In this document: positions 1 through 64,000 of the stretch, piece after piece
How the letters are laid out: every line of letters starts with the position of its first letter
Position numbering within the stretch: position 1 is the first letter of the stretch
Assembly (NCBI GenBank): GCA_903813345.2
Contig: CAIIXF020000001.1
Coordinates: 29,873,915-29,937,914 of the forward strand
Reading direction: 5' to 3'
DNA: 64,000 nt
DNA from: Owenia fusiformis
Lineage: Eukaryota; Annelida; Polychaeta; Sabellida; Oweniidae
Translations under genes and position numbers: made by a program
Notes under the pieces: generated by a model
What the model saw: only the letters and a program-made list of their open reading frames with translations
Told to the model about the DNA's origin: nothing
Database searches by the model: none

Positions 1-969
1 TTATCAAAACTATCACTTTTATTTATTATATATTTTTTCAGGCTGGCTGGTAACAATGAAATTATATATTTTCACTTATTGATAAAAGTCAGTTTCCGCA
101 CCTAAATGAAAATCCATAAGTGTTGAATTGCATGTGGTGATAATACCTTTACATACTTTATCTCTAAAATCTCAAATTTACATGCTTCATAATATTTATG
201 GAAATGACCACACTTGATATTCACACAATGGGTACATGGACATGATGAATATAGTTCAGTAGTTAGCATGTCTTTTCTGCTGCTGGATTTAATGATATAG
301 CGATAGGGATATAGCGATGCTCAAATGGATTATCTGGCATACATAGTATTACTGAGTTATACATGAACATACAGGGATCATAGACATTCACTTGTTTGCT
401 TCATAATTCGACTAGTGATCCAAATTATCACACTGAAACTTGGATAAATGCTGAACTTTAACATCTTTTAAAATTTGAAAATTTTTAAACTTTAAAATTT
501 CAGGGATGATTTTAAGCATTCTGGGTAAATGATAAGGCGATCATTTTGGATCTTCCATCCTGAATCTTGTGTACAAAGACTTATCTACACGTTTACAGAT
601 GAACCATTTGAAAGATCGAATTCAACTTTTCAGATGTGATTCTTTGTATGAAAATCTCAAACTGATTAGTTTTGGGGCATTCTGGCAGATGTTGCAATTT
701 TGATTTTTTTACCTAAAATCTTGTATTTTCAACTGATTAAAGAATAGGGCATAGGGGATAAAAACTCGAGGACCATCCATTGGTATGGACATATTGTACA
801 TGTTTGTGTTCTTGTTAATAAGTTAGAATGGAAGAAAAAACTGGATTAATTTAAATACCTGCCATCTGGAGATCAGTAGCATATTAATGAGAGAACAAAT
901 ATATTATATGAAACAATATCCCATTCCCATTGAGTGAATTGCTCACGGGTAACACAATCTCTCCATAGC
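1..969. other. Non-coding AT-rich sequence, nothing recognised
   Basis: No ORF or repeat with clear ends is visible. It may be intergenic or an intron of a gene lying to the left. Confidence 0.4.
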
Positions 970-1214
970 CAGGGGGGTGTGATGGGTCGCATCCCCTCCA
1001 TAACCAATAAAAATAGAACCATTAGATAGTGGAAGAAAAGAGCCTTAAAATACTTTTTTAAGCTTCTAGCTCAATTTTGAGCAAAATTGCATCAATTTTT
1101 GTAAAATCCAAAACAGATCTTATTTTTTTGTTTTGCCTTGCTTATGCCACGATCATGCCACCCACTTGATTGAAACCCAAAAATTTGGCAATCGCACCGC
1201 TGACTACGCCCCTG
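970..1214. mobile_element. hAT-like MITE fragment
   Basis: It begins CAGGGGGGTG and ends CTACGCCCCTG, loosely inverted. Its middle (AAGAAAAGAGCCTTAAAATA and the following AGCTTCTAGCTCAATTTTGA) matches the internal arms of the foldback elements at 8219 and 10352, so the families share sequence. No clear target-site duplication was seen. Confidence 0.35.
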
Positions 1215-2220
1215 CTCTCCAATCTACACTAAAATGCCTTCCTCTTGCATGTAACAAAGCTATATTTTAGATAAACACCGTCTACTCATCCCGCTAATCA
1301 TGAAATGTGTGTCTGTGCTCGACCCTTGGTGGTTAAACCTTCTAAATTCCATCTTTTAATTTGAAAGGAAGATATTTAAAATTCCACATATTTTTTCTTG
1401 TGCTTGGGAAAAGGAATTCACAAATGGAGGGCTTCGTGACATCCCTATCGAACTTCATTTGCTGGGATAATGATATTGATAAGTTAAATTCAATTTTAGA
1501 TATGTATTGCTTGAGGCCATCTTTTAGTCAAATTACTTACAGAAAACCTAAAGTGTGGCCCATAATGGAGTATAGAGGGTTAAGTCCACTTTTTAGTAAT
1601 TTTGTGAAGCAAATGTCTAAAAGATGGCCCAGAGTCCAGTCCATCTTTTCTTGGGGCCAGTCCACTGATTAGAACATGCCGTAATTTGAGACTTAGTTAG
1701 AATCATGCTGCTGGAGAACCAATCATTCCTGACACAGTTGCTTGATGTAAAGTGCAGAACACCACAGAACAGGTAGATTTGATCTGAAAGTACAGAAAAA
1801 TATATTCATTGTATCATGGGACATCCCATACATTAAATCAATATAATTTATTTTTTTACAACTGCAGATTGTATTCTTCATCATTACTTTACATGGTGAC
1901 CAAAAAATACTTTTACCAAAAAACTGAACAATTTCATTAAAATCTGTGAAATCAACCCAATTTTTCAGGCAGAGAAATAATAACAATCTATAGATGACAA
2001 TACAGCATCACATTCATATTACACAATGCCCTTGGAACAAAATGATACACAACGTATTTAGGTCTCTCAATATTGTAATAGTACATAAGAAAGTTTGGTT
2101 CATTTAAAAAAAGTATCTTGTTAATGAAATAAAGGTTCACTTTAATTTTATCTATTTTAGTTTTTGTTTTAATTTTTACATACTGTAGGCTTGAGAGCTG
2201 GATACATTGTGATCTAGTTA
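1215..2220. other. Non-coding; its end matches a repeat at 44.6-44.9 kb
   Basis: No gene is seen. About 2028-2150 (around GTCTCTCAATATTGTAATAG and AAAGTTTGGTT) is similar, in inverted orientation, to about 44820-44935, and less so to 44680-44780. It is a degraded copy of that element family. Confidence 0.4.
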
Positions 2221-2620
2221 GCACCTTATTGTGATATAGCTACTTCCTTGTAATTTGCTCATCTGTTCTTATCAAGCAGCTTATTGTGTAGTAGCCACTT
2301 CCTAGTAATTTGCTCATTCATTCTTATCTAGCAGCTTATTGTGCAGTAGCCACTTCCTTGTAATTTGCTCACTCGTTCTTATCTAGCAGCTTATTGTGTT
2401 GTAGCCACTTCCTTGTAATTTGCTCATTTGTTCTAATCTAGCAGCTTATTGTGTTGTAGCTACTTCCTTGTAATTTGCTCACCTGTTCTTATCAAGCAGC
2501 TTATTGTGTTGTAGCCACTTCCTTGTAATTTGCTCATTCATTGATTCTGATCTAGTGGCTTATTGTGATGTAGCCACTTCCTTGTGAGTTGGCTTTTCAT
2601 TGTGATCCAGCTCTGCTCCT
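2221..2620. repeat. 55-bp minisatellite
   Basis: About seven units. The word TTATTGTG recurs at 2281, 2336, 2391, 2446 and 2501 (exactly 55 apart) and near 2560. The unit consensus contains TAGCCACTTCCTTGTAATTT, then GCTCATTCGTTCTTATCTAG. The right end decays into related shorter pieces. Confidence 0.9.
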
Positions 2621-2685
2621 CATTGCGATCTTGCAACTAGCTTTTAACTTGGTCTTTAACATTCATGCTGCTGCAAATAGATAAA

Positions 2686-5457
2686 AGGCATTTTCACGAA
2701 TAAGTGACACTTTTCAATATTTCAACAGCATCCTTACTTATTCAATTTAAGGTATAAAAGAAAAACAATGCTTTCTAGAAGTTGGTACCATAATGTTCTT
2801 ATATGCACATCATGAAAAAATACAATATGTTGTTGCTTATTTCAAAAATCAACAAGTAATGACCCAAAATATGCTGTTTTTTGGTGTAACAAACATTTCA
2901 CTTAAATTGTGACCATGTTCACATGATCACAGAAGGGCTAATATCATAGATCTATAGACAATTCTAATACCAAGTGGTAGCTAAATCATTTATCTTAAAT
3001 ATGTTTCTTAAATTGTTTCAAACACTGTCATATTGCCCAAGTTATAACCGTTTTTATGTCATGACTACTCTGTAACACTTTTTCATTTTTTGGAGAGGTA
3101 TTTAATGTTTTTTAACACAGAAAATCTGTAGCTGAATATTTCCCTTCATATATAATGATTTTGAATAGCTAACATATTCATATATAACTTATAAAAAGCT
3201 TTTCACATGGAATTGATTAATGGACAAATAGCAAATAAAAGTTCTGAATCATTTTTTAGGAGTCACAAACCATGAGGTGTCCGTAATGGCAAAGTTTCTA
3301 CAATTTACACAGTACTTATATCTTAACTATTATTATTTTTTAATGAAATGAACATAACTTATCAATCAAATAATAATTTAACAGTGATTGACCTCTTACT
3401 TTCTGATACAGAAGCAGATATGGTGTCTGAAATGTAGTGAGGTGTCCGTAATGCTACATAGTTTCTCAATTCAAATTGTAGAATTAGCTTACTTTATCCC
3501 CAAAATCACTGTTGAATACTTCCCAAGTATCTCTCTACACATGTTTATTAAATTTAAACTGGTATTGCCACTGAAAATATTGAAAAAAATGTTACCATAA
3601 GCTAAGGGGGTCCATTTTACAAACATATGTACTGATTAAAAATGAGGCAGAAATTAATTAAAATTGATTTAAAATTCAAAGTCTTTACTGGACATATCGA
3701 GTCAAAACTAGATTTAACTTTTTGAAATAAATAGAAACAAATAAAAAGAATAAATAGTTTTTAAAAAACATTACGGACACCTCAAGCCTATTGATTTAAT
3801 GTTTATAACAAAAATAACCCATTTTCAAAGTATTAATTAACCTTTATGAGTAAAAAATGGAGAAAACAAAGTATCCAGAGGAGGAAAAAGATATTAGGTT
3901 AAAAATACAAACCAACAAAAGAAAATAAGAGGAAACATGTACCAGAAAAAAAAGATTTAAAAATGTTGCACTTGAAAGGCAATTTATCTAATAGTTATAT
4001 TGTTCAAAGGTTTAAACGCATTGTTCTGAAATGAGTTTATGCTGAAAACACATTCTGAAACGACTCTTGGAGTATCAAAAAAGCATTGCATCAAAAGCCA
4101 TGATATTTGTAATTCATATAAACACACTTTACTTTACTTGTATAGTGGAGATGATGAGTTTTATTTTTTGTGACAACTAGACCAAAGAACAGGAAGTACC
4201 CAAAAACAGAGCAGCAAGGGTGCTTTGAGTTCATTTTGGTTAAATATATGAAAAGCATAATTTATTTTCAATTTTATATATCTATTTTAAATTGTTTGTG
4301 TCATTTGATATACTACACCTTTAAGTTTGAAGTGTAGTCAATTTTTTACCTTGCCTTGTTCTTTCCTTAAGCTTGTGTTCATTGATTTGAATTGCCTAAT
4401 TTGGCGGGTATGTGTCTTGAAGCAAGACTAATTTGTTGGACAAAACTAAAACAGTAATATGGTTCCAATAGAACGATATTACCACATAACATTCTCGTCA
4501 AAACATACCTAATTGCAACACAAACAAGGGTATAGTAATCAGTGTAAACTGAGATATCCATAATGTTTGAGATAAATGACTACAATTAATTGAATAATTA
4601 AATGGGACCATATCCAAGTGATTTCACTTCTTAAAATGTTCAATCCAGGTACAGATTGTTTTCCTCTTGTTATCTTGCTCAATGTTTAGTATATGCTGTT
4701 AAATCATACTTTTCTTTGTAAAATTCAATGTATGTCTACATATGTATTTTATAACTTGGCAAGTAGGCTAAATAAAGTTCATTAAGCATACATATTAAAT
4801 TATTTTGATCAATAATTGTTATGAAAAGGTTTTTATACATATATATCTTCAAACAAAACTTACTTTTGCGACCTAAAACTGAAAAGAATTTAAAACAAGC
4901 AAATTTGAGGTGTCCGTAATGCTATCTCATCATCATTTAAACATAAATTGACAGATTTTGAAAAAAACACAGATAATTCAGTGGATAGCAATTGAAAGAC
5001 CATGGCATAATCCACAAAATTTGATACTTTTTTTGGGGCTGCAATGTGAATTTATCTAATTATGTGACTTTATTTTGTGACATCTAATTCATTAGGTGAT
5101 GAGGGAGACATGTTCAAAACAAATATTACTTTTTCTTCAAATTTTGCAGCCAATTGTTGTACAAAATGAGTTATCAATGATATAAGACTTAAAAAAATAT
5201 GTCAGAAACAAAAATATTCATGTTTTGAATGTTGGTTTGTAAGCATATTGAGAGTGAATTGTCCGTAATGCCAATTTCAGTACCTATAAAGAGGACAGTT
5301 TTTTGTAAATTTGCAGATGCGGATACTTAGGAATTTTTACATCATCAGAAGCCCAACATATGAAAGTGTAAAAATCTTCATAAACAATAAGGAAAACTTG
5401 AAAAAAAAAATTTGACATTTTGAAATGGAAAAGTGTCACTTATTCGTGAAAATGCCT
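2686..5457. mobile_element. 2.77-kb non-autonomous DNA transposon, TAAA target duplication
   Basis: Terminal inverted repeats of about 30 bases begin AGGCATTTTCACGAATAAGT and continue to GACACTTTT at both ends. The flanks are TAAA (2682-2685) and TAAA (5458-5461), a 4-bp duplication. No transposase-sized ORF is present. The word GAGGTGTCCGTAATG occurs at 3274, 3439 and 4907, inverted at 3769, and degenerate at about 5256. A 4-bp TSD is known for Sola and Chapaev-type elements, but I cannot assign the family from the termini alone. Confidence 0.8.
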
Positions 5458-5654
5458 TAAATATAAAAGACAATATAATAAGAACTAAAATAAAATGAAA
5501 TTAACAAAGGGGATGACATGCACACTTGTACAGATCCAATTTCTAAATCATTGGTCAAGATACAACAGTTAGATATTTGGGTGAAGTTACAAAAACAAGG
5601 AACTTAAAGAGAATTTTGCAATTTGGCAATCCTTCTGAAAGTACATACACTGCA

Positions 5655-5845
5655 CAGGGGTGGATCTGGGAACCAACAAGGGGGGGGGGGGCCAAATTTC
5701 AGGTCTGAGAAAAAAGAACAAAAATTGGGGCCCCTAAAACCAAAAAGTGGGCCTGAATTTTGAAATTTTGAGGCCCACTTTTTGGAGCCTTGTGGCCTTT
5801 TTTGGCCCAATATATTTTTTGGGTCACCCCCCAGACCCGCCAGTG
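5655..5845. mobile_element. hAT-like MITE fragment with poly-G tract
   Basis: Ends CAGGGGTGGATCTGGGA and CCCCCAGACCCGCCAGTG are imperfectly inverted, and the inside contains AAAATTTGGGG-type arms and a G12 run near 5681. The ORF across it is chance. Confidence 0.35.
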
Positions 5846-6466
5846 CTGCATTGGCCATTAGAAACATTTTTGCCTCATGGACAGAAAGACTAAGAGATGT
5901 GTTATTTATGGTCACCACGCCATAATATTTTAATGCAAGGCTTCAAAGCATATTTTTTCAAATTAAAGAAAATTCCTGTTTTCATGACCCCAATACAGGC
6001 TGGAAAACATGAAATGTTTGTGAAATATTGATTTAATTGTTTGTCATATATATTATAGTACAGGGTGACACAAAAAATGACACCCTCCTTACATTATATA
6101 ACTTGTTTGTCTATAAATATAAAGACTTGCACTTTGGTACATTTAAAGTAGACATAATGCGAAAGCACCTCGAGAAATTTCAGATGTGTAGCTCAAGTGG
6201 GTCCATTGTTATGAGCGTTACAATATATGTTCCATAAGACATCCACTCCTTTGCAGGCAAACTTGAATTCTACGGGCAAAGTTGTTGATTACCCTTACAC
6301 ATTGAGATATGGCTCTGATCTTCCTTGTAATGTCTATCTTTAAGTCAGCTATGGTTTGGGGACTATTAATCATCATTTCTAATTAACCTTTTGCGATCAG
6401 AATTCAGGTATTATTTTGTTTATGGATACTGTTGTCATGTATTTCGTCATATTGGTGTGACGTCAT

Positions 6467-6960
6467 CAGGGCTGTCAACTTGGGACCACCTAATATGAGT
6501 GACTTACAAATGTTGGACACCGAAGTCCAAATCTGAACACTTTTGTCCAAATTTTGAACACCTTTGGCCAACTTTTAAACACCTTTGGCCAAAGTTTGAA
6601 CACCTTTGCTAAACTTTTATCACCTCAAATTTTTCGCGCTCGCTACGCTCGCGATGTCGTGAACGGGGGGGGTGGGGGGGGGGGTAGGTACGAAAATTTC
6701 CAATGAACATGCGTGATATATACGGGATTCGCGTGACAAATCCGAACAAATTGCGTTCGTTTGTTTCCGACGTTCGTATTTTTACCGTATCATAAACATA
6801 TTTTGAAAAATTTTTTACAGAAACATATTTGCGTGACAATTACCAGGTAAAATGCGTATTTGCGTGACATTTTGTGTCACGCAAAAAAAACTGGCGTGAC
6901 TTCAAATTCTTCAGCAAATGCGTGACAAATACGCAAATTGCGGGACAGTTGACAGGCCTG
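6467..6960. mobile_element. MITE with CAGGGCTGTCAACT termini, CGTCAT duplication
   Basis: Ends are CAGGGCTGTCAACT and AGTTGACAGGCCTG, flanked by CGTCAT at 6461-6466 and 6961-6966. Inside are short repeats (AACACCTTTGGCCAA units), a long G-rich run near 6664-6685, and repeated GCGTGACA words. Part of it (GACAAATACGCAAATTGCGG) recurs inside the elements at 8219 and 10352. A degraded inverted copy of its right half lies at about 7003-7160. Confidence 0.65.
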
Positions 6961-7426
6961 CGTCATATAGAAATGATATTAGACATGATGTCATGTAAAA
7001 TACGCATTTTACCTGATTATTGTCCAGCAAAAATATTCCTGTAGAAAAACTTGCAAAAAATGATCGCCGATATAGCACAAAACTGAACGCCGAAAAAAAA
7101 CGAACGCATTTCCTTCGGACTTTTCACGCAGATACCGTATATGTCACGCATTTTCCTTGAAATATTTCATATATTTGGTAGGGATTTATCCATCATTTGC
7201 AGGTATGAAGCTTTGGATTCATTTATTGTGCTACTTAAAGTAAATGGGAATTATTTTTCTACCGCTTGGGAGAGTTTGAGACACGAAACTTAGAATTTAG
7301 CTCATTTTGACAACTTTTGAGGGTTGAGATTTATTTTTGTCCCCACTTTACATCTATACTCTAAAAAGTATGCTGTTCGACGATCGAAAAATCCATTTTC
7401 TGAAAAAGTTCATGTTTTCCTTCTAA

Positions 7427-8117
7427 ACCAGAACAACGGCAACGCCAAAGTGTAGCGAATCCCATCGAACAGAAATGGCTGGCATTTTTACAAACGAAAT
7501 ATAGAGCAAATATCATAAAATAACATACATAATTTTCAAAATGGCCGCCTTCTGCCAAAGTGTTATTAGACAGTGTACCATGCTTATGGTATTCACAAAC
7601 CAAATAAGAATAAAATCGCTCCACTACTTTTTGAGTTATAGTAAAATATGTTAAAATGGCGGCTATTTTTCAAAATAGCAACCTCCTACTAAAAGTGTCA
7701 TTAGACAGTGAGCCATATGTAGTATTCACATACCAAATATGAACAAAATCGCTCCACTACTTCTTGAGTTACAGCAAAAATCGTAAAATAACGAGTAAAG
7801 GCCGCCATTTTTCAAGACTGCTGCCATGTGCTTCTTTAACATCTACATTTCTAGCTTGATCAATGTCCTATATAATTTTTTACATTTAAAACATATATTG
7901 CTATTACAGTTTTACATATTGCACCTAAATTACTGTAAAATCGGCACTAAAATGGCCGCCATTTTTAAATGAGCGGCCATTTTGAATATCGGCTTTCGAG
8001 CAGAACTTTTACTCCCATAGGGTATATGTGTACAAAATATGAACAAAATCGGGCCAATGGTATTTGAGTTATTGCCCGGACGGACGGACGGACGGAGGCG
8101 TTCCCTATATCCCAATC
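7427..8117 (-). mobile_element. Repeat element with AAAATGGCGGCC palindromes (copy 1)
   Basis: Inverted homologue of 43195-44308. It shares AATCCCATCGAACAGAAATG, repeated boxes ATTTGGTATGTGAATAC (reverse strand) and GCGATTTTGTTCATATTTGG, several AAAATGGCCGCCATTTT palindromes, and a (GGAC)n tract at 8077-8097. It is shorter than copy 2 because it has fewer tandem units. Confidence 0.75.
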
Positions 8118-8218
8118 ACATAGTTTTATGGCCAAGTGTTTTTATCCATTTCATAGCTAGGAACAGAAATACTCCAAAATCGATACGAACTTTGAAAGAG
8201 AGGTCAGTCATTTTCTTC

Positions 8219-9161
8219 GGGTTTGTAGAAAAAACCGGGTACCGGGTACCGGGTAGTAAATCCTCCATGCTGGGTTCATACTTGGTACCCGGTCAAAAAA
8301 ACCGGGTACCCAAAAAACGAAAAATATGAATATACAACTAATTAGATCATTTGAAAACGTGTAAGATTTGTTTTGAATATACAAAAATGTATGTAACTTC
8401 CCTCAAAATTGAGCCAGAAGCTTCAAATGAAAAGCATTTTAAGGCTCTTTTCTTCCTCTATCATCATGGTCATATTTTCATCGGTTATTAGGCCTGTCAA
8501 CTGTCCCGCAATTTGCGTATTTGTCACGCATTTGCTGAAGAATTTGAAGTCACGCCAGAAAATGTCACACAAATACGCATTTTACCTGGTAATTGTCAAG
8601 CAAAAATATATCTGTAGAAAAAATTTCGCCGATACAGCAAAAATACGAACACCAAAAAAACGTACGCAATCCGTTCGGACTTTTCACGCGAATTTTTCGT
8701 CACCTGTAATTTCAATAGTTCGTATGTTGGTACGTGAAGTTCGTTACTTTAGCAGAGAGGTGACGTGTGTTAATTTACATGATGCAACGTGTAAGATTTT
8801 GATTATTAATCATAATTTAAGTTATCCCAACGTCCACTGAAGTGTAAATTGTTACGTCTTACAATGTCATAGGCGATGGCACCCCACCCCATAACCTATG
8901 AAAATATGACCATGATGATAGAGGAAGAAAAGAACCTTAAAATGCTTTTTATTTGAAGCTTCTAGCTCAATTTTGAAGGAAGTTACATACATTTTTGTAT
9001 ATTTAAAACAAATCTTACACGTTTTCTAATGATCTAAATATGTTATATAATCGTATTTTTCGTTTTTTGGGTACCCGGTTTTTTCGACCGGGTACCGGGT
9101 ACCAAGTTTGAACCCAGCATGGAGGATTTACTACCCGGTACCCGGTTTTTTCTACAAACCC
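8219..9161. mobile_element. Mutator-like foldback MITE, copy A
   Basis: Ends GGGTTTGTAGAAAAAACCGG and its inverse CCGGTTTTTTCTACAAACCC are followed inward by GGGTACC repeats and long inverted arms (about 230 bases). The flanks are ATTTTCTTC at 8210-8218 and 9162-9170, an exact 9-bp TSD. Long terminal repeats and a 9-bp TSD are hallmarks of Mutator-like elements. The ORF of 143 codons inside is made of repeat sequence and shows no domain. Confidence 0.8.
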
Positions 9162-9397
9162 ATTTTCTTCACAAAAATTCTCATTGCCCTGTGTTTGAGT
9201 GAAGTCAGATTTCAAAATATTGGGCGAGTTTATCTAACAGGGGTGAAAAATTACATTTATTTTGACTTAGTTCAGTCATCTCCTCGAGAGCCCGGTGAAG
9301 ATGTACGACCAAGTCTGATAATTTCTTCTACCACATAAAGTGAGGAGCTATACTTGTAACTCCCTATTGTAAAGAAAGATGGCAGTGTTTGATACAC

Positions 9398-9649
9398 CAG
9401 CGGATCTAGACGGGGCGTGGGGGGCGCACGCCCCCTAAAAAGCCTTGGTTTGGAATTTAATTATTAAATAAAGCAGATTTATTTAAAAATCAAATTGTAA
9501 TTGTAATTGTAATTCATGCATTTAGACCATCGCTTGTGTTACATTGACATAATTTGTGTTTTGCCTCATCGCTTTTTTCAAAATTTGACTCTTCGCCCAC
9601 AGTTATTATCACACGGCCCCCCTTACACAAAATCCTGGATCTGCCCCTG
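9398..9649. mobile_element. hAT-like MITE fragment
   Basis: Ends CAGCGGATCTAGACGGGG and ATCCTGGATCTGCCCCTG are imperfect inverted repeats of a CAGGGGCGGATC type. The central part (9436-9556) is an inverted near-copy of 14349-14432, with a (TGTAAT) triplication. Confidence 0.5.
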
Positions 9650-9935
9650 TAATATATACATACCTTGTCCCCTACTTTTCGACGAGTCCATTTTTCAATG
9701 ACGTCATGTTTCTTAGAATCTCTAATTCCATGTTGGAATTTGAGACGAATGCGAGGGAGAAATGATTTGCGTGATATGAGAGAAGGGGGATTTCTATTCA
9801 ATTTCCTGTGATTAACTGACAAAAGGTAGGTGGCGCTAGTTAAGGCATCGGCCAAACTTATGTGGAGGGAATACTAAGGCCAACTGAGCGAATAAATGGA
9901 TTTTTTGATTGTCGAACACCAGGGTTTTTAGAAGA

Positions 9936-10299
9936 GGTGTCACGGATACCCGATTTCGTTCCGATCCGCGGAATTATGCCCTCGCAACGGTACACAAATT
10001 GAGAATTTCGGTTCGGTTCCGGAACGAGAACATTTTAGCCTTTCACAACTTTTGGCCCTAAATCGCCACAAAACAGCATTTTTATTTCAATTTTTGCACC
10101 AAAAGAGGTTCATTCTTTTCACTCCTTCTCATTGAAGAGTTTTGAAGAGCTTTTCGCTACCACTATAGACCTAGATGATCAACTTATTCTGATCTTATAC
10201 ACGCAGTCACTCTGTTCCGAACCGTTTCGAAATTGTTCCGTTCCGAGGCAAAATGTTCCGAACCAAACTGTTCCGATTTTTTTTTGTTCCGTGACATCC
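9936..10299. mobile_element. MITE with GGTGTCACGGA termini
   Basis: Left end GGTGTCACGGATACC and right end GTTCCGTGACATCC are inverted. The inside has several GTTCCG/CGGAAC words (GTTCCGAACC, TTCCGTTCCG, AACTGTTCCG). No coding capacity. Confidence 0.5.
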
Positions 10300-10351
10300 A
10301 TAGGCTAAGGGAAAAGTAATAGTAAGCTGTATATTAGAAGATACAGTGTCT

Positions 10352-11374
10352 GGGTTTGTAGAAAAAAACGGGTACCGGGTAGTAAATCCTCCATGCTGGG
10401 TTCAAACTTGGTACCCGGCACCCGGTCGAAAAAACCGGGTACCCAAAAAACGAAAAATACGATTATATAACATATTTAGATCATTAGAAAACGTGTAAGA
10501 TTTGTTTTGAATATACAAAAATGTATGTAACTTCCTTCAAAATTGAGCTAGAAGCTTCAAATAAAAAGCATTTTAAGGTTCGTTCCTCTATCATCATGGT
10601 CATATTTTCATAGGTTATGGGGTGGGGTGCGATCGCCTATGACATTGTAAGACGTAACAATTTACACTTCAGTGGACGTTTCGTCGAAAATTGGGATAAC
10701 TTAAATTATGATTAATAATCAAAATCTTACACGTTGCATCATGTAAATTAACACACGTCACCTCTCTGCTAAAGTAACGATAGCTATTTACAGATTTAAA
10801 TCATGATCAAAACTGTTCACGTACCAACATACGAACTATTGAAATTAGAGGTGACGAAAAATTTCGAACGGAATGCGTGACATATACGTGATTCACGTGA
10901 AAAGTCCGAACGGATTGCGTACGTTTTTTTTGGTGTTCGTATTTTTGCTGTATCGGCGAACTGTTTTAGAATTTTTTCTACAGAAATATTTTTGCTTGAC
11001 AATACCAGGTAAAATGCGTATTTGCGTGACATTTTCTGGCGTGACTTCAAATTCTTCAGCAAATGCGTGACAAATACGCAAATTGCGGGACAGTTGACAG
11101 GCCTAATAACCGATGAAAATATGACCATGATGATAGAGGAAGAAAAGAGCCTTAAAATGCTTTTTATTTGAAGCTTCTGGCTCAATTTTGAGGGAAGTTG
11201 CATACATTTTTGTATATTCAAAACAAATCTTACACGTTTTCTAATGATCTAATTATGTTGTATATTAGTATTTTTCGTTTTTTGGGTACCCGGTTTTTGA
11301 CCGGGTACCGGGTACCAAGTATGAACCCAGCATGGAGGATTTACTACCCGGTACCCGGTTTTTTCTACAAACCC
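10352..11374. mobile_element. Mutator-like foldback MITE, copy B (opposite orientation)
   Basis: Same termini as copy A, with an exact 10-bp duplication TACAGTGTCT at 10342-10351 and 11375-11384. The internal order (GGGGTGGGGTGCGATCGCC near the left, the TTGACAGGCCT piece near the right) is reversed relative to copy A. The internal sequence is closely similar between the two. Confidence 0.82.
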
Positions 11375-11384
11375 TACAGTGTCT

Positions 11385-12382
11385 TCTATATACAGCTTAC
11401 TATTTATCCTGTTCCCGGACTATGGTACGGGATAACTTACTACCCTTGGCCTATGGTGACATCTCTAGTTTTTAGAGGACTTACATTTAGCAGGATTGCA
11501 TTCACAGCTGTAGTCCGTCAGTATGCATAGGCTAATATAGGTGCATTCATGCGCCTCTGGGCCTTTATATATATATCTGAGATTTGTCATGGCCCCAGAC
11601 CCTATCAAAACTCCGATAGTCAAATAAGTCACTAGAGCCGTGGATCCACGTCTAAGGCTAATAAAAACCTAAAAGTGATCAATCAGCAAATCACAGGGCC
11701 ATCTTGGATTTATAGTCTCGAATAATACTGTGATAACTCACCTGAAATGAAACCAAATGCTTTATCCTAATGTGAGATAACTCTGTATAAAACAAATATC
11801 ATATGTAACATTACATTGTTTTTTTCTCTATAAAAAACAAAACGTTGTCACAAATACAAAAAGATCCTGAAAATATCTTTATATTTCAATTAGCACTACT
11901 TTCATATTATCTAGGTCAAATTATTCCGCTAATACATACTGTCCAAATCCTTAGAATTGAAATATTAAATCATGGTATTCCTCATACATTAGTATAACCC
12001 TAACAATAAAACACGCTTTACGTTACTTTTATTTGTAACATCGATGTACCTCGAATATTTACCATTGTACTGCTCAGCGAATTATATTATATGTGCGTCT
12101 AATGGAAGGTGTTGTTGGGCTCCATAATCCTCCTTAGGATTATCAAAAATGAGCCCAAAACCTCGATATTTCCGACAAAATACATTAAAATATAACAAAA
12201 TCAATAGGCTAAGATTTCTTACTAACATTTGGTGCAAATTTGGGACTCTGCGAAGGTGCAGTATTGAAAAAAGTTGAATGTGTATAACCACTTGTTGTGT
12301 GACAGTCAAGTCGTCTCATTGGCTGTGACAGCTTGCTGGTGGAGAGACCGTCTGAAAAATTCGGGAGATTTTCCCAGACAAA
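11385..12382. other. Upstream region of dve exon 1
   Basis: No repeat ends are recognised apart from remnants to about 11480 that mirror 10300-10350. The ATTGG box at 12318-12322 and GC-richer sequence near 12300-12400 suggest the distal promoter and 5'UTR of dve. Confidence 0.35.
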
Positions 12383-12466
12383 ATGGACTTTCATGCCGCT
12401 ATGGAAACATTTGCAGAGGCATGGGTTGCGGCAAATACACAGACACCTGTCAATGCAGAAAGTACT
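12383..12466 (+). CDS. dve: dve exon 1 (distal first coding exon)
   Basis: ATG at 12383 opens 28 codons (MDFHAAMETFAEAWVAANTQ and on) that end exactly at a strong donor (ACT|GTAAGT), phase 0. An inverted CCAAT box (ATTGG) lies about 60 bases upstream. The helical, Ala-rich peptide is typical of a SATB/Dve N-terminus, but it is too short to prove homology alone. The frame-matched donor and the phase-0 acceptor of the next exon support it. Confidence 0.65.
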
Positions 12467-15400
12467 GTAAGTATCGAGCCTATTTCTACATGTTTTAGTC
12501 AGAATCTTGAACTTCATTTTTATAGATCTACTTTCACTTTCATTTCCTGTTGGTCTCTTCATAAACAAATGTAAATTATTCAATGAATTATCACATATCA
12601 TCATTGAACAAGAGTTCAGAAAAAGATACAGCAGAGGTCTATGATAAAACACAAATCTAGCCACGCCATGTCAACTATCAACAACAACTGTGTCATTTGG
12701 CAAAGACGATGAAACAGAACTGTCATTGACCTCTGTTTGAATGTTGTCATAATGTAATGATGGCTTTTTTATGTCATCACCAAAAAAGTTGTGGAATATA
12801 CCTGGGGAAATATTGCTAGAGCCACTGTTTTTTTGTGACTGACACCAATGTTCATTGTCAGTATCTGTAACAAATGGTTACACTTTTGTAATTGCAAATA
12901 TACAAGTAGACTATATCAGTGTAATGATATTTTGTTGTGTACCTCATACTACAAATAGGAGCCTAGCTAGTGGAAAAAGCCCATGTTCCTCTGAATGCAA
13001 CTCAGGAATAATCTGCCCCCAATGAGTCCTGCATTCAGAGGATGCCAAATCAAATCACACAACATATGTCCATACATATCAGATAGGGTCTATATTATAC
13101 AAATAGTGATTGCCATTGAGGGCAATAGTGTAAATTATTTCCCCAAGGGAATATCCTCTAAAATGTACTATTCCTGAAGCCACAGGCGTTGCTGTTGTCT
13201 AGTGTTACCAATATACAGGGTGGGCCAAAAAAAAACAATACCCAACTTCAAATCAGGATAAAAATAGTTACATTCAATATGGTACATTGACTTACATACC
13301 ATTTTAAAGGTTATACAATTTCAAACAATTTGGTATATAACACTATGTCATGAAATCAATAGTAAAGTTTTATTATACTTATTTGGGAGCCCGGGTCGCT
13401 ATTTAAGGTCTCCAGATTTAAGGGAGAAAATAGTAAATCTGCGGAATTATGTTAATTTTTTATTTATAGAATATCATTCTTTTGTTAGGTGAATACAGGC
13501 TTGGATATTGATAATTGCATCATTGTGTGACTAAATTTATTGTTTATGAATTTCAGTGTTGTTTAATAACATTTTACACTTTATTTATTTAAACAATTTT
13601 CACAATTGCTCAATATACCCCCACCCCCTCCCCTATGCATCAACAATAAGCTTCAAGTGGTAGCGCAATCTATCAATAGCCTTATTGAGAGATTTCTGTT
13701 GCAATTCATTTCAGCACTTTAGGATTCTGTTTCAGCACATCAAAGCTGTTTATTGGATGCTTTTGATTGTACCATTTCCTCGGGATGGCTCCATGTATGG
13801 TAATCAAACACATTACATGTAGCATTGGGCCTATCGGATGGCCAAGCATCGAGATCAATCAAATTGACACGTTGTTTGCAAGGAATGCCAATGTCTCCTG
13901 AGATCTATGGTACGAGGCGATGTCTTGTTGGAAAATAAAATCCTCGTCACATATACATTTAATGTCTTTTAACAGACCCCCTTTAAGTACTTATTGATAA
14001 TAAACAACACTAAAATTCATAAACATTAAGTTTAGTCACACAATATGCAAATATGCAAGCATTAATTCACCTAGCAAAATGACATTCTGTAAATAAAAAA
14101 TTAACATTATTCCGCAGATTTACTATTTTCTCCCTAAAATCTGGATACCTTAAATACTCCGGGCTCCCAAATAAGCATAATAAAACTTTAATATTGATTT
14201 CATGACATAGTGTTATATACCAAATTGTTCGAAAATGATTACCTTTAAAATGATATATAAATCAATGTATCATATTGAACATAGCTATTTTCAGTCTGAT
14301 TTAAAGTTGGGTATTGGTTTTTTTTGGCCCACCCTGTATGTTACTTTGACGACTTATGTCAATGTAACACAAGCGATGGTCTAAATGCATGAATTACAGC
14401 TTATTTAAAAATCAAATTCCAAACCAAGGGCATTTGTAAAAGCTAGACTATATTGTTTAACTTTGTGCCAAATGATAATCCGCAATATAACTTATACATT
14501 AGTTAAATCAAGAAAACAAAAACCCGTATCCAGGAAGTTCATCCATTTTGTTACATTGACGTTCTGTCAAAGTAACTAGTTGTGGAACAGTGAATAATAA
14601 ATGAAAACATTCTCTTCTAGGCTACACTATAACTCTATGTTACCTGAAGACAAAATACACTTTCCATGTTTCCATATCCCAACAACCAAATTATCTTACA
14701 AAGGGATATAAAACCACTCCAAATAATTAGTGAACAAACTGTGTATATACATGGATTCATAGAGTATGACATCCTTGGCCCAAGAGTAATTCATTGCATT
14801 ACAGCTATGAAAGCAGTGAAGGACCGATCTTGAAGGATGAGAGTATGAAGTATATGAAGATACTTTTAGATTGTAATCATCATTGGACTTTGCCCTTTCT
14901 AATCTGTTAATCCACTTTTACCTGGGTTCCTCATGCAATCATATATACCTTAACAAGCTGGCTCAGCCCTGCATTGGGATAAATTCAAATTATCTTTATT
15001 ATCCTTTAGCCAGATTAGCCAAATCACTTATTATTACATGGTGTGTTATACAAGGAAGATAGAAGCTTCTGCTTCTAAGCTATCTGAAAATAAGTCACTG
15101 TGAAATGCAATCAGATTAGGCAAAATGGAAAAATTGAAAATGTAAAAACAGTTCATGTTTACATTACATAGTACTAGAGGATATCTTATGATTTATGAGT
15201 GATATGATTTTTATCCATGGGGTACAGCAACATATGTCATGGTTTGAAAGGTGTACTTCATGGTTAGTAGAATATGCCAAGAATATGATATTTTTGCACT
15301 GGTTACAAAAAATACCATTTTTATTTGAACATGATATCCTAGGGATATCACAGTGACTATAGAATAGATGTACATATGATATAGATTTATTACATGATTT

Positions 15401-18400
15401 ATTATGTGATATACAAGAAGTAAAACAATATCTAAAGATATATTGAAGGGTAGTGTCTATTGAGTTATTTCAGTACATTATATAGTGCAAATCTTTATTA
15501 TGTATATGAAAATAGCATTCAAATACAGTATCAGTGAAATCTGGAAATAATATCTTGACCATATGATATTCAAAGTATTTTGAACTAATCACATGACATG
15601 ATTTGACCAACCACAATCTTACTTTTTTAGAAAATGTACTCGCCTTTAAACCTTTGTGATAAAAAAATTTTGATATAGAAAAACATGTATCTTATGAAAT
15701 TTTTGAAACATTATGCATCATTTTTATTGGTCGTCGATGTAATATTAAGTTAATTATCATATTATGGTGTTATTGTGAGTTTAATGAAGCATTGAAATCA
15801 CTTCTCAAAATGAATTTCATTTTAACTAAAGCTGGAACGATGAAATTGAAGCTTATTTTCAACTTGGCCTAGGAACGCTAATGAGGATGTCTCTGATAAA
15901 ACTAACATTATATTTTTCAAATTACTGTTGATGAGAAACAGGAAGAGAAGCTAAATGAATATAACAACATAACATAACATTTAAAAATATATTTATTTCA
16001 CAGTTATTGGTAGATGCTGTATTTTAGATCAGTCATTGATAATTTAATAGAATTGGGTGTATGGATTTTTCATATTTCCAGTTTATATGTACATGTATTC
16101 ATGTTTGTACTGATAATCTCTATATTGACCTCAATTGTGATAAGGTCTAAAACACATGTTGAGTTTCTACTCTTATCTAAACCCTGCAAGCTTATCTCTA
16201 TGTGTTAATAACATATTATATTGAGAGAACTGTGTGTGCTATTGCGCTGTAACCAGATATGAATGTCTAACCAAAATGACAGTAATATTGCATTTGTCAT
16301 TCAAGTTATAATCCATGTTACCTGAGATAGCACCTAAGCAGGTACCTAGTTAGTCGGGGATACAGGTGGATACAGGTGTGATGTGGGATTAATCTACAGA
16401 AACTAGTCTTGGGTTACTATATGTGATCTCGATTTTAATTACCCTAACTCCATCCTAAGGCTTTATCCTTGGTAAACATGTAATCAAAATAATTGCAATG
16501 ACAGTAGGTAAGAACAATGGACCAGATTATTAGCTAGGTATTCCAGGCTGAGCTATTGTCCTTAGAGTGTAATATAATATATTCTCTGCCATGAGAAACA
16601 ATGATTCCTTTATAAGTGGTTTACAGAAATCCTAACAAATAGCTATATCTATAGGTTGTCAAAATATGTTGTCACTCATTCTGTGATTGGTTTAACACAC
16701 ATCACATGACATGAAATATCCTGTAGTATTACATACCTAGCGAAGCATTTGTATGGAAGTCAATGGGAAAGTTAGCGAGCTATATCCACCGATATTGCCC
16801 GATTACCCCGATATAGCCTGCTTACCTCGTTTTGATATTAGATTTCTTTAATAACCATGATAATATCATGACGTCACGTCATTGATACAAAGTAACCATG
16901 GGAACAAAGGCATGTAATACATCAGTTATGTCACTATGACGTGAAATATGCCTTCGTTCTTGCCCAAATATAGAGCCTCCCAAGGTCGGCCTATATTGGG
17001 AGAACTCAGGCATATTTCACGTCATAGTGACATAACCTCTAAATATTCCCCTGTGATGCATACTGTCCATTGGTAGATAAGCGAGTCTTGTTTTGAGGAG
17101 TGAATGTCCTACTACAGTGAATAATAAAACAAACATTTCATTCTATTTTTGCTATTACTAGTTATATGAAGAATATAACCTTGTTTGGGAAGAATGCAAG
17201 ATGCAGGGAAATAGGCTGCTAAAATTTTTTATCATTTTTTGAAAACATTACACACCAAATATTGATTTAGACTCAACCTGTACATTTATACTTTAAATCT
17301 ATTCCAACATATTCAGGATGTGTCTGTTATGAGATTAGCTGCCAAAAATAAACAAAAACAGATATAGCCATAAATAAACAATTTTCATTTGTTTATAGAG
17401 CCCAAAACCTGGCAACTCTCAAGACTCATTGGTGACAAAAGATTCTATTCCCTTGACTCCACAGAAAGAGGAAAAACTAGTGAAAATGGGAATGATGAAA
17501 CCTGGCAATTCCTCTGCAGCACCAGCCTCAGCAACATCAGGTATTATACTTTCACTATACTTATCTAGAGATCAAGTTTGGCTACTGATGATGGTGATAC
17601 CAAATGTTACCAAATCTCAATTTTCATCTCATCTAATATCACAATTTTTCTCTGAGTGAATCAGCCTCAAAGACAGTACATCTCCATATGTACATATCTT
17701 GTCTTTGTTAATATGACCCGATAGACTTTGATTTACAAAAAGTAGATCTTTTGTCAAAGCTGACTTCCAGTTGAGGTATTTAACAGTTTAATAAAACACA
17801 GGTACACCCTGTATCAAATGTGTGAATTTGCAGTCTAAAACTAATATGGTTGTCATCAACACCTTCTATGTATTTTAAAATCCTGGTGGTGGTTGCCTTT
17901 TAGAATTAACCTTATTCCTATGTGGCACATTTATTTTGCCAAAAAAGACGATTAGCGATAGTTTGGTGATACATATTTGCATTTGAAAAGATTAGCAGGT
18001 AAACAAGACTGGTGACATCCTACCAAAGACCACACAAAAGGATGTTGAACAAAGACTGTCTTTTAAATGTGTTTTTTATGCGTGGGTTTTTAAATCCCTA
18101 AATGCTAGGTAATAGTCTGTGCATGTGAGTTTAGCAATAGAGGATATAGAATAGATTTAAAGGTATAAACTTGTTTAATATCCGAAGTTCCTCATTAAAT
18201 TAATTAAACTTCCCCGATGTATAAGTCAATTTGAGATGTAGCTTTTCAGGCTTTGATTTTAAACCATAAATCTCATCCCATTAAAAACCTAATTAAAGTT
18301 TTTGTATAATCTGTTTGAGGCATTTGACATGTACATTCTTGATTTTGAGTTTAGATTGCATGGTGTTATAACTAACTGAAGATTCATATCAAATTCCTTC

Positions 18401-21400
18401 AGATAGTAGATAAAATTTAATAATAAGCCGATCTTTGAAGTTTTTAAACATTGCTTTGTAAAGATTAAGTTTAGAAAATGTGAGTCTAATGTAAAGTTAA
18501 TGTATGGATATTAAAGGTTTAGAGTTTAGCTTGGAGATACATGTGAAATATCTCTTTGTTTTGTGTTAGCGGGTGTCACACTTCACCAGCCTGACTCTAA
18601 AGATTCTGACAAGGGAAGATTGAACCTATCAATCTTAAAAGAATAAATCATTCTTATGTTGGATTTAACTACCTGAAGATCTACCAAATTGTTTAACCCT
18701 ATGTAGCGGGATAAGCAGATTAAGTGCCCTGTAAAATACATAGAATAGAACAGGCCAACATGCAATGTGGTAAAGGAAACAACGCTCTTTTGAGTCTGAC
18801 AGCTTAGCATGTTCAGCAGCTAGACCCCTAGGGTGCTCACTTATGTGAATCAAGTTCGCCTAAGTGCCTAATAATCCAAAATAATGAAACGAAGGCCAAT
18901 TAATTGCTTATTCCAATAACTCTACATTTTGGGGTAATCGCCAATTAAGAACCTGTGGGTAACCCGCTAAAGTTTGACAGTCTGAAACTACATTATCACA
19001 GCTAGAAAATAATTCATCAAACACAAAAGCATTACAAAAGAGTAAGAAGATGCATATGCTTCCATTTTTAAGCATTTTGTGGTTCCACACAAAAATCTGG
19101 TTCTGAATCGTCTTATGAAAGAAAATTATGATTTCATTTTCAACATGGTGTTTATAATTTCAATAGAATAATGATTGTATAAAGAATGTGTGTATAATGT
19201 TGCATTGTATTGTGTCTACCTATACACGAGTAGGATTATTGGTAATCCATATTACTTAACGGATTATCCATGAGAGGGAATGCCTAATTACTACAACTGT
19301 GCCTTTATTGATCCTCGTACATAACCCCAACTTAAGACATACCTCATCAGCCAATATATTGAAAACTTAGATCACATTAAGATGCAATGCACATGTTACT
19401 GCATGTTTTAAAAATTGTTAAAAAAGATTATCCATAACCAGTATTAAAACAGGCTGTGCTTAAGCTGGCATATGGAAATGTTATGTTTTTAAGAATAACT
19501 CCATTTGTTTTGATCAGGGAGTAGATCAGAGGAAAGGGTTAAAACGAATTTATCCACCATTATTCATCCTAACCTGGCCCCATCAAAGTACGCCCTGGAA
19601 CCTTTTCACAAAATTAATGCAATATTTCACAAAAGAACTGCCTTATTTCAAAATCCATTTAGGCATAAATAGGTAAGATAGAGCTTTATGAATAGCCCAG
19701 GGATTAGTGATCACCAGACCTGAAATAGAAAATGAGAAATGTTCAAAAGTTTGCATGTGACTGTACATCAGTAACGTTTCCCTTTGCTACCTTAGAAATC
19801 CCCATAGCCAAAGAGGAAATTGTAATTTTTGACAGAAAACGGCACTTTCTTAAATCTTGAGGAGACACATACAATCAACTTGTGTGAAATCAGGTATTAA
19901 TGGTGTTTGATTTGAAAGGGGGTAATTTTAGTGGGATAATACTGGTTTTAATAATTTTACTGTGAACCGGAGTGTATCCTTCGATAAAAAGAGTGCCATT
20001 CTCTGTGGCCTCTCAATCAGCATGGCATGCTCTCTTACAAATCTATTCATTATAAATCCTACCATTTTTTTAAATCCATTATAAAAGTAATCTTAAATCT
20101 CAAGTGAGATTTTGAAATCCAAAGTCTATAGCCATATAGTCAGATGGCGTGATTAATATTTTTGTTTATGGATCAGTATGATTTATTTTTCCACGAAATC
20201 TAAGATATTCTGAAACAGTTTGCTTCTTGATAATACTATCTTATAATTGTTATGAATAATGTGCATCCTTTCTGGAGACACCCCTTTCCTATAGTTACTT
20301 CCCAAACTTACTTATTGTATCAAAGGTTCAATGTGAGGGTCTTACGATCTTAAAAAATTATAGAAACACAATCCGATTTGAACTTGGAATGATTTAGATT
20401 TAGAATATTTTATGTAATAAACTCACATATTAAGGAGTATACGATGACATTGATATATGTTATGTCTCTAATTTAACACATTTTCAGATTGTTCATTGTC
20501 AGACCCATGTATCAGTTGTTGACATTGTTGCTATGCTCATTTTCAGATTGTTCATAGTCAGATTTATTATCAGATTGTTCATTGTCACACTTATTGTCTA
20601 TTGTCAAACTTATTTTCAGATTTTTTCAGATTATTCAATGTTACACTCTTTTTCAGATTTATAATTGTCAGATCCATATTCAGATTGTCCAATATCACAT
20701 CTACTAGCATATTATCTATTGTCAAACTTATTTGCAGATTTTTTTCAGATTATTCATTGTTACACTCATTTTCAGATTTATCATTGTCACATCTATATTC
20801 AGATTGTTCAATGTCAAATCTACTAGCATATTATCTATTGTCAAACTCATTTTCAGATTTTTTTCAGATTATTCATTGTCACACTAATTTTCAGATTTTT
20901 TTTCGGATTATTTATTTTCAGATCCATATACATTGTACATATTGTTCATTGTCGGATCCATTATCAGATTGTCTATTGTTACTCATTTTTAGATTTGTCT
21001 GTTGCAAGACTCATTTTCAAAGTTAACATTGCCAGACCCTTCTTCTGATGAAAATTGATTGATTTACTGTATTTGATATAATGATTATCGTTTAAGGTTT
21101 AACATTCATTGGTCTCTTTATTGATCTTCCTATGGATACTTTTCATTGAACCATTTTGATCACAAGAGGTCAACTTTTACACCATCTAGCTACAAGCCCT
21201 TGTGAACCCCAACTACTCATCCCAACCAATGTGAGGTGTTTAGTCAAGTAAAGGGGGATAGGGTCAAAGGGGCTTGTTGCTAGACTACTACACTACTACA
21301 GGACTTTTTTGGGATGATCTAAGAGTAAGGTCAGATCAAAATCATTTTTGGGCTCAACATGGTCAGCTTATAGAATCACCATCGTGAGATATCACAGCCT

Positions 21401-24400
21401 TCTCTCAGTTTCCTTCTTCCTTCTTGTGCATAGCAGAGATGGTCTGAGTATCAGAATGTAGAATCACCACTCATCCATCTGTCCATCCATACGTCTGTTT
21501 ATCTGTCTGTCAGTCAACATATTTTTTTTTAATTTGGAGAAATCAGATTTTTTTCTCCATATGAGCCCAAATGGTGCCATTTTATAGTAATTTGGGAAAA
21601 GTAATATATTTTTTTAGAGGACTTTTTGGCAAAAATATGTTCTCAGAATATTTTTCAAGCAATATTGATTATATAATGTATAATGCTGTTATAGAGATAT
21701 ATTATCAGAATAATAGATGCTAATCACTATAATTGATAAGAATGACATGAAATTGTTTTTGAAAAGACTTACCTATTATCACCTATTATATATATACTTC
21801 CTGCTGCACACTTTTTTTTACTTTTTTCAAAAAAGAAATCTATATATTTTCTGGTTGAATGCATGCAGATTAGCAAACCCTTTGAAAAGATTATCATAAA
21901 AATATACATGGGCTAATTCTTAATCTATTATTATAGCTCTTATAGAGCTTAACAATTATGCTATCTTAAAAAATTGTATTGGTATTCATTTGGATGTTGG
22001 TAAACATACTCAATAGACTGGTTAAATCGTGTTTGAGTCACCAAAAGTAAGTTCAGTATATAGTTTCTTTTTGATAATCTTATCTCTAAGAACATCTTTG
22101 TTGATTATTTTTCTGGAGAAGCTATTGACTTTCTTGCATGGGTTTTATTTCAAATTGATAAAGATTCATGGTTTTGGAAAATTAACTTTTAATATGTAGG
22201 ATTTCATTCTCTCACGATCATGATTCAAACTTTCCATACATCAGTAGGTCTCTAGTCTATATCAGGTTATCGTCACAAAGAAAACCTTGGGAAAATATCA
22301 CATTAGATTCCTACAGTTTAATACAGTAATAATTACCTGAACCCTGTCAGCTAAATAATCTTACTGAGTACCGAAATACATTCCCATAGAATTGAAGAAC
22401 AAGCTATTCACGTGCTTAACCACTGTCAGATTTTGTTGTCCAACTGGTCGACCGTAGATAATGACCAACCCAGGTAGGGTGCGGGTATTAGCCTAAGTCC
22501 ATAGAGAGAGTGGCCGGTATCAGCGGTTAATGCCGACGAATAATGACAAATTTCTGTGGTCTGTTGAATCTTTGTAGAAATTATTACAGCTTTTCAATTA
22601 TCATTGTTGAGATTTGAAATATTAGGCAGGGAAGTTATTAATATCATCCGATTTAAAGCAGAAACGTGGGAAAATAGAATTTTTATGGCCAGTTACTTTT
22701 CAAGTTTAGAATATCTAGGACAATGTTAATCATTCCATAGAGCAACCTCTTGAATAGTTGGTGTTAACAAAGGTTAGCGGTCCTTTATTAATCCTCCTTT
22801 TTCTCTCCTTCACTTGGTGATCATTTCTATCTGTTTCATACTCAAAAAATCAAATTTAAAAATATAACAAAATATATAAAATACCATGTTTCGTTTGTGT
22901 ATTGTTACCTTTATATAAGTTGTTGCTTTTTGTTTTATTCTCATATGAAGCTCTGTAGTCCCAGTAAAAAACAAGAAAGATCCATTTAAATATGTCAAAA
23001 ATCAGATCAAAGACATAACAAACAAGTTTAAAAACTTCCCCACAGAATTTTCTAATTTAATTTTGATTTAATATTTTTTGCTAATAATGGCCCTGCATAA
23101 ATCATAAAAAGATAGTAGTGATGCTTTTTCATGTGATTTGTGATGAATGTAAATGCCTAGATTTATCTGTCGATTATTGTCTCTAATGATAATGGCGTGT
23201 GTCGGCCAACTGCTCATGTCATAATACAGGACATTACACAGCGCATCCTACACAACTTTGTTGATCAAATTGAAAGTTCCGTTATTTGTCTAAACAATAA
23301 ATAAAGGGATGCTATTGAGCTGGGGACGTTAATACAAAGCTTGGAGGACGACAAGGTTCTTGTTGTGTCTTGTTCCCATTTATCTGAATGGAAAAACGTT
23401 AATTCATTATCATACACATAGATAATGCACCCAGGTGAAGCTACTCATCCTTTACAAACTAGAATAAAAGGATGAATTAGATTAAAAACATCATGATTAA
23501 ACACATATGTCTTTTGTCATATGGTGACACCTTGCGTAAAACGAATATATTATAAGCGTATGTTGCTTTGAATAGGGCAGATGTGTGGATCAACAGGTGG
23601 GAGAGAGACCATTCATCATAAGACTTAGACTTTCACTTGTCTTTTATTTTTGACTCATCCTATTCATCTTTTAATACCGCTTGAGCGTAACTTTTTTGTG
23701 TGACTTTGATTCTTTCTTCTAGTGATATATTTACATGGAATCCTCATTATATGATGAGAAATTAAAGTTTTTAATGCGAATAGTTATTTTATTAGATCAT
23801 TATTTAATTTTACAAAGTTGTATGAGAAGATTGATCAATTCTTTTTTGATTGTTTTATCAAGTTAGTATTGTCAGCCTTGTGATCATTCAACACAGTTGA
23901 GATTAAGTTAATACAAGATTTTTGACATCTTGGGACATTGTTTTCTGATAACACTAGTGATAGCTTTTGTCTGAAGATTTAAGTTTTTTTATAAACACTC
24001 ATGTTAATGATAAATATGTCCCGAAACAATTGAATGTTGAAGATTAGTAAATGTAGGTAAAGGTTTCAAGAACAATTTTGTACATCATATCTGCTTTTGA
24101 AGACAAATCCTTCGATTGCAATCATGCTTTAATAAGTCATCTTACAGACGTTTCTGCATTTTGAAATTTTAAAAATATTTTTTTGTGATCAGTTTTTAGT
24201 AAACTTAAGTGAATATGATAATTAGGCATATCTATTCTTATTTCATATATGTTAATGTTGATTATCGCTATATACACTCTTGTTATCAGGTAGAGAGTAC
24301 CTGGGATTGTGGCGTATGTATTTTTAGCCTCGATTGTCTGAACATAACATATATTTATTAACTTGTCGTTATCTTGAATTATGTTGACCCACCTTAACAA

Positions 24401-27400
24401 AGCTAGATTATCTTAATAACAGGTGACAATAGTCTCAGGTATAATAACCCTTACAAGAAATCTCACAGTGATCTTATTTCCCTTGCAATGTATCAAGTAA
24501 TAATAAGTTCAAATATTGCAAATAATCACCTTGGAATATATTTTGGTTTAATTTATGAATTGAATTTGTATGTAAACAGAGTTAATGAAATGAATTTCAC
24601 CAGCAAATTAAAATTGTTTGGAAGATGATCACTCCTTCAGAAATGTAATACTCATTCGGTTAGATGCATTCTGTATTAAGTCAGTCTGATATCAACTAAC
24701 ACATTTATTAATTTTACCCAACAATTTATTAATGAAACGATTACAAAATAACTGGACAGTAAACATAGGATCAAACGTAAGCTTTTTCTAGGAACTCTAT
24801 GGCCAACTTTATATTCTTCAAATGATGTTATTGAAATGATACAATTTACCTGGATTCTAGAACCAGGTTATTAACTTAATATTGAGGATAACATTGAAAC
24901 GGGCCCCTGGGGGAAGGGCTTTCTTTGTGTTATAATAAAGGCATTGTTTAAAGAAAACACTCTATTGTAATACATGTGAATATGTAAAAATATAATCTTC
25001 CTAGTTCAATCAAGTATTTCAGTATCGAGTGTTTGAAATTTTGAACTTCAGTGTCTTTACAAGAATAACCCATCATGATAAACCACAACATCTCATTTGA
25101 TTTCTTCTCAGCTTCACTGGTGAAACAGAAAGATGTTATGAGTATCCGACTGATAACATCTTATATTGAGAACCTTTGTTACAAGTGACATAAAATTTAA
25201 TAATGTGCATCAAAGAGCAAACTTTGGAAACTTTTGAAACTTTATAAAGAATGCTTAACTTATCAGTTCATTACTCTGTGGTTCATTGTTTTCTGAGTGA
25301 GGATATTTACAAGTATACTTACTGTATATTTATACTTTTATTGACTCATAATTAAATTCAGTATAATGAGTTTGGTTCAGTACACAAAACTACCTGTAAA
25401 CTTTACTCCTGGGACTATGCTCCTACATACAAATAAAGTTCTATTGTCGCATTCTTTTTTCTAAATACTATGTTAAGTGGAGTTTTATTAATCTTTAGAC
25501 GTGTTGGTTTATAAGCAAAACAAACCTTAGGAGATGTAACAGTACCTACATAATCCTAAACTGCCTTATGATATTCTTAATCCCATCCCAAAATTTCAAG
25601 AAAATATTGAACTAGTCTCAACAAACATAGAAAGTGGCTTATGTCTACATAAATATTATTTATTTTCGACATGCACATGATACAAAAATATTTAAATTGC
25701 CTAGCTGGGCGCTTATCCAATACAAATTGGCTTAATATATAAAATTTGATAATCAGGTTTATGTTGATCCATCTCGGTCAGGGAAGGCTAAGTAAATAAG
25801 CCTATCAGGTGGCTAGATTGTGCACATATTGTCATATGGGATTAGGCTTAATCTGGGATTAACATAGATCTCCGATCACCTCCTGAACCCTTCTACCAAG
25901 AAACGTGAACCTCAGACAGCTCTTGTTTAGAGATTAAAGTGTCTAGCCGTTGGTTTTTAGTTTTTTTGTAATTAGTAAAAAATGTCACATTTTCAGACAT
26001 CGTGATTCCTCCAATTAAGTTAATTCTTATCTGACACTTGGCTTAAAGCTATGCTGATTATCTCTATGTCCCAGGTAGATGAGATTAGTGTCATATACAG
26101 GTAGGGATTATTTCAGGTGAGACAGGTATGCTAACGAGATGACCCAATTGTCTTTACTTGAATTTATCAAGTATTGGGACCTGAGGTTACCTGGCCTAAC
26201 TGTGTTATCTTCGTTCCTGATTAGAGATTACTTATCTCACCTAGCTTATCCCATTGATAACCTCTTGCATAACAATCATAGAGTCACACATTTTGTCATT
26301 GTCGAATTTCACATTTATTGTTTATGTCTCATTATATCAATGGAAATATGGATTTATAAAAAAAATGAAAGCTGTTTCCACAGTTTATAACAGTTATCTG
26401 ATCTTTTATTTGCCTTGTGTGTTGTTTTCAAAAATTAGTATTTAATCCATGGTATGCATAGACAGTATTATTTGCTTTTGCTTGAAAGAGATATGACTCG
26501 AATACCAGTTTGATTTACCTATACATCTTATGGGCTCCGATACAATTCACAAAGATAGCAGACTGAATAGGATTGTCAAAGGATCAATACATATTATATT
26601 GGTGGTGTTAATCTATTGGGCCCCTACTGTGGATGATTTATGCTAATCTACCTGAAGTTGGGGATTATCTCTGGGGAAACTAATGTATTATAATCCCTCC
26701 TTTAATCCTAAATAATCTGACATGTATGAACATACTGTGAGCCAGATGATAAACATTGGATCGACAGTTCATCCTTTATTTCATTAAATAAATTTAAACT
26801 TCAAGTGAGGATTGGAATTGTGACCTTTGAGGTAGATCAACGGCTGCATCAACTCCTGGGATCTCCTCGTCACGATTCACCAAATAAAGCACTGAAAGGG
26901 AAACGTCTTCAATACAGTTTCAAGACTATTATACATATGTATAGAGATTAACTATCAATTCTGTTTGATGTACCGGGCGTCTGAATGAATCATCGAGCGA
27001 GCGAACAGACAAATCTTAACAAAAACACTATAAGATCTTTCAGGATGATAACTGAACTAAAAGTTGAAAAGATTATTGAAAATGAAGTAGTTATCTTTTG
27101 ATCACGCTTGCTGAATTTGAAGACAAGCTTTTTGAGACGATTAATATAAACTCGCTTAGCTATTGAGTCAGGAAAAAATGTTGGTGGGGCAAATTAAAGG
27201 TGAGATATAAAGAATAAACAAATATTTAATGTTTTTTAAGTCTTATGGCATCACTATACTTGTAGTAGAAACTGAGCCAGTGTGATTACCTATATAAATC
27301 AGGAGGTGGTTTATACAAAACATAATTTCCTGGCTAGATTGTGATTACAGAAAAAATTCATAAAAGTGATAAAACAATGTTGGATAGGTACGGACTCTGA

Positions 27401-30400
27401 TTAATCATTCGGTGTCACCTGGATGTGATACCGTCCAAATTATAAATTTCACTATGTTTAAAATCTCAAATCTGGTCCCAGCTTCAGGCATTTCAAATTC
27501 TCCCATCCTATTATCATACGTATTATACCATTATCTGTGATTATTAACTCATTTTGCCTAAAGCGCTAGACAGATTGTTGTTTTTAATAAGATAAATAAC
27601 ATTTTTATGATGACCCTATAGGCCTTTATGAATATCAGATGAGATTACCTTTGGGAAAAATCAAAAAAACATGAATAAACTTTGAACTATTTTAATATCA
27701 ATCTAATAAAAAATTCAGACTTTAAATTTCCCATAGAATCAACAAAATCATAAAAACTTTGATTTATCAACTTTGATTACATTAGATAATACAACTAAAT
27801 ACAATTAAAACATTGCATTATTAATAAAATACTATGTACTATTATGCCAAAACAGGCACCCCCTGTTGATAATTACCACCTCCTTGTTTTAATCACAATG
27901 AAAACTGAAAATGATCATCTGGTGTGTAAATTAAAACAAAATTAAAAAACATATTTTTAAATTCCATAATTGGCTAATATAATAATTATGATACAGGGGC
28001 AATGAGTGGTGCCAGTCATTATAAAGAGACCTTCAGTGCCAATTGTAGAGTGTCAGATAAATAACTATTTAAGTAGTAATATCTTTTTCACTTGATCACT
28101 ATTTGATGCACATTTGCTCTATCTGGAGGCAAGAGTGGTGCTACCAAATTATAATACAAAGATAGATAATGAGGCTAAGCGGCCACTATCCTAACGAGCT
28201 AAATTCAAGCCTGATTTACATCGCATTGACGAGCCCGAAGCTATCAGGATATTCACACGACTCAATACGCTTTATATTAACATACATCATAAATACTAAT
28301 GTGAGCATGTTAACATATAGTGCAATTACCAAGAATTAACATTTTCAAGATGTTTTTCGAAATCATGATACATGGGTCATCCTCATAAAAAATGATGGAT
28401 TGTTTGTATTTATGAGTGTTTTGATCACCTGGTAGAGTGCAACAGATTTGAAATAATTCAATCTCAGATCTTTTTGTGTTTTCAAAATCCAAATTAAAGA
28501 TTCATTACTTGTTTTTTTGCTTTCCCAAGCTCATCTATAATTCAAAAATCATAAAACGGTTATTAAAAACGGATAAACTTTTTATCTCTTATGATAAAAG
28601 GTGACATGATGATAATAGTGATGATATGACCCTCCCCCTAGGCAGTTAGTTGAACTATCCACGCTTGACCTCTATCTATCTATGTCCACAAATCACAATA
28701 GTTCTATGAAGATATTGCTTATCCCAAGTTACTGTTGTTATCTCATTTCACGATGTGCACAATGGTTTTTTGTAGTTTGTGGATCGATTTAGGGAGGATT
28801 AGGTTTAGAGGATTAGGTGATGGAATCCCTAATGTATTTGCTTATCGGCCCTGTCACCATGGAGACCATAATCCTGAGATTAAATTTGTCATTTTGCTAA
28901 TGCTCATTTCATGTATTTGAACGAAATCCATTTGGCGGGTTATTAGAGAGATCTAAAAACAGCTTAGCATCGTGATCCCTCTGATGAATTTAGGATAAAC
29001 AGGGCGTCTTTCTTCTCCCTAATCCTATTTTATCTCACGCTTGTGTATTAAGCATGTTTGACTGTCTATCAAAGGGCTTTAGCAGGTAAAGCTAGCTGCC
29101 TCCTGCTAATCCCTTGTTTCACATTCAATTTGTGTAAGAACGTGTCTTTTAGATAAAAAACTATCTGGTTCCAGGAGGGTTGGGCGAATGGCGATGCAGT
29201 ATAGGGTCAATAACATTCCATAACGTCAACCACTGTAGATCTCATCAAACCAAAGATTACGTTCATCAGTAATGATTTCTATACTTTTGCCCCCAGACTT
29301 ACGTTGCTAATCTTTTTTATATATAAAATCTCTAATTGATGAAAGGTCTTTGAAGCGAAATTACTATTGAATAAAGCAGCGGGTATTATCAGTGTGATCC
29401 GAGTGAAGAACTTTGATTTACCCTGCATGTTAGAAAGTCTCTAGAAGATCAAAGATGGATTTTGTTTCCTTTACTTTCTACATAAATCGTCGATTCTGAT
29501 ATATCGAAATAGGGATAGAAACCCCATGGATGTATACCCTCTGAATCCAACAGCCAATGAACTTTTTTCAAAATCTTAATTTTGTTTAATGATTATCTCT
29601 GCGATAAACAGAGGAATGAATTGCAGAGTTATAACTGTGATGCCCTGTGAGCTCTCTCAATCATCCTCTTTGAACTTATCTTTTCTTGACATTTACTAAG
29701 GATTTAATATTGTCAATCTCTCATAGCATTTATTTAATAATCTCATAGCCTGTAAGCAATCTAATGAATTACATATATGCATGCTGGAGAGGTTAGCACA
29801 TGCTCGGAATGTTATATCAAAAATTAAGTAAAAGCTAAAGCAACTTCTTGTCGAATATCTTTGCCCCTGTTGGTAAGTATAATATTAGGAAAATCTTAAG
29901 TGAGGTGTGCTAAAGGTTTTGATAAGGGCCTGACAGATGATTTACGGGTTACCTGGGCCCCAAGGTCATATGCCTTTGTTTTATCATTAATTCCCCCTCT
30001 AATACTCTCATTATCCCTCTTCATTCATGATCTATCTATCTTAGATTAAATCCTACAAAATTAAATTTTAATCTAGATCCAACGGTGAATCTTCAAAATA
30101 ATTTCTACTAAGAGGATTACTTTAAGAAGATTATAGTAGATTAATTTGCACAGCGTATTAAGGTATTAACCTCCTTGCTTGCAAAAGCAACCATTCTTGC
30201 CACACTCTTCGTAAAAATAATTCGTTATATATAAACATTGAGTTGGAATTTGCTATCATCTAATGGTTTTATCCGGAGATTTATCATTTCCACATTTTGA
30301 AATCACTCAAAGATACAACAAAGGTGTGTTTATTTTATTTTGTAGAGAATTAAAACAGAAATTGACCGCTATTAGATAATGATGTTTGAGTGTGCAGTGC

Positions 30401-33400
30401 AAGATAAAGTACATACTGGTATTATCATGATTAATGGAGAAACTGATTTGTCAGCACGGCTCATCCTTTTTTTTAATTAGTTTCTGAGGCTTAATAGAAT
30501 TTCAATCAAAGTTAGTAAAGCTAGAAAGTAAACTTTTAAAAATACCTAAAACTGAAATAATGCTTGATGATCTCGATTGACTTTTTAGATTGATATAATT
30601 TAGATCCTATTTAAGATTTTACATCACATAGAAGATTATAGATAATGTGCTAAGTCACTCGTGATTTGACTTTCTGAGTCGGGAATTAATCTCACTTCCC
30701 CTAAGAAATCTCTCGGAATCATGGGTCGTCTCTGACACGGGAAAGATTACTCTAAGAAATTACGAAAGTCAAGTTGGAAATCCCCCACCAAATCAAACAT
30801 TATTCTGATTGCATTGGCCCATTCGTTAAGCTTAAATACTATATGTCGGATTAGGATATAATCACGGAGGAGCTCATCAAGGAATAAACTTCCCATTATG
30901 AGGTCATTTATCATGCTCATAGCCACTGTTTGCCATGACAGATACATGGTACCTAGGCCCCTCTACAACCAAGAACCCTTCCCGAGCGATGAGCCCAATC
31001 TAACTCAGAAGTGATTATCTTACGAAGAGGATTATTCAATATTTGAGGATTACATATTGAAGAGTTGCCACGGTGATTTTATCTTGCATATCCGCCATTT
31101 TTATTGATTATGAGTTCAAAGCAAATTTGTTTTTGTACATGTGGTAATCCCCTGTAGTGACTTAGCCACTACCGTAATAGGATTCCGCGGCGCTAATCCT
31201 TTCTCTAGCCCCAGATTACTTCCTAACAAAAATTGCATTTACAATCTCATTTCATCACAAATCGCTGTTGGCAGCCATTTTAGAATATATTTTCTTGAAT
31301 CATCTCAACCACCTGTGTTTTGATAACAAATCCTAAATCTCCAAGCAATAACAGTGTTAGCATGCAACCTTTCTCATTAGCAGGTTCACAGTTTGTGTCA
31401 TATGTAATCATTAAAACATGTTAATCTTAGAAAATGAATTCATCTGGATTTCTGGCACAGGCTTTGTTTCTGTTATTAGCATTTGTGACAAACTCAGTCA
31501 TGATCTAAAGTCTCCTAGACATGCAAGTTTGATTAACTGTTTAACAGTTTGTGGCACATCTATACAAACTGACAAACTGTACAATTATTAAAAAGATGAT
31601 CCATTGAAACAAAGCATTTTCCAAACACTGCCAAGGCTAATTAATGTATTTAGCAAACACAAAGTAGAATGACAACCATGTATTTAGTTTTAAACTTCTG
31701 GATTATTGTTCAATATTGTATATAAGTTCTGGTTATGCAGCTTCAGCAGATCAATCAAAGAATCAGATAAGATAAGAGCAAAGAGAAAGAAAATATTGTA
31801 ATAAAAAATTCAAACAAAAATGTTGCTGGAAACATATGTTCAAAGTAAGTTACTTTTTAAATTGTAATTTTCAGTTCGGTGGAATTTTTTAAGAATTGGC
31901 GAGTATTCTGTTTTGAGGGATTTTTAAATACCAAGGTGTTAATAAAGAAGTGCCAGACTCTGATATTGTAATTAAAATTTAGATTGCATAACTGAATTGA
32001 CAGGCTGCTTTAAATATTTCCTTACTTTTGGATTTGAAGCAAAATGATTATATTTTATTGAACAATACAGTCTGTGTAATTCACAAAAGGTAATATCAGT
32101 TTATAATTACTGTAATTACATTAATATTAAAGCATTGAACAGATGTAGTGGCTAATCAAAATTGTCTAACTTTGATATTGGATGGTTACTAATAAAAGGC
32201 ATGATTGATGCGACTGAGGGGCTAATATTAATGTATAGACTAGAATCAGACTTGAGTGGGACGGTTGATAGGGCTTGATAGAGACATCTAGTGTTATCAG
32301 GTATAACTAGGCAAACTCCCAGAGCAAAGCATTCATTATCACCTTGACAGCCTACGTAGTAGACTAGTATATATAAAGAGACTAGAAGCAGAGATTTTCT
32401 CAGGAGAACGTTTCTTGAGGTGTGCCACATCTATATCTTAGGTTTCAGCGGGGCAACAGGTAGTCTCAGAGCTGCTATTCATTGTGCATTACGCTACGCT
32501 AGGATAAACATGACCGTATTATAGACACACAGGGCCATATAGTCACTAGTTGTCAGGAGTTTAAACATGGAGAACACACATATTTTACTCAGTCAAATGT
32601 CTTGGAAACGGGAGTTAGAAGATCAGTATATGAAAATGATAAACTTATATCAACAAACATCTCCACCTTCAGATGTTTCAGGAGATGTAGGAAAAGGTAT
32701 AATTTTATATTATTTATTATCAAAAAAGGCTTGACATTATGTTACACACAGCAACAATGGAATTAAGTTTATTAAAAGTTGTAAGGTTTTTAACTTTGCA
32801 AAGTTTCACGTGCCTTGATCTATTAAATGTTCTTATTTGTTCTTGTTGTCGATTGTCACATAGTAATTTAAGATAATTATTTTGTAGATAATTGGAACAT
32901 GCTATTGTTATTTACATACTAACTCATGGATTATACAATTGTCTTAAAATTGCTAGGGAATTAGCAGATACTTTTGCAAATTTCATTCTCAGTTGGTATG
33001 TCATGAGATCTTGCATTCAAATCACTAATAATCGCTCTTAACAAGAGGTAAATTATAGCCACTATAATTAAGTGTGAATTGTAAGTTTTGCTTGATCTCA
33101 TTAAAAAATCTTTGGTAAATCTTACATCCTGTATATTATTAATATTAGATATTTTTCTTGAGGAAGAAAATCAGTTTTAATCGTAAAAATTAATCCCAAG
33201 GCAAAGCATATAAGCTTATAGGAATTAAAAAATTCTATCACTAATTGGTATTGTTAATCAGCCATGTCATTTTGAACTGTTAGGGAAATAAAAGTGTGCA
33301 GTTCACTTACTATCAACTAGCTGTTAATCAAGATTTATTTTTGAAATACCATAAAACCTCTTAACGATTTACATAACATTAAGTTAATATGAACATTTCA

Positions 33401-36400
33401 TTTTAAAGTTTAAGATAATATGCCCATTTGCCACTTATATAATGCCATAAATGAATTCATGTACAGTATAAACATATATTTTTTATGATTTACAACAGTT
33501 TGGATATTAACTTTAAATTGATCATTTAAATATATGATGTTGTATATTTATTTAAATTGATGTCTGTTAGTTTCTTTACATTTTAACCATTCATCTAAAG
33601 GATATCCTATGATTTATGAGGGATATGAATTTTTTTTATTATCTGTGAGTTGGATATATCTCCATTTTTAATAGGTTAATTGTTTTTATTTGCATAATAA
33701 GTTATGTATTAAATTTTATTATATAAATTATAGGATGTTATTTTTATTCCATATTTAGATCAGTTCAAATCAAACTTTCTGAATAATTGACTGGCCATTA
33801 TGTATTGGATCATTAGTGAAAACATTTTTTTAATTTTTCTACTGGTTCCAAAAATACCATTTTTATTTTGACACAATATCCTGTGATTTCACAATAACTT
33901 TGGAATAATGCAATATATTTGCTACCCACATTTCCATTTTGTACTACATTTATCAAGAAAGATAATAATAATTAAAACATTTATCACTTATTAGCAGTAT
34001 ATGTTATTTGTATATAATGCGTTATCATAAGAAAATGTTGCTAATGAAACATGTTATCACATTATGTGGCACGCTTTTTATTTAGATCAATTTTTCGTCA
34101 TCATCTTCTTGTTATTTTATTCATTTATCATTTCATTTTATTTTACGGATTTTGTGTTTTGTGACCTTGAGTAGGAAGGAAGAGTCAGAGCTGTATATAG
34201 TTGCTTTCAGACGGATTACTGTGCCATCTATTGGCATAAAACAACTTTTTATTTTGTTAATATTGTGTGGTTTCAGGCAAAGCTATTCCGGTTCATTGCA
34301 TCATAGAGAGAGAACCGCAGGGTGGAGATACCCGATCACCCTCCGTAGAGGTGGACAGTTATGCCATAATACCAGCCCAGACACTCTTTAGAGAAGTCGT
34401 TCATACAGCTCTAGTTAAACTTGGTTATACATCAACTGAAGCAATCTCAGCTAAAGGTAGGTGATATATGAAATTATTAATGGTTCATGTATAGGGTTGA
34501 AACATGATAGCATTAGATGTTCTTCAGTAATAAAATCATGTCTCATGTCATAAAGTAATGATAAGAGCATTATTAATTATGGAAATATTTCTGTGTCGAA
34601 ATTTTGACCATACTGCATCCATGTGAAAAGTTAAACCATTTGATGTGATACTTGAAGAAAATAATGCAAAACCCGCATCATGGGATGCAAGATTGACATC
34701 ATTATTTGCAAGATTTGCATCATTGGCATTTCTTGAACCAGTATATACTTTTTATTAAAAGATTTACTCTAGTAAATTCATAGACATATTTAAGTTTAAT
34801 TTATAGGAAATTGATTTGCTTGTACATGTTTGTGTTATAATTGAAAAATAAACAAATTTATTTTCAGGTGCAATAGTAGTGAAGAATTGGAAACCTCTTA
34901 CGCTTGACATGATAACAGATCGTCCAGATGCGAATGTCGAAGAAATGTTTGCAGACCTCACCAATGTTATATCTCTTCGCATACGTCTTAGTAGGTTAGT
35001 ATGAGTTACTACCATTAGATGGGGTTGATATTCTATACAAAAGCGTATCGGAATTATCACTTGTCATGAAGTGTCTTTTAGTTAATACTAACACATATTT
35101 ATTTTGGTAACATAATATTAGATGAATAGCAGTCAGTCAACAATTTGTGCTTGGCCCCTATTCCTGCTTCTACTACTCTTTTGTTTTGTTTGTAGCTATT
35201 AAGCCCCACTGCCTTAAGAATGTTATGCCCCTCAATTCGTTTACTTGGGTCAATTACCTAACAGACCATGTTTCTGTGATATCTACAAGACTGTATTGTG
35301 TATCCGTGTTGCTCCGTTGTATTATTTGTAAATTTTAATTGATTTCATAAACTCGCAAGGCAAAAACACGATTTTTGGATTCAGTGTGCATTGAGCTACT
35401 AACTGTGAGAGTGTTTCAATAAAACCACGTGTTTACCACTGAGTGTTTACAACTAGGTGTTAAGAAAGTGAAGTGAGTTAGATTTGAGTGTTTAACTCCA
35501 TGTTTCAGTCGGACCAAGTTGAATTCATCCTCAAATGAGATGAAGGATAAGTTGTTGCAGTTACTGCTATCACAAGCCCATTCCAGCCTCGGCAGCTCAG
35601 GGTGCCCCATAGAAAAGGTATGTACAATTTTTATATTTAAAAATTTGATATATTCCAAATGCTCAAATAACAAACTATCAATTTTATGAGCTGCAGTGAT
35701 GTAGATAATACAATTTTAATATCATCACAGATTTGCTTGCTTATACTGTACGATGAAGGGAAATTGCTGTGTTTATAAATCGCAAGTTTATTTATGGATT
35801 TGGAAATGAAACACTGTAACTAAGGAATCACAAATATTTAGGATAAAAATATACTGTCATCAGCTAATAATTATTAGTTCATATTGTAACTCTGTGAATC
35901 ATTAACAAGTTTTACATGTATATTATGTTTGTGTGTTGCAGGAGCTACTACAGATGCTCTCTAAAGGTGGTAGCATACAGGACCTCCCAGAAGATGCAAG
36001 AAATGCATTTGACATCTGGTACAAATCACAATTGGAGAAATCAAACGGCACTAAGTCAACTATCCAGACATTGCTCAATCAGCCCCCACAGTCCACCCAC
36101 TCCCCCGTGGCACCCTCTCTGCCTCTAGGCCTCATTACCAGCCCTAGGACCAACCCTATCACATCAACTCCCACAGCATCTACCCCTATGGAGTCATTGA
36201 TGCACAGCAACCATTCTCCAGGCACATTGTCTATGTTGTACAAACAGCGCATTCGCACATCTTTCGATCCTGATCTCGAAATTCCACGACTTCAACAATG
36301 GTTTAAAGTCAATCAGCATCCCTCACGCACAGAGATGGTGGCCTACCTGAATGAGCTCAATTCGCTGGACTCACGACGTGAGCGCAAACCTCTAGATTTG

Positions 36401-37708
36401 ACCAACATCATATATTGGTTTAAGAATGCACGTGCTGCTCATAGACGTGCAAACAAGGAAGGTGGTGATGATGAACTTATCGATGACAGTCTAGAACATG
36501 AAGAGGGCCATCCAGAGGAGGAGGCTAGTGCTGGAGTTAAGAGCGAGGGAATGAGAGTACCAGTTGGTACACCAGTGGGTATCCCAGAGCTACCTAATCG
36601 TAATGCTGTGTACTTAGTAAACCCCTTGGGTGAAGAGCAGAGATGGTCTGCCCAGCAGGCAGAAGGAAGAAAAAGTGCAGATCTTGCCGCTCGAGGTAGT
36701 GATGAAGATGATGTGCCGCAGAACCTAAGCCTGAGGAAATCCCCAAGTCATATCCAAGAAGAGGCTGAAGACCTGAGAATGACTCCACAATCTGATAAAC
36801 ACACTGACCCCAACAGCTCACCTAGTAGTACAGATAGCGACAATAGGTGCAATGGAGTAAGAGATGTCAATGCTGAGGTTCGTGCTACAGGAGATGAAAC
36901 TATGGAATTTGATGATAAGCTCAAAACTCCACCTGGTGACTGTAATGAAAACCACACAAAGATATCTGGATCTCCATCAGTGAAATCAGAGCCTGATGTT
37001 AGATCAGAACAAGATGAAGATGGTTATGATAGTTCAGAGTCAGCTTCGTCCACACCTAGACCTGCCCACATGCCAGCCTACCCCCACTTGCAACATCCCT
37101 TGAACATGGCCTTCATGTCGCAGTACACAGCCAGTATGAAGGCCATGTCCCCTCATATGTCACCTCATATGTCCCCACATCACCTTGGGCTCCCTATGCC
37201 ACATGGCTTCGCTCAACACTATCCAAGTAAAATAGATGGCAGTATTACAGCAATCCCAACACGCAGCTACTCCTCCAGCGCAGCCGAGAGAGAAAGAAAG
37301 AAGCGTACTCGTGTATTCATCGATCCACTCTCAGAAATCCCAAAGTTAGAGCGTTGGTTTTTGGACGATACTCACCCCTCATCATTTATGATAGAGAAAT
37401 ATTGTGAAGAACTGAACAGATCAGAATATCGCCAACGATTTCCTAAATTGGAATCAAAAAATATCCAGCTGTGGTTCAAGAACCATCGTGCAAAGGTTAA
37501 GAGGCTTAGATTAGGACATGACATTAGTGAGTTTAATAGGCACCAGGTCCATGTGGAGGATGAGCCCAAGATGCCGTCTTCAGCATATGCCACTTCTCCA
37601 TTATCATTAGGGAACTCTTACTCTGAAGAAAATGGAGATGTTAAGCTTAAACAAGTGAGAGATTGGCCTCCGAGAGATCTCCCCATACAGGCTGGTGCTA
37701 CACATTGA
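12383..37708 (+). CDS. dve: Dve/SATB-family (Compass) homeobox transcription factor, long form
   Basis: Six exons join in phase: 12383-12466, 17399-17540, 34277-34456, 34868-34994, 35509-35617 and 35942-37708. They give 802 aa. Order of domains: a short N-terminus; a CMP/ULD-like oligomerisation domain (about 79-178) closely resembling the SATB1 N-terminus (IPVHCIIE, LGYTSTEAISAKG, KNWKPLTLDMITD); a divergent CUTL domain (about 184-250); homeodomain 1 (about 315-386, WFKNARA); an acidic Ser-rich linker with a CtBP-type PQNLS motif near 472; and homeodomain 2 (about 667-739, WFKNHRAK). Both homeodomains have Lys50-Asn51 and some 11 extra residues between helices 2 and 3, as known for Drosophila Defective proventriculus. 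The product is expected to be a nuclear DNA-binding regulator of TAATCC-type sites. The domain order separates it from vertebrate SATB, which carries two CUT repeats and one homeodomain. Exon borders are inferred from GT-AG sites and phase, not from transcripts. Confidence 0.88.
12467..13213. other. Start of dve intron 1, nothing recognised
   Basis: Non-coding sequence between the exon 1 donor and the mariner element. ORFs here are chance. Confidence 0.4.
13216..14336 (-). mobile_element. Tc1/mariner element with fossil transposase
   Basis: Ends CAGGGTGGGCC and GGCCCACCCTG with TA on both sides (13214-13215, 14337-14338), and inverted arms of about 350 bases with shared blocks such as AATAGTAAATCTGCGGAAT. 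On the minus strand at about 13960-13740 a decayed DDE transposase can be read: DFIFQQDIASYHRSQETLAF, then after a frameshift LDAWPSDRPNAT. These match the mariner F-QQD-A-H and WP-SPD-NP motifs. Stops and frameshifts make it dead. Confidence 0.85.
13740..13960 (-). pseudogene. Decayed mariner-type transposase fragment
   Basis: Only the second catalytic-Asp region is preserved (FQQDIASYH). A TGA stop follows some 20 residues later, and a frame change is needed to reach the WPSDRPN motif. The N-terminal DNA-binding half has been lost. Confidence 0.7.
14340..14576. mobile_element. 237-bp MITE with GTTACTTTGAC termini
   Basis: Left end GTTACTTTGAC-(7)-GTCAATGTAAC and right end GTTACATTGAC-(5)-GTCAAAGTAAC are inverted repeats, each itself near-palindromic. 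The left part matches 9436-9556 in reverse. It abuts the mariner element at 14338, so the mariner inserted beside or into it. Confidence 0.6.
15176..15365 (+). repeat. Dispersed repeat, copy 1 (partner at 33598)
   Basis: It shares ATGATTTATGAGTGATATGA and AAAAATACCATTTTTATTTG with 33598-33905, in the same order and strand. An old MITE with GGATATC-like ends is likely. No TSD could be seen. Confidence 0.5.
16926..17035. repeat. 110-bp near-perfect palindrome
   Basis: The left arm TTATGTCACTATGACGTGAA continues through ATATGCCT and, after a short interruption, CCCAAATATAG. The right arm is its inverse (CTATATTGGG ... AGGCATATTTCACGTCATAG). The spacer is about 13 bases. The arms contain CRE-like TGACGT. 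It is probably a small palindromic MITE in dve intron 1. Confidence 0.8.
17399..17540 (+). CDS. dve: dve exon 2
   Basis: A TTTATAG acceptor is followed by 47 codons plus 1 base, ending at TCAG|GTATTA (phase 1). The peptide is low-complexity and Lys/Pro/Ser-rich (SPKPGNSQDSLVTKDS and on) with a KMGMMKPGNSS stretch that echoes its own PKPGNS start. It continues exon 1 in phase 0 and meets the CMP exon in phase 1. A second frame from an acceptor two bases later is also open but does not fit the downstream phase. Confidence 0.6.
17541..20470. other. dve intron 2, 5' part
   Basis: Non-coding, with no transposon ends recognised. GGATTA/TAATCC words occur at 18872, 19233, 19243, 19261 and 19701; the three at 19233-19266 are clustered. 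Confidence 0.4.
20480..21050 (+). repeat. CAGATT/TTCATTGTCA tandem repeat in dve intron 2
   Basis: Degenerate units of about 25-30 bases built from TTTTCAGATT and GTTCATTGTCA, with a higher-order unit of about 125 bases (TCTACTAGCATATTATCTAT at 20697 and 20818). The 141-codon ORF across it is a by-product of stop-poor repeat sequence (Ser/Phe/Leu-rich) and is not a gene. Confidence 0.8.
21051..25500. other. dve intron 2, middle part
   Basis: AT-rich non-coding DNA without recognised genes or transposon ends. A short CCAT/CTGT low-complexity stretch lies at 21472-21516. Sparse TAATCC (for example 22789). Confidence 0.4.
25551..31705. promoter_or_regulatory. GGATTA/TAATCC-rich candidate regulatory block in dve intron 2
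   Basis: By eye I find about twenty GGATTA or TAATCC words: 25551, 25578, 25839, 25856, 26105, 26662, 26691, 26703, 28796, 28810, 28869, 29020, 29107, 30114, 30848, 31029, 31047, 31145, 31194 and 31700. That is roughly five times my rough base-composition estimate. TAATCC is the established site of K50 homeodomains (Bicoid, Otx, Dve), and the host gene encodes three of them. No transposon ends were recognised in the block. Function is inferred. Confidence 0.45.
32368..32378 (+). promoter_or_regulatory. TATA box of the proximal dve promoter
   Basis: TATATATAAAG lies about 190 bases upstream of the alternative start codon at 32567. This is the right strand and distance for a promoter with a 5'UTR of roughly 160 bases. 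No transcript data are available, and AT-rich DNA produces such strings by chance. Confidence 0.4.
32567..32696 (+). CDS. dve: dve alternative first coding exon (proximal)
   Basis: ATG at 32567 (context AAACATGG) opens 43 codons plus 1 base (MENTHILLSQMSWKRELEDQ and on), ending at AAAG|GTATAA in phase 1. That is the phase of the CMP exon at 34277, so this exon can replace exons 1 and 2. It would give a 770-aa form with module A. A TATA-like box lies upstream. The peptide is predicted to be partly helical. It has no family match I can name. Confidence 0.55.
33598..33905 (+). repeat. Dispersed repeat, copy 2 (partner at 15176)
   Basis: It contains CCTATGATTTATGAGGGATA at the left and CCAAAAATACCATTTTTATT at the right, as in the copy at 15176, with a longer, more diverged middle. 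Confidence 0.5.
34277..34456 (+). CDS. dve: dve exon 3, first half of the CMP domain
   Basis: The exon runs from a TTTCAG acceptor to an AAAG|GTAGGT donor, phase 1 at both ends, so it is symmetric. The encoded 60 residues align with the SATB1 ubiquitin-like (CMP) domain: IPVHCIIE corresponds to LPVFCVVE, TLFREVVHTALVKLGY to MLFNQLIEMALLSLGY, and AISAKG to AAQAKG. In SATB1 this domain tetramerises. The same role here is an inference from homology. Confidence 0.9.
34868..34994 (+). CDS. dve: dve exon 4, second half of the CMP domain and splice branch point
   Basis: A TTTTCAG acceptor and an AGTAG|GTTAGT donor bound 127 bases. The residues match the SATB1 CMP C-terminal half: KNWKPLTLDMITDRPDANVE corresponds to [20 protein letters not shown], and NVISLRIRLS to HVVTLKIQLH. 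It leaves phase 2, which fits both downstream acceptors, 35509 (module A) and 41268 (module B). It is therefore the likely choice point between the two C-termini. Confidence 0.9.
35509..35617 (+). CDS. dve: dve exon 5 (module A), first half of a CUTL domain
   Basis: TGTTTCAG acceptor (phase 2) and GAAAAG|GTATGT donor (phase 0). The residues MKDKLLQLLLSQAHSSLG...CPIEK correspond to the SATB1 CUTL segment VRNALKDLLKDMNQSSLA...CPLSQ. Similarity is weaker than in module B. The intron after CPIEK falls at the same place and phase as the one after CPLSQ in the module B exon, which shows common ancestry. Confidence 0.85.
35942..37708 (+). CDS. dve: dve exon 6 (module A), CUTL end plus homeodomains 1 and 2
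   Basis: One large terminal exon of 588 codons after a GTTGCAG acceptor. It completes the CUTL fold (NAFDIWYKSQLEKS), then encodes homeodomain 1 (Trp373, Lys375, Asn376 in the 802-aa form), an acidic tract, the PQNLS motif, SUMO-like VKSE sites, a Met-Ser-Pro-His repeat (three MSPH units), and homeodomain 2 (Trp725, Lys727, Asn728). It stops at TGA 37706-37708. Codon use is even and there are no frame breaks, so it is a functional exon. Confidence 0.95.
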   Translation, partial: ELLQMLSKGGSIQDLPEDARNAFDIWYKSQLEKSNGTKSTIQTLLNQPPQSTHSPVAPSLPLGLITSPRTNPITSTPTASTPMESLMHSNHSPGTLSMLYKQRIRTSFDPDLEIPRLQQWFKVNQHPSRTEMVAYLNELNSLDSRRERKPLDLTNIIYWFKNARAAHRRANKEGGDDELIDDSLEHEEGHPEEEASAGVKSEGMRVPVGTPVGIPELPNRNAVYLVNPLGEEQRWSAQQAEGRKSADLAARGSDEDDVPQNLSLRKSPSHIQEEAEDLRMTPQSDKHTDPNSSPSSTDSDNRCNGVRDVNAEVRATGDETMEFDDKLKTPPGDCNENHTKISGSPSVKSEPDVRSEQDEDGYDSSESASSTPRPAHMPAYPHLQHPLNMAFMSQYTASMKAMSPHMSPHMSPHHLGLPMPHGFAQHYPSKIDGSITAIPTRSYSSSAAERERKKRTRVFIDPLSEIPKLERWFLDDTHPSSFMIEKYCEELNRSEYRQRFPKLESKNIQLWFKNHRAKVKRLRLGHDISEFNRHQVHVEDEPKMPSSAYATSPLSLGNSYSEENGDVKLKQVRDWPPRDLPIQAGATH

Positions 37709-39415
37709 CATAGTTACACCTGAATACTAGTCTTTGTGTGTAATCTGCTATGATGGTAACTGAATCGTCTAGACACTGGTCACGCCAGTTGTCACAATCT
37801 AGAGCCACAATCCTATTGTTTGCCTAGACACTGGACACACTCCACTGTGTGCAATATGGCTGCCCATATTGGGAGCCAATCAAAAGTGTACATATATTCA
37901 CTGCTGACTCAGAATGCTCACTTGTTAACATAAATCCACTCAGCCATGAAACGTAGATTCAATATCCGTGAAATTATCCATGCCTAGTTGAGATTCACTT
38001 CCTGGAAAGTAGTCCATAATAATGTTTTAGGTATGAAAATTAATCTAATGCTTGGTTTTCTGTGTAAGCTCATTATTAACTGTTAATGCAATCATAGCGC
38101 GGAAAATCTCTCTCACATGAAAATAAAAACTATTATTTAATATCTACTATTTCAATGATGCAACAGGATTCAGTATACAAAGCGACAATCTACTTCAGTT
38201 TAAAATTGAATGGATAATTTGAGTAAACTGTGAGTGCAGTTTAAAATCAAAATATTGCTCAAATATCAAATAATGTGTGCATTGCACAATGAGGTGTAAT
38301 ATAGAAGATAGTTTGGTGCTGTATTGGTGTATGAAGGAAGATAGCATAAGAATAATATTTGAATATTGTCTTGTTACTCACATTGGAGATTTATAATGTA
38401 TTTTGAAATTAAGATAAGCTATTTAATATAATTGTTCTGCCATTCATTAATAAATCACTATTGAGGTTTTCAAATTTTTATTGATAGTTTTCCTGTGTAG
38501 AAAGCATTTATATTTTAAGATGTTTGAAATATTCAATCATCTTGCTTGAGCATTTGATTATTATATAGATGTATTAAACATTCCAGTGTATAATTTCTAA
38601 TTTGCTTTTGCATTTAGTCTTCAAAGCGCTATATTTAATCATTCCTGTACCTTGCTTATCTTGTGTTATATCTATATGGAATATACCTTCCACATACAGA
38701 ATTTGTGAGCGTGCTTAATGTTTTATCTTTTATATTGTCAAGTGTACCACGAGTTGCTATTATCTGTATATATTTTGTTTGCCATAAAAGGGTGTATGTA
38801 TATATATAGTAAGCCACCTATGGGGTAAAAGCCACGGTACTCGCTGTACATTGTAATTATCATAGACTTATTGAAATGTACATGAAATTTAAATATTTTT
38901 GCTACCAGAATATTTAGAATAGAATAGTTTAGTTTGTGTTAACACAGGGTTCCTGAGAAACAGCAGAATAATGAAATGTACACGCTAAAACTTGATCTCA
39001 AAATATTTGCCAAGTTGGGGTATGAAGTTTTAAAGATGTAATCTTATTTATTTATTTTGAAACCCCTATGTATTTTGAGGCACCCTTATCAAGTATAGAT
39101 TTAATGAACAGTAGTTTCATGTAGTATGTTAACAGTGTTACATGTACAAATGTAAATTGAGGTAGTTTTAGTTTAAAGGTGAAGGGGCCATTGCAATTTA
39201 AACTTTAAACAATAAAAAGTGCAAGTAAAACTAATGTGCAAAATGAAATGCAAGTAAAACTGATGTGCAAATTCATCTAAATTCATCGTCTTTAATTGTA
39301 GTCACCGATGATATTAAAATTCAAAATAACGGTTCACCGTTTTATGGTGTTTTGTGAAATGTGAATGTATTTTGTCTGTTCACAAATAAAGTATGGCACT
39401 AAGAAACTTAATCCT
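37709..39415 (+). other. Probable 3'UTR of dve module A
   Basis: AT-rich sequence without ORFs. Candidate poly(A) signals AATAAA lie at 38122-38127, 39211-39216 and 39385-39390. The last is followed by GT-rich sequence and is the likely main end. The 3'UTR would be about 1.7 kb. Confidence 0.5.
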
Positions 39416-41267
39416 TATTTGTTATGTCTATGTGTGGAAAAGTTCAGACAGTAAAACAACCAAATAATATTGGAGTCATTCTAAAGAGTAAACATAGCAA
39501 CATTTGAATAATGCATTGTAGCAAGTCTTGATTCTGGCCAACGTGTTACCCCCTCCCCCTGCCATCCCATGATCTATTTTAAGGCAATATTTTAGAGACC
39601 ATGCCATGATATCTGGATATCCATAGTACATTTCATATACAATTGAGTAGTACTATTTTACAAGAGGTCCACCATATTTCAAGTTAATCCTTAAAGGCTT
39701 ATCAGTAGAAAAAGTGAACATCCTCTTCAACTTTTAACCAATTAACCTAAGCTTAAAGGCAGTATCAGATCTAGCAAGATCCTAAAGAGTACGCTTGGCA
39801 AAAATTGTTTCAATTTTAGAGTATTTTGAATCCTAATAACTTCACCGATTTATACCATATTGTGGATCTTTCGGGATTCATTATATTTGAGATAGTAAGG
39901 AATATATTGGTAGGTCAGCTGCTTGCAATTTTGCCACTCCCTATAAATCTGATTCTGCCTTTAAGATTGAAGGATTATCTTGAAATAAAGTGACTCTTTT
40001 CCCAATACTTTACTGAATTGTCTTTTGGATCATTTTCTTTTTTATTCAAATTGAAATAGTCAGGGAATTTGTGAAGTGCTCCAAGAAATGGTTTGGAAGT
40101 TTTTGTATGGCCAAACAATTCAGGGAATTTCACCTTGCCAAAAACAGATTGTAGTCAGGGGATTTCATCCAACTAGAAATACTGTAATATTACCTTTTCA
40201 TTCAGATATTCTATATTATAGTTTTTCTAACCACCCAATAGACAGAAGGTCACTCTTACTGGCTAACAATTTTTTCATATTTCATCTTCATAAACAAAAG
40301 TGGTAGATCTGATCAAATAAAAAAATGTTTGCCAAATAATTTGGCTATAAAATATGACATTTTGATTAATTGTATTTGACTGCCATCTTTAAATACATCA
40401 ACATAAATAGAGATAACCTTACATGGGATATTATAATTATCCTGAGTATTATATATCTGCCCTAGTGACTGAGATCCCAAGGGTATAACTTCTCAGATAT
40501 ATGAATTATTGAGATTTTAGGTTGGTGGTGTTGCCATTTAAACTAACTCAACTAAACCTAATTAAGAAATAAGAAATAAATATGTTTCCTCCACACCCTT
40601 TGATACTCTGAACCCAGAGGCTAAAAGTACAATTCATTACACACAAATGAGTCCATCCTTTTAACCTGAAAAGTGTAGAGTAGTATAACCAGAATTCCAA
40701 AAATGATGAGGCAAATATAAATAGGTGAGGCAAAACAATGAACAAGATTATTGCACTTTAATGGGACATACTTTATGAAAAACATTTTATAATATTTTTC
40801 AATGGTTTAGGTGAAGCTCAGATGCGAAGTAAAATAATAACTCTTAAATCTACAATTCAGATAGACACAAGTTTCTTAATAAACGTCTTTTAAATTGACC
40901 TAATCTTAAAAATAATCATCTATGTGACTATAACTCATTAAAAGCTCAAATCTGACATCAAATTTTAGATCTGACCTTTCATTGACCATTACTTATATTA
41001 GTGACCTTCAAAAGGTCAATTTGGCCTAACTTACTAATCTATCCTAAATAAATAACGGCATCTTATAAGTAATTTACTTACTAACTAGGAAACTAATTCA
41101 ATAGCAGTAACTTAATTATGGTAAAAATCATTTAAAGATATATAGTACTATTATGATAAACATTGATGAAGAAACAAGAAACCGAAGTTAACATAATAAC
41201 ATAACATAATTTTAACAATAATTAAAAAAAAAATTATTATCTAAATAATAACTGTTTTTTGTTGCAG
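39416..41267. other. Intergenic or intronic gap between dve modules A and B
   Basis: No CMP-like exon, start codon in a plausible exon, or repeat with clear ends is visible. The absence of a second CMP exon here is the reason to treat module B as an alternative end of the same gene rather than as a complete second gene. Confidence 0.5.
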
Positions 41268-41367
41268 AAACAAGGAGTGGAATGATCAAGCAGTACGCAG
41301 TGCAGTTAAAGAACTTCTGAAAGAAATGAATCAGACCAAGTTATCACAGCTATGTCCTCTATCTCAG
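41268..41367 (+). CDS. Module B exon 1, first half of the CUTL domain
   Basis: A polypyrimidine-rich GTTGCAG acceptor and CAG|GTAATT donor bound 100 bases entering in phase 2 and leaving in phase 0, the same phases as exon 5 of module A. The residues (RNKEWNDQAVRSAVKELLKE and on, to CPLSQ) are strongly SATB1-like. Confidence 0.85.
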
Positions 41368-42988
41368 GTAATTGGCACTAATTCCCTCAATATGATGTTG
41401 CTTGCTTCTACATCCGTTCAGAATCTATAGTCATCTTACCCATTTTAAGTTGAAGGGATTCAAATGATAAACTTGCCTGAGTGAATTGTTTCTTGCGATA
41501 ATCATGCAAGAGAAAATTAAATTTAGACCCTGTATGGTGGGTGGGTAGGTGGAAATCCAACTAGGTATGGGGTGGTAAATTACAGAATCCCTAATTTTAA
41601 TGCTTTGATGCGATTCCTTTTTGCCCATGCAACTTAAACTGAAAGATTCAAATAAGATTCAAGAGAAATCTGCCAGGGTATACAATCTATACCCCTATAC
41701 AACAAAATCACTCCATCACTTTTTGAGAGGGGTTCACACAAATGGCTTGATGCAAGCTATTGTCAGAGCTATCTAATCTGGATGAGTTAGCAAGTTTGCA
41801 ATATTTGTTTTTCCACATATGTTTTAATTCAGTCAATTCGGATATATGTCTCTGGATGAATCAAGTACCTTTATAATTGATATATTGTTTCAAAGTCATC
41901 GAGAGTACAGGATTACATTATCATGGTACTTATAATGTAGCTATATTGACATTTTCATTAATTTTCATTTCCTAACATAATACCTTGTAAAATACTTATG
42001 GTAACAAGAGCTAATCTAATAATGAAAATACTGTTACTAATTCCTTGTGTGGAAATGAATGTTTTCCTCCAATTTTTGTTTCAGACTATGATATCCACAA
42101 TTGCCAACTCAAGATATTCAGCAAAAATTTCAGAGCAAACATGTGTAGCATTTGGCCAGTGGTATGATGAATACAAGCAGCAGGCCAAAAGTAAGTACAC
42201 TGCAGCTGTACAAGGCCAGAAAAATAAAGATTTGTTGTAACTTGTGATTAAGTCCCTGATGATTTTAAAAGTAGGTCTGACATTAGTTTTCTCAGTATCT
42301 TAAGTTACAGGGTGTCCAAAAAAATTGTACCCAAATGAGATGGAAGTAATATAACTCTTTTTTCTTTCATCGAAAATTTTTCAATAAGCAGTCAAAAATT
42401 CATTGAAATTTGTGAATAGCTTCATGAGTTTGAAATTTTAGATGACATGCTCTAAATGACCTCAATCATGAGCAATGCATGCATGCTGTTTGTGTTGATT
42501 GTCCAGAAAGCTAAACAGCATGCAGTTATATGTTATTCATCTGTAGTCTCAACTATCAATCTGGCAATTAAGTATTTCCAGATATCAACAAATAGCTAGT
42601 AACTCCCCCCCTGGACCCAGAACTGTTAAACCAGACCTCATGACCATACATGTACTTTGCAGGTGAAGAATTCAGCGAAGGTCCACCTAAAGACTCAAGG
42701 ATAACATTTCACCCTATGTATGAAATACCACAGATGAGACGCTGGTACAAGTCAGATAAATCACCATCTGAAGAATCGCTAAAATATTTCCTAAATGAAC
42801 TTAATAAAGGACCTGTAAGACAAGATAGACCAAAATTAACATTAGCTAAAATCAAAATATGGTGGAAAAATGAACGTTCAAGAGAAAAAAAAATTCAGAA
42901 TAAAACAGCACAGAAAATGTTAGCAGAGTTGGAAGAGGAAACTGCAGGTCTGGACGATGATTCTGACTTTTCAGATATGTTGCTATGA
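41268..42988 (+). CDS. dve alternative 3' module B: CUTL domain plus third homeodomain
   Basis: Three exons, 41268-41367, 42085-42190 and 42663-42988, are joined by GT-AG introns. The first acceptor needs phase 2, exactly what dve exon 4 (34994) supplies, giving a 354-aa protein of CMP + CUTL + homeodomain. The CUTL part is closer to SATB1 than module A is: VRSAVKELLKEMNQTKLSQL, CPLSQ, then MISTIANSRYSAKISEQTC and GQWYDEYK. The homeodomain (about 258-327) has IWWKNERSREK with Lys50-Asn51 and the 11-residue insertion, and an acidic C-tail (DDDSDFSDM). AATAAA lies 40 bases past the stop (43028-43033). The alternative reading is a tandem paralogue whose own 5' exons were not recognised. Confidence 0.8.
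42085..42190 (+). CDS. Module B exon 2, second half of the CUTL domain
   Basis: TTTCAG acceptor, AAAA|GTAAGT donor, 106 bases, phase 0 to 1. It encodes TMISTIANSRYSAKISEQTC followed by VAFGQWYDEYKQQAK, aligned with SATB1 [20 protein letters not shown] and EFGRWYKHFKK. Module A has no intron at the end of this region, so this intron distinguishes the two copies. Confidence 0.85.
42305..42530 (+). mobile_element. Mariner-like terminus fragment in a module B intron
   Basis: TACAGGGTGTCCAAAAAAAT at 42306 resembles the terminus at 13216 and a fragment at 6059 (TACAGGGTGACACAAAAAAT). No matching right end is evident, so it is a solo or truncated end. The right limit is uncertain. Confidence 0.4.
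42663..42988 (+). CDS. Module B terminal exon, homeodomain 3
   Basis: A TTTGCAG acceptor opens 108 codons. Homeodomain 3 runs from SRITFHPMYEIPQMRRWYKS to IWWKNERSREKKIQ, with Trp48-Trp49-Lys50-Asn51 (Trp replaces the usual Phe49). It ends in an acidic tail rich in Glu and Asp, then TGA at 42986-42988. Confidence 0.88.
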
Positions 42989-43027
42989 CAACTGATTTAT
43001 TATTAACCTTCATGAATGGCTTATTTG

Positions 43028-43033
43028 AATAAA
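43028..43033 (+). terminator. Poly(A) signal for dve module B
   Basis: AATAAA 40 bases after the stop codon, followed by a G/T-rich stretch (ATGATGGGGG). It fits a short 3'UTR of about 60 bases. Confidence 0.5.
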
Positions 43034-43194
43034 ATGATGGGGGAACTCAGATGTTTCCGAATCTTGCTACTAAAAGGCAATGGCACAATATTTGCCATAC
43101 GTATAGCATTTCCTTTATCAGTTTACAAGTTGCAAAGTCTGCTACATGTATTTTTTGTATATACAGCTGTATGTTTGAAGATAGTTTAATTATC

Positions 43195-44308
43195 CCATCG
43201 AACGAAGTTCGGAGGGATATAGGGAACGCCTCCGTCCGTCCGTCCGGGCAATAACTCCAATACCGTTGGCCCGATTTTGTTCATATTTTGTACACATATA
43301 CCCTATGGGGGTAGAAGTTCTGCTCGAAAGCTGATTTTCAAAATGGCCACTCATTTCAAAATGGCGGCCATTTTAGTGACGATTTTACAGTAATTTAGGT
43401 GCAATATGTAAAACTGTAATAGCAATATGTTTTAAATGTAAAAAAATTATAAAGGACATTAATAATGCTACAAATGTAGATATTAAAAAAGCACATGGCA
43501 GCCATCTTGAAAAATGACAGCCTTTACTCGTCATTTTACGATTTTTGCTGTAACTCAAAAAATAGTGGAGCGATTTTGTTCATATTTGGTGTGTGAATAC
43601 TATAAGCATTGCACACTGTCTAAGGACACTTTTCAAAATGGCCGCCATTTTAACGTATTTTACTATAACTCGAAAAGTAGTGGAGCGATTTTGTTCATAT
43701 TTGGTATGTGAATACTATAAGCATGGCACACTGTCCTATGACACTTTTGGTAGAAGGCGGCCATTTTGAAAACAATTTTGAAAAATGGCCGCCATTTTAA
43801 CGTATTTTACTATAACTCGAAAAGTAGTGGAGCGATTTTGTTCATATTTAGTATGTGAATACTATAAGCATGGTACACCGTCTATTTCTAATGATGCTTT
43901 TGGTAGAAGGTGGCCATTTTGAGAAATGGCCGCCATTTTAACGTATTTTACTATAACTTGAAAAGTAGTGGAGCAATTTTGTTCATATTTGATATGTGAA
44001 TACTTTAAGCATGGCACATTGTCTAATAAAACTTTGGGGAGTAGTCGGCCATTTTGAAAAATGGCCACCATTTTTATGTGTGTTATTTTACAAGTACGTG
44101 TGCGATTTTTCAAAAATTTTAGAGGTGGCTACTTAAAAGCATATTGTTTCTTCTGATGACAACTTGGCTAGTGAGGAACCATTTTGAAAATGGTGGCCTT
44201 TCTGGTGTGTTGTTTTATGATATTTGCGCTTCGTTTGTAAAAATGCCAGCCATTTCTGTTCGATGGGATTCGCTACGCTGGCTTTGGCGTTGCCGTTGTT
44301 CTGGTTAT
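43195..44308 (+). mobile_element. Repeat element with YY1-like palindrome array (copy 2)
   Basis: It starts CCATCGAACGAAGTTCGG and ends near GTTCGATGGGATTCGC...GTTGTTCTGGTT, partly inverted. The inside is a tandem array of 117-149-base units with GGAGCGATTTTGTTCATATT (43567, 43684, 43833, 43975 with changes). Each unit carries AAAATGGCCGCCATTTT-type palindromes. (CCGT)n at 43233-43247. It is an inverted relative of 7427-8117. Confidence 0.75.
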
Positions 44309-44422
44309 GATATAGCTGATAGAGAAAAATAAATTATTTTCTTATGATACCAAATTTTAATGGAGCTAAAAATCTGTGTTACATTCGATAGATCTACAGT
44401 ACTGTGTTAGATGGGTTAGTGA

Positions 44423-45175
44423 AAAGGATAGGTATTGATATGGTGAACTGAATTCAACAATGTTTTTCTCTTAAACCAATTATTGAAAACATTCTGTAAA
44501 TAAAAAACATGATCCTTTATGTAATGTTAACTGATTGACAACAATTTAATGCAAAATTATTTATATATATTTTATATAACTGTTTTTGTTAACATTTTTT
44601 GTTTTTTTAGTGCAATTGTTTTTTTGCAATGGTCCTTTCTAACAATTCTTCAGAATGAAATAAAAAAAATTTCCAAACCTTGTTGGAACAAAATAGCATA
44701 TACAACATTTTCTTAGACCTCTCAATATTATAGTTAGACAAAGGAAATTTTGGTTGATTTAACAAAAAGCATACAAAAAATTAGAACAAAACTCCCAAAA
44801 TAGTTAAAAATTAAGATTAACCTTTTATTTCATAAACAAGATACTTTGTGAAAATCAACCAAACTTTCCTTTGTACTATTACAATATTGAGAGACTTAAA
44901 CACGTTGTGTTTATGTCGTTTTGTTCCAATGAGGTTCGGATAGATGTTTTATTTCATTCCGAACATATGATACCAAGAACAAAAGAAGTGTCTGTTTTGT
45001 TTTCTTAAACAATATATAGAAAAGTGTATACAAGGTATATATATTTCAAATTATAATGTTACCATCCAAAAGATGACCATTAAATTGACGAAGTGTAAAT
45101 TTTTCAGAATCTTTTGATGACTGGTTTAAGAGAAATGTGTGTTCAAAAAGTTCACCATATCAATACCACTCCTTT
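44423..45175. mobile_element. Foldback element with AAAGGAGTGGTATTGATATG termini
   Basis: The inverted ends read AAAGGATAGGTATTGATATG and, inverted, AAAGGAGTGGTATTGATATG, followed by GTGAACT and GTTTAAGAGAAA arms. The centre is also inverted: CTCTCAATATTATAGT at 44721 against ACTATTACAATATTGAGAG at 44875. A related element is at 63149-63737, and its central arm is like 2028-2150. Confidence 0.75.
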
Positions 45176-46031
45176 ACCAAAAATATACTTCTCCAAATAT
45201 ACTGTTTATATTTTGAACAAAATATACTATTAATATCACAGTTACTCTGTTGATTGATTTTTGATGAGTTTATCTACTGCTTGAGATACTTAATTATTAA
45301 TATATTTGTTACTGGTAATTGGTGCATTAATAGAATATCAAAAAAAACTGACAAAATTATTTGAGTATAATCTACAATGACTCAGAAAGCTTCACCTTGA
45401 AAATGAATTGTGTTAACAAAACAATAGCCTAGTCATGGGTTCATTTGAAGATGTTGCCTGCTGAAATGAGGTTATTACTTCTATCACCACCTATATTGAA
45501 AACATAAGTACAAACTCGTTATTCGCCCTGGTCTATGGTTCCACCTTTTGCTCATGTCAATATCATAAAATATAAGCCTTCTGAACTTGTAACTTAGTGC
45601 CTCGAGAACATGCCTTGCAAGGTGGTAATAATTGTGTTTAAAGTGCTTAGAATTCCCATTCCGTAAATTTTCCCAACTGTGTCTGCTTTTGAGTTAAGTG
45701 TGGCTTTGTCTTTCTTACTTGGGCCAAACTAAGATATTCCCAAAATACAACAACAAAAAATAATTCAAATATTTAATTCTGATATTGACAAAAATATATT
45801 CTTAATCTTCACAATGCATTTTAATGTACATTATATATTCAGGAAGCGACCATTAGATTATGATTTTTTCCACCTTGATTTTTTAAATCATACGATCAAA
45901 TTTCGAATTTTTACCTCAAAAATAATTTTTACCTCAAACATAATTATTTTAAAAAAAAATCCATTCCTATTTATCATATATAGATGCCAGACTAAAGGTA
46001 ATGGCCATTAGATTCTCCTGATATTGAGTTA
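45176..46031. other. Spacer between repeat element and ABT1
   Basis: AT-rich, no gene recognised. AGAACATGCCTTGCAAGGTG (45605) recurs in similar form at about 55892. Confidence 0.35.
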
Positions 46032-46137
46032 TTTATTCTTTGAATGTGCCATTTTTGCCATTTGCCTTGACATTCACGTCTGTTCACTAATCCCTTGATA
46101 ACTGGCCAAAATATGATTTAGACTCATGGGCTATATC

Positions 46138-46682
46138 TCAAGATTCATCATCACTATCATCTGCTTGTAATCCACCAGAGAAAATCCTTTTCATGAATGA
46201 TTTATTATTTCCAACTGCAGCATCAGAGCCTTTCTGTTTCTTTTTCTCTGGAACTTTTTCATCTTCAACACCTTTGCGCTTTCTCTTTTTATCCTGAATT
46301 TCATCTTCTGTTGCAGCTTGGTGAAACTCCCAAGGTCTAAGATTCAGTGTTCGTTCTTTTTTCTTTTCAATTCGTTTGAAAGCTTTTCGCTTTTCAATGT
46401 TATCGATATAGAAATTTGTTTCTTTTTTGACCTGGGCAATTTCAGTTCTCATACGGTGTGTGTGCACTGCACTTTCATATGCAAGTCTTTCATTTAAATG
46501 AGCCCATTTAAAGCGATGGAGGTACTTCATCATCCAGACTTCTTCATACCAGGGGCTTCTCCGTTTGCCCCCAATTTGTTTGTTATTAAGGGTAACAGCA
46601 ACTTGCTTAGCAATCTTTTTATCCTTGAACTCAATCCATCCTTCTGAGAATACTCTATTCTTCTTATGTTCTGGGGCCCTCT
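46138..46682 (-). CDS. ABT1: ABT1 exon 2
   Basis: The acceptor TTTTCAG precedes ERAPEHKKNRVFSEGWIEFK. The exon runs to a TGA stop at 46138 with no frame breaks and carries most of the conserved ABT1 core and the Lys-rich C-terminus. Confidence 0.93.
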
Positions 46683-48826
46683 CTGAAAATAGAAAACTAC
46701 CTGTCAAAATATTTTTCAACATGCTTTAACAAAAATTTCTTTACTCCAAACACTGGTCAAGGTATTTTGTATTTTATGGTTTTCAATTAAACCATTACAC
46801 ACAATTTTTATAGTTCATGTGCCTTTAAATAAAACTTGTTTAATCCTTACGCCACTTGGACCAGCCAAAAATGTTCAGAATGGCAGGTGTTCACATTTAG
46901 AATGGCAGACTAAACAAGGCATTAACATGCAAAATGTCACAACATGCCATTTGTTGCAGATGCCATCCATCAAATGCCAAACACCAACTGCCTAACACTA
47001 CAAAAAAGTTGGAGACTATAACAATATGTCACCACTTGTTGTGGTGAAATATAAATGGGATTGGAAAATTATTTTGAGGTGTCTAGATGAGAGAAGAGTT
47101 TAGATTTACAGGTTTTACTCTAAGTTGTCACTTGTACAAATAGCTTAAAGATAGGCTTAAAATTTTAAAAATTAACAAGAAACGGGGTTACAGATTGTTT
47201 GCCTCCAGATCATTGGAAGCAGTAGTGACGGATTAGATAAGCTACTTCATGAAAAGAGGTGAAGTATAGAGCTGAATTCAGTAACTGTAAAAAACATTTT
47301 AGAACTCCTGAAGAATAGTTCAAATCTGAGGACACTGCAACAGTTTGTGGACATGGTATAAGTAGAAGTTTTAGAGTAACTATGACTATTATTGCCATTG
47401 GTTTCTTTACAAATCACTGTGAAATTATGTTATATAGCCTCTAATTTGAATGTTAAGTGATTACTCACATACATGTACAGTGTAGTTGTTAATGTCAATT
47501 TGAAATTTGTTCTAAAACATATTTGCATAAAGAGAAACTGCTTATATTGAGTAATTACACAACAAAAGTGTTAAAACTACTGATGTCATATACTACAACA
47601 TCATTGATTATTTGTGGTAGATACATTTATTGTAAGGAAACAAATCATATGGTTATACCATCACTAAAACATACTTAAAGCTATAACATGTTTATAGCAA
47701 CAATTCCCATCTTGTCTAGGTTTCAAAATAATAAGTTAATATTATTTCAGGTGATAATTAAAAATAAAACCAATTTTTTATTTATTTCTGGTTTCTATGG
47801 TAACACCATAATATTAATTCTCAGGTCACATTCAAAAATATATTTTCCACTGTTAGAAACAAGATTTCCTACTATTATGATTCTGATTAGGGATTGGTTT
47901 AATTCATGAATAATGGTACGGAATTCACTAAATTTAAATTATGACACTAATTGATGGAATGTATGTTGTAAACCTTATCAAAACTACAATGATATTTTTT
48001 CATATTGAAACCATTTGGCGGCTCACTTTTATTTTACATCAAAACTAGAAAATAGCAAGAATATGACAAAAATTGAGAAATATTAAGTCAATTTTTGGAC
48101 TGACGAAACATGATCGGATCCCTATGGAAATCCCAAATTGGGAAATCCCTGGAAATGGATTCTTAAAAATGGGTAACAATTTTTGGCATTCAACTGACGA
48201 TACCTCAAGAAAAGCCAGAGTTTCCTGAAGATTGGCATTGCAAACGAAGCTGGCCTAAGGTAACACAAATGTGAAGAGGGGTGATGACATATGTCTCTGA
48301 TTGGTCAAAATCGAGGCCTCAAAAGTTTCGAAATGCGCTTCAGATAATATTATGTTCATTTCTGGCGAGTTAACTATTATAATAGCTAGTTATTTCACAT
48401 CAATAAATGAAGATGTATGGAATATGCTTACATCGATAAAATATCACAAAGATTTATCGTATGCTACGTCCCCACTACGTTGTGGATTTGATAACAAAAG
48501 ATGTGTTATATTCGAAAACCAACTGTTGATTTAATAAGACCAAATTCGGTTGTATGGGCGACCTTCGGCTGCGGGGCATTATGGCCCAACCTCGGTTGAA
48601 TGGAAAGGCTGTCTCTAATTTAACAACCGGATGTAGAGAATTGAAAATTACCATCTGGTTGAAGGAAGATTCTGTCCAATTCACCGTATACACTGAATAT
48701 CTGACGTATCTTTTTAACACTCATATACGTAGGTATTCTACTGAAATATATTATTCCTGGTTCCTTTGCTTTTTTCTTCGACTTTTTGGTGGTTTTAGAA
48801 GCAACTTTTTCATTTTCAACTTCCAT
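46138..48826 (-). CDS. ABT1: Activator of basal transcription 1 (ABT1/Esf2), ribosome-biogenesis RRM protein
   Basis: Two exons on the minus strand, 48826-48652 and 46682-46138, join in phase 1 (CCAGATG|GTAATT and TTTTCAG|AGAG) to give 239 aa (human ABT1 has 272). A Lys-rich N-terminus (TTKKSKKKAKEPG) precedes the RRM (IIYFSRIP as RNP2-like strand; FSEGWIEFKDKKIAKQVA as RNP1-like region, corresponding to human YTEGWVEFRDKRIAKRVA). The ABT1/Esf2 signature follows: RRSPW, KYLHRFKW, and a basic coiled region ending RPWEFHQAATEDEI. The tail has KKRKRK-type nuclear signals and an acidic DDSDDES end. In yeast, Esf2 acts in early 18S rRNA processing with the DEAD-box protein Dbp8, so the same nucleolar role is expected. 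A poly(A) signal (AATAAA on the minus strand) lies at 46037-46032. Confidence 0.93.
48652..48826 (-). CDS. ABT1: ABT1 exon 1
   Basis: ATG at 48826-48824 (AATAATGG) starts 58 codons plus 1 base, which cover the basic N-terminus and the first half of the RRM (PGIIYFSRIPTYMSVKKIRQ and on, ending LQPD). The donor is G|GTAATT. The intron of about 2 kb (48651-46683) contains no recognisable element. Confidence 0.9.
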
Positions 48827-49904
48827 TATTTCGATAGCGTAATCCCGCAGAACATGTGAAATGAACCTCCGGTAAATATATTTTTCATCAATTCTCTTTT
48901 TATTTATATACTTTAGAAAGGGTTTAAGCCCGGGGTTTAAGTAATTTATATTTCGTATGTAGAAACGGTAAAATATGGTTTCACTAAAGGGATTTATTCA
49001 ATGGGGTTATACTTTCTTGTGTTCTTGTCGATCTATTCAGATGGGCTTGGGCTAACCATGGGCTTTCAACTAGAAGGGTATGCAACTCTATGTAATAACA
49101 TGAGACCTTCAAAATGAGCAATGACATGCTTCCCTTTTATGGCAATATTTCAAAAAGTATTAGATAAATGTATATGTTTTAGTATTATTTTGAATAAAAA
49201 TCAATTTTTTAATATGATTTAAGCATAAAATATATTCAATATCATATAAAAGTAAACAAAAGGGTAGTTTAGAGAATACAACACCAAGAAAATGCATGCT
49301 GGTGGCTCCCAGAGGGTATACACATTTTTCACCAAGTGCTTTTTTCATCTCCAATCAAATTGCAGGATTCGATCACGTGAACAATCATGGGCACATGCTT
49401 TCTCAGTGCTGCGCATGCGCAGAGTTAAATTTGAAATCGTGGGAATGGCGTTTACATCAGTTCAACATCGTCATTTCAAACCTACGGTAATACTATTGAA
49501 GTTACACGATCCATACTTGTAAAGAATACTCATAAAACTACAGTGAAAATTTGGAGATCCATTTCAACGGCAAATTGAGGCCTGTTTATAAAATTTGTTT
49601 TCGAACGTGCTAATATGATAGGGCATCTTTGGGGAATCTCCCCCCTGGCCAACACGGTAAAATACCGAATGGCGAAAAAAGCGAACGCATTCCGTTCGGT
49701 CTTTGCACGCGATTGCCGTTTATGTCACGCATTTGGTACAAAATATGTGTATATATCACTCATTTGTTTCGAAAATATTCACATCTACTATATATATTTT
49801 GCAAGTGGATCCAAGAGACCAAGTGGGCAAGTCAATTATTTTGCAGGGGTGGCATGATACACAGATTTCAATTTTGTATATAGTGAATTCCCAGTGATTG
49901 ATTT

Positions 49905-50275
49905 CAGTACAGTAAAACTGTCATAGTGAACACCTCTTTAGTGAAGATCTGTGCCCAGTGATATGCCTCTACTCTATTGAACACCTGTGTATATTATAGT
50001 GAACACCGATTCCGTCCCAGTGAGTTCAGTACAGTAAAAATATCCTAATGAACACCTCTTTAGTGAAGATCTGTGCCCAGTTAAAACATGCGTCTACTCT
50101 ATTGAATACCTGTGTATAGTGAACACCAATTCCCAGTACAGTAAAACTGTCATCATGAACATCTCTTTAGTGAAATACTGTGCCCAGCGAACATATGAGT
50201 ATACTCTATTGAACACCTGTGTGTAAGCGAACACCAATTCCCAGCCAGTGATTTCAGTAACTTTTAGAGGGGATT
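49905..50275 (+). repeat. Tandem array of pogo/mariner-terminus-like units
   Basis: Three units of about 108-121 bases each open with CAGTACAGTAAAA (49907, 50028, 50136), then GAACACCTCTTTAGTGAAGA, CTGTGCCCAG and TACTCTATTGAACACCTGTG. The opening word resembles the terminus of the adjacent MITE at 50283. Confidence 0.75.
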
Positions 50276-50282
50276 GTACCTA

Positions 50283-50738
50283 CAGTAAAATCTGTCTAAT
50301 CCAAGGGACCAGCTCAGAGCGTTCGGATTAGGAGGTGTTCACATTTTGAGGTTTCGCATTTGCAAGATTTGGGTTTTTGAAGAAATAGAAACAAATTCTC
50401 AATAAATATTATAGTTCTTTTGACTACTTAGCTTTGGCATTAGAGTGACATAAAAATCTGATTCAAATGAATTTAGTCATCCTAGAAAGCCCCACCATGA
50501 GTGAGATCGTTCAAGTTTTTTTCAAATATTTGATCAATTTATGGAACATGTGATATTTTATGTGTTCAGATTAGATAGGTTAATTTTCAAACATGACTGT
50601 TCACTGTCAAAATTGGGAGATGTTCATATTTCAAGTTTTTTAAACATTTGAGTCAATGGGAGAAAAAACGGGACCAAAAAATGTTAAAATTGGGAGGTGT
50701 TCGGATTAGCCAAGTGTTCAGATATACAGGTTTTACTG
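50283..50738. mobile_element. Pogo/mariner-type MITE, TA target site
   Basis: Ends CAGTAAAATCTGTCTAATCC and CAGGTTTTACTG, inverted, with TA at 50281-50282 and 50739-50740. Inner arms share GTTCGGATTAG and GGAGGTGTTC. No coding capacity. Confidence 0.8.
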
Positions 50739-50798
50739 TACTACAATTGTTTTCAATCTTTTGGAGGAAAGTGTACATCATTCCAGAGAAATGACAGA

Positions 50799-52902
50799 TG
50801 CACTGTATATACAGTGATCGCCTACTATTAAAAGTGCGTGATCAAAGACTCGACAAGATGCGCAAAATTCAAATATTTTGTAACGGTTACTTTTAAAAGA
50901 TTTATTTGTGTTTATATTACAGGCTACTGGTGATTCAATTAGGTTTTGTAGGCACAAGAACACCCATATGCTTTGAGAAATATATATTAGTTTGACCATT
51001 TTTCGTATATGTTATTGATTTTACAATTTAAAGATATAAATGCGATACAATATGTGTTATTTTATTTAAAAAGCTTGAAAATATCAAAAACAATAGAACA
51101 TTTTTACTCTCTTTAATTTTTTATACTTAGGTAGGGTCTTGGACTTCCATTTGACCATGATGAAATTCACGTTTCCCCTTCAATAACATGGAATAAATAT
51201 TTTAACACAGAAACGAATGGATCAGCCAATAGCGTGAGTTTCAGCAAACCATACACCCATATCTATATGCTTTTCAAGAGAAGAAAATGGGGATCTCGCA
51301 AAATGTATGTCCAAACTGATTCAGTCAATTAAATGGTCACTGTGTGTGTGTTCATTTTGTTTGTCTGCCTAGATTTGAATACATTACCATTAAATGATAT
51401 ATACATTGAACCTCTAGAACCTGCTAAGTGAAACACCTCTTGAAGCGTAACACCTTACAAGTGGAACTGTTTTTTAAGTTCCATTTTAGTCCATTTATTT
51501 AACGCCTCTGATCCCAAAGTATGAGAACTATACACCTTGGCATTCAAGATGATTGTCGAATTGTAATGTAATTGTAATTGTAATAAAATATAAAATCTGA
51601 ATTGTACATTATCTATTTCATTGGGGAGTTAAATCATTCTTTTGCAGCAAGGTATCAATAAGTAATGTAATGACGTAATAACCTTCAGTAGATGCCAGTA
51701 GTCAGTTCCCAGTTTCACCACGAGGTGGCTAACTTGGGTCATATATAAATGACAGGTATAAGGGAAAACTCCTCTTAGGTATTCAATATTCAGTCAACTA
51801 AGGTCTATAAGTGATTAGCTTGAGAATTTTAGAATTGTATGTAATCGAATGCAAAATAAACGATTAGTGAGCGTTTTTAGAGAAACTCTACAAAATGTGA
51901 AATAAATACCATGCTATTATCTCTAATGACAGAGTTATGTGGATCGATGGGACCGAGTAAAAGTTCCAGTTTAGGCTTTGCTCAGAGGGGTATCATCTCA
52001 GATTAACTGGTGGACACTATTGGAGAATGAGAGTCTATTGTAATTTCAGAATCATTTATTGTCATTTCATTACTAATTGATATTCTCGTTCTATTGCAAT
52101 TTCATTGGTAATTTTATTTGATTTTGTAGCAGTTGTTGAATCAGAGATTCTGGATGATTTCATTCGATTATTGTCAATCACTGAAATTGTCATGAATTCA
52201 TCACTTTCTACAAGTATGTGTTTATTAATTGATTTCACTTCATTTGGTATTATTCCAGAGAAATTTCGAATTCTTGTTATCATTCTAGATTTGCCTCTAT
52301 TTTCAGTAATCTTTCTCATCTTCATCTCTTCTTCTTCATGATGTTCTACAAGGTGGTTTATAATGATTTGAAATTTAGGAGTTCGTAATGAAGGACAGTA
52401 AAATCATGTAAACCCAACCACTCTGAAATGCAAAGAACATATCATTAGAATCCACATGGTAAAATCACCCACTTGGCTGATCATAAATTGTTTTCATAAC
52501 ATCCTTCTTACTCGATACTGAAGGGGAGTTGGAACGTCTGATATGCATGTAATGTTAAGTATTATGTATATTAACCATAAGCATGTTGGTTTTGTGGTTT
52601 TGGTAATCTAAAAACAGAAAATTTGGTGAAATATACATTTTCATTCGGCGGTTTTTTGATTTTGCTTCATTTATTAACTCAGTTCAGGTATTTCGGTTGA
52701 ACCAATCACCGAATCCTGTTACCAAATGAATCTTGAGTCTCTTATACAGCATATGGAATACCATCTGTAGGTAAAATGTCATAAAGGTGGTAAAGAAAAG
52801 AGAAACAAACATACCTTTCCTCCGACATTTCGAATTTTGCGCATCTTGTCGAGTCTTTGATCACGCACTTTTAATAGTAGGCGATCACTGTACATACAGT
52901 GA
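50799..52902. repeat. 2.1-kb segment bounded by a 70-bp near-identical inverted repeat
   Basis: 50799-50869 and its inverse (about 52830-52900) agree almost base for base (TGATCGCCTACTATTAAAAG, GTGCGTGATCAAAGACTCGA, CAAGATGCGCAAAATTC). On the minus strand the right copy sits in an open frame (DRLLLKVRDQRLDKMRKIR) that ends at a good donor (GGAAAG|GTATGT), so it might be an exon of an unrecognised gene or of a transposon. Confidence 0.6.
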
Positions 52903-53537
52903 GGTGACACACTGTTATGGGAACTGGTCATATCAGATGTTCCCACGCTTTTCGTCCAGAAGAGGTCACTTCCCAGGATTATAGATGAACCCTTGGCCAA
53001 TCAATGATATAGTTTACATAAGAGAAGTATGACTGTATGAATTCTGGGATATTCCTGTTTTGTTGAGACAGGTGAGAATAAAATTAACCCTTTGCAAATT
53101 TGATCAATACTGCCTCCAATCATCCAATACTTGGCTCAGTTAAAATAGTTGATTTATATTTGAATTCGATAATAACATTTAAAAATTAAATGTGTAGTAG
53201 ACTAGTAATACTTTAGTACCTCTTATTAATTAATGTATAATATTACAACATACAAAATGATGTAGGCAATTTGTTTCATAAAAATCTAAAAGTAAAATTC
53301 ATAATTTAAATTTACCCTCTGGGAGCCCCAAAATTTTAGAAAATGCATTTTCTTGGTGATGTATTTTCTAAACTACCAAACAAAAGAGACCAATAAGAAT
53401 AAGAGTTATCAAGATGTTCTCTTGAGTATTGCATTGTGGGTAATTATTCAAGAACACATTCCAATAAAAACATAATTTGTGGGAGAATGTTCACTTTCTG
53501 TATTGTCATAATTATGATGAATTCCAATTTTTATTAA

Positions 53538-53941
53538 GGTTCAGCTGGAAAGTAACATTTTGGTAAAAAATTGCTATACCTGCACATGTTATTTTCTGGT
53601 ACATAATTAAGTATGAAGGCATGTGTGTATTTCCTTGCTTTTTTCAGGAAAGTATCATTACACTGTCTACTTTTAGTAAACCTGGAAACAGGTCAATGGT
53701 AGCTCCTGTGTTGTCTGGAAACTTTGAAAGAAAATTTGGAAAAACAGGAAGTGTGAAATATCAGAATTCCCTGGAGTTCCCTTTGAACGCCTACCAGATA
53801 TTCTAAAAGAAGACAATGTAATGATACTTTCCTGAAAAAACCAAGGAAATTGATACATGCCTTCATACTTTATTTTGTACCAGAAAATAACATGTGCAGG
53901 TATAGCAATTTTTTACCAAAATGTTACTTTCCAGCTGTACC
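53538..53941. mobile_element. 404-bp palindromic MITE with TTAA target duplication
   Basis: Ends GGTTCAGCTGGAAAGTAACA and its near inverse (TGTTACTTTCCAGCTGTACC), flanked by TTAA at 53534-53537 and 53942-53945. The arms of about 150 bases share GCTATACCTGCACATGTTAT. A TTAA duplication is typical of piggyBac-type elements. The two small ORFs facing each other are arms of the same repeat. Confidence 0.85.
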
Positions 53942-54274
53942 TTAAATTATCAAGATGTATGTAGAAGATCATGTTTTTATTTTTGAGTTATTTCTTTTAA
54001 TCATCAATAAAAAGTACAAAATAAGATTTTCTTGGAATGTGTACATTCTCCAATTTTGAAAACCCATGGCAATGTTTATGTATGAAATATGGGAAGTTGC
54101 CTACCCTTCTAGTTGAAAGCCCATGGGCTAACAAAGTCAGCACTATCAATACCCTTTGCATTCGTTTGACTTCACTTCTTAAAAGAGCTTCGTCTTCACT
54201 CTTTCAAACTAAAATAAACCTGTGAACTCACTGCGCCAATCAGTGTTCGTCTGCCAAATTTGACCGACGTTCTA

Positions 54275-54511
54275 CAGTTGGGGACAAAAATAAATGACAG
54301 GTCGATTTTCGATCACCATTTCCTAATTACGGTGGTCTGAAAGCCCATAATTTCCAATATTGTCTAGATACATATCCCTTAAAATTTGCATATTTTACAT
54401 TTTGTATAATCTCATCCACTGATTTATGGCCTCTTGTAAATTCTCTTATTTTTAACATGGGAAATCCTCACTTCAGCAAATCCACCTGTCATTTATTTAT
54501 GTCCCCAACTG
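54275..54511. mobile_element. 237-bp Tc1/mariner-type MITE
   Basis: Ends CAGTTGGGGACAAAAATAAA and TTTATTTATGTCCCCAACTG, with TA at 54273-54274 and 54512-54513. The inverted repeats continue to TGACAGGT. Confidence 0.88.
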
Positions 54512-54737
54512 TATATATGGTCATTCCTTCTGACGTCATCCTTGAGCCCGGAATTGGCCAATGACATTCGCATATTTAATTAGCACGCTGATTTGTGGAA
54601 GAAAGGTCAGCGCATAGGCCAGAAGTGATTTATTACCCAAACTGTCACCCGTACCCGTCGTTGGGGTGGGGCTACTAAACTGTAATATGGTCTCTACTAG
54701 GTAGAGTGTAGTTTAACTAGACTCTGCGCGCAGGGTA

Positions 54738-54820
54738 CACTATCAATGGTATACTCTACCTTTAGTAATATATAATAGTTTTTCTCTATTATATATTACT
54801 AAAGTAGATCAACCATTGAT
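54738..54820. repeat. Hairpin abutting the CACGGTG element
   Basis: An 18-base perfect stem TTTAGTAATATATAATAG (54761-54778) pairs with 54786-54803 over a 7-base loop and extends outward imperfectly (ATCAATGGT against ACCATTGAT). CACTATCAA at 54738 is the inverse of TTGATAGTG at 56506, just beyond the next element. Confidence 0.75.
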
Positions 54821-56505
54821 CACGGTGTTATAGCATGACAGATACGACAAGGCAATTGGCCAAATTTTGCGGTAACGATAACAAAAAATGGCGGACGGGA
54901 AAGACAGCATGTCCTCTTTTTCGCCTGTAGGCAAGATTCACAGTAAGCTTTCCTTTTCAACTAGTTCCATTCGGTGATGCATATGTGAATGGTTATAAAG
55001 ATTGAGTTAAATATGTCGTGTGGTCTACAAGAAGCAGAATATAAGCTGTAAACCTACCCAGCTGAGATTTCGAAGTTCATAATTTTTAGTCCTTTTTCGT
55101 GTTTTCTCAGTATATGTGCCTCAGAGCCACTCAAAATACTAACTGTACGTAAACTGTGTATAAACAAGCCATAAAATGACAAATGCAGAACAGAAATTTG
55201 GTGAATATTGTAGATAATAAGGTTTCAATCGCAAGGTCGTTAGACAGATACGTATGTATTGCATGCTTTTTTATGGACAGGAACGCATTGTATTAGTTTT
55301 ACATTAGATGTTAGCGGACGGTTACATGCAAGTTCCTGTCAAGTCAAGGTCCCTAGTTGAATAGCTCTCTCTGTGTGAACTGCCTATATTTGTTTTCAGG
55401 ACTCGCAAGAGACGCTCTTGCTTGAGCCTCTATAGGGCAAGGAAAAAAATAGCGAAAGCCAATGAAAGTGAAAATGATTGTAATGAAGAGGCAAAGGAAG
55501 ACATAAGTAACAACGAGCAGGCGACGGAAGAAAACAACTACAAATTAATTGATGATGTCATGAGTGACATTAGACATATATTACCATTATTACAAATCAT
55601 ATTCAGCTGTTTATGTCACCATCGTCATAATAGTGGAATAACGTCATTTCAACGTTATTACTATTATTACTATTATTACCATTACCATTACCATTACCGT
55701 TAATGCCCAGGGCTGAAATAGCAAATTTGAAATAGAAAATCTTACGCACTGAACGATATCACTTTTCCCGGGAAACATAGCCGGGCGGATAATATCATTA
55801 TTGCCCGACTAAAGTCATTAACGCCCGACACAATATTGCTCACGTCAATATAGCAATTTAAATGCCTTCTCAACTAGTACTAAAACCCCTAGAACAGGCC
55901 CTGCAAGGTGGTAATAATACGATTTCATCTATTATAGCTTACAAAACTCAAATCCGGTTGAAAAACATTTCAATTTTGGATCACAAGCGATATGAAATGA
56001 TTCGGTTTTACAAATATGAACGAGGTTAGCGTAACTGTCTATCAATTTTTGGCGTATCCGCAAATTCAAAATACATTATTATGGCTTGAGTAGAACATAT
56101 TAAGTGGTTTACAATGCTTAATTGGCTTTGTATGATCGTATGTAGGTTACCTTTATATACACCAAGGTTGTTGCGCAATGTAGATCATGCCCTAACGAGG
56201 AAAAGAAACAAATAACTAAATTTTATGAAGTTTTGAATTTCAAACTCGACAGTTTTTCGCTTATTTCATGTTATCCATGGGCGTCGATTTGCAAAGACTA
56301 CGTTCAAAATAAACATTACTGAATGCATCACCGAATGCGACGCTTACATAAATCTTTCATGTTTCTATTGATACGCAGTAGTAGAACATAATGCACCTAC
56401 CTTAGCTTTCTGTTTCATCGTGGCCATTTTATTGGATAAATCAGTGATCGTATTCGACTAACCTCGTTTTCAGAGGTGGCGTATCCGTCATGCTATAACA
56501 CCGTG
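54821..56505. mobile_element. Transib/RAG-like element with CACGGTG termini and 5-bp TSD
   Basis: Terminal inverted repeats of about 28 bases (CACGGTGTTATAGCATGACA at left; CACGGTGTTATAGCATGACG inverted at right, then GATACG in both) are flanked by TTGAT at 54816-54820 and 56506-56510. A CAC-initial heptamer and a 5-bp TSD are the pattern of Transib and RAG-related transposons. No transposase-like protein is seen inside; ORFs are short. A (TAC/TTA)n microsatellite lies at 55658-55700. Confidence 0.6.
55655..55702. repeat. Trinucleotide/hexanucleotide microsatellite
   Basis: TATTACTATTATTACTATTA followed by (CATTAC)n and CCGTTA. It produces the Tyr/His-rich tail of a spurious ORF. Confidence 0.8.
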
Positions 56506-57155
56506 TTGATAGTGCTGACTTTGCTTTCAACTCAAGGGTCTACGCTTCCCACATTTCATACATAATCATAGTCCAACTTCATTAAACTCAATAACGGCGT
56601 TCTTTGCTATTAGGAATTTTGTTGGTCATTATTGGGTTTAACCCCCTTACTATTCTTTCCTTTATGAAAGTCCTTATTCAAATCAGCCCCATAACTATAC
56701 TTGTGTATTGAAATCTTTGGGTTAAAAATAGGCTGGATTTAATGGTTATTTAGATAAAATTAAGCTTTGAATCAACAACTGACAATGTTTTAAAACCCCA
56801 AGATTTCAATACAATAAAGTAGTTGTGGGATGACTTGAAAAATCGACCCCACATTTATGGGGTAATTTATGTATGGTCCAAACTGAAGGGAGAAGGGCAA
56901 TTTGTGATTGGGATTCAGACGATTGGGATTTGGATCATTGGGATTTGGACCAATGGTGTGCCCTCACTATTTCAACCCCACGTAGATGATATCCTATTAT
57001 CCTCACACCAATATGCCAAGAGTTACAAATTTCCTCTGAAAATAGGGATGTGGGAAAAGCCGGAAGACTTGCTGAGGATAAGATCAAGGGAGACATCAGG
57101 GAATCTGTACCTGGAAACCTCTCCCCCACTACATAAAAATGTTTGATATTTTTAG

Positions 57156-57324
57156 ATGAGGACAATAGACCAGGGTTATGTGTCAACTGTAGGATGTTTG
57201 AGACCCCAGACTATTCACACCTCACCAAAAGCTCAATATTTGAAGAGATCTATGAGCCTGCAGAAGATACATTCTTGTTACTAGATGCCATTGAAAAGGA
57301 TTATAAAAATATAAAATCAATCAA
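57156..57324 (+). CDS. N6AMT1: N6AMT1 first coding exon (includes an upstream open stretch)
   Basis: A TTTTTAG acceptor at 57155 and an AA|GTATGT donor bound the exon. The coding start is ATG 57194 (MFETPDYSHLTKSS and on). The 13 codons before it (EDNRPGLCVNCR and neighbours) are open but have no human counterpart, so I take them as 5'UTR. Confidence 0.85.
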
Positions 57325-60300
57325 GTATGTCAAAACTCTTTTTAAAATAAGACTTTTATATATGCATTGCACATTCCTGTTATTCAATATAGTTTTTTGA
57401 TCTTCAATCTAGTCTATGCTAATCTTGCACAATTGCGGAACTTTGCATCGATTTTTTAAAAAATTAATTTTCCATTGGATTGAATTGAGAGGCTAATTTC
57501 ACATTTGCTTTTTAGACCCCTAGTTTGCCTAGAAGTGGGATGTGGTAGCGGCATTGTTATAACCTTCTTGGCTAAGACATTTGGCAGCAACTTGTTCTAC
57601 TTGTAAGTAAGCTTACATTCGTGTTCCACTGCAAGCGTATTTGATATGAAGTAATACTCCACCACTTCAAAAGATTCTTGCAAATATATCAAATTATCCC
57701 TGGCAATATAACATTGATGGAATGTATAATATTAATTGCATTTTGCTATTCAAAAACTGTTCAACTGGAAGCTTTGAATTTTATACAAAAAATAGATGGC
57801 ATCTTAGTCATTCACATTTAATAATGTTGAAACAACGAACACCAATGTATCCTATAACAGAGTCAGTTTCATTGACGTAAAATATTCTTGTTTATCATTG
57901 ATACTTATTCAATACCTCACATGAAAGTGATTCTGATTTAGGAATAAGTATTAATATTTTTTCATCTTGTAGAGCTACTGATATTAACCCTATAGCTGCC
58001 AAGGCCACTCGAGAAACTGGGTTACAAAATGGAGTCAGTATTGAGGTCTTCATCTCAAATCTGGTGAGTATTCCATATCAAACACCATAGTAAAGCAGAA
58101 CACCTCATTTATTGTTATACCCAAAACACAGTATTTCACTTGTTCATCACTGGAAAACATTCATACTTGTTAAAGCATTAATTTTGAGATCACTTCCATA
58201 ACCTCTGGAGTTATATGCATGTGCCTAAAATTGATAGGAATAAACTTTAGTTACTCGGAACAGAGGAGTTGATTGTTGGAATTTCATAATAACCTTGTTA
58301 TTAAATCCCTATACCTTTCTATTTTGAGGAGGGGACTTATAACTTACCCTAATACCCAAGGCCTGTTTTATGAAAACCTTATAAAAATGTACAGTACCCC
58401 TGGGCTTTTCGTGTGTTATGTGTAGATTGATCACTCTTGAAAAAATATTTGTTCAAAAAGATGGCACTGCATTCATGTTAATGGTGCAATCAGTTTAGTT
58501 CATGACATACAAGCAGGATTGTTCATTATTAGTACAAAGTATGGCATGACATTAAACATGGTACACATAGCAAAATAGCAATTTATTCCATAAATGTTAA
58601 TACATAGAGAAATATTTTGTGTTTTAGGGGGACGCAATGCTGCCAAGGTTAACTGGTCTCATTGATGTTATTGTGTTTAACCCTCCATATGTTGTCACTC
58701 CATCAACAGAGGTATGTACACTGGTGTTATATTGTACTTGAGACTATGGGGTGTTTGGCTGTAGGGTGTCACAATGTATGCAGCAGAGGTATGTACACTG
58801 GTGTGATATTGTACTTGAGACTAAGGGGCGGTTGGCTGTAGGGTGTCACAATGTATGTGAGACAGAGGTTTGTACACCGGTGTTATATTGTGGGTGGTTG
58901 GCTGTAGGTTGTCACAATGTATGCAACAGAGGTATGTACACCGGTGTTATATTGTACTTGAGACTAAGGGGTGGTTGGCTGTAAGGTGTCACAATGTATG
59001 TGAGACTGAGTGACATCCACATGTCCATCCATTTATCTGTTTGGGCTATAATTTAAACACTAATCAGATTATAGATTGCTGCTAAGAAAGGATCATAGGC
59101 CAAGGGTGATAGAAATAATTTTCAAATAAAGATGGCATGGTAATCGATCTGTGTTTATTAATAGAATTCTGCCGCTGCCATTTTGTTCGTTGAAATTTGC
59201 TACTTCATGGTAACTATGCAACCAGATAATTAATTATTTAGAGTACCCTTAAAGAGAACATATAGAACATACTTTATCCCCAACTCTTGAATCTAATTAA
59301 ATTTGCTCTTAATGACTCTAATAAAACTTTAATGCGGTCACTTTGACAATGTTGCTAGTACATGTAGAGTTAATTGCAAATGTCCTCGTGTTTTCTTATA
59401 AAGAGAGCTTTTCAGTGAAAGACTTAAAACAGACCAGCTGTGGTGATTATGTGCCTCATACACTGCCCATTAATTGTTTTCCCCCGAGCATTCCACCTTT
59501 ATGCATTTGTGGTACATGTATATATAAAAACAGGGAATACAATCAATACATGCTACTGACGGAGCATAAAGGTACGCAATTCACATATAATCTAAGGAAT
59601 AAAGACTAGTATCCTGTGATTAATGGCAACTTTTGTTATGATGATAAGGCATCCAGAAAGGAGGAGGGAAATTATTGCAACAGATTTCGGATAGTCATAT
59701 GTTGGATTTTGGCTATTCTCTGAGTATTTAAACAGGTGCATATGATAAATCAATGCATTACCTCCAAGAAAAGCACTCATAGATATGATAAAATGATTTT
59801 GACCCTGAGACAGGGGAGGTGCAAACAACTCACCCATATGTTTTTTCTGAAATTATGTTCTGATTTTCAACCCCATCCAACCCTGCTTTTTCAATTTTTG
59901 TTGCATCAATATGTTGTGTTTTGACACACAGTTAACCACTTTTAAGGAATACGTAATTCCTACAGGGGTTTTAAAGATATCCATTATGGGTGACCAAAAT
60001 TAACTGAAAGCAATGGATTGCATGGGTTTTCCCAATGGGAAAATAACATGGGAAATATTGTTTTCCACTTTATCTAAAAGGAATCACTTATTCCTTTAAA
60101 GGGGTTAACTGTGTCAAAACACAATATATTTATGCAAGAAAAATTAAAAAACCCGAGTGGAAGGGGTTGAAAATCAAGAAAACATTTCAGAAAAAACATG
60201 TGGGTGGGTTGTTTGCATCTACCCTGTCTCAAAGTAGGAATTATTTTATCATCTCTAGAAGTGCTTTTCCTGGAGGTTATGCATTGGCCTAACATATGCA

Positions 60301-62135
60301 CCTTTTTAAATCCTCAAAAATAGCCAAAATCCAACATATGACTGTCCGAAATCTGTTGCGCTAATTTCCCTCCTCCTTTAACTAGAACATATTTGCATTT
60401 AGTTGTCTGATGAATAAGTTATACATACCCCATTAGAGACCAGTAAATCAATATTGTTACATCACATATCATATTAGAATGTATATTATAATATATAATA
60501 TATTAACACCAATATTATGATATATATTAACACCAACAAGGTTCTATTTATATTGGATTATGGTGAATTCAATGTGAATATTAACAATATGAAGAATGTG
60601 ATAATGGATCTGCATTTTGTGGATAGCTGGATGGTTACTCATTGGATGACATTAATATCTGTACATGTATATCCAAAAACCTCTCTAATCTGAATACCTC
60701 TCAATGTGAACACTTTTTTAAGTCTACCATAGCATTGTTTAGAAACCTTGAAATGTGAACGCCAGAGAAATTTCTCTTTTTAATAATCCTAAGAGATTCT
60801 AGGGCCCTACCGAAATTCACATCATCTGATATTCTTTATCCATGTATCACAAATAAATCCCAAGTCCTCCAGTTCCTTACCATGCACTTATTACCTTATG
60901 AGTATTATAAAAAATAGTTAAACAAGTTAATCATAAACTTATGTCCAACAAATTTCAAGTTTTTCAATCCCTTAATAATGAACTATACGATACGCCTAAA
61001 TGTGGTGTTGGTCCCAGGCAGGCTAGATTTCAACTGATTGGTCATGGATTTGTGGACTCTAATTGTTGTTCACTTGGAATACTTTTTTAAATGTACCATA
61101 GCATTGTTTAGAAACCTTGAAATGTAAACACCAGCCAATCCGAATGCTTTTGACCATTCCAAGTGGTGTTCGGATCAGACAGGTTTTACTTTAGATAGAG
61201 GTAGAATGAGTGATACTGCAGTTGAAGAAATTGCAAGTAACATAGCCAATGAATCAGCTAATGTGTTCTATATCTTGGGACATCTCACTATTCTCTTTTT
61301 CAACTCATTTAAATTATTTCAATATTTATGTACATGCAAATCTTTGTTATCTTTTGTGAAAAAGATTCAAATAAACCATGCATTTTGGCTTGAACTATGT
61401 GTTCAATTTTATCTCACCAAATATCATAAATTCAATATCATTAGTTTTCTAGTTGTTATTAAGATGTTCATTTATTACTAATTAAATGGAACCACTACAA
61501 ATCAGCACCTGTAATATTTAATTATCGAGCTGGAAATCATTTATTCGCAGTTGAGATATAGGCTAGCGTTTAATTTGGTAATTTACATAATTTCATTGCT
61601 GTATTATTTTGTGGTACAAATCTTAATAATCATAATAGAGGTATTACTTGTCATATTGTTTATGCTATGTTTCAGGTTGGTTGTGGGGGTTTATCTGCCT
61701 CTTGGGCTGGGGGCAAGGATGGGAGAGAAGTCACAGACCAGTTCTTAAATCTTGTTCCGCATTTCCTCTCTAAACAAGGCATCTTATATCTTGTTATCAT
61801 CAAAGAGAATAAACAAGGTTTGTTCTGTTTTTATGCTTTCAAGTATAATATCCTCAAAAAGTTATTAAGTTATACATCAGTTACAAAGATATTAAGTTAA
61901 TATATTAAAAATATTATTAACATCTCAAATTGGAACTTTGGGTTGCAGAGGATCGATTGGAGGGAAGTATACATTGACTGTCGAATATATGAACTATCTA
62001 ATTGTAGATGAGATAGAGTCCATACTACAGAAACATGGATTCAGTATGGAAATTATCATATCCAGACGGTCTGGACCTGAGTTCCTGTCTGTCCTCAAGT
62101 TCTCGAGAGAAAATCTGCACACAACGCCTCCTTGA
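57194..62135 (+). CDS. N6AMT1: N6AMT1/HemK2 methyltransferase (eRF1 glutamine N5-methyltransferase)
   Basis: Six exons join in phase: 57194-57324, 57516-57602, 57973-58063, 58628-58711, 61676-61817 and 62008-62135, giving 220 aa (human 214). Visible motifs in order: IYEPAEDTFLLLDAIE; SAM-binding motif I LEVGCGSGIV; ATDINP (motif II); catalytic VFNPPYVVTP; SASWAGGKDGREV; YLVIIKEN; and the C-terminal SVLKFSR. In other animals this Rossmann-fold enzyme, with TRMT112, methylates Gln of the GGQ motif of release factor eRF1. The start Met (57194) is chosen to match the human N-terminus. The frame stays open upstream to a splice acceptor at 57155, so a 5' exon, probably untranslated, exists. AATAAA at 62218-62223 is the likely poly(A) signal. 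Confidence 0.95.
57516..57602 (+). CDS. N6AMT1: N6AMT1 exon 2 (SAM-binding motif I)
   Basis: Acceptor TTTTTAG, donor TT|GTAAGT, phase 2 at both ends. It encodes PLVCLEVGCGSGIVITFLAK with the glycine-rich SAM loop. Confidence 0.9.
57973..58063 (+). CDS. N6AMT1: N6AMT1 exon 3
   Basis: Acceptor CTTGTAG, donor CTG|GTGAGT. It encodes ATDINPIAAKATRETGLQNG, where Asp of TDIN is expected to contact the SAM ribose. Confidence 0.9.
58628..58711 (+). CDS. N6AMT1: N6AMT1 exon 4 (catalytic NPPY)
   Basis: Acceptor GTTTTAG, donor GAG|GTATGT, phase 0 at both ends. It encodes MLPRLTGLIDVIVFNPPYVV with the NPPY motif of glutamine and adenine N-methyltransferases. Confidence 0.92.
58706..58995 (+). repeat. 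Minisatellite in N6AMT1 intron 4 carrying splice-donor copies
   Basis: Four imperfect units of about 65-78 bases start at the exon 4 end. Each repeats ACAGAGGTATGTACAC (58706, about 58783, 58862 with GGTTTG, and 58926), followed by GGTGTTATATTGTACTTGAG and TTGGCTGTAGGGTGTCACAA. The array has therefore duplicated the real exon-intron junction. Confidence 0.85.
59657..60379. mobile_element. 723-bp foldback MITE in N6AMT1 intron 4
   Basis: Ends AAAGGAGGAGGGAAATTA and its inverse TAATTTCCCTCCTCCTTT. The arms match over about 280 bases (CATATGTTGGATTTTGGCTA, GTTTGCA, TTTTGACAC and others), leaving a short centre near 60000 with AGGAATACGTAATTCC-like inner hairpins. No clear TSD. Confidence 0.8.
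60670..61190. mobile_element. Degraded pogo/Tigger-type MITE in N6AMT1 intron 4
   Basis: The left part CAAAAACCTCTCTAATCTGA and the right part GTTCGGATCAGACAGGTTTT resemble the 50283 element's ends. An internal direct duplication repeats TACCATAGCATTGTTTAGAA (60725 and 61095). A further fragment is at about 62331 (ACAGTAAAACCTGTAGATCT). Confidence 0.55.
61676..61817 (+). CDS. N6AMT1: N6AMT1 exon 5
   Basis: Acceptor TGTTTCAG, donor CAAG|GTTTGT, phase 0 to 1. It encodes VGCGGLSASWAGGKDGREVT and YLVIIKENKQ, matching human GIEAAWAGGRNGREV and YLVTIKENN. Confidence 0.92.
62008..62135 (+). CDS. N6AMT1: N6AMT1 exon 6 (C-terminus)
   Basis: The acceptor AATTGTAG at 62007 restores phase 1 (KQ-DEIESILQKHGFS...). 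The residues up to SVLKFSREN match the human C-terminus (TLSVLKFTKS). An upstream AG at 61948-61949 (GGTTGCAG) also looks like an acceptor but leads to a stop within ten codons, so it is not used for the main product. Confidence 0.88.
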
Positions 62136-62217
62136 GCTTTAATCACATCGGGAGGACCTGTTGGAGTAAGTCAACATTAACAGACATTCAGCTCACTTTA
62201 AAGCTAACACAGCACAA

Positions 62218-62223
62218 AATAAA
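62218..62223 (+). terminator. N6AMT1 poly(A) signal
   Basis: AATAAA, 83 bases beyond the stop codon at 62135. Confidence 0.5.
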
Positions 62224-62506
62224 TAATATTTTGGATTAAATGTAACCATCACAAGACTTATCGTGTAACTGCCAATATTGCTGAATGGTTTATACTCTAA
62301 AGGTGTAGGCTGAGTAGCCTCATACCTAAAACAGTAAAACCTGTAGATCTGAACGACTAACTTGATCTGAACATCTCTTGGTTGATGTGAATGTGAAGAG
62401 TTCTAATGAATGAACTTCCCTATAATATAATAATGATGTGTACAATTATGATCTTCCGTTAAGAGGATAACGAGGCAATAGCAAAGACTAATATTTTTCC
62501 AATATT

Positions 62507-62631
62507 GAACAAATATTTCACTCTATTGAGGTGAATACCTGTACATCTTTCACAAGTGATATTCCACGAAGTGGAATATCACCTTGTGAAAGTGCTACAG
62601 GTATTCACCGAAAATAGAGTGAAATATTTGT
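62507..62631. repeat. Long hairpin downstream of N6AMT1
   Basis: Arms of nearly 60 bases: CAAATATTTCACTCTATT, GTGAATACCTGTA, CTTTCACAAG and GATATTCCAC, inverted around a GAA centre near 62570, with few mismatches. Confidence 0.8.
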
Positions 62632-62632
62632 T

Positions 62633-62926
62633 TTATTATATCACTATCTAGCTAAACATCCCTAATATTATTAAGTCATAGGTTAACATTGAAATACATT
62701 GAATCTACTCGGTTCGTCTGCCATTTTGACTTACACTGAACTAAATTATTTACACTGAACGAAAACAAATTCTTTGAAAATTCCCGGGAGCGTGGGATAT
62801 CGCTAGATATCTCACGGTTGTCTTATCTGATTAGCATTGCCATTGAATATCGCCAGATATCCCACGACATGTGACCCGGTTTTGACCAATCATACAGTCG
62901 CTAGCTAGATAGTGATATAATAATTA
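62633..62926. mobile_element. MITE with TTATATCACTATCTAGCT termini
   Basis: The inverse AGCTAGATAGTGATATAATA lies at about 62904-62923. The inside holds two copies of a palindromic word, GTGGGATATCGCTAGATATC at 62792 and ATATCGCCAGATATCCCAC near 62847. It sits beside the 62507 hairpin. Confidence 0.6.
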
Positions 62927-63148
62927 CTTTTATCTGTTAGCATAATTTAAGTGCCTCATTGCTCTTATATTTTTCACTTAAGTTTCCAAATAAAGCAAGC
63001 TTTGTTGAAAACAAGTATTTATCACATTTCAATTATTTCTGAATTATTGGATTCAAAAAGCATCACATTTTAGAATGCATTTTCTCTAAATGTTTTTCTG
63101 TGCTTTGGACTTACAATGATGTATTTTATTTCTACTTAATAATTAAAT

Positions 63149-63737
63149 AAAGGAGTGGTATCGATATGGTGAACTTTTTGAACGCATGTTTCTCTTAAAC
63201 CAGTCATCAAAAAATCTAAAAATTTAACACATCGTCAATTTAATGGTCATCTTTTGAATGGTAACAATATAATTTAAAAACATACGGGATTGTTCGAATG
63301 CGTATTTATTAATATATATGCTTTAAATCATGTATTTTATTTTTTTAAATTATATAATTCAACTGATCTGCTCCGGTTACGTTCCCAGCTCCGGTTACGT
63401 TCCTAAGTAATATTTTTAAAACTTTTTTTTTAATTAAACAAATCAGAGTCGTGTGAATCAGAAATAACAGGATTATTCAATAGCATAAGGACTATTCTGT
63501 ACTTTTTTCAAAAGTCTATACTTAAATGTTGTAAAAAGTTATAATAGAAAAACCATCTTTCGGAGTAAAGTCCGACTGCGCCGATTTCAATAACTTCGTA
63601 CTTGATCAGAACTGGGTTCCAACAGAATTCCTACAAACTCATGAATGAAATAGCCATTGCATGGAATACTTACTTTTGTCAAAATCAAAGAGAAAAACAT
63701 TGTTGAATTCAGTTCACCATATCGATACATATCCTTT
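63149..63737. mobile_element. Foldback element, diverged copy of 44423-45175
   Basis: It starts AAAGGAGTGGTATCGATATG, then GTTTCTCTTAAACCAGTCAT, and ends GTTCACCATATCGATACATA...CCTTT. The middle differs and includes a direct repeat of CTCCGGTTACGTTCC (63371, 63391). Confidence 0.65.
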
Positions 63738-64000
63738 GTATTCTAAATAAATTCACAATATTTCGGGAAAAAGAACTGGTCTAGAATTGTTTACATTATT
63801 TAGTTGGTAGACATTCACTTTACATTCTAGATAAAATATTTTGTGAAGTATGTATAGCCCATTGAATTTAGTTCAAAATGTTCATTTCCAGGTGTAAACA
63901 TCGGGTGCAGGAAATTGTTAAGAGATTTTGAAATCTGAATTCTAAGAAAACTGGAAACCTGGTAACAGTTTCTACTACAGTGGACATGTATTGAAAGAAC

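Follow-up and report, generated by a model that had tools for sequence, protein, structure and literature searches.

Introduction

The closest described system to the locus reported here is the Cmp/Cmpl homeobox locus, which Cavalieri et al. described in 2013 in Paracentrotus lividus, other sea urchins and the acorn worm Saccoglossus kowalevskii (PMC3784565). In sea urchin, cDNA and qPCR evidence demonstrated that the shared exons are spliced mutually exclusively to exons e5-e6, giving CMP, or to exons e7-e9, giving CMPl (PMC3784565). CMPl binds the boxB insulator element in sea urchin. A database search across several metazoans by the same authors recovered CMPl in ambulacrarians and nowhere else, and they termed the arrangement exclusive to that group (PMC3784565). 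A gene with two alternative ends is therefore not new as such, having been published in 2013 (PMC3784565).

Two further groups of proteins are relevant for comparison. The reviewed excerpts on the COMPASS/CMP subclass describe Drosophila dve, C. elegans dve-1 and amphioxus Bf-Compass as combining a Compass domain with a pair of homeodomains in which 10 residues are inserted and position 50 is K; a second C-terminal module and a CUTL domain, both of which we report below, do not figure in those excerpts. CUTL is credited only to SATB proteins in two reviews. In vertebrate SATB1 and SATB2, CUTL directly follows the ubiquitin-like oligomerisation domain (ULD, or Compass domain). The origin of SATB is called unclear in the available part of one paper (PMC7873079), while an alternative published view derives it by domain shuffling from Cmp.

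In the present study we describe a window of 64,000 nucleotides, the whole stretch of DNA analysed, from a 498-Mb genome; all features lie on the + strand and are numbered from the first letter of the window. We consider it highly probable that the window holds a single-copy Cmp/Cmpl-type homeobox gene in which a common donor at 34994 is joined to one of two terminal modules, A or B, in a lophotrochozoan protostome, and that the locus is older than the protostome-deuterostome split.

Results

The gene model begins with three shared exons, and all of its introns are GT-AG. Exon E1 (32567..32696) is the first coding exon of the model, with an ATG at 32567 and an in-frame TAG upstream at 32540; a further upstream exon is possible. 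Exon E2 (34277..34456) matches the first part of the Compass domain, and exon E3 (34868..34994) matches its end. The coding sequence through 34994 amounts to 437 nt, which places the donor (gttagt) in phase 2. Two acceptors can receive this phase, atgtttcag at 35509 (exon A1, 35509..35617) and ttgttgcag at 41268 (exon B1, 41268..41367), and both exons have entry phase 2 and exit phase 0. The initial annotation had pointed to this phase-2 exon end with its two compatible acceptors, and both the coding count and the splice signals bear it out. Among 26 crude candidate acceptors at 37709-43000, none is followed by a longer stretch open in phase 2 than the one at 41268 (160 nt, the next being 103). 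RBFOX-type TGCATG sites are absent within 34995-42085.

From the ATG at 32567, the predicted products are 770 aa for the module A form and 322 aa for the module B form. The earlier lengths of 802 and 354 aa could not be reproduced; given the in-frame TAG at 32540, the 32 extra residues would require a further upstream exon. A scan for such exons covered one form, 86 coding nt followed by GT[AG][AT]G, and its sole candidate, an ATG exon at 14250-14335, was rejected, lying 18 kb upstream and having no other support. The shared N-terminus is 145 aa in the present model, compared with 233 aa in the published locus (PMC3784565).

A genome-wide search for ULD returned three matches at E<=10, namely E2, E3 and one on contig C7. 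The last (E 0.45, one stop) is below the cut-off and, after inspection of its surroundings, was taken as chance. E2 and E3 together form the single ULD locus above the cut-off in the 498-Mb genome. The same search found no Compass exon between modules A and B, confirming what had been read by eye, and no second, separate Compass exon for module B above the cut-off.

Module A consists of two exons. A diverged CUTL-like region is split between them, its first half predicted in A1 and its second half in the terminal exon A2 (35942..37708), where it is followed by two homeodomains, HD1 (36242..36457) and HD2 (37298..37513), and a TGA stop. Both homeodomains carry a 10-residue insert. The product, with a Compass domain, two such homeodomains, K at position 50 and no CUT domain, has the make-up of the COMPASS/CMP class. 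The CUTL-like region is much less clear. No CUTL profile match was found in module A in Pfam or PDB searches, and the match in pairwise hhalign comparison was poor (in local mode, E 0.0012 and probability 19.7; in global mode, E 0.01 and probability 1.8). Taken with the intron position, these pairwise scores tentatively suggest that the region is homologous to CUTL but very diverged. The PDB search also returned recA and tepsin rows for module A, which were taken as chance.

Nine AATAAA motifs lie between A2 and B1, from 38122 to 41047. The first four, at 38122, 38449, 39211 and 39385 (38122..39390), may serve module A as poly(A) signals, and five lie beyond them. The initial annotation had credited module A with its own poly(A) signals; the motifs are indeed there, but in AT-rich DNA (the window is 34% GC) they are weak evidence for a poly(A) site.

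Module B has three exons. B1 and B2 (42085..42190) encode the two halves of a SATB-type CUTL, and the terminal exon B3 (42663..42988) contains HD3 (42689-42904) and a TGA stop; a candidate poly(A) signal, a weak AATAAA, follows at 43028..43033. In the Pfam scan the joined module B protein matched ULD (E 1.6e-32) and CUTL (E 6.7e-19). Its residues 42-211 align over 170 residues to the ULD-CUTL tandem of SATB1 (4q2j) with E 7.8e-36, and this match across the junction argues that E3 truly joins B1. Genome-wide, seven CUTL candidates were scored in 498 Mb and a single one matched at E<=0.001, in B2, with the ULD exons E2 and E3 7-8 kb upstream. Homologous CUTL sequence in both modules had been claimed, and is clear for module B, while module A is the very diverged member; the claim that the CUTL of module B is the more SATB-like is well founded, identity to SATB1 CUTL being 32/64 for module B against 13/57 for module A.

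The structure predicted for HD3 is a homeodomain fold. HD3 retains W48 and has an insert of 10 residues (counted from F20 to W48). The published CMPl homeodomain has an 11-residue K/R-rich insert (PMC3784565), and because HD3 has 10 we class module B as CMPl-type and do not count it in the CMPl family as published. With ULD followed by CUTL, the module B product is laid out like SATB1 and SATB2 in its front half. It differs from them further on: no CUT domain was found in the Pfam scan, where SATB proteins have two, and HD3 is of the CMP type, with W48 and the 10-residue insert, in place of the SATB-type homeodomain, in which position 48 is F and a single residue is inserted.

The two modules appear to be products of a tandem duplication of the CUTL-homeodomain part, as the initial annotation had proposed. 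A genome search with HD3, the only homeodomain used as query, gave three matches at E<=10: HD3 itself, HD2 and HD1. The introns within the CUTL regions follow CPIEK in module A and CPLSQ in module B, and both map to the same SATB1 residue, so that the earlier observation of equal phases and a shared intron position also stands. HD3 finding only itself and the module A homeodomains, together with the common CUTL intron site, supports the duplication. Searches for relatives in public collections gave 127 pattern matches with the homeodomain alignment in viral_contigs and 19 matches with the ULD-CUTL protein in genome_contigs, none of them confirmed in either set.

The locus thus resembles the published Cmp/Cmpl locus in being single, in having Compass-domain exons that precede the two modules and are shared by them, in its predicted choice of terminal module, and in the order and exon counts of the modules: a 2-exon module with two homeodomains bearing 10-residue inserts comes first, and a 3-exon module with one W48 homeodomain lies downstream (PMC3784565). 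It differs in the insert of the single homeodomain (10 residues against 11), in its occurrence in a probable protostome, and in the recognition of CUTL; the terms CUTL, cut-like and CUT domain occur 0 times in the main text of PMC3784565, a comparison made by text and not with the CMPl sequence.

The lineage was judged from microRNA markers. A sequence identical to the mature bantam of a snail (23/23), a protostome microRNA, was found in a hairpin; Rfam gave no match at the gathering threshold at this locus, so the bantam call rests on sequence identity and the hairpin. A miR-1994-like pair lies on C1, the contig that also carries the locus, and the one member tested is in a hairpin; with the miR-1994 pattern reversed as a control, 1 match was likewise obtained at <=2 mismatches. 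The sea-urchin microRNAs miR-2012 and miR-2011 were not found in the genome at <=1 mismatch. By these markers the genome is probably that of a protostome and not of an ambulacrarian.

Tektin fragments in the genome were closer to 8snb, a sea-urchin tektin, than to mammalian tektins, in a comparison that covered sea-urchin and mammalian sequences. A COX1 search of the genome gave 0 matches, and so did one for Bindin, a result that is no proof of its absence.

Discussion

The initial annotation held that one Compass exon set chooses between two C-terminal modules. The arrangement of the exons agrees with the published sea-urchin order and exon counts, and the splicing itself is a prediction here. 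The shared 5' exons would encode the Compass domain used for oligomerisation. Joining donor 34994 to module A would give a CMP/Dve-type protein with two homeodomains, ending at the poly(A) site of module A, and joining it past module A to module B would give a CMPl-type protein that is shorter and combines one homeodomain with a CUTL of the SATB type. Such a terminal choice would swap the DNA-binding half and keep the oligomerisation half. Mutually exclusive splicing as in sea urchin may well occur here too, as the phases permit it, and the two forms could associate with each other by way of their common ULD.

An alternative is that the window contains two adjacent genes, with module A in a Compass gene and module B in a separate downstream gene that has a promoter and 5' exons of its own and lacks a Compass domain. 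The 3.6 kb from the module A stop to B1, with the nine AATAAA motifs within it, would suit such a boundary, and so would the oyster annotation, in which two Cmp genes have consecutive numbers. The Pacific oyster genes Cmp1 and Cmp2 (CGI_10015221 and CGI_10015220; PMC5322547) are also what would be expected if a locus of the present kind had been annotated as two genes; adjacency is deduced from the gene numbers, and the comparison is by annotation and not by sequence or domains (PMC5322547). Against two genes, B1 starts at an acceptor matching the phase of the E3 donor, the joined ULD and CUTL align to SATB1 4q2j across the junction, the genome has no other ULD above the cut-off, and equivalent exons are joined in sea-urchin cDNAs (PMC3784565). 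We therefore regard separate genes as unlikely. That module B is a decaying, unexpressed relic is hardly credible, since its three exons lack stops and frame breaks, all splice signals are intact, half of the CUTL residues are identical to SATB1 and the homeodomain core is retained. It is likewise very unlikely that the genome belongs to an ambulacrarian, for example a crinoid, and that the locus is one more of the published kind. The tektin comparison and the published exclusivity would suit that reading; bantam and miR-1994 in hairpins, the failure to find miR-2011 and miR-2012 at <=1 mismatch, and the insert of 10 residues in place of 11 speak against it.

Under the preferred reading, a single gene with two ends, two things look new: a Cmp/Cmpl-type locus in a probable protostome, and a SATB1-type CUTL in module B. 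Since the markers point to a protostome genome, loci of the Cmp/Cmpl type are probably not confined to ambulacrarians, and would predate the protostome-deuterostome split. If the lineage call holds, the published ambulacrarian synapomorphy falls, and the choice between Cmp and Cmpl goes back at least to the last ancestor that protostomes and deuterostomes shared. Against this, an annelid survey, in the part available, has a single Cmp entry for the S. lamarcki transcriptomes and none under the name Cmpl (PMC6118893).

The CMPl form is also a plausible source of the front half of SATB. We give about even chances to a fuller scenario, in which the two-module locus was ancestral to protostomes and deuterostomes and the CMP-CUTL half of vertebrate SATB came from the CMPl form, with the B-type CUTL exons kept, CUT domains and another homeodomain gained, and the A module lost. 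If this ancestral reading is true, the CMPl form would supply the link from Dve to SATB that has been missing. The origin of SATB becomes testable, as an invertebrate gene already carries CUTL, encoded by exons that belong to a predicted splice form. The locus further offers a compact, predicted case in which an oligomerising factor would exchange its DNA-binding half through the choice of terminal exons.

Gene models and splice phases

Both gene models were rebuilt from the window sequence, and all exons given here lie on the plus strand. Three shared exons coding the Compass (CMP/ULD) domain, E1 (32567-32696, start ATG at 32567), E2 (34277-34456) and E3 (34868-34994), hold 145 residues and one split codon. 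They can be joined to module A, the two-homeodomain end with HD1 and HD2 (A1, 35509-35617; A2, 35942-37708), or to module B, the end with one homeodomain, HD3, and a SATB-type CUTL (B1, 41268-41367; B2, 42085-42190; B3, 42663-42988). The predicted A and B products are 770 and 322 aa, counted from the ATG at 32567, and every intron of the model is GT-AG. Since A1 exits in phase 0 (35617) and B2 is entered in phase 0 (42085), a hybrid A1-B2 splice would also be in frame, and through such a putative junction a hybrid CUTL, half A and half B, followed by HD3 could arise. By eye, the shared donor at 34995-35000 (AG/GTTAGT, T at +3) is weaker than the gene's other donors, which may fit regulated splicing.

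Domain content and kinship of the two ends

In the B product, Pfam detected ULD (1.6e-32) and CUTL (6.7e-19), with the homeodomain below cut-off (0.0035), a score that the insert has probably lowered. Residues 42-211 of this product match the solved SATB1 ULD-CUTL tandem 4q2j (7.8e-36). The A product has ULD and two homeodomain stretches, and no CUTL by Pfam. An AlphaFold2 model made from the three homeodomains (that of B3 first, 107 residues) has three helices and a short helix inside the insert, and pLDDT averages 80.2. When the PDB was searched with the homeodomain model, Foldseek returned 243 matches at E<=10 and 0 at E<=0.001; the best 50 of the 243, with TM-scores by target of up to 0.88, are homeodomain proteins, in part judged by title. 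In HD1, HD2 and HD3 alike, the stretch from F/Y20 to W48 holds 10 inserted residues, and position 50 is K, the value given for the CMP subclass in PMC4901127.

Pairwise identities are 29/69 (HD1-HD2), 24/65 (HD1-HD3) and 25/70 (HD2-HD3). A whole-genome search with HD3 as its sole query scored three candidates, all of which matched at E<=10: HD3 itself, then HD2 at 48.2 bits and HD1 at 44.5 bits. The module B CUTL is identical to SATB1 at 32 of 64 positions (shuffle Z 35). The corresponding module A region shares 13/57 residues with SATB1 and 10/45 with the module B CUTL, each score being equalled in 1 of 2000 shuffles (p 0.0005); when the window was translated into 3,222 six-frame decoys, six matched or beat this region, all six overlapping the B1/B2 exons. 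The intron within the CUTL region is preceded by the same SATB1-aligned residue in both modules. Pfam and PDB sequence searches gave no CUTL match for the module A region, and hhalign a weak one. Judged from sequence, we have moderate confidence that it is a strongly diverged CUTL.

Comparison with the published Cmp/Cmpl locus

The two-ended gene as such, proposed in the initial annotation, is already known. In Paracentrotus lividus, according to PMC3784565, both CMPl, a 396-aa protein, and CMP come from a single locus and have 233 identical N-terminal residues, exons e5-e6 and e7-e9 are mutually exclusive, qPCR followed both mRNAs with Cmpl about three- to ten-fold below Cmp, boxB of the sns5 insulator is a binding site of CMPl, and the organisation is reported as conserved in two further urchins and Saccoglossus kowalevskii. 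The window locus is alike in module order and in exon number per module, so a gene with two ends is not new, and the window locus is probably of the Cmp/Cmpl type. Experimental support for alternative splicing here would come, by analogy, from the published locus (PMC3784565).

The main text of PMC3784565 does not mention CUTL, and no CUTL domain outside SATB is reported in the passages considered of two reviews (PMC10515288, PMC4901127), a statement that covers open-licence literature and leaves absence from print unproven. Satb genes are described as found only in vertebrates (PMC10515288). An oyster table lists Cmp1 as CGI_10015221 and Cmp2 as CGI_10015220 (PMC5322547); the consecutive numbers are as expected from an unrecognised locus of the Cmp/Cmpl type. 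In the passages considered, an annelid transcriptome survey has one Cmp entry only (PMC6118893). Because a tree of just three CUTL sequences has no root, and module A may just evolve fast, we hold descent of the SATB front half from the CMPl form to be an evenly balanced proposition.

Proposed mechanism

Alternative terminal-exon choice is the most likely mechanism. Splicing of E3 to A1 with use of the module A poly(A) site would yield the two-homeodomain protein, and skipping of module A would yield the module B form. Motifs of the CtBP type (PxNLS, at aa 441) and of the SUMO type (VKxE, at aa 381 and 529) occur in the long form only; in the short form, ULD and CUTL remain in tandem. SATB is described as oligomerising via the Compass domain and binding DNA through CUTL (PMC10515288, PMC4901127). 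As the ULD is common to both predicted proteins, it is plausible that long and short forms would mix in one oligomer.

Copy number and lineage of the genome

Across the searched genome (498,259,871 bases, 525 contigs), ULD was found above cut-off in E2 and E3 only, and CUTL at E<=0.001 in B2 only; weak or masked copies may escape either search.

miR-1994 is a lophotrochozoan microRNA. The mature Biomphalaria bantam sequence (tabulated in PMC7328434) matches exactly at C9:32750705, inside a hairpin (z -4.18); bantam is described as characteristic of protostomes (PMC8824774) and as a protostome family (PMC12256650). Sea-urchin miR-2012 and miR-2011 (sequences from PMC4669494) had 0 matches at <=1 mismatch in the genome, a search that more diverged copies would escape; miR-2012 is supposedly xenambulacrarian-specific (PMC11521371). 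miR-1994a, from the table in PMC7328434 that also gave bantam, matches with one mismatch at C1:56578354, a site that sits in a hairpin (z -3.47); another copy on that strand, at a distance of 1.9 kb, has 2 mismatches. The reversed control pattern had one match at <=2 mismatches, and a lone 2-mismatch match would mean little; by a uniform-base estimate, chance would give a 22-mer about 0.004 one-mismatch matches in this genome. Tektin-2 and tektin-4 fragments scored higher with 8snb, from sea urchin, than with the best mammalian chains (308 vs 262 bits and 137 vs 118 bits). These scores count against a lophotrochozoan reading, limited by the absence of a protostome chain among those compared. 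We infer a lophotrochozoan genome, and a protostome lineage is very highly probable.

Other features of the window

Open frames at 46138-46725 and 48620-48997 on the minus strand look exon-like and resemble an ABT1/Esf2-type ribosome-biogenesis gene; Pfam gave nothing above its cut-offs for them, with RRM_1 only at E 0.04. A plus-strand open frame at 57137-57400 looks like the beginning of a HEMK2/N6AMT1-type methyltransferase, with no Pfam support at E<=0.1. The open stretch 17399-17541 has a coding look (PKPGNSQDSLVTKDSIPLTPQKEEKLVKMGMMKPGNSS) and a possible 3' splice site ahead; it had no Pfam match at E<=0.1 and may be part of a different gene, as one of its exons. A repeat element (43150-44330) lies shortly downstream of module B. 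It follows a CCGTCCGTCCGTCC tract and comprises four copies, each about 149 nt long and with 69-100% identity to the reference copy; translated words that look similar by eye also occur near 7.4-8.0 kb.
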